From contig JAANAU010000011.1 in the NCBI GenBank assembly GCA_011089965.1, forward strand, positions 1 through 64,000: a stretch of 64,000 nucleotides of DNA, written 5' to 3'. This stretch comes from Magnetococcales bacterium. GTDB lineage: Bacteria > Pseudomonadota > Magnetococcia > Magnetococcales > Magnetaquicoccaceae. The notes beneath the pieces are model-generated. The model was not told the DNA's origin, ran no database searches, and saw only the letters and a program-made list of their open reading frames with translations. This document shows, piece by piece, positions 1 to 64,000 of this stretch; positions within the stretch are counted from its first letter, which is position 1, and every line of letters begins with the position of its first letter. Both the position numbers and the translations under genes were made by a program.

Positions 1-1124
1 GACGTGGTGGTCGGTGCTGAAGTCGTGGAAGTCGAAACCGATGTGGTGGTGGTCGGGACCGAGGTCGTGGAAGTCGAAACCGACGTGGTGGTGGTCGGGA
101 CCGAGGTCGTGGAAGTCGAAACCGACGTGGTGGTGGTCGGGACCGAAGTCGTTGAAGTCGAAACCGACGTGGTGCTGGTTGAAACCGAGGTGGTGGAAGT
201 CGAAACCGACGTGGTCGTGGTTGGAATCGATGTGGTTGTTGTGGAGACCGAGGTGGTGGATGACGTGGATGTCGTGGTCGGAACCGATGTGGTGGTCGTG
301 GTGGTGGTCGGGGCCGAAGTTGTGGTGGTCGGGACCGAGGTTGTTGTTGTCGGGACCGAGGTTGTGGTGGTTGTGGCGCAACTCATGTTGTGCCCGGATT
401 CCATCATCCTGGTCTTCAGCAGCATGGGAGAAAGATAATATAATTGATCATCAACAATATTTTGGATGTATTGGGTATTGGTGTCGGCATTGTTGGCTTC
501 GATGCCACTGACCGGGCTGCGGGTCAGATAGGCCGAGGGACCGGCTGGGGTGGGCAGGATGTGTCCGGCACCGTTTTTGCCGTGGGAAACCACGACGGCC
601 ACGGCCTGGTCGGTCAGAAGCAGTCCGGTGGCCGAGTCCTGACGCACCTCCAGGTTGCTGGTGGTGGTGCAGGTGATGTCCGCATGATAGGGGGTGGAGA
701 GATGATAGGTGTAATAATTCCCCCAGTGGTCATAGGGGGTCAGTCCCAGATCCTTCCAGGGTAATACCCCATAGGCCAGACGGCAGTTGCTGCCATTCTC
801 GTCGCCCACGCCGTCGAATGCGGTTTGGGCCACATCGCTGGCATCGACCCCCACATCCGGGCAGGGGAGATGTTTGTTGGTGACCGCATACCAGATCAGG
901 GCTTCGTGGATCTTGTCCAGTGAGACGCTGGTTTTCTGTTTTTGTTGTTTGTCGCGCATGCTGGAGAGGGTGGCCAGGCCACCGCCGACCACGGCACTGA
1001 GAATGGAGAGCACCATCACCAGTTCGAGCAGGGAAAAGCCGCGATTGCTCCGGGTTTGTCTCTTCCGGTCAGAAGATTCGGGAGTGGGAAGCGGAGCGTC
1101 ATGCATGGCGGATTGGTTGGTCAT
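1..1124 (-). CDS. type IV pilin-like protein with Thr/Ser-rich repetitive tail (3' end outside window)
   Basis: Exported pilin-like subunit, probably a minor pilin of the MSHA-like pilus encoded upstream. The ATG at 1124 opens a charged leader ending in RSNRG, then a FSLLELVMVL hydrophobic stretch. That is a classic prepilin-peptidase site (cleavage after G29) with Glu at mature position 5. Residues 60-200 carry LPCPD and LPWKDLGL motifs shared with the neighbouring pilin-like gene at 1231-1986. From about residue 250 to the window edge the protein becomes almost pure Thr/Ser/Val/Pro. It is built from 14-residue units (42 bp period in DNA 1-168, degenerate to about 370), rich in TTTTSV and STSTTSVP. 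The reading frame is continuous into the edge, so the C-terminus is missing. A plus-strand Val/Glu-rich reading of the same DNA is an artefact. Pilin class is firm; the role of the tail is unknown, possibly a glycosylated or stalk-like segment. Confidence 0.8.
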   Translation of the reverse strand, partial: MTNQSAMHDAPLPTPESSDRKRQTRSNRGFSLLELVMVLSILSAVVGGGLATLSSMRDKQQKQKTSVSLDKIHEALIWYAVTNKHLPCPDVGVDASDVAQTAFDGVGDENGSNCRLAYGVLPWKDLGLTPYDHWGNYYTYHLSTPYHADITCTTTSNLEVRQDSATGLLLTDQAVAVVVSHGKNGAGHILPTPAGPSAYLTRSPVSGIEANNADTNTQYIQNIVDDQLYYLSPMLLKTRMMESGHNMSCATTTTTSVPTTTTSVPTTTTSAPTTTTTTTSVPTTTSTSSTTSVSTTTTSIPTTTTSVSTSTTSVSTSTTSVSTSTTSVPTTTTSVSTSTTSVPTTTTSVSTSTTSVPTTTTSVSTSTTSAPTTT

Positions 1125-1230
1125 GGGCGCGTGGGCATGGTGTTGTGGGCTGTGAAGACGGTGGCGACTCTTAACCCATCGAGAACAAGAATAAACCGTA
1201 TTTTCCAGAGATTCAATGGGTGATTGGTCA

Positions 1231-1986
1231 TCATGGCGGCATTTGATTGACGGCACCGGTGATCTCGGCACAGGTGATGGTCAACAGACGGTCATTGAAG
1301 GGGGTGCCGTCTGTGGAAGAGAGGACGATCCGGGCGTTCTCGAAATCAATCGGCGGCGTGGTGCTGGTGGTGGAGGCTGTGGCGTTTCTCCCTTCCAGAT
1401 AGTGGGTGCGCAGCGTGGCTGCCGACGAGGTTGGGGGGCGTTGCTGGGTTTCCAGCGGATCGCCCGGGGCGATCAGGATGGCGGCATGGTTGCCTGCTCC
1501 GTTGAGGGTCAGGTTGCTGGTGGTGCAGGTATAGGGCATGGTCTGGTCAGAGCCGGTCTTGAAGGTGCCGGCAACCGCGTACCAGACAGGCGCGCCATCG
1601 CCGTCGTACAGGGGCGGCAGCCCCAGGCTCTGCCAGGGCAGAAAGCCGATCACCATCCGGTCATCCGCAGCACCGCACGGTGTGTTTTCCAAGGCGCTGG
1701 TGGCATATTGTGCCGGAGTTCCGGTGAACGGACAGGGCAGATGGCCGAACTGGGTGCGGTTGCCGGCATCCAGGGCTGCATGGGCGATCAGGGCGCGTTT
1801 GGCTTCGGCCAGGACAATGGCAGCCTTCTGGTCAGCCCGTTGGCGTTTGCTTTTGATCAACAACGCCTCGATGGCCAGAGAGACCCCGGCCATCAGAAAA
1901 ACGGCCAGCAGCACGAACAGGGCCGCCCCCCGTTCCGTGCGCCGGGGATCTGCCGTCGGCGTACCAGAGTTCAATTCACGGGGCAC
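1231..1986 (-). CDS. pilin-like / PilX-type minor pilus protein
   Basis: Small exported protein of about 251 residues in the pilus operon. The hydrophobic segment RGAALFVLLAVFLMAG follows a basic leader and resembles PilX/PulK-type N-termini; the Glu expected at mature position 5 is replaced. The body shares LPCP and GFLPWQSLGL motifs with the downstream pilin (1-1124), so the two are paralogous in their globular part. I chose GTG at 1986 because AAGGA sits 8-9 bases upstream and the start overlaps the preceding stop by 11 bases. An ATG at 2097 is in frame, but it would translate the polypurine lysine-rich tail of the upstream gene. Probably a minor pilin or priming subunit; the specific role is inferred. 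Confidence 0.7.
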   Translation of the reverse strand: MPRELNSGTPTADPRRTERGAALFVLLAVFLMAGVSLAIEALLIKSKRQRADQKAAIVLAEAKRALIAHAALDAGNRTQFGHLPCPFTGTPAQYATSALENTPCGAADDRMVIGFLPWQSLGLPPLYDGDGAPVWYAVAGTFKTGSDQTMPYTCTTSNLTLNGAGNHAAILIAPGDPLETQQRPPTSSAATLRTHYLEGRNATASTTSTTPPIDFENARIVLSSTDGTPFNDRLLTITCAEITGAVNQMPP

Positions 1987-2635
1987 TGGCTGGTTCCTTT
2001 TTGGGGGTTGGTGATTCTTTTTCTTTTTCTTTTCCTTCTTTTTCTTTTCCTTCTTTTTCTTTTCCTTCTTTTTCCTTTTCTTTCTTTTTTTCTTCATCCT
2101 CGCCGAGTCGGGCCTGGCTGCGTTCCGGTTCCGGGATCAGGTGTGAAGGACGGATCTGTTTGCTTTTGATGTCCAGGGTCTGGCCGGGCAACAGCAGATA
2201 GAGGTTGGCATCGTTGGGCAGGCGGATGGCCACCCCGTTGGCCGGATCGTCGGTGGGTTCCAGTTGGAAATTCTCCCCCTCATGGCCGTGGGCCGTTTCG
2301 TACTGTTTTTTGTTGAGCCAGACCAGAGAGGCCCCGCTCTCCTTGAGCAGCAGCCCGCCAACCGTCAGGTAGCGCGGCCCTTTGGGTTCCTTGACCTCGG
2401 TGAAGGGGGTGTTGCGCAGCACCCCTTCCAGGGTATCGCTTACCGGGGCAACCGGTTTTCTGACCTCCCGGCGGACCTGTTCGAGCTGGCTGCGTATCTG
2501 GGGCGTGGTGAACAGGCGGCCAAGTTGGGGTGCGCCTGCCTCCGGGGATTCGACCGCTGCCATGGCCGATCCGACCAGGCTGCTTCCGACTCCGATCAGC
2601 CAGAGCCATGACCTGTGCGTGCGCCGCAGCATCAT
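1976..2635 (-). CDS. MshK-like pilus assembly protein with Lys/Glu repeat tail
   Basis: Periplasmic protein of 219 residues with an N-terminal signal sequence (RRTHRSWLWLIGVGSSLVGS, cleavage near AMA). The central region around residues 75-160 (GVLRNTPF, LTVGGLLLKE, LVWLNKKQ) fits the small beta domain of MshK/PilP-type proteins, which link the inner-membrane platform to the secretin. The C-terminus is a striking low-complexity tail of Lys/Glu/Gly units (KEKEGKEKEG) ending in a proline-rich segment. The ATG at 2635 overlaps the stop of the PilO-like gene (ATGA), so the genes are translationally coupled. The function comes from operon position as much as from sequence. Confidence 0.6.
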   Translation of the reverse strand: MMLRRTHRSWLWLIGVGSSLVGSAMAAVESPEAGAPQLGRLFTTPQIRSQLEQVRREVRKPVAPVSDTLEGVLRNTPFTEVKEPKGPRYLTVGGLLLKESGASLVWLNKKQYETAHGHEGENFQLEPTDDPANGVAIRLPNDANLYLLLPGQTLDIKSKQIRPSHLIPEPERSQARLGEDEEKKKEKEKEGKEKEGKEKEGKEKEKESPTPKKEPASAP

Positions 2636-3261
2636 TTCTTCTGAGTCTCCTGTTCCCGGAAATTGAACCACTCCAGATGACACAACCCCTGGATATGCAC
2701 CTCGAAGCTCAGTTTGCCCGATTCCTGGGTCGGATCGCCCGTCGGTTGCAGCCGACACATGACGAAATGGTACAGCCCTGTTTTTTTGTTGGCCAGAAAA
2801 TCGATCAGGGCCACCAGATCCCCTTCATGCAGCAGGCCCAGATTCAGCTCCATGCGGCTGGCCTGGAGTTGCAATTCGGGCATGGCGGGCAGGGGAAAGG
2901 GGGTGGTGACCGGGCGTGCCGCCTCCAGTTTGTAGCGGATCGGGCCAGGGAGTTTGAGCTGCTGTTCTGCCTCCTTGAGGATCTCCACCCATTGCAGACG
3001 GGCGCCGGTGCCGACCACGCCGCGCTGGCGCAAGGTTTCATGCATGGGCAAAGCCTGGTTCAACTGCTGGTCAAGCTGGGCCTGCTGCTGTTTTTGTCCC
3101 TGAAGGGCGGTGATCTGGCTGCGCAGTTTGGCCAGGGCGTTTTCCGCATCCATATGATAGTCCCAGCCGCCGTACATGATGCCGCTGCCCACCAAAAGTG
3201 CCAGCAGCAGCAAAGCCAGCGACCGGTACAACAGTTTCCATTCAATGGGGCCGTTTTTCAT
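2632..3261 (-). CDS. MshJ/PilO-like pilus assembly protein
   Basis: Bitopic inner-membrane protein of 209 residues. It has a short cytosolic N-terminus, a transmembrane helix at about residues 10-32 (LALLLLALLVGSGIMYGG), a coiled coil at 40-75 (ALAKLRSQITALQGQKQQQ) and a periplasmic alpha/beta domain. This is the PilO/GspM/MshJ layout. In type IV pilus systems PilO dimerises with PilN and aligns the motor with the secretin. The gene overlaps the end of the PilM-PilN-like gene by 20 bases and the start of the MshK-like gene by 4, which supports a single transcript. Confidence 0.7.
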   Translation of the reverse strand: MKNGPIEWKLLYRSLALLLLALLVGSGIMYGGWDYHMDAENALAKLRSQITALQGQKQQQAQLDQQLNQALPMHETLRQRGVVGTGARLQWVEILKEAEQQLKLPGPIRYKLEAARPVTTPFPLPAMPELQLQASRMELNLGLLHEGDLVALIDFLANKKTGLYHFVMCRLQPTGDPTQESGKLSFEVHIQGLCHLEWFNFREQETQKK

Positions 3262-4807
3262 CGGGTTTCCGTTTGGCCAGAATGGTGCGCAGCACGAACT
3301 CGGCCCGTTCGCGTTGCCGGGTTTCGGTGTTTTGCAGGATGTCGTTTTGTCCCAGGTTCAAAGGAAGTTTGGTGGGTTGCACCTCCATGAATTCCGGCAA
3401 GGCGCGCAGATCGCGCATGAACTGCTCCACGCGGCTTAAGGCCTCTTTGAGACTTTGGAATGGCTCCACCCGTCCGACGATCACCAACTGTTGCGCAGGG
3501 GAGGAGGAGGTGCCGGGTTTGCCTGGAGCACGGTTTCCTCTGGGGGCGCTGGTTTCGGCGGTCAGCTCGTTTCTGGTCTGCCACTCCAGATTTTCCAGGA
3601 TCAGATGGTCATGCCGGGTGAGCAGCTCTCCGAGTGCGGCCAGTGCATCCCTGGGGTCCAGGGCATGTTTTTCCAGCTGTTCGGCCCATTGCACGGCAGC
3701 GATGATGCGGCGTCCCTCCTGGGGGGTGTGGCGGTTCGCACTCCGTCCCGTGGCCCGCTGGATCTCTTCGGCCTGCCGCGAGAGGTCAGGTTGTTGATCA
3801 CGCAGCGTGCGTCCCTGCCAGAAAAAGAACAGACAGACCAGAACACTCACGGCAAACAGGATGGCAGCAGCCCAGTTGAGCTTCCGTTCGAGCTTGCGGG
3901 TCGAAAACAGCACCAGATCTTCCGGACGGGCATAGTGGTTGGGCAAAGACCAGGCAATGACCGCCTGTCCAAACAGCCGGTCCATGCGTCCGGACTCCAG
4001 GGGAGCCTTGACATGGATCCGTTTGGCCAATGTTTCTGCTGCCAGCGGGTGGATGTGATAGCTCCCCACATCCCTGGGGCCTTGTTCCAGCAAAGCAAAC
4101 AGCGTGGCACCGCACAACACGTGCACATGCAATGGATTGTTCCAGGTATACAGCCGCTGGCTGACCAGATAGCCCTGCATGCGCACGATCTCCCCATGCA
4201 GAAACGGGACCAGATCCTCTTCTGGTGCCTGGAGCGGCAGGCGGCTCAACCGGCTGACCAGCATCTGTCCCTGTTGGACAAAGGTCTGGCGCAAGCCGCC
4301 GGAGTTGATGCTCAAGAGCAGAACATCCGTCTGTTTGGGATCCATGTGCTCCTTGAAGATGCGCGGGGTCAGAAGCGGAATCGACCAGATCCCGGCCAGA
4401 GGGAAATGCAGGGTGCGCAAGGTCTCCAGCCAGGGCAGCAGCAGATCTTCGGTGTCGTTCAGTCCGGAAAAGAGCACATTGTCCCGGGCAGGATCCGTGG
4501 GATCCCGTCCCAGGTAGGTCACGTGCCGGAAGGGGGTGTTGCGCAGCAGGCGGTTGGCGCGGTTTTCCAGCATGCGTGCGCGCGTCAACGGGTTGAGGTG
4601 CGGGATCTGTTCGAGTTTCAGCTCCTCTTCGGTCAGATCGATCAGGATGTGAAAGGTGGGTCGGTCATGCCAGGTTTCCAGGTGGGCGCGAAACCCTTTC
4701 ACTCCGTCGGACAGGGCAAACAGGGTGGGGGTGGTCTCTTCTGCGCCCTCGACGGGGTGGAGGACCAGATGGTGATTGGTGATGCATAAGAAGGCCGGTT
4801 TGAGCAT
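3242..4807 (-). CDS. MshI-like protein (PilM-like plus PilN-like domains)
   Basis: Protein of 521 residues. Residues 1-300 form a cytosolic domain resembling the PilM/MshI actin-like fold. A transmembrane helix follows at about 305-330 (AAAILFAVSVLVCLFFFW), then a PilN-like periplasmic part with a coiled coil and a conserved segment near residues 440-500. The N-terminal domain is clearly homologous to the N-terminus of the ATPase at 6003-8774: both contain L-x-D-x-x-EEEL, a VLF-G-L segment and a PLAGIWS or PIAGLWS motif. It lies 6 bases after the platform protein gene. In the pilus it would connect the ATPase ring to the PilO-like partner encoded next. Confidence 0.7.
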   Translation of the reverse strand: MLKPAFLCITNHHLVLHPVEGAEETTPTLFALSDGVKGFRAHLETWHDRPTFHILIDLTEEELKLEQIPHLNPLTRARMLENRANRLLRNTPFRHVTYLGRDPTDPARDNVLFSGLNDTEDLLLPWLETLRTLHFPLAGIWSIPLLTPRIFKEHMDPKQTDVLLLSINSGGLRQTFVQQGQMLVSRLSRLPLQAPEEDLVPFLHGEIVRMQGYLVSQRLYTWNNPLHVHVLCGATLFALLEQGPRDVGSYHIHPLAAETLAKRIHVKAPLESGRMDRLFGQAVIAWSLPNHYARPEDLVLFSTRKLERKLNWAAAILFAVSVLVCLFFFWQGRTLRDQQPDLSRQAEEIQRATGRSANRHTPQEGRRIIAAVQWAEQLEKHALDPRDALAALGELLTRHDHLILENLEWQTRNELTAETSAPRGNRAPGKPGTSSSPAQQLVIVGRVEPFQSLKEALSRVEQFMRDLRALPEFMEVQPTKLPLNLGQNDILQNTETRQRERAEFVLRTILAKRKPDEKRPH

Positions 4808-4813
4808 GAGGCA

Positions 4814-6022
4814 TCACAATTTGGCAATCAGATCATAAATCGGTCCCAATACCGACAGGATCACCCAGCCCATCAGACCGCCGAGGACCATGGTCAGAAC
4901 CGGTTCGATCAGGGTTTCCAGTTTGCTGATGGTCTCCTTGACCTCCCGGTCATAGAAGTAACTGACATTTTTCATGGAGATGTCCAGCCCGCCCGTGGAT
5001 TCCCCCACCTGGAGCATGCTCAAAACCAGAGGCGGAAAGAGTTTCACCTGGGCAAAGCTGTTGCTGATCTCCTTGCCTTCGGAGACCAGTTCCCGTGCCT
5101 GTTGCAACGCCTCCTGGATCACCAGGTTGGTGGTCAATCCCTCGCAGATGCGCAACGCCTCTAAAACCGTGATGCCCGAGCGGTACATCAAAGCAAAGGC
5201 ATTGGCAAAGCGGACCAGAATGATTTTGCGTGTCAGGGGACCGAAGAGCCAGAAGCGCAGTTTCATCCGGTCCACCTGGCGGCGCATGGTCCGGCTGATG
5301 CGGCAGCCGGCACGGATCAGAATCAAGGCGGCCACCGGCACGGAGAGGAGCAGCGGCCACCAGGCCACGATGAAATCCGAGGTGACGATCAACGCGCGGG
5401 TATGTATCGGGATCGACTCCCCCATCTCCTTGATGAAGGATATCAGTTGTGGCACCAGATAGATCATCATGAAAAAGACCAAACCGATCACGGTCACAGC
5501 CACCACCGACGGATAGATCATCACTTTTTTGGTCTGGGCCACCAGTTCATCCTCCCATTTGAGGGAGGCGGCCAGATCCTTGAAGATTGCGGCCAACTGT
5601 CCGGTCTTTTCGCCCATCAGCACCAGTTGCACGAAGATCGGATCAAAGATGCGCGGATGGCTGGACAAGGCATCGGACAAGGTTTTGCCGCTCTCCACAT
5701 CCTCCACCAGAGAGACGACCACATTGCGCAACCGGGGATTTTCCACCCCGTCGCGAAAGTCGGACAGCCCCTTGAGAATCGGGACACCCGCATGGGTCAA
5801 CTGCTCCATGTGGAAGCAGAACAGAATGACATCCTGGCGGGAGATCAAACGACGGGTCGGCAGCAGGCTGCCTTGACTGCCGGAGGCCAGGGGTTTCTGG
5901 CTGATCAGCATCAGTCCGAGGCGGTCCAAACGCAGTTCCAGGTCATCCAGGTTGGCAGCGTCCAGGGTTCCCTTCTGGACTTTGCCCTGGGAGTCGGTGG
6001 CTTTATACTGATATTTCGGCAT
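4814..6022 (-). CDS. GspF/MshG-type inner-membrane platform protein
   Basis: Polytopic inner-membrane protein of 402 residues in the PilC/GspF family, on which the pilus rotates and elongates. It starts MPKYQYKATD, the typical family N-terminus, and has two repeated T2SSF domains at about residues 70-195 and 275-395. The first contains MEQLTHAGVPILKGL, the second FANAFALMYRSGITVLEAL and QVGESTGG. Each repeat is followed by hydrophobic helices (VVAVTVIGLVFFMMIYLV; MVLGGLMGWVILSVLGPIY). The ATG at 6022 overlaps the end of the ATPase gene by 20 bases. Length and domain order are normal for the family. Confidence 0.9.
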   Translation of the reverse strand: MPKYQYKATDSQGKVQKGTLDAANLDDLELRLDRLGLMLISQKPLASGSQGSLLPTRRLISRQDVILFCFHMEQLTHAGVPILKGLSDFRDGVENPRLRNVVVSLVEDVESGKTLSDALSSHPRIFDPIFVQLVLMGEKTGQLAAIFKDLAASLKWEDELVAQTKKVMIYPSVVAVTVIGLVFFMMIYLVPQLISFIKEMGESIPIHTRALIVTSDFIVAWWPLLLSVPVAALILIRAGCRISRTMRRQVDRMKLRFWLFGPLTRKIILVRFANAFALMYRSGITVLEALRICEGLTTNLVIQEALQQARELVSEGKEISNSFAQVKLFPPLVLSMLQVGESTGGLDISMKNVSYFYDREVKETISKLETLIEPVLTMVLGGLMGWVILSVLGPIYDLIAKL

Positions 6023-8774
6023 GTGTACCCTGCAATGGTCCGATCCGTTCCTGTCGGGTGCCTCGGCCAAGCACCCGGGTGATTTCATCGATGCTGGTAT
6101 CGCCGTTCAGCACATGGCGGACCCCGTCTACCCACATGGGGCAAAATCCCCGTTCCCGTGCGGCCTGGCGGAACTCTGCCGGGTGGGCGCTGCCAGAGAT
6201 CAGGTCGTGGATGTGGTCGTCGGTCAGCAAAGCCTCCATGACACAGAGGCGTCCCTTGAATCCGGTCCCGCTGCACGCCGGGCAGCCGACGGGTCGATAG
6301 AGTGTGGTTGGCTCTGGCCAGGCCCCACGCTCCAGACCCAATGCCTGGCCATGGCTGTTCTCCATGGGATAAGGGGTTTTGCAGCGGGAGCAGAGTCTGC
6401 GCACCAGCCGTTGGGCCAGCACGCCGATGATGTTGCCGGCCAGGGTGTGGGGTTCCAGACCCATGTTGAGCAGTCGGGGAATGGCTCCGAGCGCGGAGTT
6501 GGTGTGCAGGGTGCTGTAGACCTGATGACCGGTCATGGCAGCGCGCAGGGCCATCTGGGCGGTCTCCATGTCCCGGATCTCTCCCACCAGGATGATGTCC
6601 GGATCCTGGCGCAGAATGGAGCGGATCCCGGTGGCGAAATCGAGGCGGATCTGTTCGTTGACCGAGGTCTGGAGGATCGACGGCATTGGGTATTCCACCG
6701 GATCCTCCTGGGTCATGATGTTGCGTTCCGTGGCGTTCAGGGTGGAAAGGATGGAATACAGGGTGGTGGTCTTGCCGCTGCCGGTGGGACCGGTGACCAG
6801 GATGATCCCTTCGGGTTGGCCCATCATGTGATCGATGCAACGCCGGTTGTGGGCCGAGATCCCCAGAGAGTCCAGATCCATGATGCGTCTGGCCCGGTCG
6901 AGGATGCGCAGGACGATGTTTTCACCGTGGATGGTCGGCTGGGTCGAGCCGCGAAAATCGATGGTGCGTCCGGCCAGGGTCATGGAGAAGTGACCGTCCT
7001 GGGGCAGCCGGGTTTCGGCAATGTCCATGCCGCACATCACCTTGAGACGCACGGTGAGAATGGCCTGGAACTTCTGGTGCAAAGAACGGATCTGGCGCAG
7101 CACCCCGTCGATGCGGTAGCGGATCTGGATGAAACCGGCCATGGGACCGAAATGGATGTCCGAGGCATCGTGCTTGATGGCATCGGTGAGCAGGGCATTC
7201 ACCAGTCGCATCACCGGATGGCTGAACTCCCCGGCATTGGAGGAGAGGCTCTCCAGATCCACCTCGCCGCTTTCGAGTTCGTGGAGAATGCCGTCCACCG
7301 ACAGTTCAAAGCCGTAGATCCGGTCCAATGCTTCGGCCACCTCGGTTTCGGTGGCCAGGCGTGAGTCCACGGTGGTGCCGGGGGGCAGGCGGGCCATCAG
7401 CCGGTCCAGGGTGGCCATGTCCAGGGTGTTGGCCATGGCCACGATCAGTTGTTTCCGGTCTGGATTCCAGGCCACGGGGAGCACCCCGTGACGCTTGGCA
7501 AAGCTTTTGGAGATCAGACGTGCTGCCTCCGGGTCCAGGGTTTCGTGATTGAGGTCGATGCGCTCTTGTTGCAGGATGTCGCCGAGCAGATCGCGCATCT
7601 GCAATTCGGTCAGAAAGCCCAACGAGACCAGGATCTTGCCCAACGGTTGTTGCAGACGGTTCTGTTCGGTCAGGGCAATGGCGAGCTGGTCTGCCGTGAT
7701 CGCCCGTTTGGCCACCAGCAGATCCCCGAGCCTTTGGGCCGGTGCGGGTGTGCCGGCTCCGGCCTCCTGTTCCCTTTTTGCGCCGTGACCGGGCAAGGCT
7801 GCCAGCCACTGTTGGATCTTTTGACCCCAGATCGGGGCCATGGGCAAGGGATAACGGGCATGACTCCGCGCCGTGGTCATCAGATAGTGACCGAACAGCA
7901 GATCCGTATCCTCTGCGCCAGGCGCTGTGGTCATGCCGATCCGCCGGGCTGCCTGGCCAGACTCCAGCAGATGGCAGGTCACCAGCGGGGTGTGGCTGGC
8001 CTCGATCCGGGCGCGCAACGGTTGCAGGCGTGACTCCGGACAGAGAATGAAGGCATGGATCAGGGCATCTCTGGGCACCAGACGCAGACTGGCCAGATAC
8101 ATCCGGGTTTTGTCGATTTCGGTCAGGATCGACTGGGCCAGCTGGGTTGGACTCTCCGGCAAGCCGGGAATCATGCGGCTCAAAACCGTGCGCCCCTCGT
8201 GAAAGCAGGTCTGGCGTTGCCCTTCGGCATTGAAGGAGACCAGCAGGGCGTGATCCACCCGGATCGGTGTTACCTGATGCAGCATGCCACGGCTCAACAG
8301 GGTCACGGACCACAGACCGGCAATGGGCCGTTTCCGGGCATGCAGCAGATCGATCCAGGGTTGCAGGCGGGTTGGTTCCGTCAATCCGCAGAACAGCACC
8401 CGTTCGGATCCGCTTTGGTTTTTGCCCTGGGCTTCGGCCAGACGAAACGAGGTGAGGCGGAACAGTCGCTCCTGACGGCGCTGAATCATGTTGCGACGAT
8501 CCAGCCCATGCAGGCCGGGGAGCAACTCCCGGTTCAACTCCTCTTCCATGATGTCGGCCAACAGATAGACCGGACCCGGTGTCGGGTGTTGTTCCAGATG
8601 ACGCGCACACGCCGCGACCCCTTCGGGCGTGTTTGGAAAAATGACGCGCTGCCCCAGTTTTTGTTCATGCCAAACGAGCAGGGAGACGGTTTGATCGTGG
8701 ATGATGAGCAGCAAACGGTGGGGGAACAACCGGGGGGCAACACTCATCAGTACCGAGGAGAATGGGGGCAGCAT
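6003..8774 (-). CDS. type II/IV secretion ATPase fused to an N-terminal PilM/MshI-like domain
   Basis: Protein of 923 residues, far longer than the usual 560-600 for GspE/PilB/MshE. Residues 1-310 are homologous to the MshI-like protein encoded two genes downstream (shared EEEL, VLFCGL and PIAGLWSV motifs). About 340-500 is the GspE N-terminal domain (RLGDLLVAKRAIT). The C-terminal ATPase follows, with Walker A GPTGSGKTTT at about 662, TGHQVYSTLHTNSA and a zinc-binding CSRC/CPAC pair near 790-830. It would power pilus extension from the cytosol. An in-frame ATG at 8747 is an alternative start; the 8774 ATG has a purine-rich leader. The gene is divergent from the diguanylate cyclase. The fusion is visible directly in the sequence. 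Confidence 0.85.
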   Translation of the reverse strand: MLPPFSSVLMSVAPRLFPHRLLLIIHDQTVSLLVWHEQKLGQRVIFPNTPEGVAACARHLEQHPTPGPVYLLADIMEEELNRELLPGLHGLDRRNMIQRRQERLFRLTSFRLAEAQGKNQSGSERVLFCGLTEPTRLQPWIDLLHARKRPIAGLWSVTLLSRGMLHQVTPIRVDHALLVSFNAEGQRQTCFHEGRTVLSRMIPGLPESPTQLAQSILTEIDKTRMYLASLRLVPRDALIHAFILCPESRLQPLRARIEASHTPLVTCHLLESGQAARRIGMTTAPGAEDTDLLFGHYLMTTARSHARYPLPMAPIWGQKIQQWLAALPGHGAKREQEAGAGTPAPAQRLGDLLVAKRAITADQLAIALTEQNRLQQPLGKILVSLGFLTELQMRDLLGDILQQERIDLNHETLDPEAARLISKSFAKRHGVLPVAWNPDRKQLIVAMANTLDMATLDRLMARLPPGTTVDSRLATETEVAEALDRIYGFELSVDGILHELESGEVDLESLSSNAGEFSHPVMRLVNALLTDAIKHDASDIHFGPMAGFIQIRYRIDGVLRQIRSLHQKFQAILTVRLKVMCGMDIAETRLPQDGHFSMTLAGRTIDFRGSTQPTIHGENIVLRILDRARRIMDLDSLGISAHNRRCIDHMMGQPEGIILVTGPTGSGKTTTLYSILSTLNATERNIMTQEDPVEYPMPSILQTSVNEQIRLDFATGIRSILRQDPDIILVGEIRDMETAQMALRAAMTGHQVYSTLHTNSALGAIPRLLNMGLEPHTLAGNIIGVLAQRLVRRLCSRCKTPYPMENSHGQALGLERGAWPEPTTLYRPVGCPACSGTGFKGRLCVMEALLTDDHIHDLISGSAHPAEFRQAARERGFCPMWVDGVRHVLNGDTSIDEITRVLGRGTRQERIGPLQGTHAEISV

Positions 8775-8966
8775 GCAGCTCTTCTTTCCGGATCAAGGCG
8801 GTAATGGCAGATTTCCCAGCATGGGGTGTCGATATCATGAATGCACCCCTTGTGCCATTCTAATGCATCTGTCTGTTTCAAACAACGGACCGTCATGCCT
8901 TTTTGGCTGTGAATGTCGGGAAGCTTGAAAAACAGGAACAGTGCCGTCAATATGTTGAATCCGTCG

Positions 8967-8985
8967 TGTCAACCAGAAGTTGACA
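8967..8985. promoter_or_regulatory. perfect 7-bp inverted repeat, candidate operator
   Basis: TGTCAAC and GTTGACA are separated by five bases in the divergent intergenic region (8775-9023). The right arm contains TTGACA, which could be a -35 element; 17 bases later there is only a poor -10 (ATTCAT). The palindrome is 39 bases upstream of the chosen ATG at 9024. Nothing else was recognised in this 249-base gap. Confidence 0.35.
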
Positions 8986-9023
8986 GTTTCTTACAAACAT
9001 TTATTCATCTTGTCGGAACTCCA

Positions 9024-10748
9024 ATGACCGCACATGCACACAAGTCCAGAATGTCGCTCAGCATCAGTGCCCGACTGGTTCTCTCGACTGCCGGGGCCGT
9101 TATCCTGGTGATGCTGGGGTTCATTCATTTCTTCATGATGCACCAGAAAGAGACCATCCTGGCCCAGAACGAACGCACCATGCGGCTGATGATCAGCAAC
9201 ATCAGCAGTGCCTTGCGCACCATCATGACCGCAGGTTATGCCCAGATCGCCCAGGAGTTTGCCCGCGACATCCAGAGAAATCCGGCGGTATTGAATTTTC
9301 GCATCCTGCGCATCAATGGAGAGGAGGCGTTTCAGGACAATGCCACCATTCGTGAGGTGAACCACCGTCTGGGGGAGGAGGAGTTCATGCCCCGTGACCA
9401 GGAGACGCGCCTGGAGGTGTTGGCACCGGACCATCCGGCGCTCCGCAAGGTGTTGGAGAGTGGTCAGATCATCACCCTGATGGAGGGTCAGACCAACGAC
9501 CACCGGGTGACCTATCTGGCACCCATAGAGCGGATTGGCAAATGCGGCAAGTGTCATGGGAGCGATCCCAAATATCGCGGGGTGATGATGATCACCACCT
9601 CTTTGGCCCAGGCCCAGTCCGATATCGAAGCGACCCGTCAGGAGGCGGTCGTTGTGGCGCTGATCGCCCTGTTTTTTGTGTTGCTGCTTGTCTATCTGAT
9701 GATTCGTGGCTTTTTGATCACCCCTCTGAGCCGCATCCGGGGGGCCATGGTGCGGGTGGCCAACGGCCATCTGGAAGAGCGCGTCCATGTGCCCGGTCAC
9801 GACGAAATCAGCGAGATCACCGTCACCTTCAACGAGATGGCCAAACGGCTGCTCAAGACCTATACCGGTCTGCAAATGGAGCAGGACAAACTCTCCACCA
9901 TCATCATCGGTGCCCAGGAAGGGATCGTGGTCACGGATGGCCAGCAGCAGATCGTGCTGGTCAACCCGGCGGCAGAGCGGCTGCTGGGCAAGGATTTCGA
10001 CCAGATCCGCGCAGCGGGTTGGGAGAATCTGGTGGATGACCCGGATTTCCTGCGCACCTTTGTGGCCAAGGGTGGCCAGGACATGCCCAATCTGCTGGTC
10101 TTCAACGGACGCGCCCTGAAGATCCATGCCGCCACCATCACGGCCACGGACCAGTCGCCGATTGGCACCTCGATCATGATCCGCGATGTCACGGATGAAA
10201 AGAAACTGGAGGACAAACTCCGGGAACTCTCGGTCACCGATGCCCTGACTCAGCTCTACAACCGGCGCGGACTGCTCGAAGTGCTGGAAAAGGAGATCAA
10301 ACGGTCGCAACGCTACAACCATTTCATGGGCTTTCTGCTCTTTGATGTGGACCACTTCAAGAAATTCAACGACACCTATGGTCATGACCAGGGGGACCGG
10401 GTGCTCCAGGCCATTGGCCGGGTCATGCGCGAGTATTTCCGCAAGGTGGATACCCCGTGCCGCTATGGGGGGGAGGAGTTCTGCGTGGTGCTGCCCGATA
10501 CCAGCCCCAAAGGGGCCTATATCGTGGCCGAACGGTTCCGGCGTCAGGTGGAGGCCATGGTGGTGGACAATCTCAAGGTCACGGTCAGCATCGGTGTGGC
10601 CACCATCCCGGCCAGCGAGATCAACAAGGTGGATGATTTGATCAAAAAGGCCGATGACATGCTGTACGAGGCCAAACGCAACGGACGCAATCAGGTCAGG
10701 ATGTCGGTCCACCTGGAGGATCTGGAGAGCCTCAATCAGGAGGTTTGA
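9024..10748 (+). CDS. membrane diguanylate cyclase with periplasmic c-heme motif, HAMP and PAS
   Basis: Protein of 574 residues that would make cyclic di-GMP. A transmembrane helix (about 15-38) leads into a periplasmic domain of some 170 residues. That domain ends with CGKCHG at about 174, a CxxCH covalent heme site as in DUF3365/Tll0287-like sensors. A second helix (209-229), HAMP, PAS (about 290-400) and GGDEF follow. The catalytic motif is intact (GGEEF near 481), and RKVD lies exactly five residues upstream, matching the RxxD inhibitory site. The start ATG 9024 was preferred over upstream codons because it directly precedes the basic leader and helix. The 3' end overlaps the convergent TPR gene by 17 bases. 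It is a plausible redox or gas sensor setting c-di-GMP for the adjacent pilus genes. Confidence 0.85.
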   Translation: MTAHAHKSRMSLSISARLVLSTAGAVILVMLGFIHFFMMHQKETILAQNERTMRLMISNISSALRTIMTAGYAQIAQEFARDIQRNPAVLNFRILRINGEEAFQDNATIREVNHRLGEEEFMPRDQETRLEVLAPDHPALRKVLESGQIITLMEGQTNDHRVTYLAPIERIGKCGKCHGSDPKYRGVMMITTSLAQAQSDIEATRQEAVVVALIALFFVLLLVYLMIRGFLITPLSRIRGAMVRVANGHLEERVHVPGHDEISEITVTFNEMAKRLLKTYTGLQMEQDKLSTIIIGAQEGIVVTDGQQQIVLVNPAAERLLGKDFDQIRAAGWENLVDDPDFLRTFVAKGGQDMPNLLVFNGRALKIHAATITATDQSPIGTSIMIRDVTDEKKLEDKLRELSVTDALTQLYNRRGLLEVLEKEIKRSQRYNHFMGFLLFDVDHFKKFNDTYGHDQGDRVLQAIGRVMREYFRKVDTPCRYGGEEFCVVLPDTSPKGAYIVAERFRRQVEAMVVDNLKVTVSIGVATIPASEINKVDDLIKKADDMLYEAKRNGRNQVRMSVHLEDLESLNQEV

Positions 10749-12390
10749 CCGGAGGCAGTGCAGGGGCTGTGGTGCGTTGTTCGAGAATGGCGATGCGGCG
10801 CTGGATGGCCTGGGGGTCGAATCCGCCGCTCTTGTACTGCTCCTGAAGGCGCAGTGCATCCCGATAGTGGGTCAGGGCGCTTTTTTCCTGTCCCATCCGG
10901 TCCAGGGTGACGGCCAGGTTGAAGAGGATGTCCGGATTGGTGCGATCCAGCCGGTAGGCGTTGAAAAAGGCGGCCTGGGCCTCGGGCCAGTTTTTCTGCG
11001 CCACCAGGATGTTGCCCAGCACAAAGTGCAGATGCGGTTCGTTGGGTGATTGACGCAACAGGTGCTGGATCTGGCTGGCCTCCCGGAATGAATCGGAGTT
11101 GCCGTTCAACGATGCCAGGGCGGCAATGGCCAGGGTGTCGTGGGGGTTTTCCTTGAGAATGGCCTGATACAAGGATCGGGCCTCTTCGGGTTTGCGCTCG
11201 CGGATGGCCACGGAAGCCAGGCTGGAGATGGCCGTGTGGTTGTGCGGTTCGATGGTCAAAGCCTGCTCAAAATGTCTTCTGGCTGCGGCCAGATCCCCTT
11301 TTTGCAATGCCTTGCGTCCTTCGTGCATGGGATTGGCCGGGGGTTTGGCTGCGGTTTTTCCGGGCAGTCGGACCGGTGGCTGCTGGACCTGGGGCGCTGG
11401 CGGCAGTTGGGGCTGGACTGCGTGGGCTGCGGGAGGCGCGGGTTGGGCTGTGGCTGTGGGTGCGGGTGCGGGTGTCGGTTCCGCAGATGACGGCGGCGGA
11501 GCGGCAGCAGGCGTTGCGGGTACTGCCTGGGACGCGACCTGGGGCGGGGGATCTGCCGGGCGGGCTGGATTGGGAGTTGTCACGGGCGCTGGAGCCTGAA
11601 CAGGTGGCGCGGCAGCAGCAGGCGGGGTGGCGGCAATGCGCACCGGCGCATTGGTCTCGCTCCTGGAGGTCGGGGCGCGGGGTGCAGGCTTGCTGCTGAC
11701 CAGATCCGATTGGCCCTGAAAGTGTTCCAGAACAAAATAGCCGCTGGCCAGGCCGCATCCCAGCAGCAGGGCACTGGCTGCACGCAGCCACTTTTTCCGG
11801 TTGGCGTTGGCCATGGCCTTGCGTGGCACACGGCCAGGCGGTGCAGCCACCGGGGCAGCGGGTGCGTCCGGTTGTTCGGTTGGGGCCGGAGTGGGTGTGG
11901 GGGATGGTGTGGGTGCGAGCAGTGCCAGCGGCAGCAACGCCATCGCCTCGACCGGGCGCGCATCCGCGTCCGACGGGGCTGGGGTGGCTGCGGTGGTTGC
12001 CGTGGCTGCACTCTCCTCCGGCTCTGGCAGAGGTTCTTCCGGGGTGAACTCGAACATGGACAGGGTGGGTTCGATCCGGATTTCGGCTGGGGTGTCGCTC
12101 TCTGCCGGTTGCGTGCCGTTCTGTTCGGTCAGATCGGTTTCATCCAGCCAATCCATGTCCCAGGAGTAGCTCTCATCGAGCGTGGTTGGCTCCGGGGTGG
12201 GAGGTTGGGGATGCTCCCGCGCCTCCTCCGGTTCATGAAAGCGGATTTTCACCAGCTCCAGGGCGCTCAATGTGGGTTCCGGAGTGGGCAGATCCCCAGG
12301 TGTCGGGCCATCGGACGCCTCTGGAGTGGAAGCGATCTCCGGATAAATTTCGTTCCCCGTCTCTCGGAGCATGTCCAGAAGCAGGCTCAT
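10732..12390 (-). CDS. MshN-like TPR protein
   Basis: Protein of 552 residues. It has a long acidic, Pro/Glu-rich cytosolic part (1-190), one transmembrane helix at about 203-222 (ALLLGCGLASGYFVLEHF), a Pro/Ala-rich periplasmic linker (230-370) and a C-terminal TPR array at about 375-530 (ALQKGDLAAARRHFEQAL, FNLAVTLDRMGQEKSALTHY). This is the MshN arrangement of MSHA loci, where the gene follows the secretin as here. ATG 12390 overlaps the secretin stop (ATGA). TPR proteins of this position assist secretin assembly or stability. The linker is low-complexity and GC-rich, so its length is less certain in function than in sequence. Confidence 0.75.
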   Translation of the reverse strand: MSLLLDMLRETGNEIYPEIASTPEASDGPTPGDLPTPEPTLSALELVKIRFHEPEEAREHPQPPTPEPTTLDESYSWDMDWLDETDLTEQNGTQPAESDTPAEIRIEPTLSMFEFTPEEPLPEPEESAATATTAATPAPSDADARPVEAMALLPLALLAPTPSPTPTPAPTEQPDAPAAPVAAPPGRVPRKAMANANRKKWLRAASALLLGCGLASGYFVLEHFQGQSDLVSSKPAPRAPTSRSETNAPVRIAATPPAAAAPPVQAPAPVTTPNPARPADPPPQVASQAVPATPAAAPPPSSAEPTPAPAPTATAQPAPPAAHAVQPQLPPAPQVQQPPVRLPGKTAAKPPANPMHEGRKALQKGDLAAARRHFEQALTIEPHNHTAISSLASVAIRERKPEEARSLYQAILKENPHDTLAIAALASLNGNSDSFREASQIQHLLRQSPNEPHLHFVLGNILVAQKNWPEAQAAFFNAYRLDRTNPDILFNLAVTLDRMGQEKSALTHYRDALRLQEQYKSGGFDPQAIQRRIAILEQRTTAPALPPVKPPD

Positions 12391-14126
12391 AGGATGGACC
12401 GGTCCCGCACCCATTGGGGTGACAGGGGCTGATTCCGCTCCTGGTGCATTTGTTTGTCCGGATCGGTCAACAGCTCCCTGGGTTCGTTCATGAGGATCGG
12501 ACGCAGAAAGACCACCAGTTCCGATTTTTCCGCTTCCTGGCTGCGATAGCTGAACAGGCTCCCCACCACCGGCAGCTCGGACAAGACCGGCACTCCTTCC
12601 AGTTTGTTGTCCCGGTTGTGTTTCATCAGCCCGCCCATGACCGCCACATGGCCGTTGGGCACCCGCAGGATCGAATCCATCTCTTGTACCTGTACCACCG
12701 GCACTTGAGGAGGAGTGGCGCCAGCGGTGGCGCTCCTGAGTTTCGGATCTGGGTTTTCAACCCACTTGTCCACCCTTTGGATCGTGGGGCGGATGTTCAG
12801 CGTGATGATGTCCGATTCGCTGATTTGCGGGGTGACCTGCATCAAGAATCCAATGGGTACGGTACGGATCTGGGTTTCGCTGTTGTTCGTGTACCGGACT
12901 ATGCCTTGTTCCAACATGGCCTGTTCGTTGATGCGCATCTCGAAATAGACTTCGTTGGTGGTCACGCGCAATACGGCAGTTTGGTTGTTGAGTACCGTGA
13001 TTCTGGGCGAGGAGATCACCTTGGTCTTGCCGAACGAAGAGAGCAGGTGCAGTGTGGCACCGATGTCCCGTTCACCCAACACATCCGAAAGAAAGGGCAC
13101 CTTGGTGCTGTTCAGGGTCAAGGCCGTACCCGGGGTGCCACTGATCCGATTGGCCAGAGTGGAGATGCGGTTGCCGCCATCGGTCACGCCATTGCTTTTC
13201 AGCATGGTCCAGTCGATGCCGGATTGATGTTTGTCCGACAGATTCACCTCAGCGACCGTGGCCTCGATCAGCACCTGACGCCGGGCATTGTTCAACACCC
13301 GGTCGATGAACTCCTGGACCTCACGATGCTGACGCTGGGTGGTCAAAACGCTGACGACACCGGTGGATTCGTTCCAGATCACTTTTTTTCCGATCTCCTG
13401 GCCGTGGACATCCTTTTCTTTCTTGCTCTCCTTGTCGTCTTTGGCATCCTTGGAATCGATCTCATAGTGGATCCTGTCGCTCACGATCTCGTTGAGATTG
13501 GCAATCAGATTTTTCCAGAAATCTATCGTGGAGGCAGAGGCCAGCTTGAGAGAGGAGCTGTTGCTGATGGTCGGCGCATTGGCTCCGGAGGAGGCGACCG
13601 TGGTGGTCATGGAGACATCGGACTCCATTTTTCTGGACGTGGTGACGTAATCGACCCGATAGTTGCGTCGGAACGGCAGATCCGGTTCCACGAACAGCAC
13701 GTTCTCCTTGATCTGGTAGCGGATGTTGGACTGGCTGACAATGCGGTCCAGGATCCGGGGCAGGGTCTGATCAATGGCATTGAGCGTGATCTGGCCGCTG
13801 ATGCCCGGGACAATATCCACATTCATGTTGGCATCCCTGGCCAAGGCAAACAGCACCTCGCGCACCGGGACATCGGTGACCACCACGGTATAGGTGGCCA
13901 TGGGGGTGGATCTTTCTTCGCCCTTGGGCAGGAACGGGGAGACTTTGACGGTTTCGGGAATCGAGTCGTCCGGTGCGTCGGTTTGGGTGGTTTTTTCAAT
14001 GCGCTCTTTTTGGGGCGCATCCACCAGCTCCTGCACCGGAGGAGCGGGCACGCAGCCCACAACGAAGGAGAGGAGACCTGCGCTGAGGCGACGCAACCAG
14101 GGCGTGGATAAAGGTGTGGCGTTCAT
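12387..14126 (-). CDS. mshL: MshL-like outer-membrane secretin
   Basis: Secretin of 579 residues forming the outer-membrane pore for the pilus. The leader ends in LLSFVVGC, a lipobox with Cys25, so it is probably a pilot-independent lipoprotein secretin. An STN/N0 domain lies around 75-130 (VREVLFALARDANMNVDIVP), followed by N1-type repeats with a charged insertion near 230-250 (DAKDDKESKKEKD). The C-terminal secretin domain contains EATVAEVNLSDKHQSGIDW, KTKVISSPRITVLNNQ, VPIGFLMQVTPQIS and GGLMKHN. Length and motifs fit MshL better than PilQ, since no AMIN domains are seen. It is coupled to the MshN-like gene downstream. Confidence 0.88.
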   Translation of the reverse strand: MNATPLSTPWLRRLSAGLLSFVVGCVPAPPVQELVDAPQKERIEKTTQTDAPDDSIPETVKVSPFLPKGEERSTPMATYTVVVTDVPVREVLFALARDANMNVDIVPGISGQITLNAIDQTLPRILDRIVSQSNIRYQIKENVLFVEPDLPFRRNYRVDYVTTSRKMESDVSMTTTVASSGANAPTISNSSSLKLASASTIDFWKNLIANLNEIVSDRIHYEIDSKDAKDDKESKKEKDVHGQEIGKKVIWNESTGVVSVLTTQRQHREVQEFIDRVLNNARRQVLIEATVAEVNLSDKHQSGIDWTMLKSNGVTDGGNRISTLANRISGTPGTALTLNSTKVPFLSDVLGERDIGATLHLLSSFGKTKVISSPRITVLNNQTAVLRVTTNEVYFEMRINEQAMLEQGIVRYTNNSETQIRTVPIGFLMQVTPQISESDIITLNIRPTIQRVDKWVENPDPKLRSATAGATPPQVPVVQVQEMDSILRVPNGHVAVMGGLMKHNRDNKLEGVPVLSELPVVGSLFSYRSQEAEKSELVVFLRPILMNEPRELLTDPDKQMHQERNQPLSPQWVRDRSIL

Positions 14127-14159
14127 CGCATGTCACGTTTTCCGCAGGGTGCAACGACA

Positions 14160-15389
14160 TTAACGGGTCTGACGGAACCGTGACTTGCAAGAATAAAGCC
14201 ATACAGCACTGGCCATGGTGCTGCTCATCAGGAAAAACAATACAAACCAGAGGATCACCCGGATCTCATCCAAAGAATCCTGGATCAATTCCAGATGAAA
14301 GCTTTTGCGTCCCACATCCTCCAGAGCCGGGGTGATCAGCGGGGCCAGCTCCGCTTCGATCTCTTCGGCCAGGCGGTCGAATTCGGCCATCAGGGGGTTG
14401 CCGGCGCGGGTGCCTTTGTGGATGTAGGCCTCGGCCATGGCCATGCCCTGGGCATAGAAGCGGTCAAAGCGTGGCCCCAGGCGCAGGCACCGTTCGGCAA
14501 ACTCCGGATGGTCCGACTGGGCAACCCGCTGGTTCAAAAGCGGGAGCAGGGCGTGAAACCGCTCTGCGGCCTGTCGGGCGTGTTCCCGGCCTTCATCCAG
14601 GCCATCCTGTCCACGGGTGGCCCCCAGATCGGTCAGCCACTGCTGGATGTGGAGCGCCAGCCCCTGAAGCTCCTGGGCCAGAAGGCTCAGGGGCAGATCG
14701 GCCTGGTTGGCAGAGGCGCTTTGAGTCAATTCGGTCATCGACTGGACATAATGGGCACGGGCCTGTTTGCCCATCAGATAAAACCATACCAGGTTCGACA
14801 ATCCGGACGGGGTGGTGAATGCCTCCGGGTGGCGACGGACTTTCAAACGCCAGTTTTCGTGTTCGGTTTCGTGGCGGGTCAGGATGTCGTTCAGGGTGGC
14901 GCGCAGACCGTCCGCCTCAGAGTCGAAGAGCTTCATCTTCTGGTTGCCCTGAAAGGTGCCCTGGCCGATATAGGCATGGGCCATCTCGATGCCCAGTGTA
15001 TAAAAGCGTACAAAGCGTTCATGCACAGGGGGCAGTTGTGTCGGGGTTTGGTCGTCCCGGGGAAAGGTGTTCAGCAACTCCCCCAGATTGACCAGACCGG
15101 CCAGAAACTCCTCCATGGCACTGCGCGCCCGGACAAATCCCTGGTCCTGATGATCCAGCCCCAAAGTGGCGGAGATGTCGGTCAACTGGTTTTGCACGCG
15201 TGAAACCGAATGGATCAGATCCTGGCTTTGCACCATGCGTTTGCGTGCGGTGTGAAAGGCGAATTTTTCCAGAAAGAGCGCCTGGTGGTTGTGGAAAACC
15301 AGCAGATTGACGCCGCACAGCAGCGTGAGCAGCAGGCTGGACAGGAGTACAGCCAGAGGAAGACGCAAGGGTAGGGGCGGCATGGGCAT
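14160..15389 (-). CDS. membrane protein with two tandem helical sensory repeats and no output domain
   Basis: Protein of 409 residues with a transmembrane helix near each end (about 10-32 and 378-400). The periplasmic part contains two copies of the same helical module. The first reads RFVRFYTLGIEMAHAYIGQG...GNQKMKLFD (about 127-165); the second reads RFDRFYAQGMAMAEAYIHKG...GNPLMAEFD (about 310-345). The motif resembles ligand-binding regions of some methyl-accepting chemotaxis receptors. No kinase, cyclase or methyl-accepting domain follows; only a short basic tail remains. It sits between the extension ATPase and the secretin, on their strand. Two start codons (15389, 15383) are equally possible. 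The function is unknown; it may pass a periplasmic signal to the pilus machine. Confidence 0.7.
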   Translation of the reverse strand: MPMPPLPLRLPLAVLLSSLLLTLLCGVNLLVFHNHQALFLEKFAFHTARKRMVQSQDLIHSVSRVQNQLTDISATLGLDHQDQGFVRARSAMEEFLAGLVNLGELLNTFPRDDQTPTQLPPVHERFVRFYTLGIEMAHAYIGQGTFQGNQKMKLFDSEADGLRATLNDILTRHETEHENWRLKVRRHPEAFTTPSGLSNLVWFYLMGKQARAHYVQSMTELTQSASANQADLPLSLLAQELQGLALHIQQWLTDLGATRGQDGLDEGREHARQAAERFHALLPLLNQRVAQSDHPEFAERCLRLGPRFDRFYAQGMAMAEAYIHKGTRAGNPLMAEFDRLAEEIEAELAPLITPALEDVGRKSFHLELIQDSLDEIRVILWFVLFFLMSSTMASAVWLYSCKSRFRQTR

Positions 15390-15491
15390 GGGCGCTGGTT
15401 GTTGAACAGTGGCCGGAAAAAATTCTTGTTTGGAAAATAATGAACGTTTCCGGCACGCACGGCAAGCAAAAACTGTCGGCAGCCGTGACCG

Positions 15492-17210
15492 CTATTTTTC
15501 CAGTCTCTTGGACAGATCGATGACGCGGGTGATCTCTTCCAGGCTGCTGCTGCCGTCGAGCACGCGGCGCACCCCGTCTTCGGCCATGGAAAGAAATCCC
15601 TTTTTGCGTGCCAACTGTCCGATGGCGGTTTTGGCTGCTCCTTGTTCGATCAGCATGTCGAAATCCTCGTCCATGCGGATTGCCTCCATGACGGTCATGC
15701 GGCCCCGGAAGCCGATACCGTGACACTTTTCGCACCCCACAGCCGAATAGATCCGGCACGGTTCATCCCGGGTGACCCCGAGCAGACGGCGTTCGAGGGG
15801 ATTGGGGTCGTGGGGTTGTTTGCAGTGGGGACAGAGTTTGCGCACCAGGCGTTGGCTGAGGATGCCGATGATGTTGCCGGAAAGGATTTCCGGACTCACT
15901 CCGATATCGAGCAGACGGGGAAAGATCCCCAGGGCCGAGTTGGTGTGCAGGGTGCTGTAGACCTGATGACCGGTCATGGCTGCGCGCAGGGCCATTTGGG
16001 CCGTATCCTTGTCGCGGATTTCGCCCACCAGAATGATGTCCGGATCCTGACGCAACAGCGAGCGCACCCCGTTGGCAAAATCGAGATTGGCCGCCGGGTT
16101 GACCGCAGTCTGTCGGATCATCTGCATGGGATATTCCACCGGATCTTCCAGGGTCATGATGTTGACCTGTTCGGTATTGAGGAAGTTCAGCATGGAGTAC
16201 AAGGTGGTGGTTTTGCCACTGCCTGTGGGTCCGGTGACCAGAATGATCCCTTCCGGTTTGGCCATCATCAGTTTGAGGATCGAGAGGGTGTGGCGGGCCA
16301 GTCCCAGCTCTTCCAGACGCAGGATGCCCCGGTTGCGGTCCAGGATGCGCAGCACCAGGTTTTCGCCGTGGGTGGTGGGTTGGGAGGCCACGCGAAAGTC
16401 GATGGCATGGGAGGAGATGGTCATGGAGAAACGGCCATCCTGCGGGGCGCGGATTTCGGCGATGTTCATGCCGGCCAGCACCTTGATGCGCACCACCAGT
16501 CCGGAGAGATAGTCCCGGTGCAGGTTGCGCACCTCGGACAGCACCCCGTCGATGCGGTAGCGGATGCGCACGAATCCCAGTTCCGGTTCGATATGGATGT
16601 CCGAGGCTTCCTGATGCACGGCATCGGTCAGCAGCAGTTCCACCAGACGCACCATGGGGTGGCTGAACTGTCCGGTTTGTTCCGTCAATCCTTCCAGATC
16701 GATGGAGCCGGTTTCCAGTTCGTGCAGCACCCCTTCCAGGGAGATCTCCACGCCGAACAGGCGTTGGATGGCGCGGGCGATTTCGGCCTGACCGGCCAGG
16801 ACCGGGCGGATGTTGATGCCTGCGTGGATGTGGGCCTGAAGCTTGTCGATCACCGCCACGTTCTGGGTGTCGGCCATGGCCACGGTCAATTCCGAATTTT
16901 GGGAATTCCAGGAGACCGGCACCACCTGATGGCGTTCGATCAGCTTTTTGGGCACCATGGCCAGGACTTTGGGATCCGGGCGGATCTTTTCCAAGTCCAT
17001 GCTCTCCTGGCCCAGGGCCGAGCCAAGGATGTCCCGCATCACCCCTTCCGGGACAAAGCCCAGTTTGACGATGATCCGGCCCAGTTGTTCGCCCGTTTTC
17101 TTCTGTTCGGTCAGGGCAATGGACAGTTTGTCCGGGGTGATGATATCGGCTTCGAGCAGCAGATCGCCCAGTCGGCGCCGCTTGACGGAGAGGGGGGGGT
17201 GTTTACTCAT
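15492..17210 (-). CDS. mshE: MshE-like pilus extension ATPase
   Basis: GspE/PilB-family ATPase of 572 residues. The N-terminal domain begins with RRRLGDLLLEADIIT, the region that binds c-di-GMP in MshE proteins. The catalytic part has Walker A GPTGSGKTTT at about 327, EDPVEYP, DPDIILVGEIRD and TGHQVYSTLHTNSA. A zinc-binding pair CPHC (about 457) and CEKC (about 494) marks it as an extension-type ATPase rather than the PilT retraction type. It is a paralogue of the larger fused ATPase at 6003-8774. Hairpin repeat copy 1 lies just upstream. With GGDEF genes on both sides, c-di-GMP control of this motor is plausible but not shown. Confidence 0.88.
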   Translation of the reverse strand: MSKHPPLSVKRRRLGDLLLEADIITPDKLSIALTEQKKTGEQLGRIIVKLGFVPEGVMRDILGSALGQESMDLEKIRPDPKVLAMVPKKLIERHQVVPVSWNSQNSELTVAMADTQNVAVIDKLQAHIHAGINIRPVLAGQAEIARAIQRLFGVEISLEGVLHELETGSIDLEGLTEQTGQFSHPMVRLVELLLTDAVHQEASDIHIEPELGFVRIRYRIDGVLSEVRNLHRDYLSGLVVRIKVLAGMNIAEIRAPQDGRFSMTISSHAIDFRVASQPTTHGENLVLRILDRNRGILRLEELGLARHTLSILKLMMAKPEGIILVTGPTGSGKTTTLYSMLNFLNTEQVNIMTLEDPVEYPMQMIRQTAVNPAANLDFANGVRSLLRQDPDIILVGEIRDKDTAQMALRAAMTGHQVYSTLHTNSALGIFPRLLDIGVSPEILSGNIIGILSQRLVRKLCPHCKQPHDPNPLERRLLGVTRDEPCRIYSAVGCEKCHGIGFRGRMTVMEAIRMDEDFDMLIEQGAAKTAIGQLARKKGFLSMAEDGVRRVLDGSSSLEEITRVIDLSKRLEK

Positions 17211-17252
17211 GCGGTCTCGCGTGTGAACGGATTGCTCCTTTAGCGGCTGTAT

Positions 17253-17500
17253 GGTGATTCCTGAGCCATTGACAGGTATCCAATTATTGAAAAAAAGAGG
17301 GGGTCTGGGGGATTCATCCCCCAGGGTTTTAATGTTTTAATGTTTAAAATAATTTAAGAAATAATTTATTAATATTTTTGTTTAAAAGATTGAAAAGATT
17401 AAAGTCCCAGGGGTTTCACCCCTGGACCCCACCAGGGGGGTAACCCCCCTGGACCCCTGATGATGGTGCATTTCTCTCGGTTGATCATATGAGAATCACC
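17253..17500 (+). repeat. dispersed hairpin repeat, copy 1 (full length)
   Basis: This fills most of the 297-base gap 17211-17507. The order is GGTGATTC, CAGGTATCCAA, a G-rich hairpin (CTGGGGGATTCATCCCCCAG), an AT-rich core of about 80 bases, a second hairpin (CCAGGGGTTTCACCCCTGG), a third (CCAGGGGGGTAACCCCCCTG), then GATGATGG and GAATCACC. The outermost octamers are exact inverted repeats of each other. The same series occurs at 58186-58456 and, cut by the window end, at 63824-64000. There is no coding capacity, so it resembles a REP/BIME or MITE-like element. Confidence 0.85.
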
Positions 17501-17507
17501 CAACTTC

Positions 17508-18401
17508 TTACGGGATCAGAAAGTTCAAGGTGCCGGAGACACTCTTGTGTTCGTTCCCGGCCCGATTGAACACCCCGATGGCACCGGAAATCCGTCCGCC
17601 GCGTACCAAAACCGCATCATCCCCATGCCCGGTATTCAACAGTCGGGAAAACTCCAAATTCCAGTATCCCTCTTTCCACACCCCCTTGGCCGTCACATCC
17701 ACCAGACTGCCGGAGCCGGGACCGGACTGAACAATGCCCGGCTCCTCATCCCCTTTTTTGACAGCCGGTGCCTTGGCGTTTTTGTAGAACGGCTCCCCGT
17801 CATCGTTGCGTTTCAACAGGTAGGTGGTGCCGTAGGGACCAAGAAATTCCGCCGCCTCTTCCATGGGATCAAGGCTGATGATGTGCATCTGATCTTCGGC
17901 CAGACCCGCCGGGTTGCTGCGTCCGGCAGACCAGCGCCACACATCCACCTGATAGTTGGTCTTGCTCAACATGCAGGAATCATAGTCGCCACTCATGTGA
18001 AACCGCACCACGAACTGATCATCCCGTACCTCGGTGCGCTGGTATTTGTCGTTGCGCCAGCGCCAGGGGCGGAATTTCTCATCCGGTGTCTCATCCGGCC
18101 AACGCAGCGCCATATGGAACCGGTCGCCATGAACCCCCACCCTCAACACGACATCCCCGGTGCCGACCCGGTTCTGTTCATCCTTTTCCAGAGTGGGCGT
18201 GACCGGAATGGTGTGGGCAGGCACACTGCTCCACTCGCCCAGATCCCCGTCAATCACCGGCGCCCTTTCGAGCAGAACGACCGGAATGTCGGTGGCAGGC
18301 AGCATCGGTGCAACGTTCATGGGGGTGCCGGTGGCATCTGCCCAGGCCAGAGATGGCAAAAACAGCACTGCCGGAATCCATACGGGTATGACGGATTTCA
18401 T
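17508..18401 (-). CDS. ethylbenzene-dehydrogenase-like heme-binding periplasmic protein
   Basis: Exported protein of 297 residues with a clear signal peptide (MKSVIPVWIPAVLFLPSLAW, cleavage after AWA). The mature part has the EB_dh / DMSO-reductase gamma-type beta-sandwich signature: PVIDGDLGEWSSVPAH near 50-65, LRVGVHGDRFHMALRWPDET, and a later KEGYWNLEFSRLL segment. Family members bind heme b and pass electrons between a molybdoenzyme or cytochrome and a partner. No molybdenum subunit is encoded here. The cupredoxin gene upstream shares one base with it (TAATG), so the two are probably co-translated partners. Stand-alone members also occur fused to or near cytochromes; substrate unknown. 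Confidence 0.75.
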   Translation of the reverse strand: MKSVIPVWIPAVLFLPSLAWADATGTPMNVAPMLPATDIPVVLLERAPVIDGDLGEWSSVPAHTIPVTPTLEKDEQNRVGTGDVVLRVGVHGDRFHMALRWPDETPDEKFRPWRWRNDKYQRTEVRDDQFVVRFHMSGDYDSCMLSKTNYQVDVWRWSAGRSNPAGLAEDQMHIISLDPMEEAAEFLGPYGTTYLLKRNDDGEPFYKNAKAPAVKKGDEEPGIVQSGPGSGSLVDVTAKGVWKEGYWNLEFSRLLNTGHGDDAVLVRGGRISGAIGVFNRAGNEHKSVSGTLNFLIP

Positions 18402-18886
18402 TATTCGATCACCACTGTCCCTTCCATCCCCTGTTGCCGATGGTCAGACTCTGTGCAGTAGAGGGGATAGGTTCCCTTGGTTACCGGCACGAAATAGAGA
18501 TCCAGTTGACCGCCATTGGCCATCATCTCCACAGCCAGCAGATAGGGGGCCTTGATCTCCCCATCCTTGTCCGACTGCACCTTGCGTGTGGCAATCGCCT
18601 TGAAAAACTCCGGGGCCGTGAAATAGTGCTTTTTCTCCCCGATATTGCGCATGGAGAGCTTGTAGGGTTGTCCGGCCTTGAAGACCAGTTGCTCCGGGTT
18701 GTAGCTGTGTTCTTTCAATTCGACCAGAACCGTGGTCATGGCTTTCCAGTTGGCCGCATCCACGATCTCCTTGCGTTGCGCTATCGGATCCATGGCCCCG
18801 GCAGCCTCTGCCGGGGATGGCAGAGTGCCGGACATCCAGCACAGAGTGCCCAGTGTCATCAGAAACGAGGTGCAGATCGGTTTCAT
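18401..18886 (-). CDS. cupredoxin-domain periplasmic protein
   Basis: Periplasmic protein of 161 residues with a signal peptide ending near AEA. The C-terminal cupredoxin fold carries the type-1 copper set: His in KKHYF, then YPLYC, SDHRQQGM. This gives a His-Cys-His-Met order with the expected spacing near residues 90-155. It probably shuttles electrons with the downstream EB_dh-like heme protein, to which it is coupled. The N-terminal 50 residues do not show a second domain. The copper assignment rests on visible ligands; the redox partner is inferred from adjacency. Confidence 0.75.
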   Translation of the reverse strand: MKPICTSFLMTLGTLCWMSGTLPSPAEAAGAMDPIAQRKEIVDAANWKAMTTVLVELKEHSYNPEQLVFKAGQPYKLSMRNIGEKKHYFTAPEFFKAIATRKVQSDKDGEIKAPYLLAVEMMANGGQLDLYFVPVTKGTYPLYCTESDHRQQGMEGTVVIE

Positions 18887-18907
18887 CCAGCTCTCCTTGA
18901 AAGGTGG

Positions 18908-19243
18908 TTAGCGGCAGAAGTAGTCAACGACCAGGCCGGTTTTTTCAACGATCACATAAGTATCAATACACTGGCTTCCCGGATAGATCCACCCTTCGGA
19001 CGGGGGACGCCCGACCAGGGTGACATCCAGGATCTGTTTGGGTTGGCCAAAGGCCTGCACCAGCTCATCCCGGCTGCGACCGATCATGCCCGCTCCTTTC
19101 CCGCCCTTTTTGGTTTCTCCACGGGCCGCAACAGGCCTGGCTGTATCCGCCGGCAAGGGATCTCCGGTGGTGGTGGGCGGGTTTTCCTTGCTGCACCCGA
19201 CCATGAGGGTGGTGGCGAGCAGTATGACCGGGATTGGATGCAT
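18908..19243 (-). CDS. small lipoprotein of unknown function
   Basis: Lipoprotein of 111 residues; the leader ends in LMVGC with the lipidated Cys at 17. A short disordered stretch follows, then a compact domain containing GRSRDELVQAFGQPKQI and a WIYPGSQCIDTYVI strand. The GxxxxELxxxFGxP pattern is seen in SmpA/OmlA (BamE)-like and related periplasmic lipoproteins, but the similarity is short. It lies between the cupredoxin gene and the c-di-GMP protein gene on the same strand. Specific function not recognised. Confidence 0.6.
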   Translation of the reverse strand: MHPIPVILLATTLMVGCSKENPPTTTGDPLPADTARPVAARGETKKGGKGAGMIGRSRDELVQAFGQPKQILDVTLVGRPPSEGWIYPGSQCIDTYVIVEKTGLVVDYFCR

Positions 19244-19269
19244 CGGGGCATTCTACTCCATGAGCAGGT

Positions 19270-21366
19270 TCAGTTCAACAGCATGGACGCCTGGGTGGCC
19301 TGGGATCGTTCCCGGGCCGGGCGGCACTCGACATAGGGGGCCATGGTGAGTGCCTGGACCAGTGGACCCATGCGGGCGTGGGTCAGAAAAGCCGTGACAT
19401 CTTCTGCCGGGATCGGCGGCGAAAAGAGATAACCCTGCACCTTGTCGCAACCAAGGTCGCGCAGGAATTCCATCTGCTCTTCGTTGGCCACCCCTTCGGC
19501 CACCACGGTCAGGTTGAGATTCTTGGCCAATGAGAGGATCGAACGGGTGATGGTCGCACTCTCCGGGTTTTTGGCCACATCCCGGATGAACGAACGGTCG
19601 ATCTTGAGGGAGTGGATCGGCAGGTTGGAGAGATAACTCAACGAGGAGTAGCCGGTGCCGAAATCGTCGATGGAGATGTGCAGATTCTGCTGGCGCCACT
19701 TGGTCAAAACCGAACGGACCCGTTTCTGGTCGTTCAGGAACAGCCCTTCGGTGATCTCCAGTTCCAGCCAGCGCGGATCAAGCCCGGTATCGCGCAATGC
19801 CTGGGCCACCACCTGTTCCAGGTTGTCGTGCATGAACTGGCGGGGAGAGATGTTCACCGCCATCTTGATCGGCGCCAACCCCTGCTCCTGCCAGCGGACA
19901 TTCTGTTGGCACGCCTCGCGCAAAATCCATTCCCCCAAAGGAACGATCAGGCCGTTCTCTTCGGCCAGGGCCACGAACTGGTCCGGAGCCACCAGTCCGA
20001 ACTGGGGACTGCGCCAGCGTACCAAAGCCTCCACCCCGATGATCCGTCCGCTCTCTACGCAGAATTGCGGCTGATAGTGCAAGAAGAACTCTTGTCGGTC
20101 CAGGGCGGTCTGCAACCCCTGTTCGATGCTCCAGCGCCGCATGGCGATCTCGCCCATCTGGCGGGTGAAGAACTGATATCCGTTGCCACCCCGGGATTTG
20201 ACCTGACGCATCGCGGTTTCGGCATGCTTGAGCAGCCCTTCGGTGTCGGTCTCATCCATGGGAAAGATGGTGATGCCGATGCTGGCGGTCAGACGCAGGG
20301 ATTGATCCCCGACCTTGATGTTCTGTCCCAGGGCGCTCAACACCTTCTGGGCCACATGGGTCAGGTGCTGGACTTCCAGGATGTTGGTGGCCAGAATGGC
20401 AAACTCATCGCCGCCGGTGCGTGCCACCGTATCCCCTTCCCGGAGCGCCTGTTTGAGACGGGCGCCGATGGCCTTCAGCACCACATCCCCCACAGCCCGG
20501 TTTTCCGCTTCGTTGACCTGGCGGAACCGGTCCACACCCAGCCACAACACCCCGAGCAGTTGATCGGTGCGGCGGCATTGGGTCATGGCCTGATGCAGAC
20601 GATCCTTGAAGAGAATCCGGTTCGGCAATTCGGTCAATGGATCGAAATGGGCCAGAAACTTGAGCTGCTCTTCGGACTCCTGCACCAAAGTCAGATCCGA
20701 CAGAATGCCCACGAAATAGCGGATGGTGCCATCTTCGCCCCGAATGCAGTTGATGGTGCTCCATTGCGGGTAGACTTCGCCGTTTTTGCGCCGGTTCCAG
20801 ATGTTGCCCTGCCACTGGCCGTGGTGGTGCAGGGCATGCCAGAGCCGTTCATAGAACTCCGGGGAGTGGCGTCCGCTTTTCATGATGCGCATGTTGTGGC
20901 CGAGCAGCTCTTCGTCCGCATAGCCGCTCATGGAGCGGAAGGCTGGATTGGTGGAGCAGATCGCGCCTGATGCATCGGTGATGATGATCCCCTCCTGGAC
21001 GCTGGCAAAGATCTTGGTGGCCAGATCCAGGCCGTTCAGGGCCAGTTTGGATTTCTGGAACTCCGCCTCCACTCCGGGCAGGACCGGTTCCCGTGCCCGG
21101 TCGGGCAGAAGCGTCACCGGTTCAGCGGGTGGCGGCGGAGGTGAGTACGGTCCGACCACGAACAGCCCGTGGCTGGCGGCAAAGTCCGAATGGGCGGTGC
21201 GGTAGGCAAACCAGGAGACCCCGGTCATGAAGCAGAAAATGACCACCCCCGCCATCGCCCCCTGCTCTCCCGTGTGCAAAGGGGGCAGTGGGGTTCCGGG
21301 AATGATGAAAGTGATCAAAGTGCCAGCCAACGGTAGGATGACGAGGATCCACAAGTGGACGTGCAT
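19270..21366 (-). CDS. membrane PAS-GGDEF-EAL c-di-GMP turnover protein
   Basis: Protein of 698 residues with two N-terminal transmembrane helices (about 3-22 and 34-52), a Pro-rich linker, a PAS domain (about 115-240), GGDEF (about 250-415) and EAL (about 425-680). The cyclase motif is intact (RTGGDEFAIL). The phosphodiesterase motifs EAL (GVEALVRW), EITEG and DDFGTGYSSL are also present, so either or both activities are possible. ATG 21366 was chosen because AGGAG lies 8 bases upstream and the hydrophobic helix starts at once; an upstream ATG at 21420 would add an unlikely 18-residue extension. Confidence 0.85.
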   Translation of the reverse strand: MHVHLWILVILPLAGTLITFIIPGTPLPPLHTGEQGAMAGVVIFCFMTGVSWFAYRTAHSDFAASHGLFVVGPYSPPPPPAEPVTLLPDRAREPVLPGVEAEFQKSKLALNGLDLATKIFASVQEGIIITDASGAICSTNPAFRSMSGYADEELLGHNMRIMKSGRHSPEFYERLWHALHHHGQWQGNIWNRRKNGEVYPQWSTINCIRGEDGTIRYFVGILSDLTLVQESEEQLKFLAHFDPLTELPNRILFKDRLHQAMTQCRRTDQLLGVLWLGVDRFRQVNEAENRAVGDVVLKAIGARLKQALREGDTVARTGGDEFAILATNILEVQHLTHVAQKVLSALGQNIKVGDQSLRLTASIGITIFPMDETDTEGLLKHAETAMRQVKSRGGNGYQFFTRQMGEIAMRRWSIEQGLQTALDRQEFFLHYQPQFCVESGRIIGVEALVRWRSPQFGLVAPDQFVALAEENGLIVPLGEWILREACQQNVRWQEQGLAPIKMAVNISPRQFMHDNLEQVVAQALRDTGLDPRWLELEITEGLFLNDQKRVRSVLTKWRQQNLHISIDDFGTGYSSLSYLSNLPIHSLKIDRSFIRDVAKNPESATITRSILSLAKNLNLTVVAEGVANEEQMEFLRDLGCDKVQGYLFSPPIPAEDVTAFLTHARMGPLVQALTMAPYVECRPARERSQATQASMLLN

Positions 21367-21553
21367 GTGGGGGACTCCTGCGCAAGGGCGATACGGCAAG
21401 AACGGCGAATTTTCGGACACCCATCAACTTACAATTCAGGTGCCAAAACCGAACCATCCAGAAAATTTCGTCCATCCCGCGCGGATGTTGGATTTATCGG
21501 CAGGCAGGCACTTTTCGAGGGGGGATGACCAGGTGGTCAGAGGGGGGCTGATT

Positions 21554-21575
21554 CCCGCATTTGGGAAAATGCGGG
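21554..21575. terminator. 9-bp perfect hairpin downstream of triheme cytochrome gene
   Basis: CCCGCATTT and AAATGCGGG pair perfectly around a GGGA loop in the 242-base gap 21367-21608. It lies 34 bases after the stop of the minus-strand cytochrome gene. It has no T-run on the minus strand, so it could be a processing or weak termination hairpin rather than a classical intrinsic terminator. The rest of the gap shows nothing recognisable. Confidence 0.4.
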
Positions 21576-21608
21576 GGATCCGGTTCTCGCGATCAGGAAT
21601 TTTTTACA

Positions 21609-22148
21609 TTACCACCACGCCTTGGGAGAGTCGGCGTGGGTCTTGTCGTGACACTTTTCGCACAACATGGGGGAGAAGGCCACCTTGCCGTGACATTGGC
21701 CGCAGAATTTGCCCCGCAGTACGTCGTTCATGTTGATTGCATTGCCTTTTGCCACGGGCAGGAACGGGGATGGGTGGCAGTTGGAACAGTCGAGCCACTG
21801 GGTGTGCATCTCATGGGGAAAGGTGACGTGGGGCATGTTGCGGGTGTTGGTCATGATGATCACGGAATCGAGCCTTTTCATGGGTTCCTTGCCCGTGACT
21901 CCGGTTCTGGGAGTGATCAGCCCCTTGCGCAGTGCGGCTGCCCAGTCTACGGCCCCCAGACGGTTGGAGGGGAGATCCTTCAAGCCTCGGGCCGGATCTT
22001 GCAACAGACTCAGGGAGCGGTTGGAAGGATCGTGAATCCTGTCCTTGGCCAACAGCGAACGTTGATCGGGATCCTTGTCCCCGGCCTCGGCCAACGCCAT
22101 CAGTCCAAAGATCAGCACCATCGACAGACTCCAGTGGATCGGCTTCAT
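21609..22148 (-). CDS. triheme c-type cytochrome (family B)
   Basis: Periplasmic protein of 179 residues with a signal peptide (cleavage near AEA) and three CxxCH sites: CSNCH, CGQCH, CEKCH. The segment TQWLDCSNCH...KFCGQCHGKVAF is shared with the cytochromes at 34520-35239 and 37216-37824. All three belong to one c7-like family, called B here. A conserved N-terminal half without hemes (LLQDPARGLKDLPS, AVDWAAALRKG) recurs in the paralogue at 37216. It is divergent from the histidine kinase gene with only 24 bases between starts. Probably a periplasmic electron carrier related to the large cytochrome locus. Confidence 0.85.
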   Translation of the reverse strand: MKPIHWSLSMVLIFGLMALAEAGDKDPDQRSLLAKDRIHDPSNRSLSLLQDPARGLKDLPSNRLGAVDWAAALRKGLITPRTGVTGKEPMKRLDSVIIMTNTRNMPHVTFPHEMHTQWLDCSNCHPSPFLPVAKGNAINMNDVLRGKFCGQCHGKVAFSPMLCEKCHDKTHADSPKAWW

Positions 22149-22172
22149 GATTCGACTCTCTTGGCAAAAGTG

Positions 22173-24593
22173 ATGAACGAGATCTCCTCTGCAAACTCCT
22201 GGCCGAATTCGGCGCTCGCGGCAGAAGAACCTCCCAGGCCGTTTCCCCTGGTGCGTTTTTTTTCCCTGACCAGCCTGGTGGCCATGATTCTGGTGGCCAC
22301 GCTGCTCGGCTGGCTCTTTTTCAAGATGCAGATCGACAGTCTGCTCCATCTGGGCGAAAAGCAGAATGTGGCTTTGACCCGCGCCTTTTCCAACACCTTG
22401 TGGCCGCTGTTGCAGGGATTTTTGCGCGAGGTGGACCGTCTGGGCAAGGATGAGTTGCAGGTTCACTCCCTGCTGGTCAGCCTCGATTATACGGTGCGCC
22501 ATCTGGTCACGGACATCGATGTGGTCAAGGTCAAGCTTTATGATCCGCGCGGGATGACCGTCTACTCCTCTCAGCCCAGCCAGATCGGTCAGGACCAGGT
22601 GCAGAATCCGGGCTTGCAGGCTGCGTTGCGGGGCCAGGTGAGCAGCGAGCTGGTGTTTCGCAATCGCTTCGTCACCTTCGACGGGGTGCTGGAGGATCGC
22701 AATCTGATTTCCAGCTATATTCCGCTTTATAAAGACAATCGCGTCGTCGGGGTTTTTGAGCTGTATTATGATGTCACCGCCACCATCGACATGATCAATC
22801 GCACCCTCTGGCAGGTGTCGATTCTGATCGGCGGGGCCTTCATGCTGTTGTATGGGGGGTTGTTCGTGATCGTGAGTCGTGCGCAGCGGTTCATCGAAGC
22901 GCAACGGAACACCCTGCTCGTCTATCTCGATCAGATCCGCCACTCCAACCAGGTGCTGGAGGAGCGGGTGCTGGAGAGGACCAGCAAACTCTCGCTGGCC
23001 AACGTGGCCCTGGAAGGGGAGATCCAGGAGCGGCGGCGCACCGAGGAGGAGTTGCGCAAACTCACCTGCGCCGTGGAACAAAGCCCGGTGTCGGTGATCA
23101 TCACCGATCTGGCCAATCGCATCGAGTATGTCAATCCCAAGTTCTGCCAGGTCACCGGGTACACCCTGGCCGAAGTTCAGGGTCGCAATCCCCGTCTGCT
23201 CAAGTCCGGACGCATGTCGGATGACGAATACGGACACATGTGGCGCGATCTGGAGAGGAAGAACGAATGGCACGGCGAATTTCTCAACCGGCGCAAGAGT
23301 GGCGAGCTGTTCTGGGAGCATGCCAGCATCTCCTTGATTCGGGATGCCGAAGGGATTCCCACCCACTATCTGGCGATCAAGGAGGATATCACTGAACGCA
23401 AGCTGGCCGCCGAGTTGATCCACCGCAACGAGTTGCGTCTGCGCACCATCATGGAGAACGTGGTGGAAGGGATCATCACCACGGATCGCACCGGCATCAT
23501 CGAATCGGTCAACCCGTCGGTGGAAAAGATGTTCGGATTCTCTGCCCAGCAGCTTGTCGGCAACAACATCCGCATGCTGGTTCCCGACCCCCATGCCGCG
23601 CGTCATGATGGCTACATCCGCCATTATCTGGAGTGGTTCGAGAAGAACGTCAAACGCCAGGTGACCGTACCGATTCGCGGGGAGGTCTTTTTTGAACGGG
23701 AGGTGGAATCCCGGCGTGCCAACGGGGAGAAATTCCCGCTGGAGTTGACCGTCAGCCATGTGAGCCTGGAAGATCGCAGCCAGTTCATCGCCACCATGCG
23801 CGACATCAGCGAACGCAAGAAGAATCAGGCAGAGATGGAACTGGCCCGCCAGAAGAGTTTCATGCATGAGAAAATGGCCGCCATGGGCACCCTGGCTGCG
23901 GGCATCATGCACGAAATCGGCAACCCCATTGCCGCCATCTCCGGATTGGTGGAGGTGCTGTTTGACGACCTGGAAGATGCCCAAAGCAGGCGGGAACATC
24001 TGCATCTGATCGAACAGCAGATCAATCGGCTGTTGGGGATCATTCGGGAGGTGGCGGAGTTTTCCCAGCCGCAAACCGATGGGCGGCAACTGGTGGATCT
24101 CAACGGACTGGTGGCAGCCACCCTGCGCATCATGCGGTTTGACCGGCGGGTGCGCCACCGGGTGGAGAGCCGCATGGAACTCGATCCCAACCTGCCGGCA
24201 GTACCCGGTTTGGAGGATCAGTTGCGTCAGGTGCTGATCAACCTCATCATCAATGCTGCGGACGCCTTGATCATGGGAGAGGTGGCAGCTCCTTACATTC
24301 TGGTGCGTTCGGCCATGCGGGAGGGTCGGGTGTGGGTGGAGGTGGAGGACAACGGTCCGGGCATGGATGCGTTCACCCGTCAGCACGCTTTTGACGCCTT
24401 TTTCACGACAAAACCGGTTGGCAAGGGGACTGGTCTGGGATTATCATTGTGTTTCAACATCATTGCCGAGCATGGTGGCGAGATGTGCATCGACAGCCAG
24501 CCGGGTCAGGGCACGCGCGTCGGATTCTGTTTGCCTGGGGAGAGTGGGGAGAGTGATCGTGGATACCCCGTTGCAGATTCTGGTGGTGGATGA
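22173..24593 (+). CDS. NtrB-like sensor histidine kinase with periplasmic sensor and two PAS domains
   Basis: Kinase of 806 residues. Two transmembrane helices (about 28-52 and 210-232) enclose a single-Cache-like periplasmic domain (VKLYDPRGMTVYSS; VVGVFELYYDV). Then come a coiled coil, PAS 1 (about 300-415), PAS 2 (about 420-550) and the kinase core. His is in HEIGNP at about 580; the N box is near NLIINAADAL, and DNGPGM and GTGLGLSL follow. The ATG at 22173 gives a conventional start; a GTG is one codon earlier. The 3' end overlaps the response regulator, its obvious partner. The periplasmic ligand is unknown. Confidence 0.87.
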   Translation: MNEISSANSWPNSALAAEEPPRPFPLVRFFSLTSLVAMILVATLLGWLFFKMQIDSLLHLGEKQNVALTRAFSNTLWPLLQGFLREVDRLGKDELQVHSLLVSLDYTVRHLVTDIDVVKVKLYDPRGMTVYSSQPSQIGQDQVQNPGLQAALRGQVSSELVFRNRFVTFDGVLEDRNLISSYIPLYKDNRVVGVFELYYDVTATIDMINRTLWQVSILIGGAFMLLYGGLFVIVSRAQRFIEAQRNTLLVYLDQIRHSNQVLEERVLERTSKLSLANVALEGEIQERRRTEEELRKLTCAVEQSPVSVIITDLANRIEYVNPKFCQVTGYTLAEVQGRNPRLLKSGRMSDDEYGHMWRDLERKNEWHGEFLNRRKSGELFWEHASISLIRDAEGIPTHYLAIKEDITERKLAAELIHRNELRLRTIMENVVEGIITTDRTGIIESVNPSVEKMFGFSAQQLVGNNIRMLVPDPHAARHDGYIRHYLEWFEKNVKRQVTVPIRGEVFFEREVESRRANGEKFPLELTVSHVSLEDRSQFIATMRDISERKKNQAEMELARQKSFMHEKMAAMGTLAAGIMHEIGNPIAAISGLVEVLFDDLEDAQSRREHLHLIEQQINRLLGIIREVAEFSQPQTDGRQLVDLNGLVAATLRIMRFDRRVRHRVESRMELDPNLPAVPGLEDQLRQVLINLIINAADALIMGEVAAPYILVRSAMREGRVWVEVEDNGPGMDAFTRQHAFDAFFTTKPVGKGTGLGLSLCFNIIAEHGGEMCIDSQPGQGTRVGFCLPGESGESDRGYPVADSGGG

Positions 24594-25938
24594 TGAACCG
24601 GCCATCCGGCAGGTTCTGGTCAGCACCTTGCGCAAGGCCGGTTATCCGGTGGAACAGGCCGGGGATGGGGAAGAGGCCCTGGAGGTGATCACCAAAGGGG
24701 CGATTGATGTGGTGATCTGCGACATCCGCATGCCGGGCATGGATGGGATCGAACTGGTGCGCCGGGTGCGCGCCCAGGGACAGGAGACCCTGTTTCTGAT
24801 CATGACCGCCTTTGCCTCGGTCAATACCGCCATCGAGGCCATGCGCGCCGGTGCCTATGATTACATGATCAAGCCGTTGCGCAAGGAGGATCTGTTGCAC
24901 CGTCTGGTGCAGATGGGCAATGTCATCCGGTTGCAGGACGAAAACCGCACCTTGCGTCAGCTCATTCGGGGACAGGGTTTTCTTCCCCTGGTCTCTCCGG
25001 CCATGCAGCGCCTGGATCGTCAGATCCGCAAGGTGGCCCGTACCGATCATACGGTGTTGATCACCGGCGAATCCGGCACCGGCAAAAGCGTGCAGGCCAA
25101 GGCGATCCACGATGCCAGCCCTCGGGCCGGGGCGCTGTTCATCCCGGTCAACTGCGGATCGATCCCGGACCATCTTCTGGAGAGCGAATTCTTCGGCCAT
25201 GTGAAAGGGGCCTTTACCGGGGCGGATCGCAACAAGAAAGGGTTGTTTGCCGAGGCGGATCAAGGCACCCTGTTTCTGGACGAGATCGGTGAGTTGCCGT
25301 TGCATTTGCAGGTGAAACTGCTGCACGCTCTGGAGCAGAATCAGGTGCGCGCCGTGGGCAGCGAGCAGTTCCGCAAGGTCGATGTGCGCATCATCGCTGC
25401 CACCAACAAGAATCTCAAGACCATGGTGGCCGAGGGGAGCTTTCGCGAGGATCTCTTTTTTCGCCTGAACGTCTTTTCGATCCAGATTCCGCCGTTGCGG
25501 GAGCGCCCCCAAGACCTGGAGGTGCTGATCGACCATTTTCTCCAGCGCAACGGGGCCAAGCTGGGGGGCGGGGTGGTGCTTTCACTGGCGCCGGAGGCGC
25601 GGGAGGCGTTGCTGAATTACGATTGGCCCGGCAATACCCGCGAGCTGGAAAACGCCCTGGAGCGGGCGGCCATTCTCACCGAGGATGGGGTGATCACCCT
25701 GGAGGAGCTGCCGGATCCGGTGGTAGCCTGTGCCGTGGTCAGCAGTGCCGGTGAAGAGCCGCTGGCCCAACGCGATGCCGGGCGTCTGCGGGAGCGGATG
25801 CGCAACCTGGAAATCGAACTGATTCTTCAGGCCATCGATGAGGCCAACGGGGATCGGCGTCAGGCCGCCCGGGAGTTGGGCATCGGCCTCTCCAGCCTGT
25901 ATCGCAAGCTGGAGCAGGCGCAAATGTCCAAGATGTGA
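24559..25938 (+). CDS. NtrC-family sigma-54-dependent response regulator
   Basis: Regulator of 459 residues: receiver domain (1-120, phospho-acceptor Asp55 in ICDIRMPGMDG), AAA+ domain (Walker A GESGTGKS at about 170, GAFTGA at about 217-222, which contacts sigma-54) and a Fis-type helix-turn-helix at the C-terminus (RRQAARELGIGLSSLYRKLE). GTG 24559 is preferred because GGGGAG lies 6 bases before it; it overlaps the kinase gene by 35 bases. It would activate sigma-54 promoters when phosphorylated by the upstream kinase. A sigma-54-like promoter at 29715-29730, ahead of the cytochrome genes, is a candidate target. Confidence 0.88.
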   Translation: MDTPLQILVVDDEPAIRQVLVSTLRKAGYPVEQAGDGEEALEVITKGAIDVVICDIRMPGMDGIELVRRVRAQGQETLFLIMTAFASVNTAIEAMRAGAYDYMIKPLRKEDLLHRLVQMGNVIRLQDENRTLRQLIRGQGFLPLVSPAMQRLDRQIRKVARTDHTVLITGESGTGKSVQAKAIHDASPRAGALFIPVNCGSIPDHLLESEFFGHVKGAFTGADRNKKGLFAEADQGTLFLDEIGELPLHLQVKLLHALEQNQVRAVGSEQFRKVDVRIIAATNKNLKTMVAEGSFREDLFFRLNVFSIQIPPLRERPQDLEVLIDHFLQRNGAKLGGGVVLSLAPEAREALLNYDWPGNTRELENALERAAILTEDGVITLEELPDPVVACAVVSSAGEEPLAQRDAGRLRERMRNLEIELILQAIDEANGDRRQAARELGIGLSSLYRKLEQAQMSKM

Positions 25939-25972
25939 CAAGGATGCTGGTCAGGTAACGGGGAGAGGGAAC

Positions 25973-26614
25973 ATGAGGATCACAGGCTGGATTGGGGTGT
26001 GGCTGGTGTTGGGTGCTTTGCTGCCTGCCGGGGTGTGGGCAGCTCCGGAAGAGGATTACAAAGAGGGGTTGCACGCCCAGAAAGGGAATGATCTGCAAGC
26101 AGCCATGGTGATGTTCCGGCGCGGTGCCGAGGCCGGACATGTGCTCTCCATGGTGGCGCTGGCCGTCATTCTGGATCGGGCCGAGGAGAACGAGGAGGCC
26201 GGGAAGTGGTATCGCAAGGCAGCCGATGCGGGTGAGCCGTCCGGCATTCTGGGCCTGGGGGTGATGCAGGTCACCGGTGAATTGGGCAAGGGTCGGGAAC
26301 CGGAAGGATTGGCCTGGATCGAAAAGGCGGTGGCCATGAAACATCCGCCAGCCATGCTGCTGCTGGGCAAGATGCTTCTGGAGTCGAAAAGCTGGCTGCC
26401 GGCAGATCCCGGGCGCGCCCTGTCGTTGTTGCAGGGGGCAGCAGAGGCAGGAGATGTTGCGGCCATCAAGGAGCTGGTTCTGATCTATCGCAACGGGATT
26501 GAAGGGGTGGCCAAGGATTTGGCTCTGGCCCAGAGCTGGGAGGCCAAATTGCCCCGCAGTGACAAAAAAGGCAAAACCGGAGCCGGGAAAAAAGAAAAAG
26601 GCAGTCAGCCATGA
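25973..26614 (+). CDS. exported Sel1-repeat protein
   Basis: Periplasmic protein of 213 residues with a signal peptide cleaved after VWA. Four or five Sel1-like (TPR-related) repeats are visible, such as AAMVMFRRGAEAGHVLSMVAL, AGKWYRKAADAGEPSGILGL and ALSLLQGAAEAGDVAAIKEL. The C-terminus is basic (KKGKTGAGKKEK). GGGAGAGGG precedes the ATG. Sel1 proteins act as scaffolds for protein complexes. The gene is coupled to the monoheme cytochrome gene by a 4-base overlap, so it may support that complex. Confidence 0.75.
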   Translation: MRITGWIGVWLVLGALLPAGVWAAPEEDYKEGLHAQKGNDLQAAMVMFRRGAEAGHVLSMVALAVILDRAEENEEAGKWYRKAADAGEPSGILGLGVMQVTGELGKGREPEGLAWIEKAVAMKHPPAMLLLGKMLLESKSWLPADPGRALSLLQGAAEAGDVAAIKELVLIYRNGIEGVAKDLALAQSWEAKLPRSDKKGKTGAGKKEKGSQP

Positions 26615-26934
26615 GATCCCGGGTGTCCGGGTGGATGGTGGCCGTCATGGTGGCGATGGTGCCGACAGCGGTCATGGCCGGGGATCCGTTTGTCGGCAAG
26701 GAGCTGTACAGGCAGCAGTGCGGCCAGTGTCATGGTCTGGATGGTCGTCCGGGTCTGCCCCAGACCCCGGACTTCACCCGCAAGAGCGATCCGCGCAACG
26801 GGCTGTTGCGTACCGATACGGTGCTGGTGAACCGGATTCGTCAGGGCGGGGTGAGTTGTCCTTCCTTTCGTGGAGTTTTGGATGATCTCCAGATCCTCGA
26901 TGTGATTTCCTATTTGAGAAGCATGAGACGATGA
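26611..26934 (+). CDS. monoheme c-type cytochrome with Cys at the usual Met-ligand position
   Basis: Periplasmic cytochrome c of 107 residues. A signal peptide is cleaved near VMA, and the heme site CGQCH is at 37-41. The fold is class I (ELYRQQCGQCHG at the N-terminus, YLRSMRR at the end). The place where class I cytochromes normally show a Met-Pro ligand reads GGVSCPSF (Cys83), so axial ligation may be His/Cys or incomplete. Overlapping ATGA junctions on both sides tie it to the Sel1 and propeller genes. Confidence 0.8.
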   Translation: MRSRVSGWMVAVMVAMVPTAVMAGDPFVGKELYRQQCGQCHGLDGRPGLPQTPDFTRKSDPRNGLLRTDTVLVNRIRQGGVSCPSFRGVLDDLQILDVISYLRSMRR

Positions 26935-28127
26935 GAAATTTAACGCTGCTGTGTCTGCTGTCCGGTCTGCTGTGGGGTTGTTCCCCTTCTGGCGACGGGG
27001 ATCAGGAGAAGAAGAAGGCCCAGGAGAATAAGGTGGAGCAGAAGATCGCTCCGGCTGCTCCGGCTGCTCCGGTTGCTCCGGCGGCTCCGGCGGCCACCGC
27101 GTCGGCTTCCGGTGTGGAAGTCGCCTCTCTGCCGGTGATCCTGGAATCCTATGATGTGGGGCAGAATGTCTATGTCCGTTCCCTCATGGTGGAAAAGGAG
27201 AAGAACCGTCTGTGGGTCGGCACCTCGGTCGGGGTGATGGAGATCGATCTGGAAAAGGGGGCGGTGGTCAACACCTTCACCCGCAAAGAGGGGTTGGCCA
27301 ACGAATATGTCTTTGCCATCGGTCTGGACCGGAACGGGGCCAAGTGGTTCGGGACCAACTCCGGTGGTGCCAGCCGTTACCAGAACGGGGAGTGGAAAAC
27401 CTGGTTCCCCATGCATGGTCTGGCCGATTATTGGGTCTACTCCTTTGCGCAACATCCGGATGGGGGGCTGTGGATCGGCACCTGGGCCGGGGTGAACCGG
27501 CTGGATCTCGACACGGGCCGCATGGATACCTTTGTCAAGGAGCTGGTCAACGAATGGGTCTATGCCATGGTGGTGGACGGGCAGAAACGGATCTGGTTCG
27601 GGACCGAAGGGGGGATCACCCGCCTGGATGGCCAGGAGTGGCGCTCCTGGACCCATGCCGACGGATTGGGGGCCGAGAATGTGGATGAGCTGCCCCTGAG
27701 TACCAATACCGGTCTGGGCACGCGCAATCGACACGATCTGGGTGTATTGTCCGGGGGAATGTCCACGTACAACCCCAATTATGTTTTTTCCCTGGCCCTG
27801 GAGAAGGATGGGGCGCTCTGGGCTGGAACCTGGGGGGGTGGGGTGAGCCGGTTCGATGGTCAGAACTGGCGCAGCTTTGCCCGCAAGGAGGGGCTGCCCG
27901 GCAATATCGTCTATGGATTGACCTTTGACCGGCAGGAACGGTTGTGGGCCGGAACCAGCAATGGATTGGGCTATTACCAGCAGGGCAAATGGCAGGCTCT
28001 GCCGGAGAATCATCGTCTGCTGGGTGCCCACGTTTATGCCCTGGCCGTCTCTCCTGCGGATGAGCTGTGGGCTGGCACGCGCGGCAAGGTGTATCGGATC
28101 GGATTGACCAACAAGGTAAAGGAGTAG
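26931..28127 (+). CDS. lipoprotein beta-propeller (two-component-regulator-propeller type)
   Basis: Lipoprotein of 398 residues; the leader ends in GLLWGC. A Lys/Glu and Ala/Pro linker (about 20-65) precedes a seven-bladed propeller with repeated RLWVGTSVGV, GLWIGTWAGV, RIWFGTEGGI and ALWAGTWGGG strands. This is the Reg_prop signature, usually found in the periplasmic half of hybrid sensor kinases. No kinase or membrane domain follows here, so it is a stand-alone propeller. The paralogue at 28132-29472 has an insertion at the same blade (after residue 240), which argues for tandem duplication. Probably a protein-binding or sensory partner; exact job unknown. Confidence 0.75.
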   Translation: MRNLTLLCLLSGLLWGCSPSGDGDQEKKKAQENKVEQKIAPAAPAAPVAPAAPAATASASGVEVASLPVILESYDVGQNVYVRSLMVEKEKNRLWVGTSVGVMEIDLEKGAVVNTFTRKEGLANEYVFAIGLDRNGAKWFGTNSGGASRYQNGEWKTWFPMHGLADYWVYSFAQHPDGGLWIGTWAGVNRLDLDTGRMDTFVKELVNEWVYAMVVDGQKRIWFGTEGGITRLDGQEWRSWTHADGLGAENVDELPLSTNTGLGTRNRHDLGVLSGGMSTYNPNYVFSLALEKDGALWAGTWGGGVSRFDGQNWRSFARKEGLPGNIVYGLTFDRQERLWAGTSNGLGYYQQGKWQALPENHRLLGAHVYALAVSPADELWAGTRGKVYRIGLTNKVKE

Positions 28128-28131
28128 AGTC

Positions 28132-29472
28132 GTGCAAGGCTTCGGACGGAATATGCTGCTGGCAGCAGGTGTGTTGGCGCTGGTGGCGGGTGCGTACATG
28201 GTGGGGCGTCAACAGGGCGGAACAGTGAATCCCAATTCCGGGAATCCGGCCACGGTCGCAGCGGTTGAGGTGGCTTCCCCTCCGAAGAGTCCGGCACCTG
28301 CGCCCGCGACTGCGCCGGCGGAGACCAAATCCCCGGCCCCCTTGCGGAGTGGAGGGTTGTCGGAACCTCTGGCCGGACGGGATGCCCGGCAACTGTTGCA
28401 AACCGCCCCATCGGCTGCGGCTGGGGGTGCCAAGGGGCGTTTCACCCATTTCCGCGTGGGCAATCGCAACGTCAAGGCCATGCACGCCAGCGGCAATCAG
28501 GTGTGGGTCGGGACATCGAGCGGCGTGATCCGTTACGAGGTGGACAAGGACGATTACAAGCTGTTCGATGTCCGCAACGGCAGTCTGGTGGCCAACGGCG
28601 TGTTTCATGTCGGAAAGTTGGGGGAGAAGATCAGTGTCGGAACCTATGGGGGGGGGCTGTCCCTGTATGATCCGGCCACGGAGAAATGGGAGACCTTCAA
28701 CATTCCCCAGGGATTGGCCGATGCCTTTGTCTATGGGGTGTTGCAGGCCAAAAACGGGGATGTCTGGATTGCCACCTGGTCCGGGGCCAATCGGATCGTG
28801 GGCGGGAATCTCAAGGATCGGGCCAGTTGGCGCACCTATACGGTGGAGAATACCCAGGGCGGTCTGCCCAATGACTGGGTGTACGGCCTGGCCGAAGGGT
28901 TGAACGGGGACATCTGGATGGCCACCGAAGGGGGAGTGGCCCTGTTCCGGGAGGAGAAGTGGCAGCACTGGACTCACAAGGATGGGGTCGGCGCCCCGTA
29001 CGACAAGGTGAAGTCGCAAAACGAGTTTGACAGCGATCCGGGTCAGGTGTCGAGCCATCATGCCCGGCAGAAGCAGGAGCAGGGGTTGAGCGAGGTGACC
29101 ACGGCGTACAATCCCAATTATATCATCTCATTGGCTGTCGATGCCAAGGGCGGGGTGTGGTGTGGCACCTGGGGTGCGGGTCTGTCCCACTTTGATGGCA
29201 AGAGCTGGATCAATCAGACCAGGGATGATGGCCTGCCGGCCAATCATGTCTTCATGTTGCATCTGGATGATCGGCAGAGGTTGTGGGTGGGAACCAGCGG
29301 CGGATTGGCCTTGCGGGATGATGCGGGCAAGTTCAGCGTGAAGACCACTGCCGACGGATTGTTTTCCAACAATGTCTTTTCCATGGCCTTCTCTGCGGAT
29401 GGTTCCCAATGGGTGGGGAGTTATGGGGGGGTGGCCCGGATCTTTCCGGAAAAGACGGACCAAAAGCCGTAA
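28132..29472 (+). CDS. membrane-anchored beta-propeller paralogue
   Basis: Protein of 446 residues. GTG 28132 is the start, with AAAGGAG seven bases upstream. A single N-terminal helix (about 6-24) anchors it. An Ala/Pro-rich linker (50-90) leads to the same propeller type as the preceding lipoprotein (VWVGTSSGVIRYEV, DVWIATWSGANRI, GVWCGTWGAGL, RLWVGTSGGL). A longer blade insertion with many Gln/Ser residues lies at about 295-325. The pair may bridge inner and outer membranes, one by helix and one by lipid; this is inference from topology. Confidence 0.72.
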   Translation: MQGFGRNMLLAAGVLALVAGAYMVGRQQGGTVNPNSGNPATVAAVEVASPPKSPAPAPATAPAETKSPAPLRSGGLSEPLAGRDARQLLQTAPSAAAGGAKGRFTHFRVGNRNVKAMHASGNQVWVGTSSGVIRYEVDKDDYKLFDVRNGSLVANGVFHVGKLGEKISVGTYGGGLSLYDPATEKWETFNIPQGLADAFVYGVLQAKNGDVWIATWSGANRIVGGNLKDRASWRTYTVENTQGGLPNDWVYGLAEGLNGDIWMATEGGVALFREEKWQHWTHKDGVGAPYDKVKSQNEFDSDPGQVSSHHARQKQEQGLSEVTTAYNPNYIISLAVDAKGGVWCGTWGAGLSHFDGKSWINQTRDDGLPANHVFMLHLDDRQRLWVGTSGGLALRDDAGKFSVKTTADGLFSNNVFSMAFSADGSQWVGSYGGVARIFPEKTDQKP

Positions 29473-29498
29473 ATCGGGTGAGGGTTTGCCCGCTTTGG

Positions 29499-29537
29499 AA
29501 CCGGAAGGGCGCTTTGCGTTCTTCCGGTTTTTTTTGG
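29499..29537 (+). terminator. intrinsic terminator after the propeller genes
   Basis: AACCGGAAG and CTTCCGGTT form a 9-bp stem with a 13-base loop, followed by a T-run. It lies 27 bases after the stop at 29472 and separates the two-component/propeller operon from the cytochrome locus. The remaining part of the 335-base gap 29473-29807 is very AT-rich (29640-29700), with the sigma-54-like site near its right side. Confidence 0.75.
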
Positions 29538-29714
29538 GGGGAGGAGGTTTTTCCAATAATTGAGAATAATGGCCGGGTGCGATTTCCAATTTTGAAAAGA
29601 GTGCGGCTGGTTTGAGAACCTGTTTGGACCAGGATTTGTGTATCGAAATGCTAATGTTTTTATAAGTATTTGTTTTTATTATATTTTTTTATTGGTTTAG
29701 AGATGCGGATGAAT

Positions 29715-29730
29715 TGGCATTCCGGCTGCA
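29715..29730 (+). promoter_or_regulatory. sigma-54-type promoter candidate
   Basis: TGGCATTCCGGCTGCA matches the -24/-12 pattern: GG and GC are separated by exactly ten bases, the TGGCA element is complete and the second element reads TGCA. It lies 78 bases before the ATG of the tetraheme cytochrome gene. An NtrC-type activator is encoded 4 kb upstream. The match is by eye against the consensus; chance occurrence cannot be excluded. Confidence 0.5.
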
Positions 29731-29807
29731 CTATAGGATATCAAGGCCAACGGGTCGGGTTGAACCAAGCGCAACAACACATCCATCAGGAATCGGGATA
29801 TCAAGCC

Positions 29808-30638
29808 ATGAACGCCACTTTCACATCGGGATTTTCGTTTTCCAAACTGTCCATGGCCTTCGGGGTTGCCGCGCTTGGACTGCTGTTGGGCACCAGTGTT
29901 GCGGATGCCGGCATCAAGGGGAGCAAGCATGACCTGGGAGCCAGCGGTACCTCCCAGCATGGGACTACCGGCAACACCAACACGACGGAAGTGTGCGTCT
30001 TCTGCCATACCCCGCACGGTGCCAATACGGGTGCGGCAGCTCCGTTGTGGAACAAGAGTTTGCCCGCTGCCGGCAGCTATACCCGCTACTCGTCGTTGAA
30101 CTCCAGCACCATCGATGGTGCAGAGCTGGCCGTGGGTTCGGTCTCTCTGGCCTGTCTCTCCTGTCATGACGGCAGCCAGGCCATGGACGTGATGATCAAC
30201 AAGCCGGGTAGCGGTGGTTACACGGCAGGCGGCGCGGCCTTCCAGGCGAACGCTGCCATGACCGGCACCCCGCTTCCGAATCTGGGAGTGGACATCTCCA
30301 ACGATCACCCGATCAGCATTCAGTACGGTGGTGGCGGTTGGGTCGGTGGGGACACGGATGGTACGGCAGCCGCAGGTGATCTGGCGGATGGCAGCTTCAA
30401 GGCCGGTGTGAAGGATACCATCAATACCAATCCGGTGTGGTGGATCGATACCGGAAACGCTGGCGTGCGTGACAAGACCGATATCATCCTCTACACCCGT
30501 ACGAATGGCGCGACCAAAGAACCCTTCGTGGAGTGCGCAAGCTGCCATGACCCGCACAACGCGACAGCCCAACCTGTCTCCTTCATGCGGATCAGCAACG
30601 CGGCCAGTGCAGTCTGTCTGGCCTGTCACGACAAATAA
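29808..30638 (+). CDS. tetraheme c-type cytochrome, doubled-CxxCH type
   Basis: Periplasmic or secreted cytochrome of 276 residues with a signal peptide (cleavage near VADA) and four CxxCH sites: CVFCH, CLSCH, CASCH, CLACH. The opening block KHDLG...EVCVFCHTPHGA...PLWNKSL, the middle block LACLSCHDG and the DHPI segment are also present in the 11-heme cytochrome at 39296-41806. It is therefore a small paralogue of that protein's N-terminal part. ATG 29808 was chosen because the signal peptide begins soon after; no strong ribosome binding site is visible. Likely a secreted or periplasmic relay in the conduit. Confidence 0.82.
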   Translation: MNATFTSGFSFSKLSMAFGVAALGLLLGTSVADAGIKGSKHDLGASGTSQHGTTGNTNTTEVCVFCHTPHGANTGAAAPLWNKSLPAAGSYTRYSSLNSSTIDGAELAVGSVSLACLSCHDGSQAMDVMINKPGSGGYTAGGAAFQANAAMTGTPLPNLGVDISNDHPISIQYGGGGWVGGDTDGTAAAGDLADGSFKAGVKDTINTNPVWWIDTGNAGVRDKTDIILYTRTNGATKEPFVECASCHDPHNATAQPVSFMRISNAASAVCLACHDK

Positions 30639-30659
30639 GGCGGATGGTCTCTCCCCAAA

Positions 30660-30691
30660 GACGGCTCTTCAAGGATGAGAGCCGTTTTTTG
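30660..30691 (+). terminator. intrinsic terminator after tetraheme cytochrome gene
   Basis: ACGGCTCT and AGAGCCGT form an 8-bp stem with a 9-base loop followed by six T's. It lies 22 bases after the stop codon at 30638. Confidence 0.75.
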
Positions 30692-30718
30692 GGTGAACAG
30701 AGCATACTGGATGTACCC

Positions 30719-30764
30719 ATGAGTCACGATGACGCGGAGGGAATCTGGCGGTATCGTGACTCAT
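30719..30764. repeat. 12-bp perfect inverted repeat
   Basis: ATGAGTCACGAT (30719-30730) and ATCGTGACTCAT (30753-30764) are exact inverted copies with a 22-base spacer. They lie between the terminator of the tetraheme gene and the PpiC gene, and TTGATTTTT follows. It may be a second terminator, an operator for the downstream operon or an RNA hairpin. No promoter was identified in the rest of the 216-base gap. Confidence 0.6.
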
Positions 30765-30854
30765 TGATTTTTGGGGCGACCCTGTTCAATCTGTTGTCGG
30801 GGCCGGTATGCGGCTGAACATCATCGTTTCGTGTTGGATCCGGGTGTGGCAAAA

Positions 30855-31916
30855 ATGAGAAACCGTTGCTTTATCCTGTTGTTGGTGGCATCTGTCATGG
30901 GTCTGGCATCCCCTCTTGGGGCAGCGGAACCGGTTGGGAGTGGGGCGGCAGGTCAGGGAGAGCGACCCCCTTTTGCCACGGTGGACGGGGTGGCGATCCC
31001 GGCAGAACAGTTCATCAAGGCGGTCCAGGAAGGGATGCGTCAGAAGTATTACCACGGCAAGATTCCCGATCCTGAGATGGCCAAATTCCAGCGGGAGATG
31101 GGCAATGCCCTGGTGGATCGCATCCTGTTCGTGAAAGAGGCCAAAAAACAGGGCCTCCAACCCGACCAGTCCCAGATCCAGCAGCGCATCACCGAGATGG
31201 ACCAACGCTATGGCAATTCGCCCCGCTATCAGAACAATCGCGAGGCCATGCTCGGACCCATGGTGGAAGAGCTGGCGGATCGCAGTCTGGTGAATCAGCT
31301 CAAAGAGAAGATCACCAAGGTCAAAGAGCCATCCGCGGCGGAATTGACGGCCTATTACAAAGCCAATCCGGATACGTTTACCGAACCCGAAGATCTGGAT
31401 GTCTCATTGATCCTGTTGAAGGTGGCACCGAACGCGGGTGTGGAAGCGTGGGATCAGGCCAAGGGCGAGGCTGAACAGATCTTCGGAAAGCTCAAGGGTG
31501 GGGCCGATTTTGCCGAAATGGCCCGTATCCACTCTGGCGATCCGTCGGCGGCCAAAGGGGGACGGATGGACTATCTGCACTCCGGCATGCTGGCCCAGGA
31601 GGCGGAAAAGGCCCTCTCCCTCATCAAACCGGGTGAGATCACGCCTGTGATCCTGGTGCTGGAGGGGTATGCCATCTTCCGTCTCGACAAGCGCACCCCG
31701 CCTCGCAAATTGACCTTCGAGGAGGCGCGCGACCGGGCGAAGAAATTGTATGTGCGAGATGCCTCTGACACGCAATGGAAACAGTTCCGCAAGAAATTGT
31801 GGGACAAGGCCTCGGTCAAGATCAACGAGTCCTACTATCTGCCTCTGACCGAATCCGGAAAAGAGGCAAGCGGAACTCCGCATCCTCATGCGCTGGGAGG
31901 TGGCAAAGCCAAGTGA
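30855..31916 (+). CDS. PpiC/SurA-type periplasmic peptidyl-prolyl isomerase
   Basis: Periplasmic foldase of 353 residues. It has a signal peptide (cleavage near LGAA), a SurA-like N-terminal helical region (AVQEGMRQKYYHG, ALVDRILFVKEAKKQG) and a PpiC rotamase domain at about 190-290 (VSLILLKVAP; ADFAEMARIHSGDPSAAKGG; GEITPVI). It lies 10 bases before the beta-barrel gene. The likely role is to chaperone that barrel or the many cytochromes of the cluster to the outer membrane. The start ATG has the first good signal sequence. Confidence 0.85.
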   Translation: MRNRCFILLLVASVMGLASPLGAAEPVGSGAAGQGERPPFATVDGVAIPAEQFIKAVQEGMRQKYYHGKIPDPEMAKFQREMGNALVDRILFVKEAKKQGLQPDQSQIQQRITEMDQRYGNSPRYQNNREAMLGPMVEELADRSLVNQLKEKITKVKEPSAAELTAYYKANPDTFTEPEDLDVSLILLKVAPNAGVEAWDQAKGEAEQIFGKLKGGADFAEMARIHSGDPSAAKGGRMDYLHSGMLAQEAEKALSLIKPGEITPVILVLEGYAIFRLDKRTPPRKLTFEEARDRAKKLYVRDASDTQWKQFRKKLWDKASVKINESYYLPLTESGKEASGTPHPHALGGGKAK

Positions 31917-31926
31917 ATGATGCCCG

Positions 31927-34083
31927 GTGAAGAATACGACTCGACCCGTCTGCACGCTTTTGATGGTTCCTTTGCTGCTCACCCCGGCACCTGTGTCGGT
32001 CATGGCACAGGAAGAAGAGTCCTCTTTGCCGTTTTGGGATCCGGCACGATATGGCGTGCATGGACGTTATACCCCCTGGACCTTGTCCGGAGATGTGGGT
32101 TTGCGTCTGTCGTATAACCTGGAAGAGCACAAAAGTACGGCTCTGCGGCAGAGACAGCATCAATGGTATACCCAGTTGCGGGCTGGCAAGGGGGCGGAAG
32201 GGTATGTCATCGAGCCGTATATTGCCCAGTGGCGCGGCGACATCCTGATGGGATTGACCCTCAGCCAGACCATTTCAACCAATCGGAACACGCAGGATGA
32301 TCAGAACGGCGGCAGCAGCAGCACCAGTGAGGAGCGCAAGGTGAATCTGTCGGCTCAATCCCTTCAGGGCAATGCGGATGTACGCCTGTTTCCGCAGAGT
32401 GGTTTTCCGTTTCAGTTCTATTTCAACCGTGCCAATTCCGGGAATTCCGGGGGCAACAGCGAGGCGAGCAGCCGTTTGTCCCAGAGGTTCGGGATCACGC
32501 AACAGTATCGGGACCGGGAGGCGGAGTTGAGCGTGCGGTTGCAGGCCGAGCGCCGCCTGGATGACACCGGGGACAAGGCCAACTCCGGTCTGCTGCCCAT
32601 GGTGCTGCCCAGCATCCGGGATATCGAAGACTCCAAGACCATGGATACGGCCACCCTGCGGATTGACAAGCGTCTGGATGATCACAGCCTGGAACTGATG
32701 GCCCGTCTGGCCCAACAGGATGGCAGAACCAGAATCGGGAAAGGGTTGACCTGGGAACGCAGCGTGGTGTTGTCCCACAATGTCGCCCCCATGGAAGAGT
32801 TGTCGATCAGCAATCAGGTCAATGTCACCCGCTCCCGGGATTTTCAGCGCAATATGGACGAAGAGGCCCGGGGGATTTATCGTGAGACCGATGCGTTTCA
32901 ACTCTCTCAAATGCGTCAGTTCACCTCCAACGCCTTCTGGCGCACCAGCGAATCCCCTCTGCTGCTCAATGCCACCTTCCGGGTCTATCAGGAGGATCTC
33001 AATAACGCCATCCTCAACAACGCCACCCAACTGTCGCCCAGCCTGGTGACCGCCCTGGGGGGGGCGCGTCCGGGCAGCGTACCAACGGGCACGACCGATC
33101 CTTCCGGCCTGCCGTTCACCCCCGCGACCACGGGTGCCACCACCACGACCGGGAGCAGCGGCAACCGCCGTGCGTTGTCGGTCAATGCCCGTCTGGGTGC
33201 CGGTTACCGGTTTGACGAGCACCACAATGTGAATGGTGCCCTGGTGGCCATTCAGGAGACCCGGGAGACCGTCACCGAGGAGGAGACGATTGAATCGGTG
33301 GTGAACAGTTTCGGGCAGTCGGCTGCCTATCAGTACGACTCCGGGCCGATCCCTCTGGAGCCTTACAACTACTCATGGTTTTCCGGCACCACGGTGGCCA
33401 ATACCATCAGTTCGGATCTGGGGACGCAACCGGAATTGGGTGAACGGATCGGACATGGTGTGGAGCGCATCTTTCCTCTGGAGGCGCTGGAGGCCGAAAT
33501 CCGGCTGTCGGTGGACGAATCTGCCGGAATGCGCTACAAAGCGGATCCGGAGATGGATCTGACCCACACCGTTGGACTGGGGTACGAGAGTTCTGCGGAA
33601 GGGGAGCGTGCGCTGATCGATCTGCGCCTGACCGACTCCCATACCCTGACCGATCCTAAGGATGAGACCCAACTGGTCAACCTGCAACTGATGCGCAACG
33701 CCTCTTCCGAAGGGGGGGCAGACGGTTGGTCCGGGAGTCTGGCGTTCAACTGGATGCGTCGGATGGATCAGAGCGGTCTGTTGACCATCTCCGAATCGGC
33801 CAGCGGCAGTTTGAATTATACCATACCCCAGTTCATGGATGTCTCCCGGCTTCGATATGACATGATCACCACCATCAGCGGGGACTCCTGGGCCATGGGC
33901 ATGCTCGGCCCTTCGGAGCAGGAGATCAGTTGGCGCAATCTGTTGAGTTACAATATCGGCAAGATCCATCTGCGGATGGGTGGCGAGTTGAAATATCTCC
34001 ATGACAAAATGGGAGAGAAGAGTTATCAGGCTTTGTTGACGTTCGATGTGGTTCGCAATTTCTACAGGAGATTTGAACAATGA
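31927..34083 (+). CDS. outer-membrane beta-barrel protein (porin of a putative porin-cytochrome conduit)
   Basis: Protein of 718 residues starting at GTG 31927, with a signal peptide ending near VMAQ. From residue 45 onward it shows alternating hydrophobic/polar strands separated by acidic or Gly/Ser/Asn loops, for example LSGDVGLRLSYNL, MGLTLSQTIS, ATLRIDKRLDD, VNGALVAIQET and MGGELKYLHDK. No plug, OmpA or TonB box is seen. The size suits a barrel of 20 or more strands, comparable to MtrB-type or Geobacter Omb-type conduits, but no specific family motif was recognised. The last residue is Gln, not the usual Phe. Foldase gene upstream, cytochrome genes coupled downstream (4-base overlap). Cytochrome sheath function is inferred from context. 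Confidence 0.7.
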   Translation: MKNTTRPVCTLLMVPLLLTPAPVSVMAQEEESSLPFWDPARYGVHGRYTPWTLSGDVGLRLSYNLEEHKSTALRQRQHQWYTQLRAGKGAEGYVIEPYIAQWRGDILMGLTLSQTISTNRNTQDDQNGGSSSTSEERKVNLSAQSLQGNADVRLFPQSGFPFQFYFNRANSGNSGGNSEASSRLSQRFGITQQYRDREAELSVRLQAERRLDDTGDKANSGLLPMVLPSIRDIEDSKTMDTATLRIDKRLDDHSLELMARLAQQDGRTRIGKGLTWERSVVLSHNVAPMEELSISNQVNVTRSRDFQRNMDEEARGIYRETDAFQLSQMRQFTSNAFWRTSESPLLLNATFRVYQEDLNNAILNNATQLSPSLVTALGGARPGSVPTGTTDPSGLPFTPATTGATTTTGSSGNRRALSVNARLGAGYRFDEHHNVNGALVAIQETRETVTEEETIESVVNSFGQSAAYQYDSGPIPLEPYNYSWFSGTTVANTISSDLGTQPELGERIGHGVERIFPLEALEAEIRLSVDESAGMRYKADPEMDLTHTVGLGYESSAEGERALIDLRLTDSHTLTDPKDETQLVNLQLMRNASSEGGADGWSGSLAFNWMRRMDQSGLLTISESASGSLNYTIPQFMDVSRLRYDMITTISGDSWAMGMLGPSEQEISWRNLLSYNIGKIHLRMGGELKYLHDKMGEKSYQALLTFDVVRNFYRRFEQ

Positions 34084-34496
34084 CAAGAAAGTTTCTGGGG
34101 GGCGTGCCGGCATCCAGGAGTCCCATGCGACTGTTGCGTCTGGTATTTCTGGTGTTTCTGGCGGTGATCGTGTGGGGCAGTGAGGCGATGGCCGAATACG
34201 GCGATATCGTCATCAACAACTATTCGGACAAGGCTGGCATGCGTCCGGCGATCTTCCCGCACTGGTTTCATCGTATCCGGTTTCGTTGCAAGGTATGTCA
34301 TGCGGATTTGGGCTTCAAGTTCAAGGCGGGCGGCAATGACATCAACATGCTCAAGATCATCGATGGTCAGTTCTGCGGCGGATGTCACAATGGTGAGGTG
34401 GCCTGGTCGGTGGAGAACTGTGACATCTGTCACTCCGGCAAGCCCAACACCCCGACCCAGGTCCATGGCAACACCATCCAGAAACTGGTGAAATGA
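34080..34496 (+). CDS. triheme c-type cytochrome (family A)
   Basis: Periplasmic cytochrome of 138 residues with a long basic signal sequence cleaved near AMA and three hemes: CKVCH, CGGCH, CDICH. Extra His residues (PHWFHRIRF) could be axial ligands. It is nearly colinear with the cytochrome at 37793-38200 (family A'): GMRP-I-PHWFHRIRFRCKVCH, INMLK--DGQ-CG-CHN and VAW. Resembles c7-type triheme domains of metal-reducing bacteria. Coupled by ATGA to the beta-barrel gene, so it is a likely periplasmic donor or plug for the barrel. Confidence 0.85.
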   Translation: MTRKFLGGVPASRSPMRLLRLVFLVFLAVIVWGSEAMAEYGDIVINNYSDKAGMRPAIFPHWFHRIRFRCKVCHADLGFKFKAGGNDINMLKIIDGQFCGGCHNGEVAWSVENCDICHSGKPNTPTQVHGNTIQKLVK

Positions 34497-34519
34497 CGCT
34501 TTTGAAAGGAGTGTGGTCC

Positions 34520-35239
34520 ATGAAACGTCTCTCCCTGATCGCCCTGGCCCTGCTGGTTGCCGTGTTGGGTGCGGGCATCTTTGTGGATGCCTCTGCGCAG
34601 CAGCAGGCACCAGCCAAGGCTGCGGATGCCAAACCGGCGGACAAACCGGCGGACAAACCGGCAGCCAAACCCGCCGATGCCAAACCTGCCGACCCCGCAC
34701 CAGCCAAACCTGCGGCAGCGGCCAATCCGTTCAACCGTTTGATGATTCCCAAGGCAGATCGCAATCCTCCGCCCATCAAGGACGGCATTCACGATCCGGA
34801 ATCCCCGGGAACCCCCATGTTGCAGCCCCCCCTGGATGCGTTCGGCGGCATGCCCAAGAGCAATGCGGGCAACAACATCAACTGGGTGCAGGCCATCAAG
34901 GACAAGACCATCAATCCCCGCTATGATCGCCTGAATCCCAAAGAGGAGCCGATGATCCTGGATCTGGACATCGTGCGCGAGGTGAAAGGGTTCATGCCGG
35001 ATGTGGTCTATCCCCATGACCGCCATACCGAATGGCTGGACTGCTCCAACTGCCATCCGGACATCTTCATTCCGCAAAAGGGTCAGAACACCATCTCCAT
35101 GGCCCAGATCCTGATGGGTCAGAAGTGCGGGGTGTGTCATGGCAAGGTGGCGTTCCCGGTTTCGGAGTGTCGTCTGTGCCATTCCAAGAAGAAGGATCAG
35201 CCCAAGGCGGCCTCGGTGTCGGCACCGGCGGCCAAGTGA
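34520..35239 (+). CDS. triheme c-type cytochrome (family B) with Lys/Pro/Ala repeat linker
   Basis: Protein of 239 residues. ATG 34520 follows AAAGGAG at eight bases, so it is preferred to the ATG at 34493. A signal sequence (cleavage near DASA) is followed by an Ala/Lys/Pro/Asp repeat linker (ADKPADKPAAKPADAKP, about 30-70). The C-terminal domain carries CSNCH, CGVCH and CRLCH within the family-B frame TEWLDCSNCH...KCGVCHGKVAF. The linker could span peptidoglycan or tether it to a partner. Paralogues: 21609-22148 and 37216-37824. Confidence 0.85.
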   Translation: MKRLSLIALALLVAVLGAGIFVDASAQQQAPAKAADAKPADKPADKPAAKPADAKPADPAPAKPAAAANPFNRLMIPKADRNPPPIKDGIHDPESPGTPMLQPPLDAFGGMPKSNAGNNINWVQAIKDKTINPRYDRLNPKEEPMILDLDIVREVKGFMPDVVYPHDRHTEWLDCSNCHPDIFIPQKGQNTISMAQILMGQKCGVCHGKVAFPVSECRLCHSKKKDQPKAASVSAPAAK

Positions 35240-35270
35240 CCGGCACATGTTTTCTCAAGGAGTGGTGACT

Positions 35271-36152
35271 GTGGTGCGAGGCGCGTTGATCATCGGTCTG
35301 GGAGTGGGTGGCTGGATGTTGGCCTCTGGTGAGGCCCTGGCCAACCACCCCCTGTTTGAACAGAAGTCGCGACTGCTGGATCGCTTCCTGGTCCAGTCCG
35401 CCACCAGCGAGCAGGTGGGGCTGAGAGGGGATGCCAAACTCAAAGAGATCCTCGATCAGACCCGCCGTTTGCGGGAAGAGGCGCGACGCCTGCACGATCA
35501 GGGGGAGATCGAGAAGGCCACGGCCCAGGTGGATCTGGCCATCAAGGAGGCGGTCAAACTCTCCCAACTCACCTCGGGTCCGGCCAAGCAGGCGTGGAAT
35601 CAGCGCATGCGTTTCGAGGGGTTGCAGGCCGGAGTGATCACGTTTGAAGAGGCGTATGTGCGCAATCTTCAGACCCTCTCTGCCGAAGGGGGTGGTGCGG
35701 GTGCCAAGCCGCCCCCGCAGCCGGTCAAACCGGAAGAGATCCGGCAGGTTCTGGCCAAGGCAGCGGCCTTGGCCGGCAAGGAGGAGTATGCGCAGGCCAA
35801 CGAACTGTTGGCCGACATGCAGCAGAAGCTGACATCGGCTTTGAAGGCCATGCTCGACTCCAAGACCCTGGTTTATCAGCTCAAGTTCGAGACTCCCCAG
35901 CATGAATACCGGTATGAACTGGACCGGATGCTGAGTTTCGAGGCATTGTTGAACATGGCCTTGTCCAAGGCTGCAATCGATGAGAATGGACGGCGTATCA
36001 TCCGGGAGCGGCAGGAGAAGAGCCGCGCATTGCATCGCGAGGCGGAAAAGCAGGCGGCTGCCGGAGACTTCAAGGAGGCGATTCGCACCATGGAGAACGC
36101 CAATGAACAGTTAAGCCAGGCCATGATGATGGCAGGCATCGTCTTCCCCTGA
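35271..36152 (+). CDS. exported helical protein of unknown function (H)
   Basis: Periplasmic protein of 293 residues. GTG 35271 is preferred because AAGGAG lies eight bases upstream; an ATG at 35247 is also in frame. A signal peptide is cleaved near ALA. The mature protein is almost entirely helical (LREEARRLHDQGEIEKATAQ, AAALAGKEEYAQANELL, AEKQAAAGDFKEAIRTMENA), with a central block VYQLKFETPQHEYRYELDRM. There is no heme or metal motif. The next gene encodes a paralogue. Family not recognised; TPR-like bundles in a cytochrome operon suggest a scaffold. Confidence 0.7.
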   Translation: MVRGALIIGLGVGGWMLASGEALANHPLFEQKSRLLDRFLVQSATSEQVGLRGDAKLKEILDQTRRLREEARRLHDQGEIEKATAQVDLAIKEAVKLSQLTSGPAKQAWNQRMRFEGLQAGVITFEEAYVRNLQTLSAEGGGAGAKPPPQPVKPEEIRQVLAKAAALAGKEEYAQANELLADMQQKLTSALKAMLDSKTLVYQLKFETPQHEYRYELDRMLSFEALLNMALSKAAIDENGRRIIRERQEKSRALHREAEKQAAAGDFKEAIRTMENANEQLSQAMMMAGIVFP

Positions 36153-36166
36153 TCAAGAGGTGCGAG

Positions 36167-37105
36167 ATGACCAGATTGAGTCGGATGTTGATGGCAGCGT
36201 TCGTGGTGACGGGCGCGTTCGGGATCTCCTGGGAGTCGATGGCGGCCCCGGAAGAGGGGGCACCACCCGCAGGTTCATCGGCCATCAATAAAAGTACCGA
36301 TCCCAAGGTTTCCCGATGGGGTACGGACCGGGAGCAGGTGAAGCGGCGTTGGGATACGGTCAACACCCTGGTCGAGGTTTCCTCCGGGGCCAAGAAGGTG
36401 GCATCCAGTGGTCGCCCGGAAGCAATGGCTTTGCGTGAGCAGGCCCGCTCCTTGCGCGATGAGGCCAAGGGATTGCTTGAGCGGGGGGAGTTGCAACCCG
36501 CTTCGGACAAGTTGAGCCAGGCCACCCAGAAGATGTTTGCCGCCATCAAGGAGGCTGATGCGGGCGAGTCCAAACGGGGCAAGCAGGAGCAGGATTTCAA
36601 CCGCCGTCTGGAGAGCGTGCGGGTGTTGACCGATGCCCTGGACCGGATCGGCAAGGAGAAATCCTCCTCCAAGGCCGCCGAGTCGAGCAAACAGGTCAAG
36701 AGTCTGATGAGTCAGGCCCAAGGCATGCAGGCCAAAGGGGATGCGGCCTGGGCCAAAACCACCCTGGACAAGGCCTATGTGACGGCCAAGACCGGGATCG
36801 AGCTGTTGCGGCGCGGGGATACGCTGGTCCGCACCCTCAAGTTCAACTCCAAGGAAGAGGAGTATCACTATGAGGTGGATCGCAACGACACCCATCAGAT
36901 GCTGATCGGCATGCTGCTCAAGGATAACGACAAGGGGTCGGATCCGCGCATCAAGGAGTTTGTCTCCAAGGCGGCGGAGCTGCGGCGTCAGGCCGATCAG
37001 ATGGGGCGCAATGGCCAGTATGAAGAGGCGATCCGGGTGCTGGAGCAGGCGACCACCGAGTTGATCCGGGCCATTCGCAGCGCCGGGATTTTCATTCCGG
37101 GTTGA
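36167..37105 (+). CDS. exported helical protein of unknown function (H', paralogue of the preceding gene)
   Basis: Protein of 312 residues with a signal peptide cleaved near SMAA. It shares with the preceding protein the order of helical segments, the central VRTLKFNSKEEEYHYEVDRN block and the closing REAG-type helix ending in SAGIFIPG (GIVFP in the neighbour). A GAGGTGCGAG leader precedes the ATG. The pair lies at the centre of the mirrored cytochrome arrangement. Unknown function; possibly a dimeric scaffold in the periplasm. Confidence 0.7.
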   Translation: MTRLSRMLMAAFVVTGAFGISWESMAAPEEGAPPAGSSAINKSTDPKVSRWGTDREQVKRRWDTVNTLVEVSSGAKKVASSGRPEAMALREQARSLRDEAKGLLERGELQPASDKLSQATQKMFAAIKEADAGESKRGKQEQDFNRRLESVRVLTDALDRIGKEKSSSKAAESSKQVKSLMSQAQGMQAKGDAAWAKTTLDKAYVTAKTGIELLRRGDTLVRTLKFNSKEEEYHYEVDRNDTHQMLIGMLLKDNDKGSDPRIKEFVSKAAELRRQADQMGRNGQYEEAIRVLEQATTELIRAIRSAGIFIPG

Positions 37106-37115
37106 TGATGTATGC

Positions 37116-37177
37116 AACCATCAGGGGGGTATCCCCCTGGTGGGGCTTGGGGCGAGAGCCACCCAAGAAAAATCAAA
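37116..37177 (-). repeat. degenerate fragment of the dispersed hairpin repeat (inverted)
   Basis: After the stop at 37105 the sequence ATGCAACCATCAGGGGGGTA and its continuation matches the reverse complement of the right end of the dispersed repeat, with a deletion. A second hairpin (CTTGGG and CCCAAG, 37146-37167) replaces the usual CCAGGGG stem. It occupies the 110-base gap before the next cytochrome gene. Confidence 0.45.
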
Positions 37178-37215
37178 AAAAGACATTCCAAACGGGTTGC
37201 GGTTGAAGAGGCAAG

Positions 37216-37824
37216 ATGGTCAATACGAATCGCGCCTGGTGGCGCCTGCTGTTGTTGTTTTGTGCCGTCATGCTGGCCGCTGCGGCGGTGGAAGCTGGGG
37301 ACAAGAGGGCCTGGAAGCCCCTCGAAAAGGATTTTTTGCACGATCCTCAAGGCACCTCGATTCAGGATTTGCAAAATCCGGGTGAGGCCATGTCGAGCCT
37401 GCCGGCAGATGGTGCAGGCAATCTGGTGGACTGGGTGCGCGCTTTGCGGGAGGGCTATATTCAACCGCGTACCAACGTTTTTCCGGAGACCAAGGTCAAT
37501 GTGTTGGATCTGGACCTGATCTATGGCAACACCGGGGATCAGCCGTTTGTGCGCTTTCCCCACAAGCCCCACACCGAGTGGCTGGATTGCATCAACTGTC
37601 ATGACGAGATCTTCAAGACCCAGTTCAACGGGTCGGGCATCAAGATGTCCCTGATTCTCGAAGGCAAGTTCTGCGGTCAATGCCATGGGGCCGTGGCCTT
37701 TCCCTTGACCGAGTGCAAACGGTGCCACAGCGTGGCCCCGGAGAGTTTCAAGGGCAAATTCGGTGCGCAACAACCTTTGCCGGTGACACAGAATGCCGCA
37801 CCTGCCAACAACAAAAAGAAATAA
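37216..37824 (+). CDS. triheme c-type cytochrome (family B')
   Basis: Periplasmic cytochrome of 202 residues with a signal peptide ending near VEA and hemes CINCH, CGQCH, CKRCH. The N-terminal half (KPLEKDFLHDP, NLVDWVRALREGYIQPRTNV) matches the stand-alone family-B protein at 21609-22148 more closely than the protein at 34520-35239. The heme half keeps HTEWLDCINCH and GQCHGAVAFPLTECKRCH. A Gln/Pro/Asn/Lys tail ends in NNKKK. The downstream gene starts inside its 3' end (32-base overlap). Confidence 0.85.
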   Translation: MVNTNRAWWRLLLLFCAVMLAAAAVEAGDKRAWKPLEKDFLHDPQGTSIQDLQNPGEAMSSLPADGAGNLVDWVRALREGYIQPRTNVFPETKVNVLDLDLIYGNTGDQPFVRFPHKPHTEWLDCINCHDEIFKTQFNGSGIKMSLILEGKFCGQCHGAVAFPLTECKRCHSVAPESFKGKFGAQQPLPVTQNAAPANNKKK

Positions 37825-38200
37825 TTCGCGCGTGTGGCGGTTGGGGTTGGGGCTGCTTGTGGCGTGTGCCGTGGTGGAGCCGGTGTGGGCCGAGTATGCG
37901 GATGTGGTGCTCAACCGGCTTTCTGAAGCCAATGGCATGCGTCCGGTGATCTATCCCCACTGGTTTCATCGCATCCGTTTTCGTTGCAAGGTGTGTCACT
38001 CCGAACTCGGGTTCAAGATGCGGGTTGGCAGCAATGAGATCAACATGCTGAAACTGATGGATGGCCAGTATTGTGGCCGCTGTCACAACAATGATGTGGC
38101 CTGGGGTTTGGACAACTGTCACCGTTGCCATTCCGGTCGCAAGGGGATGGAAACTGGCATCCGGGGAGGACACAAGGCAGGTGGGCCGGGTTACTGGTAA
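37793..38200 (+). CDS. triheme c-type cytochrome (family A')
   Basis: Cytochrome of 135 residues with a signal peptide cleaved near VWA and hemes CKVCH, CGRCH, CHRCH. It aligns along its length with the family-A protein at 34080-34496, including IYPHWFHRIRFRCKVCH, INMLKLMDGQYCG and VAWGLDNCHRCHSG. The ATG at 37793 overlaps the preceding gene; the start is supported by the basic leader. It closes the mirrored A-B-H-H'-B'-A' order. The 3' end overlaps the NHL lipoprotein gene by 20 bases. Confidence 0.85.
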   Translation: MPHLPTTKRNNSRVWRLGLGLLVACAVVEPVWAEYADVVLNRLSEANGMRPVIYPHWFHRIRFRCKVCHSELGFKMRVGSNEINMLKLMDGQYCGRCHNNDVAWGLDNCHRCHSGRKGMETGIRGGHKAGGPGYW

Positions 38201-39299
38201 AGGTTTTGACCGGGTGGTTTTTGGCCCGGGGAGCGGTGTGCTGCTGGTGCTGTTGGCCTGGCTGGCCGGGTGTGCGCCGATCCAGCACGAGATGATCCTG
38301 GGCACGGAACGTCTCAAACCTGAACAACGACCGGTCTGGCCCTCGTTGCCGGAGACCCCCCGCTATGAGTATCTGGGTCAACTGCTTGGGGTGCGCAATT
38401 TCCGCATCTCCGGGGATGAGAGCCTCCGCACGACCCGCAGTGCCTTGTATTGGCTGGCGGGCATCGATGACGAAACCGGATTCGAGCCGGAACGCAATCT
38501 CGATCTGCAACGACCGGTCTCGGGATGTGTGGACCGGGAGGGGCGCATCCTGGTCAGCGACATGGGCCATGCGGCGCTGTTCGTCTTCAATCCCCGTACC
38601 GGGGAGTTTGACATCTGGCGTCAGGCCATGGCTGGACAGCCGTTCCTGGCCCCGGTGGGCGTGACCGAAGGGGGACGCGGGGAATACTTTGTGGCCGACC
38701 CGGAGTTGCGCCTGGTGGTCAGGCTGGACGCTGCGGGTCAACCTGCGGGGGTGATCGGACGGGGTGAGCTGGAACGCCCGACCGGTGTGGCCTGGAATCC
38801 GGAACAGCGGCTGCTGTATGTGGCAGACAGTGCATTGGATCAGGTCAAGGTGTTTGACCGGGATGGGGTGTTGCGTCACACCATCGGCAAGCCTGGGGAT
38901 CAGGATGGGGAGTTCAACACCCCGACCCACGTGGCGTATGCCCGCAACCAGCTGGTGGTGGCCGATACCCTCAATGCCCGCATCCAGATTTTTGATGCCG
39001 AAGGCCGTTTTGTGCGCACCCTGGGCAAACGGGGCAACCTGATCGGGGATCTGGCCCGCCCCAAAGGGGTGGCGGTGGATGGGGAGGGCAATCTGTATGT
39101 GGTGGAATCGTTCCATGATCATCTGTTGATTTTCAACCGGGAGGGCCAGTTCCTCATGCCCATCGGTGGTACGGGTCAGGGGTTGGGAGAGTTTTATCTG
39201 CCCAATGGGGTGTGGGTCGATCTGGCAGGACGGGTGTTTGTGGCCGACATGTTCAACGGGCGGGTGATCATTCTCCAGTTTCTGGGAGGTGACGGATGA
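38181..39299 (+). CDS. NHL-repeat lipoprotein
   Basis: Lipoprotein of 372 residues. GTG 38181 (GGAGGA ten bases upstream) gives a leader ending in LLAWLAGC. Six NHL blades follow (ILVSDMGHAALFVFNPRTG, LLYVADSALDQVKVFDRDG, LVVADTLNARIQIFDAEGRF, LYVVESFHDHLLIFNREGQF, VFVADMFNGRVIILQF). NHL propellers bind partners on their top face and often neighbour multiheme cytochromes. Paralogous in layout to the lipoprotein at 47682-48929. Coupled by ATGA to the 11-heme cytochrome, its probable partner at the outer membrane. Confidence 0.8.
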   Translation: MGRVTGKGFDRVVFGPGSGVLLVLLAWLAGCAPIQHEMILGTERLKPEQRPVWPSLPETPRYEYLGQLLGVRNFRISGDESLRTTRSALYWLAGIDDETGFEPERNLDLQRPVSGCVDREGRILVSDMGHAALFVFNPRTGEFDIWRQAMAGQPFLAPVGVTEGGRGEYFVADPELRLVVRLDAAGQPAGVIGRGELERPTGVAWNPEQRLLYVADSALDQVKVFDRDGVLRHTIGKPGDQDGEFNTPTHVAYARNQLVVADTLNARIQIFDAEGRFVRTLGKRGNLIGDLARPKGVAVDGEGNLYVVESFHDHLLIFNREGQFLMPIGGTGQGLGEFYLPNGVWVDLAGRVFVADMFNGRVIILQFLGGDG

Positions 39300-41806
39300 C
39301 GGGTCGCGCGGGTCGCATGCTGGTTCTGGTGGTGCTGTTGGTCATGGGGTTGGTGTCGGCAGCTTTGGCAGCGCGCACGTCGGATGTGCGTCGCACCAAA
39401 CACAATCTCTCCAATACCGATTATTCGGGTGGGCCGACCCGCACGGTCAAGGCGAGCAGCGAAAACCAGGTGTGCGTGTTTTGTCACACCCCCCATGGTG
39501 CCACCCAGAGTGCCGGTGTGCCCTCGCCACTGTGGAACCGTCAGTTGTCCACCTCCAGTTACACCACTTACGAATCGACCTCCATCGATGCCGACATCTC
39601 CCAGTTGCGTCAGGGACCGGGGGGAACCTCCAAACTCTGTCTCTCCTGTCACGACGGGACATTGGCCATTGGTTCGGTGAATGTCCTGAACGGCCAGCAA
39701 TCGGGTTCGATCACCATGACCGGTACGGCCAGTGGCAAGATGCCGGCAGGAGAGGGGAGCGATACCGGTTTCACCCGCAATCTGGGCACCAACCTCTCCA
39801 ACGACCATCCGATCTCTTTCACCTTTGATACCAATCTCGCCACAGCGGACGGTGAACTGCGTCATCCCCCCTATACCAGTGGCGGCACCCTGATCACCGG
39901 GCAGCGTCAGGCTGGCGTCACCCCCAAGCCGGTGCTGCCCCTGGATGACCAGAAGGTGCAGTGCGCCTCCTGTCACGACCCCCACATCCGGGATGCCTCC
40001 GAAACCACCAGCATCAAGTTCCTGCGTTTGAACCGGTTCCAGAAGGCCAATCCCAGCGGTCAGAATTTCAGCTCCACTGATGACATCATCTGTCTGGGTT
40101 GTCACAACAAGGGGGTGCATGCCTGGGCCACCTCGGCCCACGCCAACTCCACCGATGCTTCGGAAACCTATAAATCCGGTACGGGCAGCGCGGCGGAAAA
40201 ACGGGAGTTTCCCAGCAATGTCACGGTCTGGGAGGCGGCCTGTCTCAATTGTCATGACACCCACACGGTTCCCGGCGCGCGTCGGCTGTTGCGCGAGGGC
40301 ACGGACAGCGCCCTCTCCCCCAAACGCACCGGCAATCCGGCATTGGAAGAGACCTGCTACCAGTGTCACTCTTCCAGTACGGAGACCATTCTCAACAGTA
40401 CCGGCAACAGTGCCCCGGATATCAAGACCGATTTCACCACCACGGGCAACAAGCACATGCCCATCAAATCCTCGGAGCAGCCTGCGGGTCAGGAGGTTCA
40501 CAACATCGGTGCCCGGCTCTCCTCCAATCTCCTGACCAACTGGTCCGGAGTTCCGACCCATGCCGGCGCCCATTTTGTGGAAGATCCGTTGCTTCTTGGC
40601 AAAGGCAATCTGACCAACCGGCATGTGGAGTGTACCGACTGCCACAATCCCCACCGGGTGATGAAAAATTCCAAATATGACGGTTCCGGGGTCTCCACCC
40701 AGGCCACCCATACCCACAGCAGCACCACCCAGCACAGCAATGAGGCCTCCGGGGTGTTGCGCGGCATCTCCGGGGTGGAACCGGTTTATGTGGGGGAGAG
40801 TTTTCTCGATCTGCCTTCCTCGTTCAAACTGCTGTGCGGCGATCCCTCCCAATCCACCGACTGCTCCAGCGACGGGCCGGTCACCAAGGAGTATCAGGTC
40901 TGCCTGAAATGCCACTCCAACTACGCCTATAACGACAGCGGCGGTTACAATGATGTGGGGCGTCCGGCCATCACCGGCACCAACGGATTGTCCTTGGGCA
41001 ATTTCAGCGTCGGGGATCGCTATACCAACCAGGCCATGGAGTTTCAGGCCCCGGACAATGCCCAGGGAGAAAAGGGGGTGGATGGCGCCCCGGAGCCGAC
41101 CTTGGTCAACCATCGCTCCTGGCACCCGGTGATGAAGGCCACCGGACGCACCCTGGCCGAACGGGGCGGAGCCAATGCCAGCATCTGGCTCTCCCCCTGG
41201 AACGGCTCTTCCGGCAGCTATATCGGCAATCAGACCATGTATTGCAGCGATTGCCATGGGTCAGCCACGGCCAATGGCACCTCAGTTCCGGATACCGGCA
41301 AGCCGTGGGGTCCGCATGGCTCCAGCAAGGATTTCATTCTCAAGGGGGATTGGGACAATACCACCGGCAGTGGGCAACAGGATGATCTGTGCTTCAAGTG
41401 TCACAGTTATACGATCTATGCCACCAAGAACAGCACCCAGAGCGGTTTCTGCTGCGGCAAGGACACCAATCTCCATGGCTATCATGCCGACAAGATCGGC
41501 AGCATGCGGTGCGGCTGGTGTCATGTGGCCGTTCCTCATGGATGGAAGAACAAGGCGTTTCTGGTCAATCTCAACGACGTGGGACCAGAGGCCAACAAGA
41601 GCGCCGGTACGCATCTGCGCAACAATACCACCACCCCGGTGAACATCGCCCCCTATTATCGTCGGGCAGTGCTCAAGGTGGTCAACTGGAAAAGGAGCGG
41701 TGCCTGGGTGGAGAATGATTGCGGTTCGACCGGAGCGCCAGGCAATGGCCAGACAGGTCTCGACTGGATGAAAAACAACAGCGAGAATTGCGCCGGTGGT
41801 CCGTGA
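39296..41806 (+). CDS. undecaheme c-type cytochrome, probable secreted or outer-surface electron carrier
   Basis: Protein of 836 residues with a signal peptide cleaved near ALA and eleven CxxCH sites: CVFCH, CLSCH, CASCH, CLGCH, CLNCH, CYQCH, CTDCH, CLKCH, CSDCH, CFKCH and CGWCH. The first third parallels the tetraheme protein at 29808 (KHNLS...VCVFCHTPHGA, LCLSCHDG, CASCHDPH). Heme density is low, about one per 76 residues, as in large extracellular cytochromes with beta-rich spacers. It lacks the MtrC/OmcA Greek-key signature as far as I can see, and no lipobox is present. The terminal acceptor or donor side is unknown. It lies between the NHL lipoprotein and the cytochrome c maturation genes. 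Confidence 0.85.
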   Translation: MTGRAGRMLVLVVLLVMGLVSAALAARTSDVRRTKHNLSNTDYSGGPTRTVKASSENQVCVFCHTPHGATQSAGVPSPLWNRQLSTSSYTTYESTSIDADISQLRQGPGGTSKLCLSCHDGTLAIGSVNVLNGQQSGSITMTGTASGKMPAGEGSDTGFTRNLGTNLSNDHPISFTFDTNLATADGELRHPPYTSGGTLITGQRQAGVTPKPVLPLDDQKVQCASCHDPHIRDASETTSIKFLRLNRFQKANPSGQNFSSTDDIICLGCHNKGVHAWATSAHANSTDASETYKSGTGSAAEKREFPSNVTVWEAACLNCHDTHTVPGARRLLREGTDSALSPKRTGNPALEETCYQCHSSSTETILNSTGNSAPDIKTDFTTTGNKHMPIKSSEQPAGQEVHNIGARLSSNLLTNWSGVPTHAGAHFVEDPLLLGKGNLTNRHVECTDCHNPHRVMKNSKYDGSGVSTQATHTHSSTTQHSNEASGVLRGISGVEPVYVGESFLDLPSSFKLLCGDPSQSTDCSSDGPVTKEYQVCLKCHSNYAYNDSGGYNDVGRPAITGTNGLSLGNFSVGDRYTNQAMEFQAPDNAQGEKGVDGAPEPTLVNHRSWHPVMKATGRTLAERGGANASIWLSPWNGSSGSYIGNQTMYCSDCHGSATANGTSVPDTGKPWGPHGSSKDFILKGDWDNTTGSGQQDDLCFKCHSYTIYATKNSTQSGFCCGKDTNLHGYHADKIGSMRCGWCHVAVPHGWKNKAFLVNLNDVGPEANKSAGTHLRNNTTTPVNIAPYYRRAVLKVVNWKRSGAWVENDCGSTGAPGNGQTGLDWMKNNSENCAGGP

Positions 41807-41830
41807 CCGTGGCTGGGGTGTGTGGCTGAG

Positions 41831-42808
41831 ATGAGGTTTGTCGAACGTCTGGCCTCCCTGAAATGGTCGGTGCTGGTGCTGGCATGGCTGGTTCTGGTCT
41901 TGCCTCTGGTGCCAAGGGCGTTGATCTCTCCTCTGGTGGTATTGGGCATCGGTGGCGGGCTGTTTCTGGTCAACCTGCTGGCATTTTTGTGGTGTTCGTC
42001 CTTTTTCCGGACCCGTCCCGGGTTGCTGGTGTTTCATGCAGCTTTGGGGTTGTTTCTGATTCTGGCCGGTGTGGGGCGACTCACCTGGATGGAGGGCAAC
42101 GTCGAGGTGGCGGTTGGTGAGTGGTTCGAGGGGGTGCCGATGACCATGACCCAGGGACCGCTTCATGACGGAGGCATCGGGCAGATCCGTTTTCTCAACG
42201 AAGGGTTCACGATTACCTATGACGTCGGGCTGAAGCGCGGACCCACCCGCAACCGTGTGGCCTGGCGCGATGGCCAGGGGGGCATGGTGCGCGGGGTGAT
42301 CGGGGATGATTACCCTTTGGTGTTGCGGCACTATCGTTTCTATACCACCTCCAATAAAGGATTTGCCCCGATTCTCACCTGGCAGCCGGAGGGTGGTCAG
42401 CCGGTGCGCGCCGCCTTTCATTTGCCAAGCTATCCTTTGTTTGCGGACCAGACCAACACCTGGAGCTTTCCAAATCAGGGACCGACCATCACGGCCACCC
42501 TGGTCCTGAAGGAGCCGGTGCTGGATGAATCCCGTCCCGGGCAGTTTCGTTTGCCGGAGCAGCCCACCCTCAAGCTGGCCGTGCGTGACGGCCCGGAGGC
42601 GCAGATGCAACCCGGTGCGCGCCTGGCATTGCCCAACGGGGGGGTGGTGTTCGAGGGGTTGACCAGCTGGATGGGGTATCGCATCCACTACGACCGCACC
42701 CGCTCCTGGCTGTTGGCCACCCTGCTGGTGGGCGTTGCGGGTCTGGGTTGGCACTATCGCACGCGCTTTCAGGCGCGGGATTGGGATCAGATGGAGAGGG
42801 GTGGATGA
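41831..42808 (+). CDS. ResB/CcsB-like cytochrome c maturation protein
   Basis: Membrane protein of 325 residues, shorter than usual ResB. Three N-terminal helices (about 13-30, 33-55, 62-82) precede a long periplasmic beta-rich domain (VEVAVGEWFEGVPM; LVLRHYRFYTTSN), and one helix closes it (LLATLLVGVAGLGWHY). The overall layout fits the CcsB half of System II, which with CcsA delivers and ligates heme to apocytochromes. ATG 41831 chosen; GTG 41822 is in frame too. ATGA coupling to the CcsA gene. Confidence 0.75.
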   Translation: MRFVERLASLKWSVLVLAWLVLVLPLVPRALISPLVVLGIGGGLFLVNLLAFLWCSSFFRTRPGLLVFHAALGLFLILAGVGRLTWMEGNVEVAVGEWFEGVPMTMTQGPLHDGGIGQIRFLNEGFTITYDVGLKRGPTRNRVAWRDGQGGMVRGVIGDDYPLVLRHYRFYTTSNKGFAPILTWQPEGGQPVRAAFHLPSYPLFADQTNTWSFPNQGPTITATLVLKEPVLDESRPGQFRLPEQPTLKLAVRDGPEAQMQPGARLALPNGGVVFEGLTSWMGYRIHYDRTRSWLLATLLVGVAGLGWHYRTRFQARDWDQMERGG

Positions 42809-43620
42809 CGCTCGCGCATGAACAGTTCGTGTTGTGGACCGCTCTGGCCCTCTATCTGGCCACAGGTCTGCTGGCCATCCTTGGCATGATCTTCGGGCGC
42901 TTCCTGCCCCGCCTGGTGGGCTGGGGGTTGGCCTTGGGACTGATCGTGCATGCCGGATCGTTGGCTGTGCGCTGGGTGCGGCTCGGTCATGGGCCGTTTG
43001 TGAATCTGTACGAAATCCTTTCGTCCAATATTTTCAGTTTCACTTTGGTCTTTTGGCTGTTTTACTGGCGCCAGTCGCGTCTGCGTCCGAGTGTGGTGGT
43101 GGTGATTCCAGTAATTTTTGTGCTGATGGGGTGGTTGTTGTGGGTCAATCCGGCGGACTCGGCCTTTCCGCCCACCTATGACACGGCGTGGCTGTATGTG
43201 CATATCGGACTGGGCAAAGTGGCTTTGGGTCTGCTGTTGACCGGTGCGGGTGTTGCCGGGGTGATCGTGACCCGGTGGCTGTTCGGGGCGCAGCGGCTGG
43301 CTCTGCTGCCCGGGGATGGGGCGCTGGACGAGTTCGGCTATCGCTGCGTGGCCGCTGCCTTTGTGTTCCACACCCTGATGCTGGTGGCAGGAGCGATCTG
43401 GGCACAGGATGCCTGGGGACGGTTCTGGGCCTGGGATCCGTTGGAGACCTGGTCGTTGCATACCTGGCTGTTGATGGCGCTTTTTCTCCATCTGCGTCCC
43501 TTGTTTCATCCACCGCCCCTGGTGGGGGCCGTGGCCATCTGGATCCTCTTTGTGGCCGCCTTTCTGGTCTTTTTCGGCGTGCCGTTTCTCTCGACCGCAG
43601 CGCATCAGGGCATTGTCTGA
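42805..43620 (+). CDS. ccsA: CcsA/CcmC-family heme-handling protein
   Basis: Polytopic membrane protein of 271 residues with about eight helices. The periplasmic tryptophan-rich WWD-type motif WGRFWAWDPLETWS lies at about 203-216, flanked by conserved His residues (VFHTLML; SLHTWLLM; an earlier HAGSLAVRW). These position heme for ligation to CxxCH motifs. It overlaps the ResB-like gene by four bases. Placement directly after 27 CxxCH sites implies a dedicated maturase for this cluster. Confidence 0.88.
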   Translation: MTLAHEQFVLWTALALYLATGLLAILGMIFGRFLPRLVGWGLALGLIVHAGSLAVRWVRLGHGPFVNLYEILSSNIFSFTLVFWLFYWRQSRLRPSVVVVIPVIFVLMGWLLWVNPADSAFPPTYDTAWLYVHIGLGKVALGLLLTGAGVAGVIVTRWLFGAQRLALLPGDGALDEFGYRCVAAAFVFHTLMLVAGAIWAQDAWGRFWAWDPLETWSLHTWLLMALFLHLRPLFHPPPLVGAVAIWILFVAAFLVFFGVPFLSTAAHQGIV

Positions 43621-45344
43621 TGAGAATCGGTCGTCCGTTCGTCTCCGGCTGGTTGATTCTCGGGTTGGCTGCACTGGCCCTCTCTTCGCTCCTGGCCTTT
43701 TTTCTCGTGCTCTGCCGTCTGCCCGGGGTCAAGCTGTGTGGTGGTGGCGGATTTGCCACCCTGCTGGTCTATCACGTCGATTTTGCCGTGCTGGTCTGGT
43801 TCTTGGCCATGGCCGGGACGTTTTTGAGCGTGACCGGACCGGTGGGACGGTGGCAATGGCTGGCGTTGCCGCTGGTCTGGGGAGGTGCTCTGGCCTTGCT
43901 GCTCGCCCCGCTTCAGGAGCAGCCGATGCCGGTTTTGACCAACTACTTTCCGGTGCTGGCCACCCCGATCTTTCTCGGCGGCATGGGGGCCATGGGGGTG
44001 GGTGCTTTGATCCTGGTCGTGGAACGGTTGCGTTATGGCGCAACCTCACCAGGGGTGATCGTGGCCGCTTTGGCCATCGTGTGCGCCCTGCTCGCCTTTG
44101 TGGTCAGCGGCGTGCGTCTCTCTCCGGTTTCGTTGCGGGATCCGGCCACTCTGGAGAGCCTGTTCTGGGGGGGTGGACATCTGCTGCAACATGCCCATGT
44201 GCTGCTGCTGGCCTCTGTGTGGATCTGGTTGCGTCAGGAGACGGATCCGGCCTTTGCGCCTGCGCGCTGGATCCACGGCTGGTTTGGCCTGGCGTTGTTG
44301 CCTTCGGTGGCCGGTCTGTTCCTGGTCGCGGGTGAGCCGCATGATCTGACCACCCTGATGCGCTGGGGAAGCTGGTGGGTGGTGCCCGGAGTGGGTTGGC
44401 TGCTGCTGTTGGCCTGGCGCGCCCGGGGGGTGGGAGAGGAACCCTGGATCTGGCTCTCCCTGCTCCTGCTGCTGGTGGGGTTGGCGGTGGGCACTGTGGT
44501 GCGCGAAGCCACGGTTTTGGTCCCGGCCCACTACCATGGCGCAGTCGGTGCCGTCACTTTGGGATACATGGGGCTGGCCCACCGTCTGCTCGGCCCGCAG
44601 GATGACACGCACAAACCCGGCTGGCTCCCCTACCTGTTCGCCGGTGGCGTCCTGTTGCTGGTGGCGGGTTTGACCTTTGCCGGTTACTCCGGCCTGCCCC
44701 GCAAGACCCCGGGCATGGACCACCCCTGGGAGGGGGAAACCCGTCTGGCCATTGTGCTGGCTGTCTCGGGTGGCGTCCTTTCGGCGGTCGGCAGCCTGTT
44801 GTTCGCCCTGCGTGCCCTGCGTCTCTGGTGGCGCCAGCGCACCTCCTTGGGTCATGGGGGGCTTTTGGGGCTGACCCTGTTGGCCATTGCTGCCGTGGCC
44901 GCTGCCATCGAGATCTGGCCCTCTGGCCAGAAGGTGGTCACCACACCTGTGCAGACCGAACTGCACCGCCGCTTTGAACAGGGGGTGGTGATGCTGCATG
45001 CCAAACAGTACGAACACGCCGTGACCGCCTTTCATTGGGTGCTCAAGCAGGCCCCCAACATGCCGGAAGCCCACGTCAACATGGGCTATGCCATGCTGGG
45101 TCTGGGCAAGGCCAAGGCTGCCGGGGATTTCTTTCAAGGGGCCATTGCCCTGCGTCCCTTTCAGGCCAATGCCTATTACGGACTGGCCCAATCCCTGGAA
45201 GCACAGGGGGAGTTGCATGCTGCCCTGGGAGCGATGCGCTCCTTCATCCATCTGACCCGTTCGGAAGATCCCTTTCTGCCCAAAGCGCGCGCCGCACTCT
45301 GGGAGTGGGAGAGCCGACTTCGGACGCCGGATCCCAAACCATAG
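43620..45344 (+). CDS. heme-copper-oxidase-like multi-helix membrane protein fused to TPR domain
   Basis: Protein of 574 residues: about twelve helices (1-440) then a soluble TPR domain (about 445-560; YEHAVTAFHWVLKQAPNMPEAHVNMGY). The membrane part has His52 in a YHVDF helix start, GGGHLLQHAH with His187, and AHYHGAVGAVTLGYMG with His304/His306. The last resembles helix X of heme-copper oxidase subunit I, where two His ligate the hemes. The His-His pair expected in helix VII is not seen, so it may lack a copper site. It starts at the last base of the CcsA stop codon. It could be a quinol- or heme-handling partner of the maturation machinery. Confidence 0.65.
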   Translation: MRIGRPFVSGWLILGLAALALSSLLAFFLVLCRLPGVKLCGGGGFATLLVYHVDFAVLVWFLAMAGTFLSVTGPVGRWQWLALPLVWGGALALLLAPLQEQPMPVLTNYFPVLATPIFLGGMGAMGVGALILVVERLRYGATSPGVIVAALAIVCALLAFVVSGVRLSPVSLRDPATLESLFWGGGHLLQHAHVLLLASVWIWLRQETDPAFAPARWIHGWFGLALLPSVAGLFLVAGEPHDLTTLMRWGSWWVVPGVGWLLLLAWRARGVGEEPWIWLSLLLLLVGLAVGTVVREATVLVPAHYHGAVGAVTLGYMGLAHRLLGPQDDTHKPGWLPYLFAGGVLLLVAGLTFAGYSGLPRKTPGMDHPWEGETRLAIVLAVSGGVLSAVGSLLFALRALRLWWRQRTSLGHGGLLGLTLLAIAAVAAAIEIWPSGQKVVTTPVQTELHRRFEQGVVMLHAKQYEHAVTAFHWVLKQAPNMPEAHVNMGYAMLGLGKAKAAGDFFQGAIALRPFQANAYYGLAQSLEAQGELHAALGAMRSFIHLTRSEDPFLPKARAALWEWESRLRTPDPKP

Positions 45345-45358
45345 TCATGGCAGATGCC

Positions 45359-45403
45359 ATTCCTGATTCTGGGAACGATTTTCCAGGTTTCAGGAAAAAT
45401 CAG
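45359..45403. terminator. imperfect convergent hairpin region between two operons
   Basis: In the 55-base convergent gap, CCTGATT (45362-45368) pairs with AATCAGG and an inner CTGGGAA pairs with TTTTCCAG. It could terminate both converging transcripts, but there is no clear T-run. Low certainty. Confidence 0.3.
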
Positions 45404-46374
45404 GGGGAGTCGGCGGCCAGCGGGTGAAAAGCGTGGCCAATGTAGGCTGCCACTGCTTCGATTTCAGCGGGTGTGAGGACACTTTTCCAGGCCGGCATGG
45501 AGGTTCCGGGCAGACCGGAGGCAATCACCCGCGCCAGTGAGCGGGTGGTCTGGTTTTTCATGAAGGCCGGATCGGTCAGATTGCGGGGATGGGGTTCGAG
45601 GAACTGTCCGATCCAGTTCTTGCCCGTGCCATCGGCCGCGTGACAGAAGGCGCAGTTTTTCTGGAACAAATGCTCCCCCTGGCGGATCGTGGCATGGACC
45701 TCTCCGGTCAGAACCGGGGGCAGGTCGTGGCGGGCATGCACGGATGCGGCAGCCAGGGCATCCAGCGGCTGCTCCTGGCCCGGCGTGTAACCGGCACGGG
45801 GATAGGAGACGGCCCGGGTCTCCCAGATCGGTCCCTCCTGCTCCACCCGTCCCCGGTCGTGACAGGAGATGCAGGCGTTCAGATAGAGGATCTTGCCGCG
45901 TCGCTGCTCTGGATTCAACGCCTCGTCCGGTCGGTCCAGAGGGAGATCTCCGCGTGCAAACGGATAGGCATCGGCATAGCGTTCGTGGTTGGCCCAACCA
46001 TTGGACGCAATGTGGTAGCGGGTGTTTTCCGCCTTGCGCACCATGAACTCCTCCCGCACGAACCCGGCCACGAGGGCAATCTCTTCGGCGGTCAATACCG
46101 TGGCAAATCCCATCATGGCCGTGTTCGGCACCCCGTTGAGAATGCTCTGTTGCAACCGTTCCAGCGGCCACTCATCGGGCAGAGAGGTGGAGAAGTTCCT
46201 GGGCACGGGTTGCAGAAAGGTGGCAGCCAGCGTGCGCGCATCCCCGGAATAGCCGTGACAGTAGTAGCAACGGAAATTATAAATGGCACGGCCTGCTGCA
46301 TGACGGTCGTCGGCCTGGACCCCCTGCCAGGGGGCCAGAAGCAGCATCACACCTGCAACCAGGGTGCGAACCAT
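45400..46374 (-). CDS. three-domain c-type cytochrome
   Basis: Periplasmic cytochrome of 324 residues with a signal peptide (cleavage near GVQA) and three class-I-like heme sites: CYYCH, CISCH, CAFCH. The third domain shows the standard Met ligand region (GLPGTSMPAWKSVLTPAEIEAVAAYI); the first has NTAMMGF. ATG 46374 gives a compact signal peptide; ATG 46386 is an alternative start. The upstream gene of the same strand ends inside the start region (46376). Likely a periplasmic electron carrier acting with the neighbouring three-domain cytochrome. Confidence 0.8.
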   Translation of the reverse strand: MVRTLVAGVMLLLAPWQGVQADDRHAAGRAIYNFRCYYCHGYSGDARTLAATFLQPVPRNFSTSLPDEWPLERLQQSILNGVPNTAMMGFATVLTAEEIALVAGFVREEFMVRKAENTRYHIASNGWANHERYADAYPFARGDLPLDRPDEALNPEQRRGKILYLNACISCHDRGRVEQEGPIWETRAVSYPRAGYTPGQEQPLDALAAASVHARHDLPPVLTGEVHATIRQGEHLFQKNCAFCHAADGTGKNWIGQFLEPHPRNLTDPAFMKNQTTRSLARVIASGLPGTSMPAWKSVLTPAEIEAVAAYIGHAFHPLAADSP

Positions 46375-46375
46375 G

Positions 46376-47575
46376 TCAGTGGGCATGGCCGCTGGTGGTC
46401 GGGGGAGGATCAGCCGGAGGAGTCGTGGCATGATCCCCGTGATCCCCGTGATCCCCGTGATCGGCTGTCTTGGGCGGAGCCGAGGGTGGCGCATGATCGT
46501 GATGATCGTGATCCATGGTCTTCTCCAGCTCCTTGGCAATGCCCGGCTGAATGAACGTGGCAAAGACATATTCGGTGATGTTCGCGATCTCCTGTTTGGT
46601 GATCACGCTTCTCCAGGCCGGCATTTCCGAGCGGGGCGTGCCGTTGGTGATGATCTCGAACAGATGGGGCCGGTTCATCTTGTGCTGAGAGGCGGTGTGG
46701 CGGAAATTGCGCGGCTTGGGATTGATGAACGAGGAACGGGGGCCTTGACCATCCCCATCCTTGCCATGACAGGTGGCACAGTTCTTTTCGTAGAACTGCT
46801 TGCCCCAGCTCAGATCGGCTTGCAGCTTCTCGGGCATCGGCTCTTGCATGGATTTCAGATCAAAATGGGCCGCGTGGTCATGCGCTTTGGGATCGGCAGG
46901 CTGGCCGGCCTGGGCGGGTTGATCCGGAACCTGGCCGTCCGGAAACATGAAGGCCGCGCGGATGTAGTCGGCAACGGCGCGGATTTCGTCACCGGTCAAC
47001 CGTTCATTCCAGGCGGGCATGGCGGTTTCGGAACGGCCATAGGTGATGGAAAAGATCATGCGATCTTTGGAGAGTTCTTTTCTGGCTGTATCCGTGGTAA
47101 AGTTGCGCGGTGCCGGGGTGAGTCCGCTTTGCGCCCAGACCGCCGTATCCCCGCGATCCCCATGGCAGACCGAGCAGTTCTTGGCATAGATCTGTTGTCC
47201 CTGGGAGTGGTCGATGCCGATGGCGCTGGGCATGAGACGTTCGCGGATGAAATCGGCCAGGGCTTCGATCTGAGCCGTGGAGAGGGTGGTGCCCCACGCA
47301 GGCATGGCCGTACCTGGACGCCCGTCCCGGATCGAGGCGATGATCCGTTCCCGGGTCAGCTCCATCATGCCTGCCGGATCGGCAAAACGGCGCGGCGGCG
47401 GGGACATGGTGTTGCCCAGTTTGGCATTGCCTTCGCCTTTGGCGCCATGACAGGTGGCACACGATTTCCGGAAGAGATCCGGCGCGGGCGGTTCTGGGGG
47501 GGAAGCGGTCTGTGCAGCGCACACGTTGCCAGACAAACCGACAAGGAAAACGGCAAACAGCCAGTTGGGGAACAT
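46376..47575 (-). CDS. three-domain c-type cytochrome with His-rich C-terminal tail
   Basis: Periplasmic cytochrome of 399 residues. ATG 47575 has GGAGA about twelve bases upstream; the signal peptide ends near NVCA. It has three heme domains (CATCH, CSVCH, CATCH), each followed by a Met-Pro ligand motif (GTAMPAWG, ETAMPAWN, RSEMPAWRS). The C-terminal tail (about 350-399) is His/Asp-rich (DHDHHDHAPPS, HGDHGDHGDHA) and encoded by 9-bp tandem repeats near 46435-46475. The tail could bind Cu, Ni or Zn. It lies divergent from the NHL lipoprotein and couples to the cytochrome downstream. Confidence 0.85.
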   Translation of the reverse strand: MFPNWLFAVFLVGLSGNVCAAQTASPPEPPAPDLFRKSCATCHGAKGEGNAKLGNTMSPPPRRFADPAGMMELTRERIIASIRDGRPGTAMPAWGTTLSTAQIEALADFIRERLMPSAIGIDHSQGQQIYAKNCSVCHGDRGDTAVWAQSGLTPAPRNFTTDTARKELSKDRMIFSITYGRSETAMPAWNERLTGDEIRAVADYIRAAFMFPDGQVPDQPAQAGQPADPKAHDHAAHFDLKSMQEPMPEKLQADLSWGKQFYEKNCATCHGKDGDGQGPRSSFINPKPRNFRHTASQHKMNRPHLFEIITNGTPRSEMPAWRSVITKQEIANITEYVFATFIQPGIAKELEKTMDHDHHDHAPPSAPPKTADHGDHGDHGDHATTPPADPPPTTSGHAH

Positions 47576-47615
47576 ACGGGTGCATCTCCAGTTCGGTGAG
47601 CATATTGAACCAATG

Positions 47616-47630
47616 CAGTATGGTATACTG
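47616..47630. promoter_or_regulatory. inverted repeat in divergent intergenic region
   Basis: CAGTAT and ATACTG flank GGT, making a perfect 6-bp dyad between the divergent cytochrome (47575) and NHL lipoprotein (47682) genes. It is suitably placed for an operator serving both. No convincing sigma-70 hexamers were found around it. Confidence 0.3.
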
Positions 47631-47681
47631 TCTGCAATAACCACACCAGAGAAACGATATCGGCATATGGGAGTGATGAGA

Positions 47682-48929
47682 ATGAAGCCTGTGTTGTTGC
47701 TGCGTATCATGATGGGGGTATTGGCGCTGTCCGGAACGCTTCTGACATCCGGATGCGTGGAGACCAAACAGGTCAAGGTATTGGATGCACTGGTTTTTCC
47801 CAGTCCTCCGGACCAGGCCCGCTTTCACTTTGAGCGCACCATACGCTCCAGCGTCGATGTGGAACCCAAAGACCAGAAGGCCATGGCCATGATGGAGATG
47901 CTGACCGGTGGCACCGGGCTGGAAGGGGCGCGGGGATTCGGCAAGCCCTATGGCATTGCGGTCCACAAGGGGGTGATCTACGTCTCGGATACCATCCACC
48001 GTTCGGTATTCCGGTTTGATCCCGGAAATGGGAATTTCCGGGAGGTGGGCAAGGAGGAGCCGGGAGTGCTGGCCAAACCCATGGGCGTTGCCGTGGATCG
48101 GGCGGGCAACCTGTATGTCATGGATGCCAGCAAAAAGTTTGTGATGATCTATGACCGCGAGGGCAAGTACCTGCGGGCCGTGGGAGGACGCTCCTTCTTT
48201 GACCGGCCCTCTTCGGTGGCGGTCAATGCCGATGGAACCCGCATCTATGCCGTGGATACCAGCTCCTCCCAGGGTAAACCGGAGGCCCATCGGATCCGGG
48301 TGTTCGACGGCCAGACCGGAGGCCATCTGTTCGATATCGGCAAACGGGGCGATGGCCAGGGTGAATTCAACCTGCTCCGGGATGCCCGGGTCTCCCCGGA
48401 CGGACTGCTGTATGTGGTGGATGGGGGCAATTTCCGGGTGCAGGCGTTTACCCAGGATGGCAAGTTCGTGCGTTCGTTCGGGGCTGTGGGTCGCCATCTC
48501 GGCCAGTTTGCCCGTCCCAAGGGGATTGCTGCCGATGCCGAGGGCAATCTTTACATCTCGGACGCTTCCCACGGGAATTTTCAGATCTTCAACAAGGAAG
48601 GTCAGTTGTTGATGTTCATCGGGGATCGTGGTCCGGACACCGAGCGGGCGAGATACCTGTTGCCGGCCTTGATCGAGGTGGACGAAGATGGTCGGGTCTA
48701 CATGGTCGATCAGGCCTATCGCAAGGTGGATGTCTATCGCCCTGCTGCCCTGGGGGAGAAAGATGGTTTTCTTGGTCAGGCCTTCCAGAAATTGAATGCC
48801 TTGGCTCCGGTCAAGAACAAGGATAAGGAGAAGGAGAAGGCCAAAGAGCCTGCGAAAGAGCCTGCGAAAGAGCCGGTGAAAGAGCCGTCCAAAGATGCGG
48901 GTCCGGATTCCGACAAGGATGAGGATTAG
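47682..48929 (+). CDS. NHL-repeat lipoprotein with Lys/Glu/Pro tail
   Basis: Lipoprotein of 415 residues; ATG 47682 follows GGGAG at eight bases and the leader ends in LLTSGC. About six NHL blades (IYVSDTIHRSVFRFDPGNG, LYVMDASKKFVMIYDREGKY, LYVVDGGNFRVQAFTQDGKF, LYISDASHGNFQIFNKEGQL) form a propeller. The tail (about 375-415) is low complexity: KEPAKEPAKEPVKEPS. Upstream ATGs at 47667 and 47676 are in frame. Same lipoprotein-plus-NHL design as 38181-39299, next to another cytochrome set, suggesting both serve the same electron-transfer system. Confidence 0.8.
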   Translation: MKPVLLLRIMMGVLALSGTLLTSGCVETKQVKVLDALVFPSPPDQARFHFERTIRSSVDVEPKDQKAMAMMEMLTGGTGLEGARGFGKPYGIAVHKGVIYVSDTIHRSVFRFDPGNGNFREVGKEEPGVLAKPMGVAVDRAGNLYVMDASKKFVMIYDREGKYLRAVGGRSFFDRPSSVAVNADGTRIYAVDTSSSQGKPEAHRIRVFDGQTGGHLFDIGKRGDGQGEFNLLRDARVSPDGLLYVVDGGNFRVQAFTQDGKFVRSFGAVGRHLGQFARPKGIAADAEGNLYISDASHGNFQIFNKEGQLLMFIGDRGPDTERARYLLPALIEVDEDGRVYMVDQAYRKVDVYRPAALGEKDGFLGQAFQKLNALAPVKNKDKEKEKAKEPAKEPAKEPVKEPSKDAGPDSDKDED

Positions 48930-48977
48930 TCGCCCTGGCGGGCTGGTGGTGTCTGGCTTTGAGAGGGGGCAAGCCGG

Positions 48978-51878
48978 ATGGGTATTCAGAATCGTTTGAT
49001 CGTCATTTTTTCCGGGATCCTGCTGGTGGTTCTCGGGATCAGTGCGCTGTTTTCGTTCCATCTGACCAAGACCGCCGTGATCGAATCGGCGATCAAAGGG
49101 ATGCGCAACGATCTGGTCGAAACCAGTTACCATGCCATGGTGTTGCACGAAAAAGCCAAGGACATGTTGCTCATGTCCTTGCAATATCCGGGATTTGAAG
49201 AGTATTTCGCGCTGTCGGACACCCGCGCCGGCAACCGGTACAATGACGAGAAGGTGATGCAATTTTCTCCGGTTCAACGCGCGCTCAAAGAGAAGATCGA
49301 TTATTGGATACAACGTCTGCAACACATGTATCCGATTGTCGAGACCTGTCTGATCGATGCCACGGGTCAGGAGCATACCCGCCTGACCTTTGGCCAGATT
49401 GCCCCGGATGAAGATTTTTCCAGCGAAGAGAACAGTGCGGGCTTTTTTGCCCCCACCTTCCAGCTCAAAAAGAACGAAGTGCATGTCCAATATCCGTACA
49501 TGTCCCATGATGCCAAGCAGTGGGTCTTTTCATACACAACCCCGATTGTCATGGAGGATGGGAGCAAACCAGGATTGTACCACTTTGAGATCCCGATCTC
49601 GTTGTTTCAGGAGAGCATCGAAAACCATGCCGTGATCAAAAGCGGCGAAAAGTTCGACGGCCTGGGGGCCAAGCGTACCTTCATTCTCGATCCCACCGGT
49701 CTGGTGATCGCGGACAGCCATCACAAGTTTGACATCAATCTTCACGCCGGGGTGGATATCGAGAGTGAACACAACCTGGCTGACTATCTGCCAAAAGTGG
49801 AGTCGATTGCCAGCCAGGAAGGGTTTCTGGCCCTGGTGGAGAAGATGAAACAGGGTGAGTCCGGGCATGGTCAATTCGAGCTGGGGGGGGAGCGGTATTA
49901 CATGGTCTATCGCCCCCTGCCGGTTTTTGGCTGGACCATTGCCCGGCTGGAGTCCCATGAGGCACTGCTGGAGCTGAGCAGGGAATCCTTGACCAACATG
50001 ACCCGTGCCACCCTGTTGATCGTGGTGGTGGCCATGGGGTTTGCCATGGTGATGATCGGCCTGACCGCCCGGAAGATCTCTTTGCCCCTGGTGCGTCTGA
50101 CCCGGGAGGTGCGCACCATGGCCACCGGCAATCTGACCCGGAAAATCGATCTGACCACCCTGCCTCCGGGCGAGTTGCGGGAGTTGGGCCACTCGGTGGA
50201 CGAGATGGCGGACAATCTGATCACCATCACCCGGGATTTGGCCCTGCAATCCGAAACCGTGGCTGCCTGCGCCCATGGTCTCAATGCCATTCGGGCCGAT
50301 GTGCAACATGGGGCAGGCGAGATCACCGGCAAGGCGAGCGCCATGGGTGCGGCCAACCGGCGTCTGGCAGACAATGTGGCCGGGATCAAGGTGTTGATGG
50401 AGAACGTGAACGAACGCATGGCCAGCATCTCATCCGCCACCGATGCCTTGTCCGGTACCATGCATGCCATCATGAACGAAGCCTCGGAAGGGGCGCGCAA
50501 CGCCGCCACCGTGGCCAGTGCCGCCACGCAGATGAGTGCCAATATCGAGCATGTCAATGTCCATCTGCACGGTGTCAACGATGCCGTGGATCATGTGCGC
50601 GTTGAAACCCGGGAGATGGTGGATTCCTTGGGCGACATCCGGGGGTTGTGTCGTCAGGCATCGGTTGAGTCGCAGCAGGCCAGCCGTTTTTCCGATCAGG
50701 CCCAGACCGTGATGGAGGGACTCTCCCTGGCTGCCCTGGAGATCGGAGCCAGCGTGCAGATCATTCAAGGCATTGCCGAACAGACCAACATGCTGGCCCT
50801 GAATGCCGCCATCGAGGCGGCGGGGGCCGGAGATGCGGGCAAGGGGTTTGCCGTGGTGGCCAATGAGGTGAAGGATCTGGCGCGCCAGACCGCGGATGCC
50901 ACACTCATGATTTCAGACAAGATCGGCGGCATCCAGGTCAGTACCCGTGAGGTGGGTGAGGCCATCCGCGCGGTCACGGACATTGTGGAGCGGATCGAAC
51001 AGGCCAATGGGGAGATCGTCGGTGCGGTCGAAGTGCAGGGTGCCTCGATTGAACGGATTCTGGGTGCCATCGATCAGGTGGCAGAGGCAACCTCGGTGGT
51101 GGTGACCAGTGCCGATGAGTTGAGCCATGCGGCGGGCGATGTGTCACGGGCTGCCGAAGAGGCGCGCGTGGCTTCGGCCCGGATCGAAGGGGCCTCCGGA
51201 GAGGGGGTGCAGGCAGCCCTGGTGGCTGCCGAACGGGCTGTGGAGACGCGGGAGTTGGCCAACCGGACCCTGGATTCGGCCCTGGAGAGCGAACAGGGGG
51301 CGCGTCGGGTGGTGGATCTGGCCATGGGGGTGTATGTCCTGGCGCGGGGAACCACCGGAGCCACCACGGCTTTTGGTCATGTCACGGACATCACCCTGAG
51401 TTCGGCCAGCGCCCTGGAAAAGGTGCGTCACTCCCTGACCATCCCGACGGAAGGGATGTTCCAGATCAAGCATCTCAAGGAGTTGCTCCTTGGTTGGATC
51501 CGACTCCTGGAAGAGGAGTTGATCCATGTGGAACTGGATGATGCCGTGGCCGAATCCCATCGCGCCCTGACCGAGCGTTTGCAAGCCTTTGGTGCCTGGG
51601 TCGAGGGCGAAGGACGCAGGCAGTTTGCCGGTCGTGCCAGTTTTTCCGAGGTGGAAGAGGTGTTTGCCGCTCTGCTGGCCAAGATGGAGCGGTTGTTTGT
51701 GTTGGCCAAGGAGGTGACCGATGCCCGGAGCGCAGGAGGAGATGCGGTGCCGGACAGCGCCACGCAGCAACTCATCCAGGAGCGGTTGCGTGCCTTGCAG
51801 GAGTGGATTGAGTTTTTTCATGTGGATCGGCAACGGCTTTTTCTGGCGCTTGACCGGCTGTACAGGGGAGAGGGTTGA
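48978..51878 (+). CDS. large methyl-accepting chemoreceptor with degenerate CZB-like C-terminus
   Basis: Receptor of 966 residues. A transmembrane helix (about 8-30), a dCache-like periplasmic domain (about 35-340), a second helix, HAMP (about 355-410) and a signalling domain follow. Its hairpin tip lies near 597-640 ([21 protein letters not shown]), typical of CheA/CheW-coupled receptors. The last 140 residues resemble the CZB zinc-binding domain ([23 protein letters not shown]) but lack the Cys and the later His ligands. GAGAGGGGG precedes the ATG. No che genes lie in the window. The next gene overlaps its stop codon. Confidence 0.85.
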
Positions 51879-52609
51879 TGCATGGTGTGCCAGGCCGGTG
51901 GAACAGACCGGTGTTTTGGGTGGTTTTCGTGGTGTCTGCCGTTATGTCCGGGTCAGGGCAGGCCCTGGTGGTGGACAATGCCCGGCTGAGTCAGCTCTTT
52001 GTTCGATATGAACGGCAACTGGATGCGTTCATTGTGGCCTTGACACACCAGGAGTGGAGTGATGCCGATGATCATGCCGAAGAGTTGATCGCGCTGGGAA
52101 AAGAGTTGATGTGGCTCGGCAGGGGCGAGCAGAACTCCACCTGGGAGTACTATGCCAGCAATCTGGTCCACCATGGCCAGGAGTTGCAGGATGCCTGCTG
52201 GAAGCAGGACAGTCGCGAGGCGATCTATCTGGTCTCCACCCTGATCAACCATCTGGGGGAGATTCAGGCCGCGGTTCCGGTCTGGCTGCTGGACCACCTG
52301 GAAAAGCAGGTGCACACACTGGAAGATGCCATGGCCAACCGGGATCGCAGAGCCATACGGGATGCGGCAGAGGTGATTCACAGTGCAGCCCACAAAATCA
52401 TTCTGTCCGCCAGCACCTCCCGGCAGAGCTATCGTCACACCCGCTGGCTGACCAATCTGTTGGAGATCAATCGTCTCGGAGATCTTCTGGTGGGGGATGC
52501 CCCTGGAGAGGACTGGGCAGCTTATGAGGGCTATTTAAGACGCATTCAATCGATTTTCGTCACCTGGAAGGATGGCTTCCATCCAGCCCTCATTGCACGG
52601 CAACCATGA
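51878..52609 (+). CDS. exported helical protein of unknown function
   Basis: Protein of 243 residues with an N-terminal hydrophobic helix or signal (about 12-30). The remainder is helical and His/Glu-rich (AFIVALTHQEWSDADDHAEEL; YASNLVHHGQELQDACW). No CxxCH is present, though the four-helix look and length recall cytochrome c'-type or sensor bundles. It overlaps the chemoreceptor stop at 51876-51878 (ATG 51878, with GGGGAG upstream) and the histidine kinase start by four bases, so the three are one operon. It may be the periplasmic ligand-binding accessory of either sensor; family not recognised. Confidence 0.65.
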   Translation: MHGVPGRWNRPVFWVVFVVSAVMSGSGQALVVDNARLSQLFVRYERQLDAFIVALTHQEWSDADDHAEELIALGKELMWLGRGEQNSTWEYYASNLVHHGQELQDACWKQDSREAIYLVSTLINHLGEIQAAVPVWLLDHLEKQVHTLEDAMANRDRRAIRDAAEVIHSAAHKIILSASTSRQSYRHTRWLTNLLEINRLGDLLVGDAPGEDWAAYEGYLRRIQSIFVTWKDGFHPALIARQP

Positions 52610-54729
52610 CTCTCGCGCGGCGTTTTTTACTTTCTCTGGTGCCGGTGGTGGTGGTGGTGGGCCTGTGGAATGGGACCAACCATTGGCTGGACTTTCGCGA
52701 GCAGGTCGACTTCATTGCCAGCCGGGCCATGCAGACCGATATCCAGGAGTTGCAGGTGTTGGCCAGGGATCCGATATTTATCAATTATCACAATCACGCG
52801 GTTTCCGGATTCCATGACTACGCGCAGCGGGAGCTGGAGGAGTTGCGTCACATCTTTCGCACCCTGATGGACAATGCCGAAAAGTATGGCCGCAAGCCGA
52901 GCCATTTTGTATTGTTTTCGGCCAACTGGGAGATCCTGGTGCTGGAGTCCGGGGATGGGCATGATTCGGACAGCCACAGCCACGAGTCCGAACAGTTGCA
53001 CGAAGAGCCGTTTTATACCCGTTATACCGATCTGTCCCATCCGTTTTCCCAGTTGGATGGGGATCATCACAAGACCGTGGTGCCGGTGGTGTTGAACCGC
53101 CATCCGTTTGCCCCGGTGAGCCGTGGCGAGGTGCAGTTTTATCTGCACAGCGATTTCCAGTTGCCGATCAGCGTCTACCGGAACGAAGCCTTTCGGCGCA
53201 TGATCAAGAGCTTCTGGTTTGGTCTCGGGCAGATGCTGTTGTTGATCCTGGCTTTGGTGTGGGTGGGACACCGCATGACCCAGCCGTTCCGGGCCATGGT
53301 GGCCCCGATTGCCAAACTGGCACAGGGGGATCTGCATGCCCCATTCCCGGACTCCTGGGAGATCCGGGAGTTGGATCTGCTGGCCCAGGCGCTCAATCGC
53401 ATGCGGGCTGAAATTTCCCACCGTGAGGAGTCGATCATTCACGCCCGCAACCAGGCGGATGCCTCGCGCATGATGTTGCGCCAGGTGTTGGACACCATTC
53501 CGGTGCATGTGTTCTGGAAGGATACCGAGTGCCGCTATCTCGATTGCAATGCCCGTTTTGCCCGTTTGGCCAGTCTGAACGGGGCGTCCGAGATTGTCGG
53601 TCTTTCGGATCAGGATCTGATCTGGCAGAGCCATGCCGAGGAATTCCAACGCATCGACCGGCAGGTGATTGCCGAGGGGCAAAGCATTCTGAATCATCTG
53701 GAAGAGGTCACCTTTCCGGATGGTTCGGTGCGCTGGCTGGAGATCAACAAGGTGCCGTTGACCGATGCAACCGGGAGTATCGTCGGGGTGTTGGGAGCCT
53801 CCCATGATGTCACGGAGCGCCACCTTCTGGAGCAGGAGCTGATCCGCTACTCGGCCCGACTGGATGAACATGCTGCCAAGCTCGAAGAGATGGTGGCAGC
53901 CCGCACCCGCCAGTTGATCCATGCCGAACGCCTGGCCACCCTGGGCACCTTTTCGGCAGGGATGGCGCATGAGATCAATAACCCCAACGCCTTTATCACG
54001 GCCAACGTCCAGTTTTTGCAACAGTATTGGCAACTGGCTGCCCCGATTGTCCGTCAGCATGCCTCAGAGGATGCCACCGGCCGGGTGGCCCGTTTCCATG
54101 GGGAGATCGACAAGACCCTGGAGGGGATTCTGGATGGCAGTGGCCGCATCACCCGGATTGTCGATGGTCTGAAGACCTATTCCAAAGGGGGCATGGAGAC
54201 CGACCGGGTGGAGTGTCGCGTGGAAGATCCGGTCCGGGATGCGGAAAACCTGTTGAACCACCGCTTCAAACAGGAAAAGGTGGTGTTGGAGGTGACCATG
54301 GCCCACGATCTGATGATTTGTTGTGATCGGCAACAGATGACTCAGGTGTTTGTCAATCTGTTCAACAATGCCAGCGATGCCCTGGGGGAGATGCGCGGCA
54401 TTGCAGAAAAGCGCATCATGGTGCATGCCAGTGTGGTGGAGCGTCACATCTGGATTCGGGTGCAAGACAATGGTCCAGGTATTCCGGATTCTGCCATTGA
54501 CAAGATTTTTGATCCGTTTTTCACCACCAAGGGCAAGACCAAGGGGACGGGTTTGGGATTGTCGATTGTGGAAGGGATCATCAAGGATCATCGGGGTCAG
54601 ATCACGATTCGCTCCGTGTCCGAACCGCAGCGCGGGACCGAGGTGGTGATCGCGCTGCCGACCGTGGCCTTGTATCGCGAGCAGCCCAACGGTACGGCCC
54701 GCAGCAAAGGTCAGCGCCGGAAGCCGTAG
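52606..54729 (+). CDS. sensor histidine kinase with His-rich periplasmic domain and PAS
   Basis: Kinase of 707 residues: helix 1 (about 5-24), periplasmic domain (25-205) with a His/Glu/Asp/Ser-rich loop ([18 protein letters not shown] near 125-142), helix 2 (about 210-230), HAMP, PAS (about 285-405) and a kinase core with HEINNP at about 455, [17 protein letters not shown] and GKGTGLGLS-type motifs (here [12 protein letters not shown]). The ATGA overlap with the upstream gene implies co-translation. The His-rich loop could bind metal. The nearest response regulator is at 55799-56254. Confidence 0.87.
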
Positions 54730-55544
54730 AACCGTTCCAGATCGCGGCGCGTCTCCGGACGGCTGCGCGGGGCCGGATCGGCTCCGGAGTGGAGTGCCAG
54801 GGAGGTGCTGCGTTGGGTCATCATCCGTTGCAGGCGTCTGGCGTGCAGGTCGCGGATCAGCTCCCGCAACGGTTGGTTGTCACGTCCGGGTTGTTCCTTG
54901 AGGATCAGTACGCAGATCCGGTCATTGACCAGATCCTGGCAGCGGGGATCCCCGGACAGGATCATGCGGACCAGGCCATGGACCGGGAAGGGGGGCTGAC
55001 GCGCAGGCACCAGTTCGATCTGAATCGAATCCCCCATTTTGAAATTCCAGCCCGAGGACAAGGGATAGCCGAACTCCAGATTGCTGGTGCTGACCTTGGC
55101 CAACCAACCCAATGCCAACGGAGACAGAGCACCGCGTTCTGCCGGATTGTGCCAGCGGATGCGGATAAGCTCTTTGGAGTCGATCTCCAGGCCGATGCGG
55201 GATTGGATCTCTTGCATCAACGAATCGGTCATGGAGACCCCAAAGCCGGCACTTGTGGTTTGCGTCAGCATCAAACCGCAACCGCTGGTGTTGACATGGA
55301 TCACCCGGCATGCAAAATCTTTATTGTCGTTCAGCCCGAGCAGGCGGATCTTGCCTTTGGATCCCACCCGCAATTCGGAACGGCTGTCCGTGTGGGTGAA
55401 GAAGACCCCCAGGAGGGAGAGATCCAGGGTGCTGCCTGAGACTTTCTGTCCGGAATCCAGTGTCAATTCTGCGGTATAGCGGACCCGGACGCGCTCGTGC
55501 CGACGTCGCGAATGGGTGGTGGTTGGGGTGGCCTTATCGTTCAT
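54711..55544 (-). CDS. PilZ-domain protein
   Basis: Cytosolic protein of 277 residues. It has the PilZ c-di-GMP binding signature: an arginine cluster (SRRRHERVRVRY) near residue 14 followed by DLSLLG near residue 43. A second beta-rich region fills 110-210. The C-terminal helical motif (ARRLQRMMTQRSTSLALHSG) is shared with the other PilZ-like protein at 56262-57089, so the two are paralogues. It is convergent with the histidine kinase gene with 19 bases overlap. Likely a c-di-GMP effector linked to the surrounding sensory genes. Confidence 0.8.
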   Translation of the reverse strand: MNDKATPTTTHSRRRHERVRVRYTAELTLDSGQKVSGSTLDLSLLGVFFTHTDSRSELRVGSKGKIRLLGLNDNKDFACRVIHVNTSGCGLMLTQTTSAGFGVSMTDSLMQEIQSRIGLEIDSKELIRIRWHNPAERGALSPLALGWLAKVSTSNLEFGYPLSSGWNFKMGDSIQIELVPARQPPFPVHGLVRMILSGDPRCQDLVNDRICVLILKEQPGRDNQPLRELIRDLHARRLQRMMTQRSTSLALHSGADPAPRSRPETRRDLERFYGFRR

Positions 55545-55798
55545 GATCAGGGTTCAGGCAAAAAGGCGGTTGTGTGAGGGGGCAGGTCAACACTATCACG
55601 ACACAATTGATTTTCGTCAAATGATGACTATTTCACAAAATGGCCTGCAAGGCAAGGTTGGAAGCAGGCTGTGGTATCCCCGGTACAAAAAGATTGTGTG
55701 CCGTGCCGGGAATGGTTTCCATGGCGTGTGATTGGCGTTATTCTTGAATTTGTTTGAGCAGCCGTTTGGACCGCAGAGAGTGTGTGGAGCATGCAGAC

Positions 55799-56254
55799 AT
55801 GATCGATTCCATCCGTATCCTGATTGTTGATGACGAGCCGGAGATTCGCAATGCCATTGAGCGTTACATGGCGTTTCAGAGTGCGTTTCAGGAGGTGGAG
55901 ATCCTTCAGGCTGGCGGGTTTGAGGAGGCATTGGCCAGGTTGGAGGAGTTCAGTCCATTGATTGTGTTGCAGGATATCAATCTGCCGGATGGCAATGGAT
56001 TGCAGTTCATCCGGCAAACCAAGAAGAAATATCCGATGGTGCAATTCATCGTCATTACCGGAGCCAGTGATCTGGATCGGGCCATGGAGGCCATGACGTA
56101 TGGGGCAGCGGATTACATTCGCAAACCCTTGGACATGACCATGTTGGCCACGGTGGTACAGGAGGCCATCACCCGGTGTCGTCGTTGGGGTGCATTGTTG
56201 TGGGATGAGTATACCGCAGAGAATGACTCTCTGAATGAAGTGGAGTGTGTGTGA
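55799..56254 (+). CDS. single-domain response regulator
   Basis: CheY-like receiver of 151 residues with no output domain. DD pair in ILIVDDEPEI, phospho-acceptor Asp59 in LQDINLPDGNG, Thr in VITGASD and Lys in IRKPLD are present. GGAG lies nine bases before ATG 55799. Sitting between two PilZ-type genes and after a histidine kinase, it is the obvious receiver for that kinase. The 254-base gap 55545-55798 upstream holds no recognisable gene or hairpin. Confidence 0.82.
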   Translation: MIDSIRILIVDDEPEIRNAIERYMAFQSAFQEVEILQAGGFEEALARLEEFSPLIVLQDINLPDGNGLQFIRQTKKKYPMVQFIVITGASDLDRAMEAMTYGAADYIRKPLDMTMLATVVQEAITRCRRWGALLWDEYTAENDSLNEVECV

Positions 56255-56261
56255 GTCCGAT

Positions 56262-57089
56262 TCAGAGGGGTTGACCGAAAAACCGTTGGAGATGGTTCCG
56301 GATGTGATGGCGTTGCAACCAGCGCGGCAGATCGTCACCGGAATGAAGGGCCAGGGTGGTGGCCCGACAGGCGATCATCCGTTGCAGCCGTCGGGTATGA
56401 AGCCGTTGTACCAGTTTGCGAATGGCCTGGACACTCGGTGTGGGCAGAGTCGCAAAGACAAAGGAACATCTGGCCTGACTTGCAGCACTCTGCGCGGCAG
56501 GGGTGCAGATGAGCTGGCGCACCACCCCTTCCACCGGGATCGGCGGGGAGTGGACGGGTTGGATCTCGATCCAGAGGGCAGATCCGGCGGATAGATGACT
56601 TTGGTTTTCTGGAGAGAGGGGCAGTTCAAACTCCATGCTGCTGGAGTTGAGTGTGATCAATCGTCCCGTGGGTATCGGGATGGTTGCGGTATTGGAATGG
56701 GTGGAAATGCGCACCTGGATGGTCTCTTCAGAGTCCAGATTCACTCCGGTCTGGACTTGACCTTCCTGTTGCAGGGCTGAAATCAACGTGGTGCTGAACC
56801 GTCCGTCGGCCTCGTCAATGGCGCATCCGATCCCGTTGGGTTGGACATGTACCACGCGGCAGGGAAAGGTGTGTCGCACGTACTGGACGGTCAATTGGAT
56901 CACGCCATGTTGACCTGCCGAGAGCCTGTGTTCCTTGATGACCGGCACCAGCAAGAGACCGTGCAGGGAGACATTCTGGGTGATCCCGAAATGTGCGCTC
57001 CCATCCGTTGACTTGAAGATCATCTGATATCGGAACCAGACCCGTTCGGAACGACGGCGTGGACCATGCGATGGATCAGGAGCGGACAT
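56262..57089 (-). CDS. PilZ-like protein, paralogue with partial motif
   Basis: Protein of 275 residues. The arginine motif is kept (PRRRSERVWFRY), but the second motif reads NVSLHG where active PilZ domains have DxSxxG, so c-di-GMP binding may be weaker or lost. The C-terminus (TRRLQRMIACRATTLALHSGDD) matches the PilZ protein at 54711-55544. Opposite strand to the response regulator between them; the gene ends 7 bases from its stop. Likely arose by duplication of the other PilZ gene. Confidence 0.72.
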   Translation of the reverse strand: MSAPDPSHGPRRRSERVWFRYQMIFKSTDGSAHFGITQNVSLHGLLLVPVIKEHRLSAGQHGVIQLTVQYVRHTFPCRVVHVQPNGIGCAIDEADGRFSTTLISALQQEGQVQTGVNLDSEETIQVRISTHSNTATIPIPTGRLITLNSSSMEFELPLSPENQSHLSAGSALWIEIQPVHSPPIPVEGVVRQLICTPAAQSAASQARCSFVFATLPTPSVQAIRKLVQRLHTRRLQRMIACRATTLALHSGDDLPRWLQRHHIRNHLQRFFGQPL

Positions 57090-57239
57090 GCTGGGTTCTT
57101 CTGTTGGAGTGTTGCGCAGGCGCGGGCTGGCCGTTTTTTTTCACCCTGTTGTCAATCCTTGGCTGCATGTTCTCACAAAGATCTGGCTACGGCAATGGTG
57201 CTTCATATAGAACAGGTTGGTCCGTTGTTGGCTTGCAAG

Positions 57240-58166
57240 TCATGTTGACGTTGTTTCACGCGCGCCTATCCCGTGACGCCACTGTTCCACCAGGTGGTCG
57301 ATGAACAGGCGCACCCGCACTGGCAACAGACGGCTGGGCTGGTAGACGGCATGGATGCCCCCCCCTTGCAGTCGGTAGTTGGCGAGAATTTGTTGCAGTT
57401 TGCCGCTGGCCAGGTCGGCCTCCACATGGAACGACGGGAGGATCGTCACCCCCAGTCCGGCCAGTGCTGCCTGGCGCAGCACCTCGCCGTTGTTGGCAAA
57501 CAGCACGCCAGTGACCCGAATGCGATGACGTTTGCCGCTCTCTGCATCTTCAAAACGCCATACGCCCACCTCTTCTCTGGACGAGAGGGTATAGACCAGG
57601 CAGGGATGGGTGGTGAGATCCTCGGGTGTGGCCGGTATGCCGTGACGGGCCAGATGGTCGGGACTCGCGCACACCTGCAATCCGAATGTCGCCAGTTTCC
57701 GGGAACGCAAAGAGGAGTTTCCCAGTCGTCCGATGCGCACGGCCAGATCAAACCCTTCGGCCACCAGATCCACATAGCGATCATTCAAATCGAGTTCCAC
57801 GACCATGCCAGGGTAACGACGCATGAAGTCTGTGACCGGATGAATGAGATGATTCTGTCCGAAGAGCATCGGAGCTGCAATCCGGATGCGTCCGCCCGGT
57901 TCTGATGCATTGTGCCGCACCATGGTTTCCGCCTCTTCGCAATCGGCCAGGATGCGACAGCACCAGTCGTAGTATCGGGCGCCATCTGCGGAGACGTTCA
58001 TGCGGCGTGTGGTGCGATTCAACAAGGAAACCCCCAAATGGGTTTCCAATGCCGTCACTGCCTTGCTTACCGTGGCCACGGCCAGACCCAGCTCCCGGGC
58101 AGCCACTGCAAATCCCTGGCGATTCACCACGGTCACAAAAATGCGCATCGTTTCCAGTCGATCCAT
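57240..58166 (-). CDS. LysR-family transcriptional regulator
   Basis: Regulator of 308 residues. An N-terminal winged helix-turn-helix (MRIFVTVVNRQGFAVAARE; ATVSKAVTALETHLG) is followed by a periplasmic-binding-like effector domain (about 90-295; IRIAAPMLFGQNHL, FDLAVRIG). The pattern matches the CrgA/AaeR-like subgroup. It is divergent from the CDGSH/cytochrome genes, with repeat copy 2 between. Its target is not evident; it may be its own gene or the plus-strand genes at 58585 onward. Confidence 0.85.
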   Translation of the reverse strand: MDRLETMRIFVTVVNRQGFAVAARELGLAVATVSKAVTALETHLGVSLLNRTTRRMNVSADGARYYDWCCRILADCEEAETMVRHNASEPGGRIRIAAPMLFGQNHLIHPVTDFMRRYPGMVVELDLNDRYVDLVAEGFDLAVRIGRLGNSSLRSRKLATFGLQVCASPDHLARHGIPATPEDLTTHPCLVYTLSSREEVGVWRFEDAESGKRHRIRVTGVLFANNGEVLRQAALAGLGVTILPSFHVEADLASGKLQQILANYRLQGGGIHAVYQPSRLLPVRVRLFIDHLVEQWRHGIGARETTST

Positions 58167-58185
58167 AATGCCTCAGAGGTCGTGT

Positions 58186-58456
58186 GGTGATTCCCGAAAC
58201 CTTTTTGCAGGTATCCAATGATTGAAAAAAAAGAGGGGGTCTGGGGGATTCATCCCCCAGGGTTTTGTTTTTATGTTTTATGATTTAAAAAAATAATAAA
58301 TTAATTATTTTTTTTAAAGATAAAAAAATAAAAGATTAAAAGATTAAAAGATTAAAAATCCCAGGGGTTTCACCCCTGGACCCCACCAGGGGGGTAACCC
58401 CCCTGGACCCCTGATGATGGGGCATTGACTCTCGACTGATCTTTGTACGAATCATC
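58186..58456 (+). repeat. dispersed hairpin repeat, copy 2
   Basis: This lies in the 418-base gap 58167-58584 between the LysR and CDGSH genes. It has the same order as copy 1: GGTGATTC, CAGGTATCCAA, CTGGGGGATTCATCCCCCAG, an AT core about 20 bases longer, CCAGGGGTTTCACCCCTGG, CCAGGGGGGTAACCCCCCTG, GATGATGG and a final GAATCATC, one mismatch from the inverted left end. The rest of the gap (58457-58584) shows no clear promoter. Confidence 0.85.
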
Positions 58457-58584
58457 AAACAGCCTTCCATTGTTTCTGGATTGGAAATGATCTTTTTCGA
58501 TTATTGGGTATTTTGATGGACGCAGCAATGGCGTATGCTGTGGGCCATCATCCATTCCAACACACCATTGAAGGAGTCTGAACC

Positions 58585-58797
58585 GTGCCTAAGGTCGTTA
58601 CCCTGCCTGCCGGGGAGAATTGGGTCTGCATGTGTGGCCGTTCCGGCAAGGATCCGCATTGCGATGGTTCCCACCAGGGCACCGGCATGCAACCCAAACG
58701 GGTGGAAATGGGACAATCCGGAACCGTGGCCGTATGTGTATGTCACCGCTCGGGCAGCGATCCGCTCTGCGATGGCACCCACAAATCCATTGCATGA
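58585..58797 (+). CDS. double CDGSH iron-sulfur protein
   Basis: Protein of 70 residues starting at GTG (AAGGAG nine bases upstream). Two CDGSH-type [2Fe-2S] motifs: CMCGRSGKDPHCDGSH and CVCHRSGSDPLCDGTH. Each has the three-Cys, one-His ligand set. Small cytosolic electron-transfer or cluster-carrier proteins of this kind are common in bacteria. It is followed by the cytochrome c' gene. The exact partner is unknown. Confidence 0.88.
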   Translation: MPKVVTLPAGENWVCMCGRSGKDPHCDGSHQGTGMQPKRVEMGQSGTVAVCVCHRSGSDPLCDGTHKSIA

Positions 58798-58865
58798 TCG
58801 ATCCGGGTTCGGGATATTATCCACCATTCACCCAGTCTGACCATTTTACAGGAGTTTGACCGATC

Positions 58866-59312
58866 ATGAAGAAAATTGTCTTTGCCATGGTTCTGGCCAG
58901 CGTGACCACGGTTGGTGCCTGGTCTGCGTCTGCCGAAGAGACCAATCCGGCCATTGTCCACCGTCAGGGGATCTACAAGATCATGGCCGGACATATGACA
59001 GCCATGAAATCGATTCTGTTTTTGGGTTTTGCCGCCCCGGCGGATCTCAATTTCCATGCCCAGGGGGTTCTGAGTGCCTTTGAGCACATGGGCAACTCCT
59101 ATCCGCCCGGCTCGGACAAAGGAGAGACCAAAGCCAAACCGGAAATCTGGACCCAACCCGACAAGGTGAAACAGCGCGCCACGGATGCGGTCACCGCAGC
59201 CAAGGCCCTGGTTGCCGCCACCACCGGTACGGACAAGGGGGCAACCGTGGCAGCCTTCAAGACCATGGGCGAAAAGTGCAAGGCGTGTCATGACGACTTC
59301 CGCAAAGAGTGA
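58866..59312 (+). CDS. cytochrome c'
   Basis: Periplasmic cytochrome of 148 residues: signal peptide cleaved near ASA, four-helix bundle and a C-terminal CKACHDDFR heme site, which is the cytochrome c' layout. Such proteins bind NO or CO and guard against nitrosative stress. GGAG precedes the ATG. The 3' end overlaps the cytochrome b561 gene by 23 bases, indicating a redox pair. Confidence 0.88.
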   Translation: MKKIVFAMVLASVTTVGAWSASAEETNPAIVHRQGIYKIMAGHMTAMKSILFLGFAAPADLNFHAQGVLSAFEHMGNSYPPGSDKGETKAKPEIWTQPDKVKQRATDAVTAAKALVAATTGTDKGATVAAFKTMGEKCKACHDDFRKE

Positions 59313-59979
59313 TGCTGCGCTCAAGGTTTGGGATCTCCCCACGCGCCTGTTTCACTGGAGTCTGGTGCTGGGGGTGATCTCCGCCTTTGTGGCGCGCAAG
59401 TTTGGCGATTCCCTGCTGGTGTGGCATATGGCCAACGGCTATGTCATTCTGGTGCTGCTGGTGTTTCGTCTGCTCTGGGGGTTTTGGGGTTCGACCACGG
59501 CCCGGTTCGGTGCGTTTCTCACCGGACCGGGTGCGGTCATCACCTGTTTGCTCAAGGGGATCCGGGGAGAGCACCAGCTGTTCGTGGGTCACAACCCGGC
59601 GGGCGGCTGGTCTGTGGTGGCCATGCTCATGGTTCTGACCATCCAGGGGGTGACCGGCCTGTTTGCCAGCGATGACATTCTGGTCAAAGGACCGCTGGCC
59701 TTTCTGGTCTCGGACAAGAGCGTGGCCCTGCTCTCCACCATCCACCGTTTGAGTTTCTGGGCCTTGCTCGCCCTGATCGCACTCCATGTGAGTGCCGTGC
59801 TGTTTTATCTCAAACAGGGGGACAATCTCATCCTGCCCATGATCACCGGTTATAAATCACCCTCCAACCTGCCTGCCGGCACGACCGCAATCACCCTCCG
59901 CAGCAACCGTCTGGCCCTGGTGCTGTTGGCCATCTCGGCAGGCGTTGTCTGGTTGGGGATTGCGTTCTGGAAATGGTGA
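59290..59979 (+). CDS. cytochrome b561-type membrane protein
   Basis: Integral protein of 229 residues with about five helices. Conserved His in FHWSLVLG, WHMANGY, IHRLSFWALL and LHVSAVL act as b-heme ligands, as in Ni/Fe-hydrogenase-like cytochrome b and b561 families. It starts inside the cytochrome c' gene, a common pairing (b561 donates electrons to c'). The 3' end overlaps the convergent methyltransferase by 123 bases. Confidence 0.87.
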   Translation: MTTSAKSDAALKVWDLPTRLFHWSLVLGVISAFVARKFGDSLLVWHMANGYVILVLLVFRLLWGFWGSTTARFGAFLTGPGAVITCLLKGIRGEHQLFVGHNPAGGWSVVAMLMVLTIQGVTGLFASDDILVKGPLAFLVSDKSVALLSTIHRLSFWALLALIALHVSAVLFYLKQGDNLILPMITGYKSPSNLPAGTTAITLRSNRLALVLLAISAGVVWLGIAFWKW

Positions 59980-60705
59980 TCCGGAGTTCAAGTCATGATG
60001 ACCCTCTGAGGAGGGCTTGACCCCGGCATATACGACAAAACTGTAATCTTTGAACCAGCAGTTCACATCTGTGAAACCAACAGTTTGCATCCACTCCAGT
60101 TGATCTGCCAATGTGGACATGCGATCTGCCAGCATGCGCTCCTGTGCTGCGGCCAGAGTGGCGGCGGACGTGCCCGCTGCGCACACCCGTTGCAGCCAGT
60201 TTTCACGATAACGTCTTTCAATGTTTGGCTGCGCACCCATGACCTGGTCGGCATTGATGAAGATGCCCCCTGGTTGCAGTGCTTTGAAAATATTCCGAAA
60301 CACCTCAAATTTACCCGTTCCTTCCACATGATGGATGGAGAGTGCCGAAACCACTGCGGCATAGGGGCCGCCCAGGGGTTCGGTGGCATAGTCCCCAATG
60401 CGGTAGACAATCGACCGGTGCTGGTGGGCCAGTCGCTCTTGGGCGCGTTGCAGCATGTCGGGTGCCACGTCCATCAGGGTGATGCTCACCTCTGGACAGG
60501 CCGCCAAAACCATTTCCGCCAGCAATCCGGTCCCTGCCCCCAGATCCAGCAGATTGCCCGGGCCTGTGACATGCGTTCCCAATACTTCGATGACGCTCCC
60601 ATACAACCCATCAAAGGGCGGGATCAACTGCCGTCGCGTCTGGTCATACTCGGCTGCGTACTTGTCAAAGAGCGACCGGGTGATCGTGACATCATGGCAA
60701 GACAT
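59857..60705 (-). CDS. class I SAM-dependent methyltransferase
   Basis: Methyltransferase of 282 residues. The start ATG 60705 has GAGG six bases upstream. The SAM-binding motif LLDLGAGTGLLAEMV lies near residue 53, followed by ITLMDVAPDML and VVSALSIHHV. Residues beyond about 240 (GHHDLNSGSPFPERN and on) show no further fold and lie on the strand opposite the b561 gene. Either this is a true tail or the real stop has been lost by mutation. Substrate not predictable. Confidence 0.72.
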   Translation of the reverse strand: MSCHDVTITRSLFDKYAAEYDQTRRQLIPPFDGLYGSVIEVLGTHVTGPGNLLDLGAGTGLLAEMVLAACPEVSITLMDVAPDMLQRAQERLAHQHRSIVYRIGDYATEPLGGPYAAVVSALSIHHVEGTGKFEVFRNIFKALQPGGIFINADQVMGAQPNIERRYRENWLQRVCAAGTSAATLAAAQERMLADRMSTLADQLEWMQTVGFTDVNCWFKDYSFVVYAGVKPSSEGHHDLNSGSPFPERNPQPDNACRDGQQHQGQTVAAEGDCGRAGRQVGG

Positions 60706-60855
60706 CGGTGCCTCGGGAGGTGCATGGGTTGGGTGTTGAAGAATCCGAATATTGTACCCATGACCAGCGGCTCTGGCAGTCCTGGAGACCGTCATTGTCG
60801 ATGCCAACAGGCTGCGTTGCGCGCATCGTGATGAGTATTGGCATTGATGGGCTGT

Positions 60856-61278
60856 TCAGACCTGCATCCGGATCTCCATCCCGATGCGTTTCCAGGGATC
60901 GGCAGATTGGGTCAGCTTCACAATACGCGCCTGGAGTGGAATGCCACGGTCCATCATCTGTGCGAGGGTCACATTATCCGTGCGCGGCACATATCCCAGT
61001 TTGTGTTGGTTCCACAGGACCACGATGGCTTTCTGGTCGTAGCGGTTGTCTGTCTCGCGCTGCAAGGTCAACAGGTGACCGACTTCCAGGCTGGACCAGA
61101 CCTGTGTGCCTGCATGGTACTGGAATCCGGCCACGGCTGAGATCTGGATCGGGACTTCAGTTGGGGTGGCCGCCTTGGGTTCGGGTTGTTGCCGTGGCAG
61201 GTCTGCGTGTGCGCGACCCAGCAGCAGCGCGAGTAAACCCGAGCCTGCTTTCAAGAATCCACGTTTGGTGATCTGCAT
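60856..61278 (-). CDS. exported HIRAN-domain protein
   Basis: Protein of 140 residues. ATG 61278 (GGAG eight bases upstream) gives a twin-Arg-like or Lys-Arg leader KRGFLKAGSGLLALLLGRAHA. The HIRAN domain fills residues 48-130 (FQYHAGTQVWSSLEVGHLLTLQ; NRYDQKAIVVLW; KLGYVPR). A HIRAN domain usually binds 3' DNA ends; a secreted form is known but less common. Longer readings upstream cross the tRNA and are rejected. Confidence 0.8.
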   Translation of the reverse strand: MQITKRGFLKAGSGLLALLLGRAHADLPRQQPEPKAATPTEVPIQISAVAGFQYHAGTQVWSSLEVGHLLTLQRETDNRYDQKAIVVLWNQHKLGYVPRTDNVTLAQMMDRGIPLQARIVKLTQSADPWKRIGMEIRMQV

Positions 61279-61352
61279 GGTTTGCTCCGGCATGGCGAGC
61301 AAAGGATGAACAATGGGTGATGTGCAGCAGGTTGATGAGGGGGGGGTGTTGT

Positions 61353-61428
<76 letters not shown>

Positions 61429-61462
61429 ATCAGGCTGTGTGCTTGGTTGGAATGGAAACGAC

Positions 61463-61492
61463 ACTATAGGGGATGCGGGTATTCCGTGTCAA
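61463..61492 (-). promoter_or_regulatory. sigma-70 promoter of tRNA-Phe
   Basis: On the minus strand TTGACA (61487-61492) and TATAGT (61463-61468) are 18 bases apart. The tRNA begins at 61428, about 35 bases further. The -35 is perfect and the -10 has one deviation. Confidence 0.8.
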
Positions 61493-61538
61493 TGATTTTT
61501 TTGCTTTCAGGACTCTTCAGGCGCGCGCAGCACGGGAT

Positions 61539-61568
61539 TTGCTTCCTGGCAGGGTGTCGGTCTATACT
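61539..61568 (+). promoter_or_regulatory. sigma-70-like promoter of the methyltransferase/dehydratase pair
   Basis: TTGCTT (61539-61544) and TATACT (61563-61568) are 18 bases apart and 42 bases before the ATG at 61611. The -35 is imperfect. The stretch between the tRNA and this gene (61429-61610) holds this and the tRNA promoter, nothing else. Confidence 0.45.
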
Positions 61569-61610
61569 GTGTTCTTTGCGAAAATTCTTTCTGGATCGGG
61601 TTGGTGCGGC

Positions 61611-62864
61611 ATGCGTCTCATCTCTCATTGTCGGATGTGCGGTTCGGCTCGTTTGGAACCGGTTCTTTCTCTGGGGGAGATGGCCATGACCGGCATTTTT
61701 CCCCGTTCTGCTGCCGAGATGGTGCCGGTTGGGCCATTGGAGTTGGTGCAATGTCTGGTGGAGCCGGAGGGGTCGGGTTGTGGTTTGTTGCAACTGGCTC
61801 ATGACTTTGATCTTGATCTCATGTATGGTCAGAACTACGGCTATCGTTCCGGGTTGAATCACGCCATGGTGCGCCATCTTCAGGGGCTGGTTGGCGAGAT
61901 CATGCAACGGGTTCATTTGCAACCCGGGGATCTGGTGTTGGATATTGGCGGCAACGATGGCACTTTGCTCAACTCCTATCCCGATCATCTGCATCGGGTG
62001 GTGGTCGATCCGACCGGGGTCAAGTTTGCCCCGTTTCATCCGCCGGGTGTGCAGTTGATTGGGGATTTCTTTTCGGCTGCCGTGGTCCGGCGTCATCTGG
62101 GGAGTGGTGTACGGGCGCGGGTGATTACGGCTGTGGCCATGTTTTATGATCTCCCGGCTCCATTGGCCTTTTTGCAGGATGTGCGTGCCTGTCTGGCAGC
62201 GGACGGTTTGGTGGTGCTGGAGATGAGTTACATGCCCACCATGCTGGAACGGCTTGCATATGATACGGTTTGTCATGAACATTTGGAATATTATGGTTTG
62301 AGTCAGATCGACTGGCTGGCGCAACGGGCTGGTTTGCGTATTGTGGATGTGGCGCTCAACGATGCCAATGGGGGGAGTTTCCGGGTTTTTCTGGCACCTG
62401 TTGAGCTGGAGGTGGCACCGACGGTGCGTGTTTCCGGACTGTTGGGGCGGGAGGTGACGTTGGGTTTGCATCGTTTGGAACCTTATCGTCATTTTGCCGA
62501 GCGTGTGGTCCGGCATCGGGAGCAGTTGCGGGAGTTGCTGGAGCGGTTGAGCCGGGAGGGCCGGATGATTTTCGGTTATGGTGCCTCCACCAAGGGGAAT
62601 GTGCTGTTGCAGTATTGTGGTGTGACACCGCACCATCTGCCGGTGATTGCCGAGGTCAATCCGGATAAATATGGGTGTGTCACGCCAGGCACGCACATAC
62701 CCATTGTCTCGGAGCAGGAGGCCAGGGCCATGCAACCGGATGGGTTTCTGGTATTGCCCTGGCATTTTCGTGCCTTCATTCTTCAGAAGGAGGAGGGGTT
62801 TTTGCGTCAGGGTGGTCGGATGATTCTGCCGTTGCCGGACATCGAAGTCGTGACCCACCCATGA
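61611..62864 (+). CDS. SAM-dependent C-methyltransferase of the deoxysugar type
   Basis: Protein of 417 residues. N-terminal zinc-binding region CRMCGSARLEPVLSLGEMA (residues 8-26), a SAM-binding core (VLDIGGNDGTLL near 113) and a C-terminal region (GYGASTKGNVLLQY near 322). This is the order in C-methyltransferases of sugar nucleotides (Methyltransf_13, _11, _14). The ATGA junction couples it to the sugar dehydratase-like gene. Together they would modify a nucleotide sugar for LPS or capsule; substrate unknown. Confidence 0.82.
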   Translation: MRLISHCRMCGSARLEPVLSLGEMAMTGIFPRSAAEMVPVGPLELVQCLVEPEGSGCGLLQLAHDFDLDLMYGQNYGYRSGLNHAMVRHLQGLVGEIMQRVHLQPGDLVLDIGGNDGTLLNSYPDHLHRVVVDPTGVKFAPFHPPGVQLIGDFFSAAVVRRHLGSGVRARVITAVAMFYDLPAPLAFLQDVRACLAADGLVVLEMSYMPTMLERLAYDTVCHEHLEYYGLSQIDWLAQRAGLRIVDVALNDANGGSFRVFLAPVELEVAPTVRVSGLLGREVTLGLHRLEPYRHFAERVVRHREQLRELLERLSREGRMIFGYGASTKGNVLLQYCGVTPHHLPVIAEVNPDKYGCVTPGTHIPIVSEQEARAMQPDGFLVLPWHFRAFILQKEEGFLRQGGRMILPLPDIEVVTHP

Positions 62865-63838
62865 AGGCGTTGGTGGTTGGCAGCTCGGGTCAGGACGGGT
62901 ACTATCTGACGCGGCAGTTGCAAGCGCGTGGTGTGATGGTGTTTGGCTGCAATCGTCAGGGGTTGTTCGGTCCGGATGGTGGATTTCTGGGACCGCTGGA
63001 TGTGACCTGTCCGGAGTCGGTGCAGCAGGTGGTGGCTGCCTGGAGGTTTGATCGGATCTTTTATCTGGCGGCCTGGCATCATGCATCGGAAGAGAGTCCT
63101 GGTGCCGTAACCGAGGGGATGGGTCGCAGTTGGGCCATTCATTGTCAGGGATTGATCCATTTTCTGGACAGTTTGCGTGTCATGCATCCGACTGGCCGAC
63201 TCTTCTATGCGGCTTCTTCCCATGTGTTCGGGCAACCCGATTTCATCCCGCAGAATGAGATGACGCCGTTTCGTGCCATCACCCCGTATGGGATCACCAA
63301 AGCGGGAGGCATTCAGATCTGTCGGATGATGCGGGCGCGTTATCATCTGTTTGCCAGTGTTGGGATTTTGTACAATCATGAGTCTCCGCGTCGGGGGGCA
63401 CGTTTTTTGACCCGGCGTATGGTTCGGGCAGCGGTTGCGATTGCCCGGGGTTGTTCGGAGGAGTTGGTATTGGGGGATTTGCATGCTCAGGTTGACTGGG
63501 GGTATGCGCCGGAGTATACGGATGCCATGATTCGCATTCTGGAGAGTGATCAGCCGGATGATTTCATTGTTGCCACGGGTCGTTTGCATCGGGTATGTGA
63601 TCTGGCAGAGGCGGTTTTTGGATGTTTGGGTTTGGATTGGCGATTGCATGTGCGCGAGGATGCGAGTCTGTTGCATAAAGTTCATGAAACCGGGGTGTTG
63701 GTGGGGGATTGGTCCCGTTTGCAGCGTGCCACGGGTTGGGAGCCGACGACAGCTCTGGATCGTTTGGCGCACATTCTGGTACAGGCCGAACTGGAGCGGT
63801 TTCGTGGCGGTAGCCGATCCCAGGTATCCAAGGATTGA
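62861..63838 (+). CDS. GDP-mannose 4,6-dehydratase-like SDR enzyme
   Basis: Short-chain dehydrogenase of 325 residues with GSSGQDGYYL (NAD-binding) at the start, an active-site-like YGITK (about 146-150) and ASSHVFG. The overall order of motifs fits the GDP-mannose dehydratase/epimerase group. Its last codons and its TGA are supplied by the left end of repeat copy 3 (CAGGTATCC), so the C-terminus may be recently altered. Works with the upstream methyltransferase. Confidence 0.82.
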   Translation: MKALVVGSSGQDGYYLTRQLQARGVMVFGCNRQGLFGPDGGFLGPLDVTCPESVQQVVAAWRFDRIFYLAAWHHASEESPGAVTEGMGRSWAIHCQGLIHFLDSLRVMHPTGRLFYAASSHVFGQPDFIPQNEMTPFRAITPYGITKAGGIQICRMMRARYHLFASVGILYNHESPRRGARFLTRRMVRAAVAIARGCSEELVLGDLHAQVDWGYAPEYTDAMIRILESDQPDDFIVATGRLHRVCDLAEAVFGCLGLDWRLHVREDASLLHKVHETGVLVGDWSRLQRATGWEPTTALDRLAHILVQAELERFRGGSRSQVSKD

Positions 63839-64000
63839 AAAAAAAGAGGGGGTCTGGGGGATTCATCCCCCAGGGTTTTGATGTTTTAATGTTTAAAAAA
63901 AAAACAATTTATTAATTTTTTATTTTAAAAAATTTAAAAGATAAAAGATTAAAGTCCCAGGGTGGCTCTGCCCCTGGACCCCGCCAGGGGGGTAACCCCC
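63824..64000 (+). repeat. dispersed hairpin repeat, copy 3 (cut by window end)
   Basis: This begins with CAGGTATCCAAGG inside the 3' end of the dehydratase gene. It has the same G-rich hairpin (CTGGGGGATTCATCCCCCAG) and AT core. The next hairpin is altered (CCCAGGGTGGCTCTG), then the CCAGGGGGG stem starts and the window ends. No left-hand GGTGATTC is present. Confidence 0.8.

Follow-up and report, generated by a model that had tools for sequence, protein, structure and literature searches.

A gene on the minus strand (6003-8774) of the analysed stretch of Magnetococcales DNA (64,000 nucleotides; here the window) encodes a protein of 923 residues in which a PilM/GspL-cyto-like adaptor domain is followed by a linker, an MshEN region and a T2SSE ATPase. 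The order is magnetotactic, and the ATPase belongs to the engines that build type IV pilus-like filaments. The same fusion was found in 27 of the 48 Magnetococcales genomes searched, as 32 genes in 7 of 14 families, which rules out a peculiarity of this genome. The fused adaptor copy is homologous to the N-terminus of the MshI-like protein encoded nearby, has the fold of such adaptors and is conserved. The joined parts would work as a motor together with its adaptor, and we lean, if modestly, towards the fused domain being a duplicated stator/adaptor domain that serves as a built-in dock on each motor subunit. No report of a fusion of such a motor and adaptor was found in full-text literature searches.

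The position given for the gene in the sequence-only reading was correct. A single unbroken frame of 923 aa runs from 8774 to 6003, and the plus strand over this interval is broken by stops. That reading had also considered a frameshift that would place the true start of the ATPase near residue 340. Neither a stop nor a frameshift was found, and an equally long frame is present in 27 genomes. TTG at residue 327 and GTG at residue 354 are available as late starts, and almost every genome of the order is a draft in many contigs, so far in keeping with an artefact (frameshift, misassembly or wrong start) in which the domain is no part of the ATPase. However, no Shine-Dalgarno-like motif precedes the start codons that lie in frame at residues 300-420, the identical architecture recurs in 27 genomes with a variable linker and a constrained domain, and the fusion was found in two separate record series (JAD.., PEAJ/PDZX). 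A frameshift or late start was ruled out by the intact frame, the lack of the motif at internal starts and the recurrence, and we regard an artefact of any kind as barely conceivable.

Residues 1-310 (7845-8774, minus strand) form the N-terminal actin-like adaptor domain, as judged by homology and predicted fold. The proposal that this part is homologous to the first 300 residues of the MshI-like protein (3242-4807, minus strand) was borne out by BLASTP (31% identity over residues 51-299, E 6e-24). The profile comparison of the two N-termini that had been suggested as a check upheld it as well: hhalign aligned the N-termini of 30 fusions with those of 22 free MshI proteins, here MshI-position proteins of MSH-like clusters, with probability 100 and E 4.4e-80 over 296 columns. 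The MshI-like protein consists of the shared domain (1-300), a transmembrane segment (about 308-335) and a periplasmic part, and since it combines adaptor, membrane anchor and periplasmic part we call it GspL-like rather than PilM-like. Only the cytoplasmic half of such a protein is present in the fusion, and no transmembrane segment was detected in the window fusion or the 31 others (Kyte-Doolittle, 19 residues, none >1.6). Residues ~1-18 are an additional N-terminal segment that is absent from most free MshI proteins. A mainly hydrophobic segment of this kind precedes the first strand in 29 of the 30 aligned fusions and is weakly amphipathic (7 of 29 scored outdo shuffles at p <=0.05), which is suggestive only of an amphipathic helix as membrane anchor.

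The AlphaFold2 model of the domain has an actin-like fold (pLDDT 87), and its best Foldseek match was PilM (5eou_B, 1.1e-10). The structural Z scores were 15.3 for PilM, 14.9 for FtsA and 14.0 for EpsL-cyto, with FtsA thus within 1 of PilM; since PilM itself resembles FtsA in fold, the function of the domain cannot be read from its fold alone. Pfam PilM_2 and T2SSL matched none of the 30 fusion domains or the 22 MshI domains, and hhalign against the GspL and PilM families gave no significant result (best P 0.018). Sequence-profile proof of this kinship thus failed, in a test that is insensitive, because even GspL and PilM, a known pair, scored no better than P 0.007; the kinship to GspL and PilM is based on the modelled fold. 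Together, the fold and the paralogy to the co-encoded MshI N-terminus support the earlier description of a PilM/MshI-like domain and, for this genome, of a motor and adaptor covalently joined with a free adaptor retained. No contact between the domain and the ATPase was predicted in the full-length model, which was too poor for this (pLDDT 61, pTM 0.37).

A linker of low conservation (residues 311-346; 7737-7844, minus strand), recognised by its dN/dS and variation in length, joins the two parts. It is 28-110 aa long among the 32 fusions, and its dN/dS exceeded that of the N-terminal domain in 7 of 8 pairs. In the same eight pairs dN/dS was 0.14-0.31 for the N-terminal domain, indicating purifying selection, and 0.04-0.17 for the ATPase part.

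A second, unfused ATPase of MshE/PilB type is present at 15492-17210 (minus strand), as had been noted, and shares 55% identity with the ATPase part of the fusion (347-910). The MshEN region of the fusion (residues 347-491; 7302-7736, minus strand) was delimited by Pfam MshEN at 404-491 (52.1 bits, cut-off 23.1), the NCBIfam c-di-GMP motif domain at 348-397 (54.7, cut-off 38) and alignment. The MshEN receptor of c-di-GMP has two 24-residue motifs, the second with an Arg and a Gln, according to the available part of PMC5013675. In the fusion, position 10 of the near-complete motif I has Arg instead of Gly, and the degenerate motif II has its Arg replaced by Pro and its Gln by Ile; control of the fused motor by c-di-GMP via MshEN is not supported as a sure claim by these motifs. 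The T2SSE traffic ATPase core (residues 519-900; 6075-7220, minus strand; PF00437, E 4.5e-126) has intact catalytic motifs, namely Walker A GPTGSGKT at 662-669, GEIRD and HT. Four cysteines (C795, C798, C831 and C834; 6273-6392, minus strand), as in assembly-type ATPases, are invariant in 30 fusions. This four-cysteine motif is a trait of extension-type ATPases. The fusion did not reach the NCBI equivalog cut-offs for GspE (523.7 vs 630) or PilB (497 vs 676), and by these scores it is classed as a member of the PilB/GspE/MshE superfamily that is neither a GspE nor a PilB equivalog.

The suggested database search thus found the fusion to recur within the order. Another four genomes (G008, G009, G022, G028) had a match to the domain profile without a verified fusion, and 17 of the 48 had no match; the classification leaves out L017 (G008, frame 496) and G017:C48 (frame 662). 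In the rest of the phylum the domain was detected in ~183 genomes and was fused in none. Ten long frames (737-961 aa) and two shorter ones that had appeared to be fusions outside the order were all free MshI genes (12/12), with the MshI frame extending back over MshG and a separate ATPase gene upstream. The fused ATPases formed one clade (96%, starred) apart from the unfused ones, in a tree without one ATPase of this genome (L005) that the motif filter had missed, and the single unfused row inside the clade is truncated by a contig end. A single origin of the fused N-terminal domains was not rejected (AU p 0.42), and the fusion probably arose once and is of common descent across the order.

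Around the fused gene, the window has a cluster resembling that of MSH pili. A platform protein of GspF/PilC/MshG type (4814-6088, minus strand) was assigned from Pfam T2SSF, a GspF match below cut-off (TIGR02120, E 1e-93) and gene layout; its true start is probably near 6022, because relatives align from residue 23. This gene lies between the fusion and the MshI-like gene, which had correctly been placed two genes downstream. Then follow, all on the minus strand, a small MshJ/GspM-like membrane protein (2632-3261; conserved position, and a weak GspM match, E 0.002, under cut-off), a protein in MshK position without family match (1976-2758), a conserved cluster gene without informative family match (1231-2097) and a prepilin signature, GFSLLELV, before a hydrophobic stretch (963-1040) in a frame that leaves the contig start. 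On the other side the minus strand encodes a TPR protein in MshN position (10732-12414) and an MshL-like secretin (12387-14126; Pfam Secretin; MshL TIGR02519 E 1.3e-70, 237.7 bits vs cut-off 250.2). The mandatory genes of the MSH system are mshA, E, G, L and M, as listed in the available part of PMC6668835. The window cluster has mshE, mshG and mshL, the last with the secretin score below its cut-off, and for mshA only the prepilin signature at the contig edge. AAA protein homologues on contigs C3 and C50, outside the window cluster, are presumably candidates for an MshM-type protein. Comparison with PHROGs gave nothing useful. A diguanylate cyclase with a GGDEF domain (GGEEF motif; 8913-10748, plus strand) is divergent from the fused gene and was rejected as a conserved partner, being absent next to the fusion in the other fetched loci; the GGDEF genes of L037 and L046 are located elsewhere in their stretches. 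A PAS-GGDEF-EAL protein is encoded at 19270-21420 (minus strand).

The two domain folds of the fusion are those of GspE-GspL in type II secretion (complex 4pht; EpsL-cyto 1yf5), where adaptor and ATPase bind each other and where GspL, anchored in the membrane, is related in plan to the free MshI-like protein. In type II secretion the two are separate, whereas in Magnetococcales the added adaptor domain is built covalently into the ATPase, with no membrane anchor of its own. PilM of type IVa pili (5eou, 2ych) has the closest fold to the fused domain. PilM is described as adaptor or stator for the ATPase (PMC6325625, PMC11656802), and in Thermus it binds PilF, linking this ATPase to PilN (PMC6325625). 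GspE binds GspL, to which PilMN corresponds (PMC4471445), and a 2024 review has extension and retraction ATPases competing for PilM as stator socket (PMC11656802); these statements come from the parts of the papers available. In the accessible text of a 2014 review the link of PilM to the motor was called very likely, not formally shown (PMC4471445). The PilM that acts on PilB (PilF) is free and ATP-binding, and a Lys matters to it in the available text of PMC6325625, whereas Lys is missing from all 30 fusions at the alignment columns for residues 29-34. With MSH pili the cluster shares secretin, TPR protein, ATPase, MshG, MshI, MshJ and MshK, and in all 12 loci checked outside the order an unfused ATPase lies two genes ahead of the free MshI relative; the window cluster differs in having two ATPases, one of them fused, and in its degenerate MshEN motif II.

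In the reading we favour, the MshI/GspL-like adaptor of the cluster would have had its cytoplasmic, actin-like half copied in an ancestor of Magnetococcales, and the copy would have been fused before an MshE-type assembly ATPase and retained. The motor, hexameric by family, would then carry one adaptor per subunit (1:1) on a flexible linker. By analogy with GspE-GspL and PilB-PilM, this domain may pack in cis against the motor's own MshEN ring and also against the MshI-MshJ (GspL-GspM-like) membrane complex or the platform protein encoded directly behind, so that the fused motor would be resident at the machine, and the unfused ATPase would dock in trans through free MshI. Docking, stoichiometry and motor exchange are proposals of this reading.

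The reading draws on the homology and fold of the domain, the recurrence of the fusion and its single clade, the purifying selection, the intact ATPase motifs and the published roles of PilM and GspL, and also on the gene content of the fusion loci. An MshG-type gene is present in 30 of the 32, the remaining two being loci whose fused gene is truncated at a contig end. The window cluster has both motors and a single MshG gene, as does L040, where secretin, TPR protein, unfused ATPase, fusion, MshG, MshI, MshJ and MshK follow each other on one strand; an unfused ATPase occurs in 7 of the 32 loci. This would also suit a fused ATPase that acts only with the unfused one, in a hetero-hexamer or as a PilU-like helper, and there the additional domain would set the mix or order on the shared platform. 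We think this unlikely, as the window fusion has the complete set of catalytic motifs and no unfused partner turned up in the stretches fetched for the second fusion clade. That clade, with fusion-MshG loci without MshI in the fetched stretches, fits with a fused domain that would assume the entire role of MshI and have its N-terminal segment as peripheral membrane anchor. The mainly hydrophobic segment in 29 of 30 fusions agrees with this, as do G013, G023 and G024 (each >=93% complete), where the fusion is the sole match to the domain profile. MshI was not found in 18 of the 32 loci, within stretches of which many are cut. However, free MshI adjoins the fusion in the window locus and in another 13, the segment is weakly amphipathic, and the periplasmic half of MshI has no substitute, and we hold such a replacement to be quite improbable.

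The variable linker adjoining MshEN and the c-di-GMP enzymes encoded nearby in the window could also point to a brake or decoy, in which the fused domain covers its own MshEN face and bars free MshI until a signal releases it. Motif II, in which the published Arg and Gln are missing (available text of PMC5013675), and the GGDEF neighbour that is not conserved across the other loci speak against it, and we rate it as rather improbable. More tentatively than the built-in dock, and as a doubtful possibility, the fusions may belong to a kind of type IV filament machine in which the motor has its own stator ring, is non-exchangeable through six covalent adaptors per hexamer and, in the second fusion clade, runs on a platform protein without GspL/MshI. 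If true, this would contradict the rule that motors are exchangeable and dock in a fixed PilM socket.

There is debate over the fit between the adaptor (PilM/GspL) and the ATPase hexamer, over their ratio and over whether a fixed adaptor ring lets motors swap. A natural fusion would fix the ratio at 1:1 and provides a stable construct ready for structural work, which could help to settle how engine and adaptor fit. The fusion has been kept across the order under selection, beside an unfused paralogue with a single platform gene, and the MshI-type domain, caught by no Pfam model here, gains a new protein context. Thermus PilF, with three GSPII domains in the available text of PMC6325625, is also an assembly ATPase with an enlarged N-terminus; there the ATPase's own N-domain is tripled, whereas in Magnetococcales the ATPase is fused with an adaptor.

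The gene running from 8774 to 6003 on the minus strand was found to be a single stop-free frame of 923 amino acids, and as the same single-frame arrangement recurs in related genomes, the check for a frameshift between its two parts came out in favour of a true fusion. Pfam placed MshEN at residues 404-491 and T2SSE at 519-900 (E 4.5e-126), with no family match N-terminal of residue 348, and NCBIfam placed a c-di-GMP-motif domain at 348-397. The ATPase part belongs to the GspE/PilB superfamily and scores under both NCBIfam equivalog cut-offs. The sequence-only reading had claimed that the N-terminus is homologous to the free MshI-like protein (3242-4807, minus strand) and that a second ATPase without the fusion is encoded at 15492-17210. 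Both claims held: residues 51-299 are 31% identical to the MshI-like protein (E 6e-24), and the unfused ATPase is present and 55% identical to the ATPase part of the fusion.

The N-terminal domain (NTD, residues 1-310) was modelled with AlphaFold2 as residues 1-320, using a 13-sequence alignment drawn from the window and loci L069-L076 only (pLDDT 87.2, pTM 0.87). Foldseek returned PilM as the top match (5eou_B, E 1.1e-10), with Thermus PilM, FtsA and the cytoplasmic GspL domain lower in the list. In VIA-align 2 the model matched PilM with Z 15.3 over 285 residues at 4.4 A, FtsA with Z of at most 14.9 and cytoplasmic EpsL with Z 14.0, so that PilM and FtsA were tied as the nearest folds. Sequence-profile comparison of the NTD with PilM and GspL reached neither. 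Because of the tie, assignment of the NTD to the PilM/GspL type leans on the predicted fold together with the cluster context and the homology to the GspL-like MshI. In Thermus PilM, a lysine is described as important for ATP binding (PMC6325625). Sequence alignment showed no lysine in the phosphate-loop columns (residues 29-34) in any of 30 fusions, which makes nucleotide binding by the fused NTD doubtful. An extra, mostly hydrophobic segment of weak amphipathicity precedes the first strand in 29 of the 30 (residues 1-18 in the window protein) and is absent from most free MshI proteins.

NTD matches were found in 31 of 61 relatives and, with a profile, in 31 of the 48 Magnetococcales genomes. 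Among 40 fetched regions and the window, NTD and ATPase shared one frame in 32 genes (30 full length, two cut at contig ends). The fusion thus recurs across the order, in 27/48 genomes and 7/14 families, with two fused genes apiece in five genomes; near relatives were also present in six named Magnetococcales MAG records. The domain-profile search gave no match in three near-complete genomes of one family (G027, G034 and G038, family f11), which means that some of the order lacks the system. Linker length varied from 28 to 110 residues. Over eight pairs, dN/dS was 0.14-0.31 for the NTD, 0.04-0.17 for the ATPase and 0.16-0.98 for the linker, which exceeded the NTD in seven pairs; the ratios are rough for several pairs, where synonymous rates are high (dS > 1).

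The 3.66 Mb genome comprises 80 contigs, and the window is C31. Listed in the direction of transcription, its minus-strand cluster consists of the unfused ATPase (15492-17210), a helical membrane protein of 409 residues without family match (14160-15389), a secretin (12387-14126), a TPR protein (10732-12414), the fused ATPase (6003-8774), an MshG-type platform protein (4814-6088), the MshI/GspL-like protein (3242-4807), proteins in the MshJ and MshK positions, a further gene and, last, a prepilin signature (at 1040) in a frame that exits the contig. The closest other platform genes in the genome are just 26-30% identical to the cluster MshG, and the two motors therefore appear to share one MshG. 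Two c-di-GMP enzymes are encoded near the two ATPases. A plus-strand gene for a GGDEF cyclase with GGEEF present (8913-10748) separates the TPR gene from the fusion, and a PAS-GGDEF-EAL protein is encoded upstream of the cluster (19270-21420, minus strand). Both ATPases, the fused one in its MshEN region (7302-7736, minus strand) and the unfused one (15492-17210, minus strand), carry a near-complete c-di-GMP motif I and a degenerate motif II, in which the first Arg and the last Gln are replaced.

The adaptor of T2SS and T4aP is described as keeping the ATPase in place at the membrane complex (PMC4471445, PMC6325625, PMC11656802). By analogy, we lean slightly towards the fused domain being a built-in dock: every motor subunit would bring its own copy of the adaptor domain, making the fused motor resident, while the unfused motor alongside would dock through the free MshI. 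Alternatively, the fused ATPase may be an accessory motor, or the fused domain may act as a brake or as a full replacement of MshI. The full-length fusion model (pLDDT 61) was too poor to inform contacts.

An MshG-type gene was present in 30 of 32 fusion loci, MshI in 14 and an unfused ATPase in seven; many of the stretches read end at contig edges. Locus L040 carries, on one strand, secretin, TPR protein, unfused ATPase, fusion, MshG, MshI, MshJ and MshK. Thirteen fusions form a second clade in the ATPase tree, and no MshI was found in the stretches read around them; MshG was present in 12 of these loci, the remaining one being cut. L052, outside this clade, also had no MshI in its stretch. 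Twelve of the 30 aligned fusions (L037, L042, L045-L047, L049, L055-L060), each belonging to the second clade, have GE[IV]HD in place of GEIRD and LWQDPD in place of LRQDPD, with Arg replaced by His and Trp, respectively; these variants may differ in activity. In the window gene both motifs have their usual letters. Prepilin-like genes lie near the fusion in L049, L052 and L056, and an ABC ATPase-like gene also in L049 and L056. In L049 (9748-15293) three prepilin-like genes and an ABC-2-like membrane protein accompany the ABC ATPase near the fusion-MshG locus; this may be a filament linked to an ABC transporter. An AAA protein, possibly of MshM/ExeA type, adjoins and diverges from the fused gene in L056 (6858-8012, minus strand) and L058 (5157-6896, minus strand), the latter with a SPOR domain.

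Outside Magnetococcales, the domain matched in 7/350 genomes of the phylum, 72/369 of the class of genome G363 and 110/200 of its order, about 183 different genomes when pooled, with at most 5-10 candidates scored per genome. All but ten of the matching frames were too short to hold the ATPase too. The ten long frames were rejected as fusions; these and two shorter fetched frames (12/12) were free MshI with a separate ATPase gene adjoining. A Burkholderiales MAG and Thauera, both named betaproteobacterial records, share this unfused layout.

In a quick tree of 50 ATPases the fusions formed one branch (SH-aLRT 96, starred), in which the lone unfused row, L067, is cut by its own contig end. In a quick tree of 72 NTDs the fusion NTDs grouped with 15 MshI of the same cluster type (98, starred), separate from seven other Magnetococcales MshI and 18 MshI of other orders. 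The NTD tree needs two changes, and a single clade of fused NTDs was not rejected (AU p 0.42). Taken together, the simplest reading of the two trees is that MshI was duplicated within the lineage and then fused once; the NTD tree leaves room for a second origin.

No PilM/GspL-ATPase fusion was reported in the full texts covered by our literature search, whose coverage most subscription journals fall outside. Term searches gave no such fusion and no Magnetococc- match in a 2019 superfamily census, and no Magnetococcus in a 2016 MshEN paper. EpsL has been described as PilM and PilN naturally fused (PMC6325625), whereas the Magnetococcales fusion has a different joint, adaptor to ATPase. The component parts are known already, and the adaptor-ATPase joint is new to us. 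Finally, short repeats (GTEVVEVETDVVVV on the plus strand) occupy positions 4-438, the very start of the contig, adjoining the pilin-like genes.

Follow-up and report, generated by a model that had tools for sequence, protein, structure and literature searches.

A probable undecaheme electron transfer (Uet) operon with OmcE-related cytochromes in a Magnetococcales bacterium

OmcE of Geobacter is a cytochrome that polymerises into electrically conducting filaments, and in filaments of this type one heme is ligated by the adjacent subunit. The undecaheme electron transfer (Uet) cluster was reportedly first described by Eddie and colleagues in mSphere in 2022. In papers citing that description, Uet is the cluster uetABCDEFGHIJ of Tenderiales and Gallionella (PMC12575090; PMC10734462; PMC13386937). 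It has been proposed to serve electron uptake in bacteria that oxidise cathodes or iron. It comprises the tetraheme UetA, the PPIase UetB, the barrel UetC, the trihemes UetDEG, the NHL proteins UetH and UetI and the undecaheme UetJ, and it has been termed a porin-cytochrome complex (PMC10734462). The earliest record of its cytochromes is from 'Ca. Tenderia electrophaga', where the trihemes Tel_16515, Tel_16520 and Tel_16530 lie around the TPR protein Tel_16525 and the undecaheme is Tel_16545; in this cathode organism the three triheme genes rank with the most strongly expressed (PMC5371394). Two other described sets each include an inner-membrane protein: the cytochromes of PCC3 are giant, with median heme counts of 34 and 21, and PCC4 has periplasmic cytochromes of 4, 5 and 10 hemes (PMC5566968). 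The Uet names used below were assigned through the citing papers.

The window analysed here is a stretch of 64,000 nucleotides from a Magnetococcales bacterium (JAANAU010000011.1, positions 1–64,000), and the core locus occupies 29808–41806. The plus strand of this interval holds 27 CxxCH-coding words, all in frame and confined to six cytochromes (4+3+3+3+3+11), whereas 500 first-order Markov sequences of matching composition average 0.58 and never exceed 4. This number and the open reading frame positions agree with a preliminary description of the window, and the gene content given there, including a PpiC foldase, a 718-residue barrel, four trihemes and two helical exported proteins, was borne out by the reading frames, family profiles and a structural model. 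The locus reaches further than was first noted, ending with a TPR protein at 45344.

All genes from the core to this end lie on the plus strand. A tetraheme cytochrome with a Sec signal peptide, an OmcE homologue by phmmer, stands in the UetA position (29808..30638). It is followed by a PpiC/SurA-type periplasmic peptidyl-prolyl isomerase in the UetB position (30855..31916; PF13145, E 2.7e-16; PF00639, E 8.5e-15; SurA_N, E 8e-9) and an outer-membrane beta barrel of 718 residues, modelled with AlphaFold, in the UetC position (31927..34083). The order UetA-UetB-UetC is found both in the window and in a Tenderia genome, where locus L094 carries homologues of A-B-C-D-E-(F) in that succession and locus L120, on a different contig, those of F-G-H-I-J. 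Next come the triheme c7 cytochromes A1 in the UetD position (34080..34496; TIGR04257, E 1.9e-16) and B1, with an Ala/Pro/Lys-rich linker, in the UetE position (34520..35239; TIGR04257, E 2.5e-17). Beyond them lie helical exported protein 1 in the UetF position (35247..36152), a reading frame that holds the same place between trihemes in other loci, and helical exported protein 2 (36167..37105), homologous to it by cross-matching of the hel1 and hel2 profiles. The trihemes B2 in the UetG position (37216..37824; TIGR04257, E 6.4e-16) and A2, beyond the published UetDEG (37793..38200; PF14522, E 1.9e-13), complete this part, in which four trihemes surround two helical proteins where Uet has three periplasmic trihemes around one TPR or helical protein. 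An NHL six-bladed-propeller lipoprotein in the UetI position (38190..39299, with the start likely near 38190; PF17170, E 1.6e-20; PF01436, E 1.5e-16) carries the lipobox LAGC at the end of its signal segment, in keeping with its earlier designation, and the undecaheme cytochrome in the UetJ position (39296..41806) has 11 CxxCH motifs. Profiles also confirmed ResB and CcsA domains directly after it, namely a ResB/CcsB cytochrome c synthesis protein (41822..42808; PF05140, E 1e-8) and a CcsA cytochrome c assembly protein (42748..43620, true start probably about 42805; PF01578, E 3.8e-20). The final gene encodes a membrane protein with C-terminal TPR repeats (43620..45344; TPR models), which is kept after CcsA in other loci.

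One NHL gene precedes the undecaheme gene in the window, where Uet has UetH and UetI. In 58 named loci whose downstream sequence extends for 9.9 kb or more, two NHL matches are found downstream in 42 and one in 11, and the name Uet is also given to Gallionella sets that lack some of the parts (PMC10734462); because of this variation the single NHL gene is treated here as non-defining. At the level of sequence, homology and gene order match Uet, and the tetraheme in the UetA position and the start of the undecaheme are OmcE-like. The gene set probably serves to exchange electrons between the cell and its surroundings, and the preliminary proposal of a candidate extracellular electron-transfer locus is supported. 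That a Uet operon is present in magnetotactic Magnetococcales, with its cytochromes working in extracellular electron exchange as proposed, is on the whole likely.

The kinship of the tetraheme and of the undecaheme start with OmcE was overlooked in the preliminary description and came from sequence search. With phmmer the tetraheme matches OmcE (7tfs_A) over residues 18–277 (E 8.2e-31) and 9yuq_N (E 5.5e-32), and the homology spans the full mature length, which places it in the OmcE family by sequence. Its four CxxCH motifs and four further histidines are invariant in 15 of 15 aligned sequences, OmcE included; the ligands, His 41, 67, 70, 120, 167, 247, 250 and 274, make up the eight histidines of four bis-His hemes, as in an OmcE-type filament, and their number is compatible with ligation of a heme by a neighbouring subunit. 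At 38% identity this homology does not prove polymerisation. Residues 12–232 of the undecaheme form an OmcE-like tetraheme domain (against 7tfs, E 6.4e-24 with the single sequence and 5.3e-27 with a profile), and each of 13 sequences compared, drawn from Magnetococcales, Aromatoleum and Dechloromonas, keeps all 11 CxxCH. The 11-heme homologue in the Tenderia genome shares 54% identity with it over residues 10–600; the AlphaFold model of the undecaheme (pLDDT 30) is too poor to interpret. Both the tetraheme and the undecaheme start belong to the OmcE family, so among solved structures their nearest kin is a cytochrome that forms filaments rather than a subunit of a porin-cytochrome complex. The plasmid records searched for the tetraheme carry none.

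The barrel is predicted to have about 28 long strands and no plug domain (AlphaFold, mean pLDDT 79.6). It matches no sequence family in Pfam, NCBIfam or the PDB and has no curated family, and MtrB_PioB was found neither in the barrel family nor anywhere in the genome. Ranked by E-value, the top Foldseek matches of the barrel model are TonB-dependent receptors, as might be expected if the barrel took up nutrients or siderophores and the cytochromes were incidental, but the TM-scores of about 0.2–0.3, the lack of a plug and of any TonB-receptor family match, and the tight linkage of the barrel to cytochromes across classes and phyla contradict such a transporter, the outcome that the preliminary description had named as fatal to its proposal. 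This candidate is rejected as very improbable. In a structure search of the kind suggested there, MtrB had the highest TM-score of the hits listed, but even this was low (0.33/0.35).

Of 70 loci that could be tested, 67 have a barrel homologue beside the tetraheme, directly after the PpiC gene. No decaheme able to fill the barrel is encoded, and this lack, which leaves the passage of electrons across the outer membrane without an explanation, counts against the preferred reading of the locus as a Uet operon working in electron exchange. Both observations would suit a sub-model of the Uet role in which the barrel acts with PpiC mainly as an export or assembly channel for the tetraheme and the undecaheme, with electrons entering at the base of a filament, and an eight-gene block beside a Geobacter OmcS-type locus has been linked to OmcS maturation and secretion (PMC12977616). 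This is conceivable but somewhat doubtful, for the four triheme genes accompany the barrel gene, which would fit an electron path, the barrel shares its large size and lack of a plug with MtrB, the best of the listed hits by TM-score though a weak one, and the type II secretion-like genes nearby could provide export instead.

The trihemes are of the Cytochrome_C7/TIGR04257 'nanowire_3heme' type by profile search, and each matches domains of the linear 12-heme Geobacter dodecaheme 3ov0, which we take to be GSU1996 (E 1.9e-35 for A1, 9.9e-29 for B1, 2.9e-16 for B2 and 2e-31 for A2); B2 also matches PpcA (E 2.7e-4). Of the solved structures, soluble c7 cytochromes come closest to them, and we know of no barrel-inserted relative. 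Both facts weigh against an MtrAB-like conduit in which one or more trihemes inside the barrel would wire the undecaheme at the surface to the periplasm while the tetraheme, as a surface or soluble relay, never polymerises. General porin-cytochrome logic and the term porin-cytochrome complex, used for Uet in the literature (PMC10734462), speak for such a conduit, but the tetraheme has its closest solved counterpart in a filament subunit and keeps all eight heme ligands, and we consider the conduit reading, likewise a sub-model of the Uet role, rather unlikely.

Under the preferred reading, the cytochromes would receive their heme from CcsBA in the periplasm, PpiC would escort the barrel or the secreted cytochromes, and the trihemes would carry electrons through the periplasm, linking inner membrane and barrel. 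Outside, the OmcE-like tetraheme would conduct at the surface through its several hemes, perhaps as a polymer, with the undecaheme as its end piece or as a contact to a mineral, metal or partner and with the helical and NHL proteins as scaffolds. Electrons could flow either way, by uptake from Fe(II), Mn(II) or an electrode or by discharge to Fe(III) or Mn(III/IV).

Genome scans with the barrel alone initially gave no match, and a scan with the tetraheme alignment did yield loci. The operon is present in 16 of 41 sampled Magnetococcales (about 40%), and magnetochrome domains in all 41; the carriers of Uet in this sample thus all have magnetosome-type magnetochrome domains. Tetraheme and barrel co-occur in the same 20 of 299 Pseudomonadota genomes, and related loci are found in Beta-, Gamma- and Alphaproteobacteria, Nitrospirae and Nitrospinota. 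Gene order is alike in 14 loci of the order, although one (L017) has no detectable hel1 and some end at contig ends. In the 58 named loci, PpiC is found in 54, the barrel in 55, each of three trihemes in 52–53, NHL in 54 and the 11-heme gene within reach in 45. The neighbourhood survey proposed earlier thus shows the set kept together in many genomes. A limited literature search found no report on extracellular electron transfer in Magnetococcales.

The genes at 21609–29472 and 45403–48926 are probable accessories. Two triheme class-I (cbb3-like) cytochromes on the minus strand (45403–46569 and 46379–47776; PF13442, E 5.9e-30 and 2.1e-45), probably an accessory module, have counterparts in most other loci, where such a pair and an NHL gene lie directly upstream of the tetraheme. 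Divergent from them is a second NHL propeller gene on the plus strand (47451..48926 as open-frame bounds, true start inside; PF01436, E 4.5e-18). Upstream on the plus strand lie a monoheme cytochrome c (26611–26934; PF13442) and two Reg_prop propeller proteins (26931–28127 and 28132–29472; PF07494), a block also upstream of the locus in L013, L014 and L015 and found in several Gammaproteobacteria and one Betaproteobacterium. A fifth triheme c7 cytochrome of c7B type lies on the minus strand (21609..22148; TIGR04257, 64 bits; PF14522, E 1.1e-9). Type II secretion-like genes are also present near the locus.

The gene set itself is already known as Uet, though little studied; what this analysis adds is the kinship of UetA and the UetJ start with OmcE, which offers a concrete, testable structural model uniting two separate literatures. 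Among the papers covered by the literature search, none was found to link Uet with OmcE. Uet clusters may in general be OmcE-type nanowire systems, in which UetA would form the heme filament, UetB and UetC export and anchor it, the trihemes act as a segmented 12-heme periplasmic wire and UetJ join through its OmcE-like first domain; this is plausible, if a little short of an even chance. If true, magnetotactic cocci make cytochrome filaments, tying magnetite-forming cells to extracellular electron exchange.

Like MtrCAB, MtoAB, PioAB and the Geobacter Omb-Oma-Omc systems, the locus encodes a barrel together with multiheme cytochromes, but the MtrB_PioB family of MtrAB, MtoAB and PioAB barrels gave no match in the barrel or the genome. 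The best MtrA/DmsE decaheme score is 38.4 bits (TIGR03508) against a cut-off of 192.2, and no OmcA/MtrC family member exceeds its cut-off in profile search, as had been claimed from the first; membership in MtrAB/PioAB is rejected for want of the barrel and the decaheme. In iron oxidisers, the putative conduits PCC3 and PCC4 likewise combine a barrel with multiheme proteins, and membership in either is rejected by the published definitions (PMC5566968), the largest cytochrome here having 11 hemes against those of PCC3. OmcE of Geobacter sulfurreducens (7tfs) resembles the tetraheme in its four CxxCH, four distal histidines and homology over the mature length, whereas the tetraheme is about 45 residues longer, with insertions. 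The dodecaheme 3ov0 is one chain, whereas the trihemes are four separate proteins. The earlier view of a distinct set holds in sequence with respect to MtrAB, MtoAB and PioAB, but the gene set had already been published as uetABCDEFGHIJ. With Uet of Tenderiales and Gallionella the locus shares the order of tetraheme, PPIase, barrel, trihemes, helical/TPR, NHL and undecaheme proteins; it differs in having one NHL gene in the operon and a second about 6 kb downstream, in the attached CcsBA and TPR genes, and in a fourth triheme and a second helical protein, both also found in Betaproteobacteria.

The undecaheme electron transfer (Uet) cluster, uetABCDEFGHIJ, is already known, and the window carries a further member of it. 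All the features listed in the preliminary description of 29808–41806 were found at their coordinates. On the plus strand of this interval lie, as had been counted, 27 CxxCH sites, all in frame within six exported cytochromes (4, 3, 3, 3, 3, and 11 sites), which have export-type N-termini; 500 Markov sequences of equal composition averaged 0.58 CxxCH-coding words and never exceeded 4, versus the 27 observed. The assignments of PpiC (UetB position, 30855–31916), the trihemes, and the NHL propeller are supported by Pfam and NCBIfam, and those of the 11-heme protein (UetJ position, 39296–41806), ResB, and CcsA by Pfam.

In a sequence search of solved structures, the tetraheme protein (UetA position, 29808–30638) matched a putative multiheme cytochrome, 9yuq (E 5.5e-32), and Geobacter OmcE, 7tfs (E 8.2e-31, residues 18–277 aligned). 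Across a 15-sequence alignment that includes both, the four CxxCH motifs and His 41, 70, 167, and 250 are invariant, and no further invariant histidine is present. Four hemes, all with bis-histidine coordination, require eight histidine ligands. The heme-ligand set is thus complete; in OmcE filaments, one histidine ligand is contributed by the adjacent subunit (review PMC12307469). True filament formation by this OmcE-like protein is a tentative possibility. Residues 12–232 of the 11-heme protein also match OmcE (E 6.4e-24 with the single sequence, 5.3e-27 with the profile) and retain the motifs and partner histidines, and the seven-heme remainder has no relative among solved structures by sequence. 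The 11 motifs do not vary among the Magnetococcales, Aromatoleum, and Dechloromonas sequences (50–87% identity), nor do 14 additional histidines. Elsewhere, G000:C20:307314–308654 (L119:7315–8655, minus strand) encodes another OmcE-like protein, this one with five CxxCH sites, and has an NHL propeller gene frame just upstream on the same strand (L119:8375–9721); among the relatives searched, strong matches to it occur only in carriers of the main locus. In two Chromatiales loci (L035 and L044), a large ORF with 18 CxxCH motifs and partial OmcE-like similarity directly precedes the tetraheme gene, and is perhaps a longer relative of the surface cytochrome of this system.

All four trihemes contain the TIGR04257/PF14522 c7 domain and match the dodecaheme c7 cytochrome 3ov0 (E 1.9e-35, 9.9e-29, 2e-31, and 2.9e-16), or GSU1996, in which four triheme domains form a linear protein. 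By analogy, therefore, four separate trihemes could form an equivalent 12-heme periplasmic relay. Outside the locus, at 21609–25938, genes for a PAS sensor kinase and an NtrC-like sigma-54 regulator, possibly regulating the locus, are divergent from a triheme c7B cytochrome gene.

For the barrel (UetC position, 31927–34083), a structure prediction of fair confidence (pLDDT 79.6, pTM 0.58) has about 28 long strands and no plug domain. Foldseek gave only generic barrel hits (TM-scores ≤0.35 in the matches listed, MtrB the highest among them). None of 15 barrel homologues scored above the cut-off for curated barrel families, its profile matched no PDB sequence, and a search of the genome found no MtrB_PioB protein. 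Mean column identities, computed over slightly different sequence sets, are 35% for the barrel, 57% for the tetraheme, and 62% for the 11-heme protein; the barrel is diverging faster than the cytochromes.

The sequence shows what the set is, that it is conserved, that its heme ligands are complete, and that its N-termini are of the export type; Uet identity together with the proposed overall role in electron transfer is probable. The trihemes would relay electrons through the periplasm, electrons would cross the outer membrane at the barrel, and the OmcE-like conductor together with the 11-heme protein would act outside the cell. The outer-membrane step is the largest gap of this mechanism because there is no decaheme to fill the barrel, a lack that also favors the alternative in which the barrel may export surface cytochromes in place of electron crossing. 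For such cytochromes, type II secretion/type IV pilus-like genes on the minus strand at 4817–17336 (a T2SSF protein, two T2SSE ATPases, and a secretin) are a candidate export route. An EB_dh-type protein, a kind usually binding heme b, adjoins a cupredoxin at 17511–18907 (minus strand), and the two are a possible pair of periplasmic electron carriers; a cytochrome c' gene (PF01322) lies at 58860–59309.

The set is kept together in other genomes. Gene order is conserved in the 14 loci read, except where contig ends cut them and in one locus in which no first helical gene was detected. Of 41 order-level genomes, 16 have the barrel; the tetraheme is present in these 16 and, as a marginal match (E 8e-4), in one more. 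Among 299 Pseudomonadota genomes, both occur in an identical set of 20, of which 19 belong to the order of the window and so do not represent 20 independent events. At least 574 tetraheme relatives turned up in a scan of named genomes; the best 80, which were kept, come from Beta-, Gamma-, and Alphaproteobacteria, Nitrospirae, Nitrospinota, and one Chloroflexota bin, and in 67 of the 70 loci with enough sequence the barrel lies within three genes of the tetraheme. All 41 order-level genomes searched encode magnetochrome domains, and the closest record with a name is from a Magnetococcales bacterium (L027), which makes a magnetotactic coccus the very probable host. Magnetococcales form one clade in the PpiC tree (100/99), and in the window's own genus the locus falls into two separate lineages, suggesting that it was exchanged, or differentially lost, within the order.

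The preliminary description had proposed a distinct conduit type, a view that gave way to identity with the published cluster: published reports describe UetA as a tetraheme, UetB as a PPIase, UetC as a barrel, UetDEG as trihemes, UetHI as NHL proteins, and UetJ as an undecaheme (PMC10734462), and name the Tenderiales cluster uetABCDEFGHIJ (PMC12575090), to which the window's set corresponds by sequence. In a cathode organism, the trihemes Tel_16515, 16520, and 16530, which flank a TPR protein, are among the most highly expressed genes, and Tel_16545 is the undecaheme (PMC5371394). Homologues of the window genes are ordered A-B-C-D-E-(F) and F-G-NHL-NHL-J on two contigs (L094 and L120, respectively), between which the cluster is divided in the Candidatus Tenderia sp. 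BWSM_60 assembly; on L120, the NHL gene before UetJ is in two frames (2816–3514 and 3518–3946), through assembly error or a true split. Both iron-oxidising Tenderiales and a manganese-reducing Dechloromonas have been connected with undecaheme clusters (PMC13264449), so the genes are compatible with either direction of electron flow. As far as the literature searched shows, Uet had no earlier report in Magnetococcales; the OmcE homology of UetA and the UetJ N-domain is the likeliest element to be new, with prior mention in the original Uet or OmcE papers possible. The window and Uet have in common the tetraheme, PPIase, barrel, trihemes, NHL protein, and undecaheme, whereas the window operon adds one triheme and one helical protein, lacks one of the two NHL genes, and has CcsBA and TPR genes attached.

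Follow-up and report, generated by a model that had tools for sequence, protein, structure and literature searches.

Two conserved gene pairs account for a palindrome of triheme cytochrome and helical-protein genes in a putative Uet-type cluster of a Magnetococcales bacterium

Six consecutive genes on one strand of a Magnetococcales genome raise the question of how gene families come to be arranged in mirror order, and of whether such an order reflects symmetry in the machinery that they encode. The window analysed here, a stretch of 64,000 nucleotides (GCA_011089965.1 JAANAU010000011.1:1-64000), belongs to a genome of 3.66 Mb, and the nearest relatives of the locus are Magnetococcales MAGs. 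Between positions 34080 and 38200 the plus strand reads A-B-H-H'-B'-A'. Genes A (34080..34496) and B (34493..35239), the latter with an N-terminal extension, encode predicted periplasmic triheme c7 cytochromes; H (35247..36152) and H' (36167..37105) encode predicted secreted, all-helical proteins; and B' (37216..37824) and A' (37793..38200) encode two further triheme c7 cytochromes, which respectively open and close a second triheme pair. Each of the four triheme products contains exactly three CXXCH motifs, and A, B, B' and A' score 58.3–62.7 bits against the c7-type triheme domain TIGR04257 (E-values of 1.9e-16, 2.7e-17, 6.4e-16 and 4.9e-17, respectively), all above the cut-off of 40 bits, while A additionally matches PF14522 (5.7e-14). 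A signal-peptide-like stretch is present at the start of the sequence of all six proteins. Gene A shares 4-nt overlaps with both B and the preceding uetC-like gene, and B' and A' overlap by 32 nt. Pairwise comparison matched A to A' (53% over 120 aa, E 6e-49), B to B' (45% over 139 aa, E 9e-43) and H to H' (26% over 258 aa, E 1e-17), whereas comparisons between A-type and B-type proteins were far weaker (50–58 bits, against 131–140). The first-pass annotation had described these six genes as a same-strand mirror of families; the coordinates, CXXCH counts, TIGR04257 matches and pair similarities all agree with that description, and the palindrome was confirmed to be real.

A family-profile search with H returned nothing above cut-off. 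The AlphaFold2 model of H' (mean pLDDT 85.6) comprises ten helices, one of which spans 56 residues; it had no match with E <0.001 in Foldseek, and VIA-align paired it with EzrA-like and other helical bundles at Z-scores of about 11–12, i.e. in the range expected of helical proteins. The 110-nt gap between H' and B', which separates the two pair modules, has an MFE of -39.1 kcal/mol (z -2.5) and contains an 11-bp hairpin (37118..37143, plus strand). The hairpin was considered as a conserved mRNA element and rejected, as a stem of at least 8 bp was present in 24 of 28 such gaps against 20.3 expected from shuffles, with a median z of -0.7.

Phylogenetic analysis indicates that A/A', B/B' and H/H' are, as judged from their sequences, ancient paralogues. 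H' is an ancient paralogue of H, the two falling into deep clades that each include Magnetococcia, beta-, gamma- and alphaproteobacteria; the H clade also includes the single helical gene of 24 loci of the Tenderia type. In a rooted tree of c7 domains, A-type and B-type sequences separate (B-type 97/98), with an A clade (99/96), a B clade (98/96) and an A+A' clade (97/87) that excludes A*, the A-type triheme of a sister cluster. Within this tree A' forms a grade or clade around A, and AU tests are compatible with either; for outgroup rooting of A/A' and B/B', the c7 domains alone provide too few columns and leave AU tests undecided. A longer alignment of B-type proteins recovered B (100/100), B' (100/99), the genes in the UetG position (99/98), from which B' is distinct, and a set of solo B-type genes (94/90), and placed the UetG-position and solo lineages equally with B and B'. 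One such solo gene, a third B paralogue, is present in the window (21609..22148, minus strand); it groups with the solo gene of another genome (97/84) and scores 138 bits against B', compared to 131 bits for B. As the solo gene scores as well as B does, B is not singled out as the closest relative of B'. The proposal that the six genes form three paralogous pairs holds for the three families, which are ancient; the mutual closeness of B and B' is in doubt, the solo B-type and UetG-position lineages being placed equally. Recent duplication was ruled out, since each paralogue constitutes an old clade or grade across several classes.

The genes on either side of the palindrome resemble those of Uet (undecaheme electron transfer), which was described for Candidatus Tenderia electrophaga, is found in Gallionella and has the gene list uetABCDEFGHIJ (PMC10734462). 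Counterparts of UetA, UetB and UetC upstream of the trihemes, a helical protein between trihemes and an undecaheme UetJ are all present in the window, on the plus strand. The UetA-like tetraheme cytochrome (29670..30638, with a likely start near 29808; 4 CXXCH) is OmcE-like, matching PDB 7tfs, which we take to be the OmcE filament (E 9.7e-31), and 9yuq (E 5.5e-32). It is followed by a UetB-like parvulin peptidyl-prolyl isomerase (30846..31916; Rotamase_2 E 2.7e-16) and a UetC-like outer-membrane beta-barrel (31927..34083), the AlphaFold2 model of which (mean pLDDT 84.2) has 28 long strands and retrieved MtrB (6r2q_B, E 1.3e-7) among its Foldseek matches. A and B match UetD and UetE by position, and H occupies the position of UetF (TPR). 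Beyond A', an NHL beta-propeller and probable lipoprotein (LAGC) in the UetH/I position (38061..39299; NHL E 2.3e-16), whose true start probably lies near the end of A', precedes a UetJ-like undecaheme cytochrome (39296..41806; 11 CXXCH). Residues 12–232 of the latter, its OmcE-like N-terminal part, match 7tfs (E 6.4e-24), and its 11 hemes are kept in nearly all loci. ResB- and CcsA-like cytochrome c maturation genes follow (41822..43620; ResB E 1e-8, Cytochrom_C_asm E 3.8e-20), and a second NHL protein is located beyond the gene run, at 47454-48929. On these similarities, the locus is identified as the putative periplasmic part of a Uet porin-cytochrome cluster, in a variant with four trihemes.

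For three families with two same-strand genes apiece, 6 of the 90 possible orders (1 in 15) are palindromes, so that a single locus would on its own have little meaning. Related loci were typed by family HMMs and the H tree, 52 of these loci having come from a scan with A and the others from genome searches. The order A-B...B'-A' was observed in 42 loci (39 distinct A proteins) of Magnetococcia, beta- and gammaproteobacteria, the pairs being separated by anything from zero to three H genes; because an entire operon is passed on by descent or transfer as a unit, these counts are non-independent, and several of the loci are draft MAGs. A plain tandem order, A-B-A'-B', was sought among the surveyed loci and found in none. 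The mirrored order, which the first-pass annotation had wished to see checked in relatives, is accordingly kept, its conservation exceeding what could be known from the one sequence, and its recurrence at 42 loci rules out a chance palindrome. A further 24 clusters of the Tenderia type carry A-B-H followed by one more B-type triheme, without B'-A'. A plasmid search with A gave no match, and in a sample of alphaproteobacteria the family was above cut-off in only 1 of 385 genomes.

Across all loci, the order within each pair is invariant: adjacent same-strand A and B always read A-B (95/95), and adjacent same-strand B' and A' always read B'-A' (52/52). The two pairs can nevertheless be found apart. 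In Aromatoleum, B'-A' is located approximately 7 kb upstream of A-B-H', with NHL, ResB and CcsA genes between; in Motiliproteus, the upstream distance is approximately 30 kb. Kiloniellaceae have B'-A' 16 kb downstream, on the strand that carries A-B, and a locus of Parvularculaceae (L054) has it on the opposite strand. Wherever the pairs are separated, the internal order of each is unchanged; the conserved units are two pairs, A-then-B and B'-then-A'. When pairs of opposite internal order adjoin on one strand, the only possible readings are A-B-B'-A' and B'-A'-A-B. Each is a palindrome, so that such neighbours always spell a mirror, and neither extra rearrangements nor selection for symmetry is necessary. 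The earlier contention, by which a mirror on one strand would call for several rearrangements or for positional selection, is accordingly not supported, as two fixed but separable pairs suffice. The helical genes vary in both content and order: one locus (L208) reads A-B-B'-A' without any H, alphaproteobacteria carry H'-H (swapped), many betaproteobacteria carry only H' and the Tenderia type carries only H, so that A-B-H-H'-B'-A' is one arrangement among several. The frequency of the contiguous arrangement (42 loci) makes some selection for having both pairs in one operon likely. The palindrome is a consequence of the two conserved pairs, and we place at roughly 80% the probability of our main reading, namely that the locus encodes a Uet-type outer-membrane conduit with four trihemes instead of three, in which the mirror represents two separately conserved pairs side by side.

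The opposite internal orders of the pairs may be a matter of history only, with B'-A' retaining the order of an ancestral B-A pair and the other copy having undergone a single re-ordering, to A-B by the porin, followed by plain descent and operon transfer. Sister clusters in four genomes (L174, L178, L180 and L181) consist of NHL, tetraheme, B*, A*, a barrel-sized protein, NHL and an 11-heme cytochrome, with neither PPIase nor H, and thus contain one triheme pair ahead of the porin, in the order B*-A*. Judging from this single pair, B-A would be the older of the two orders and the A-B pair by the porin the re-ordered copy, one swap being the simplest account of the opposite orders. The position of A* outside A+A' and of B* in a separate clade points the same way, but AU tests (p 0.37-0.45) neither reject an A'+A* clade nor fix where B* belongs, and the order A-B-B is seen in a more distantly related array from one genus (L182/L220). 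We give an explanation by history only slightly less than an even chance; it is compatible with the two-pair explanation rather than opposed to it. The A-B-B arrays do show that tandem arrays exist and, together with the third B-type lineage, would suit a tandem triplication (A-B-A-B-A) that lost its middle A, whereby the mirror would be a by-product of ordinary tandem duplication; since A-B-A or A-B-A-B intermediates occur in no locus, we regard this as unlikely.

A functional alternative, of the kind hinted at in the first-pass annotation, is that A-B-H and H'-B'-A' are the halves of a two-sided, pseudo-symmetric assembly which is built in translation order, with selection acting on gene order. 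While the occurrence of the mirror in three classes, the lack of any tandem order and the tight overlaps within pairs are consistent with such an assembly, the 24 Tenderia-type clusters lack B'-A', Aromatoleum, Motiliproteus, Kiloniellaceae and Parvularculaceae have the two pairs either separated by 7-30 kb or on different strands, and the helical genes are swapped in alphaproteobacteria and reduced to one in many betaproteobacteria. A two-sided assembly consequently appears very unlikely, and two separately conserved pairs remain the preferred explanation of the mirror.

Two His residues closely precede heme 1, and a Met lies exactly nine residues ahead of heme 2, in all trihemes examined (330/330); for A, this Met is present in 97/97 relatives. 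One His/Met heme per c7 domain is reported for the Geobacter sulfurreducens protein GSU1996 (PMC10138318), and from the Met pattern and the likeness to GSU1996 each triheme is expected to contain two bis-His hemes and one His/Met heme. An extra Met, 18 residues before heme 2, is conserved in A' (53/53 relatives), suggesting that the second pair is probably no mere copy. In the gene order of the proposed conduit, the A-then-B pair adjoins the porin and the B'-then-A' pair the NHL-UetJ end, and one or two genes for helical proteins lie between the pairs. The trihemes would connect the inner membrane with the UetC barrel, the undecaheme UetJ and the OmcE-like UetA for electron transfer, the probable path leading from an extracellular donor or acceptor through UetA, UetJ in or near the UetC barrel and the periplasmic trihemes to the inner membrane. 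H and H' may hold or align the trihemes: the long ten-helix prediction for H' is fitting for a scaffold, a role that was also suggested for the TPR protein of Tenderia (Tel_16525; PMC5371394). The second pair might add capacity, or else a second redox or docking specificity. A more elaborate version, in which the trihemes are ranged in mirror gene order along rods of H and H' to form a pseudo-symmetric twelve-heme periplasmic wire, the assembly of which is aided by the paired order, seems to us the least probable of all the proposals considered.

Uet is a proposed bacterial route for taking electrons from cathodes or iron minerals, and its four-triheme form occurs in Magnetococcales and many beta- and gammaproteobacteria. 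The separable triheme modules and the one-pair sister cluster provide a concrete way of asking what the second pair contributes. Furthermore, the locus illustrates how two conserved pairs can give gene families a striking mirror order without symmetry in the machine.

Among known systems, the best solved-structure match of A (E 1.9e-35) is GSU1996, the dodecaheme periplasmic nanowire of Geobacter sulfurreducens (PDB 3ov0), which likewise has c7 trihemes with one His/Met heme but comprises four c7 domains in one chain, as opposed to the four separate small proteins here; the twelve-heme wire, if formed, would be its multi-chain counterpart. The OmcE-type filament (PDB 7tfs) is matched, in sequence similarity only, by UetA and the first 232 residues of UetJ, which has seven hemes beyond this OmcE-like part. 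MtrCAB/MtoAB and PCC3 conduits likewise combine a large outer-membrane barrel with multiheme cytochromes. For MtrA, of the DmsE family, no 10-heme gene was found in the cluster, UetJ scoring 38 bits against a cut-off of 192 bits. The periplasmic and extracellular cytochromes of PCC3 have a median of 21 and 34 hemes, respectively (PMC5566968), whereas the cluster cytochromes here carry 3, 4 and 11 hemes, none reaching 20. The undecaheme gene of Tenderia is preceded by two triheme genes, a TPR-protein gene and a third triheme gene, which are among the most highly expressed genes of Tenderia (PMC5371394). The Tenderia-type third triheme (UetG, assigned by gene position) represents a B-type lineage separate from B'. 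Uet and the present cluster share the order tetraheme, PPIase, beta-barrel, trihemes, TPR/helical protein, NHL protein and undecaheme; Uet was described with two NHL genes (UetH and UetI), three trihemes (UetD, E and G) and one helical protein, whereas the cluster described here contains one NHL gene, the four trihemes A, B, B' and A', and two helical proteins.

A class-wide search identified cytochromes scoring above the 40-bit cut-off of TIGR04257, the c7-type triheme domain model, in 19 of 48 Magnetococcia genomes, with a patchy distribution in which both presence and absence occur inside one genus. Since genomes that carry such cytochromes usually possess the whole set (four or more), this patchiness suggests that the undecaheme electron transfer (Uet) cluster was gained or lost as a block.

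A sister cluster, simpler than Uet, was found at four relatives' loci (L174, L178, L180 and L181), comprising an NHL beta-propeller protein, a tetraheme cytochrome, one triheme pair (B-A), a barrel-sized protein, another NHL protein and an 11-heme cytochrome. At least two genomes harbour it alongside the full Uet cluster, and it appears to be previously undescribed. Additionally, a distant c7 gene array was observed in one genus (loci L182 and L220); genomes of this genus encode 10-11 c7 copies, and the array includes two-domain six-heme proteins and the gene order A-B-B.

A third B paralogue, encoding a solo B-type triheme cytochrome (21609-22148, minus strand), lies approximately 12 kb from the six-gene run A-B-H-H'-B'-A' and on the opposite strand; similar solo genes are present in gammaproteobacteria. 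Ahead of the Uet cluster are two adjacent, mutually paralogous two-component-regulator-propeller proteins (26931-29472), a pair also found in some relatives (Motiliproteus, other Magnetococcales), while others carry a different NHL protein at this position. Within the run, the 110-nt gap from H' to B' contains a strong GC hairpin of 11 bp (37118-37143), and a few relatives have similar hairpins, but these showed no excess over shuffled gaps.

The tetraheme cytochrome UetA (29670-30638) and residues 1-232 of the undecaheme cytochrome UetJ (39296-41806) are homologous to the protein of the OmcE-type cytochrome filament (PDB 7tfs; E 1e-30 and 6e-24, respectively), with PDB 9yuq as a further homologue. 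Judged from sequence, Uet may feed, or include, a cytochrome nanowire.
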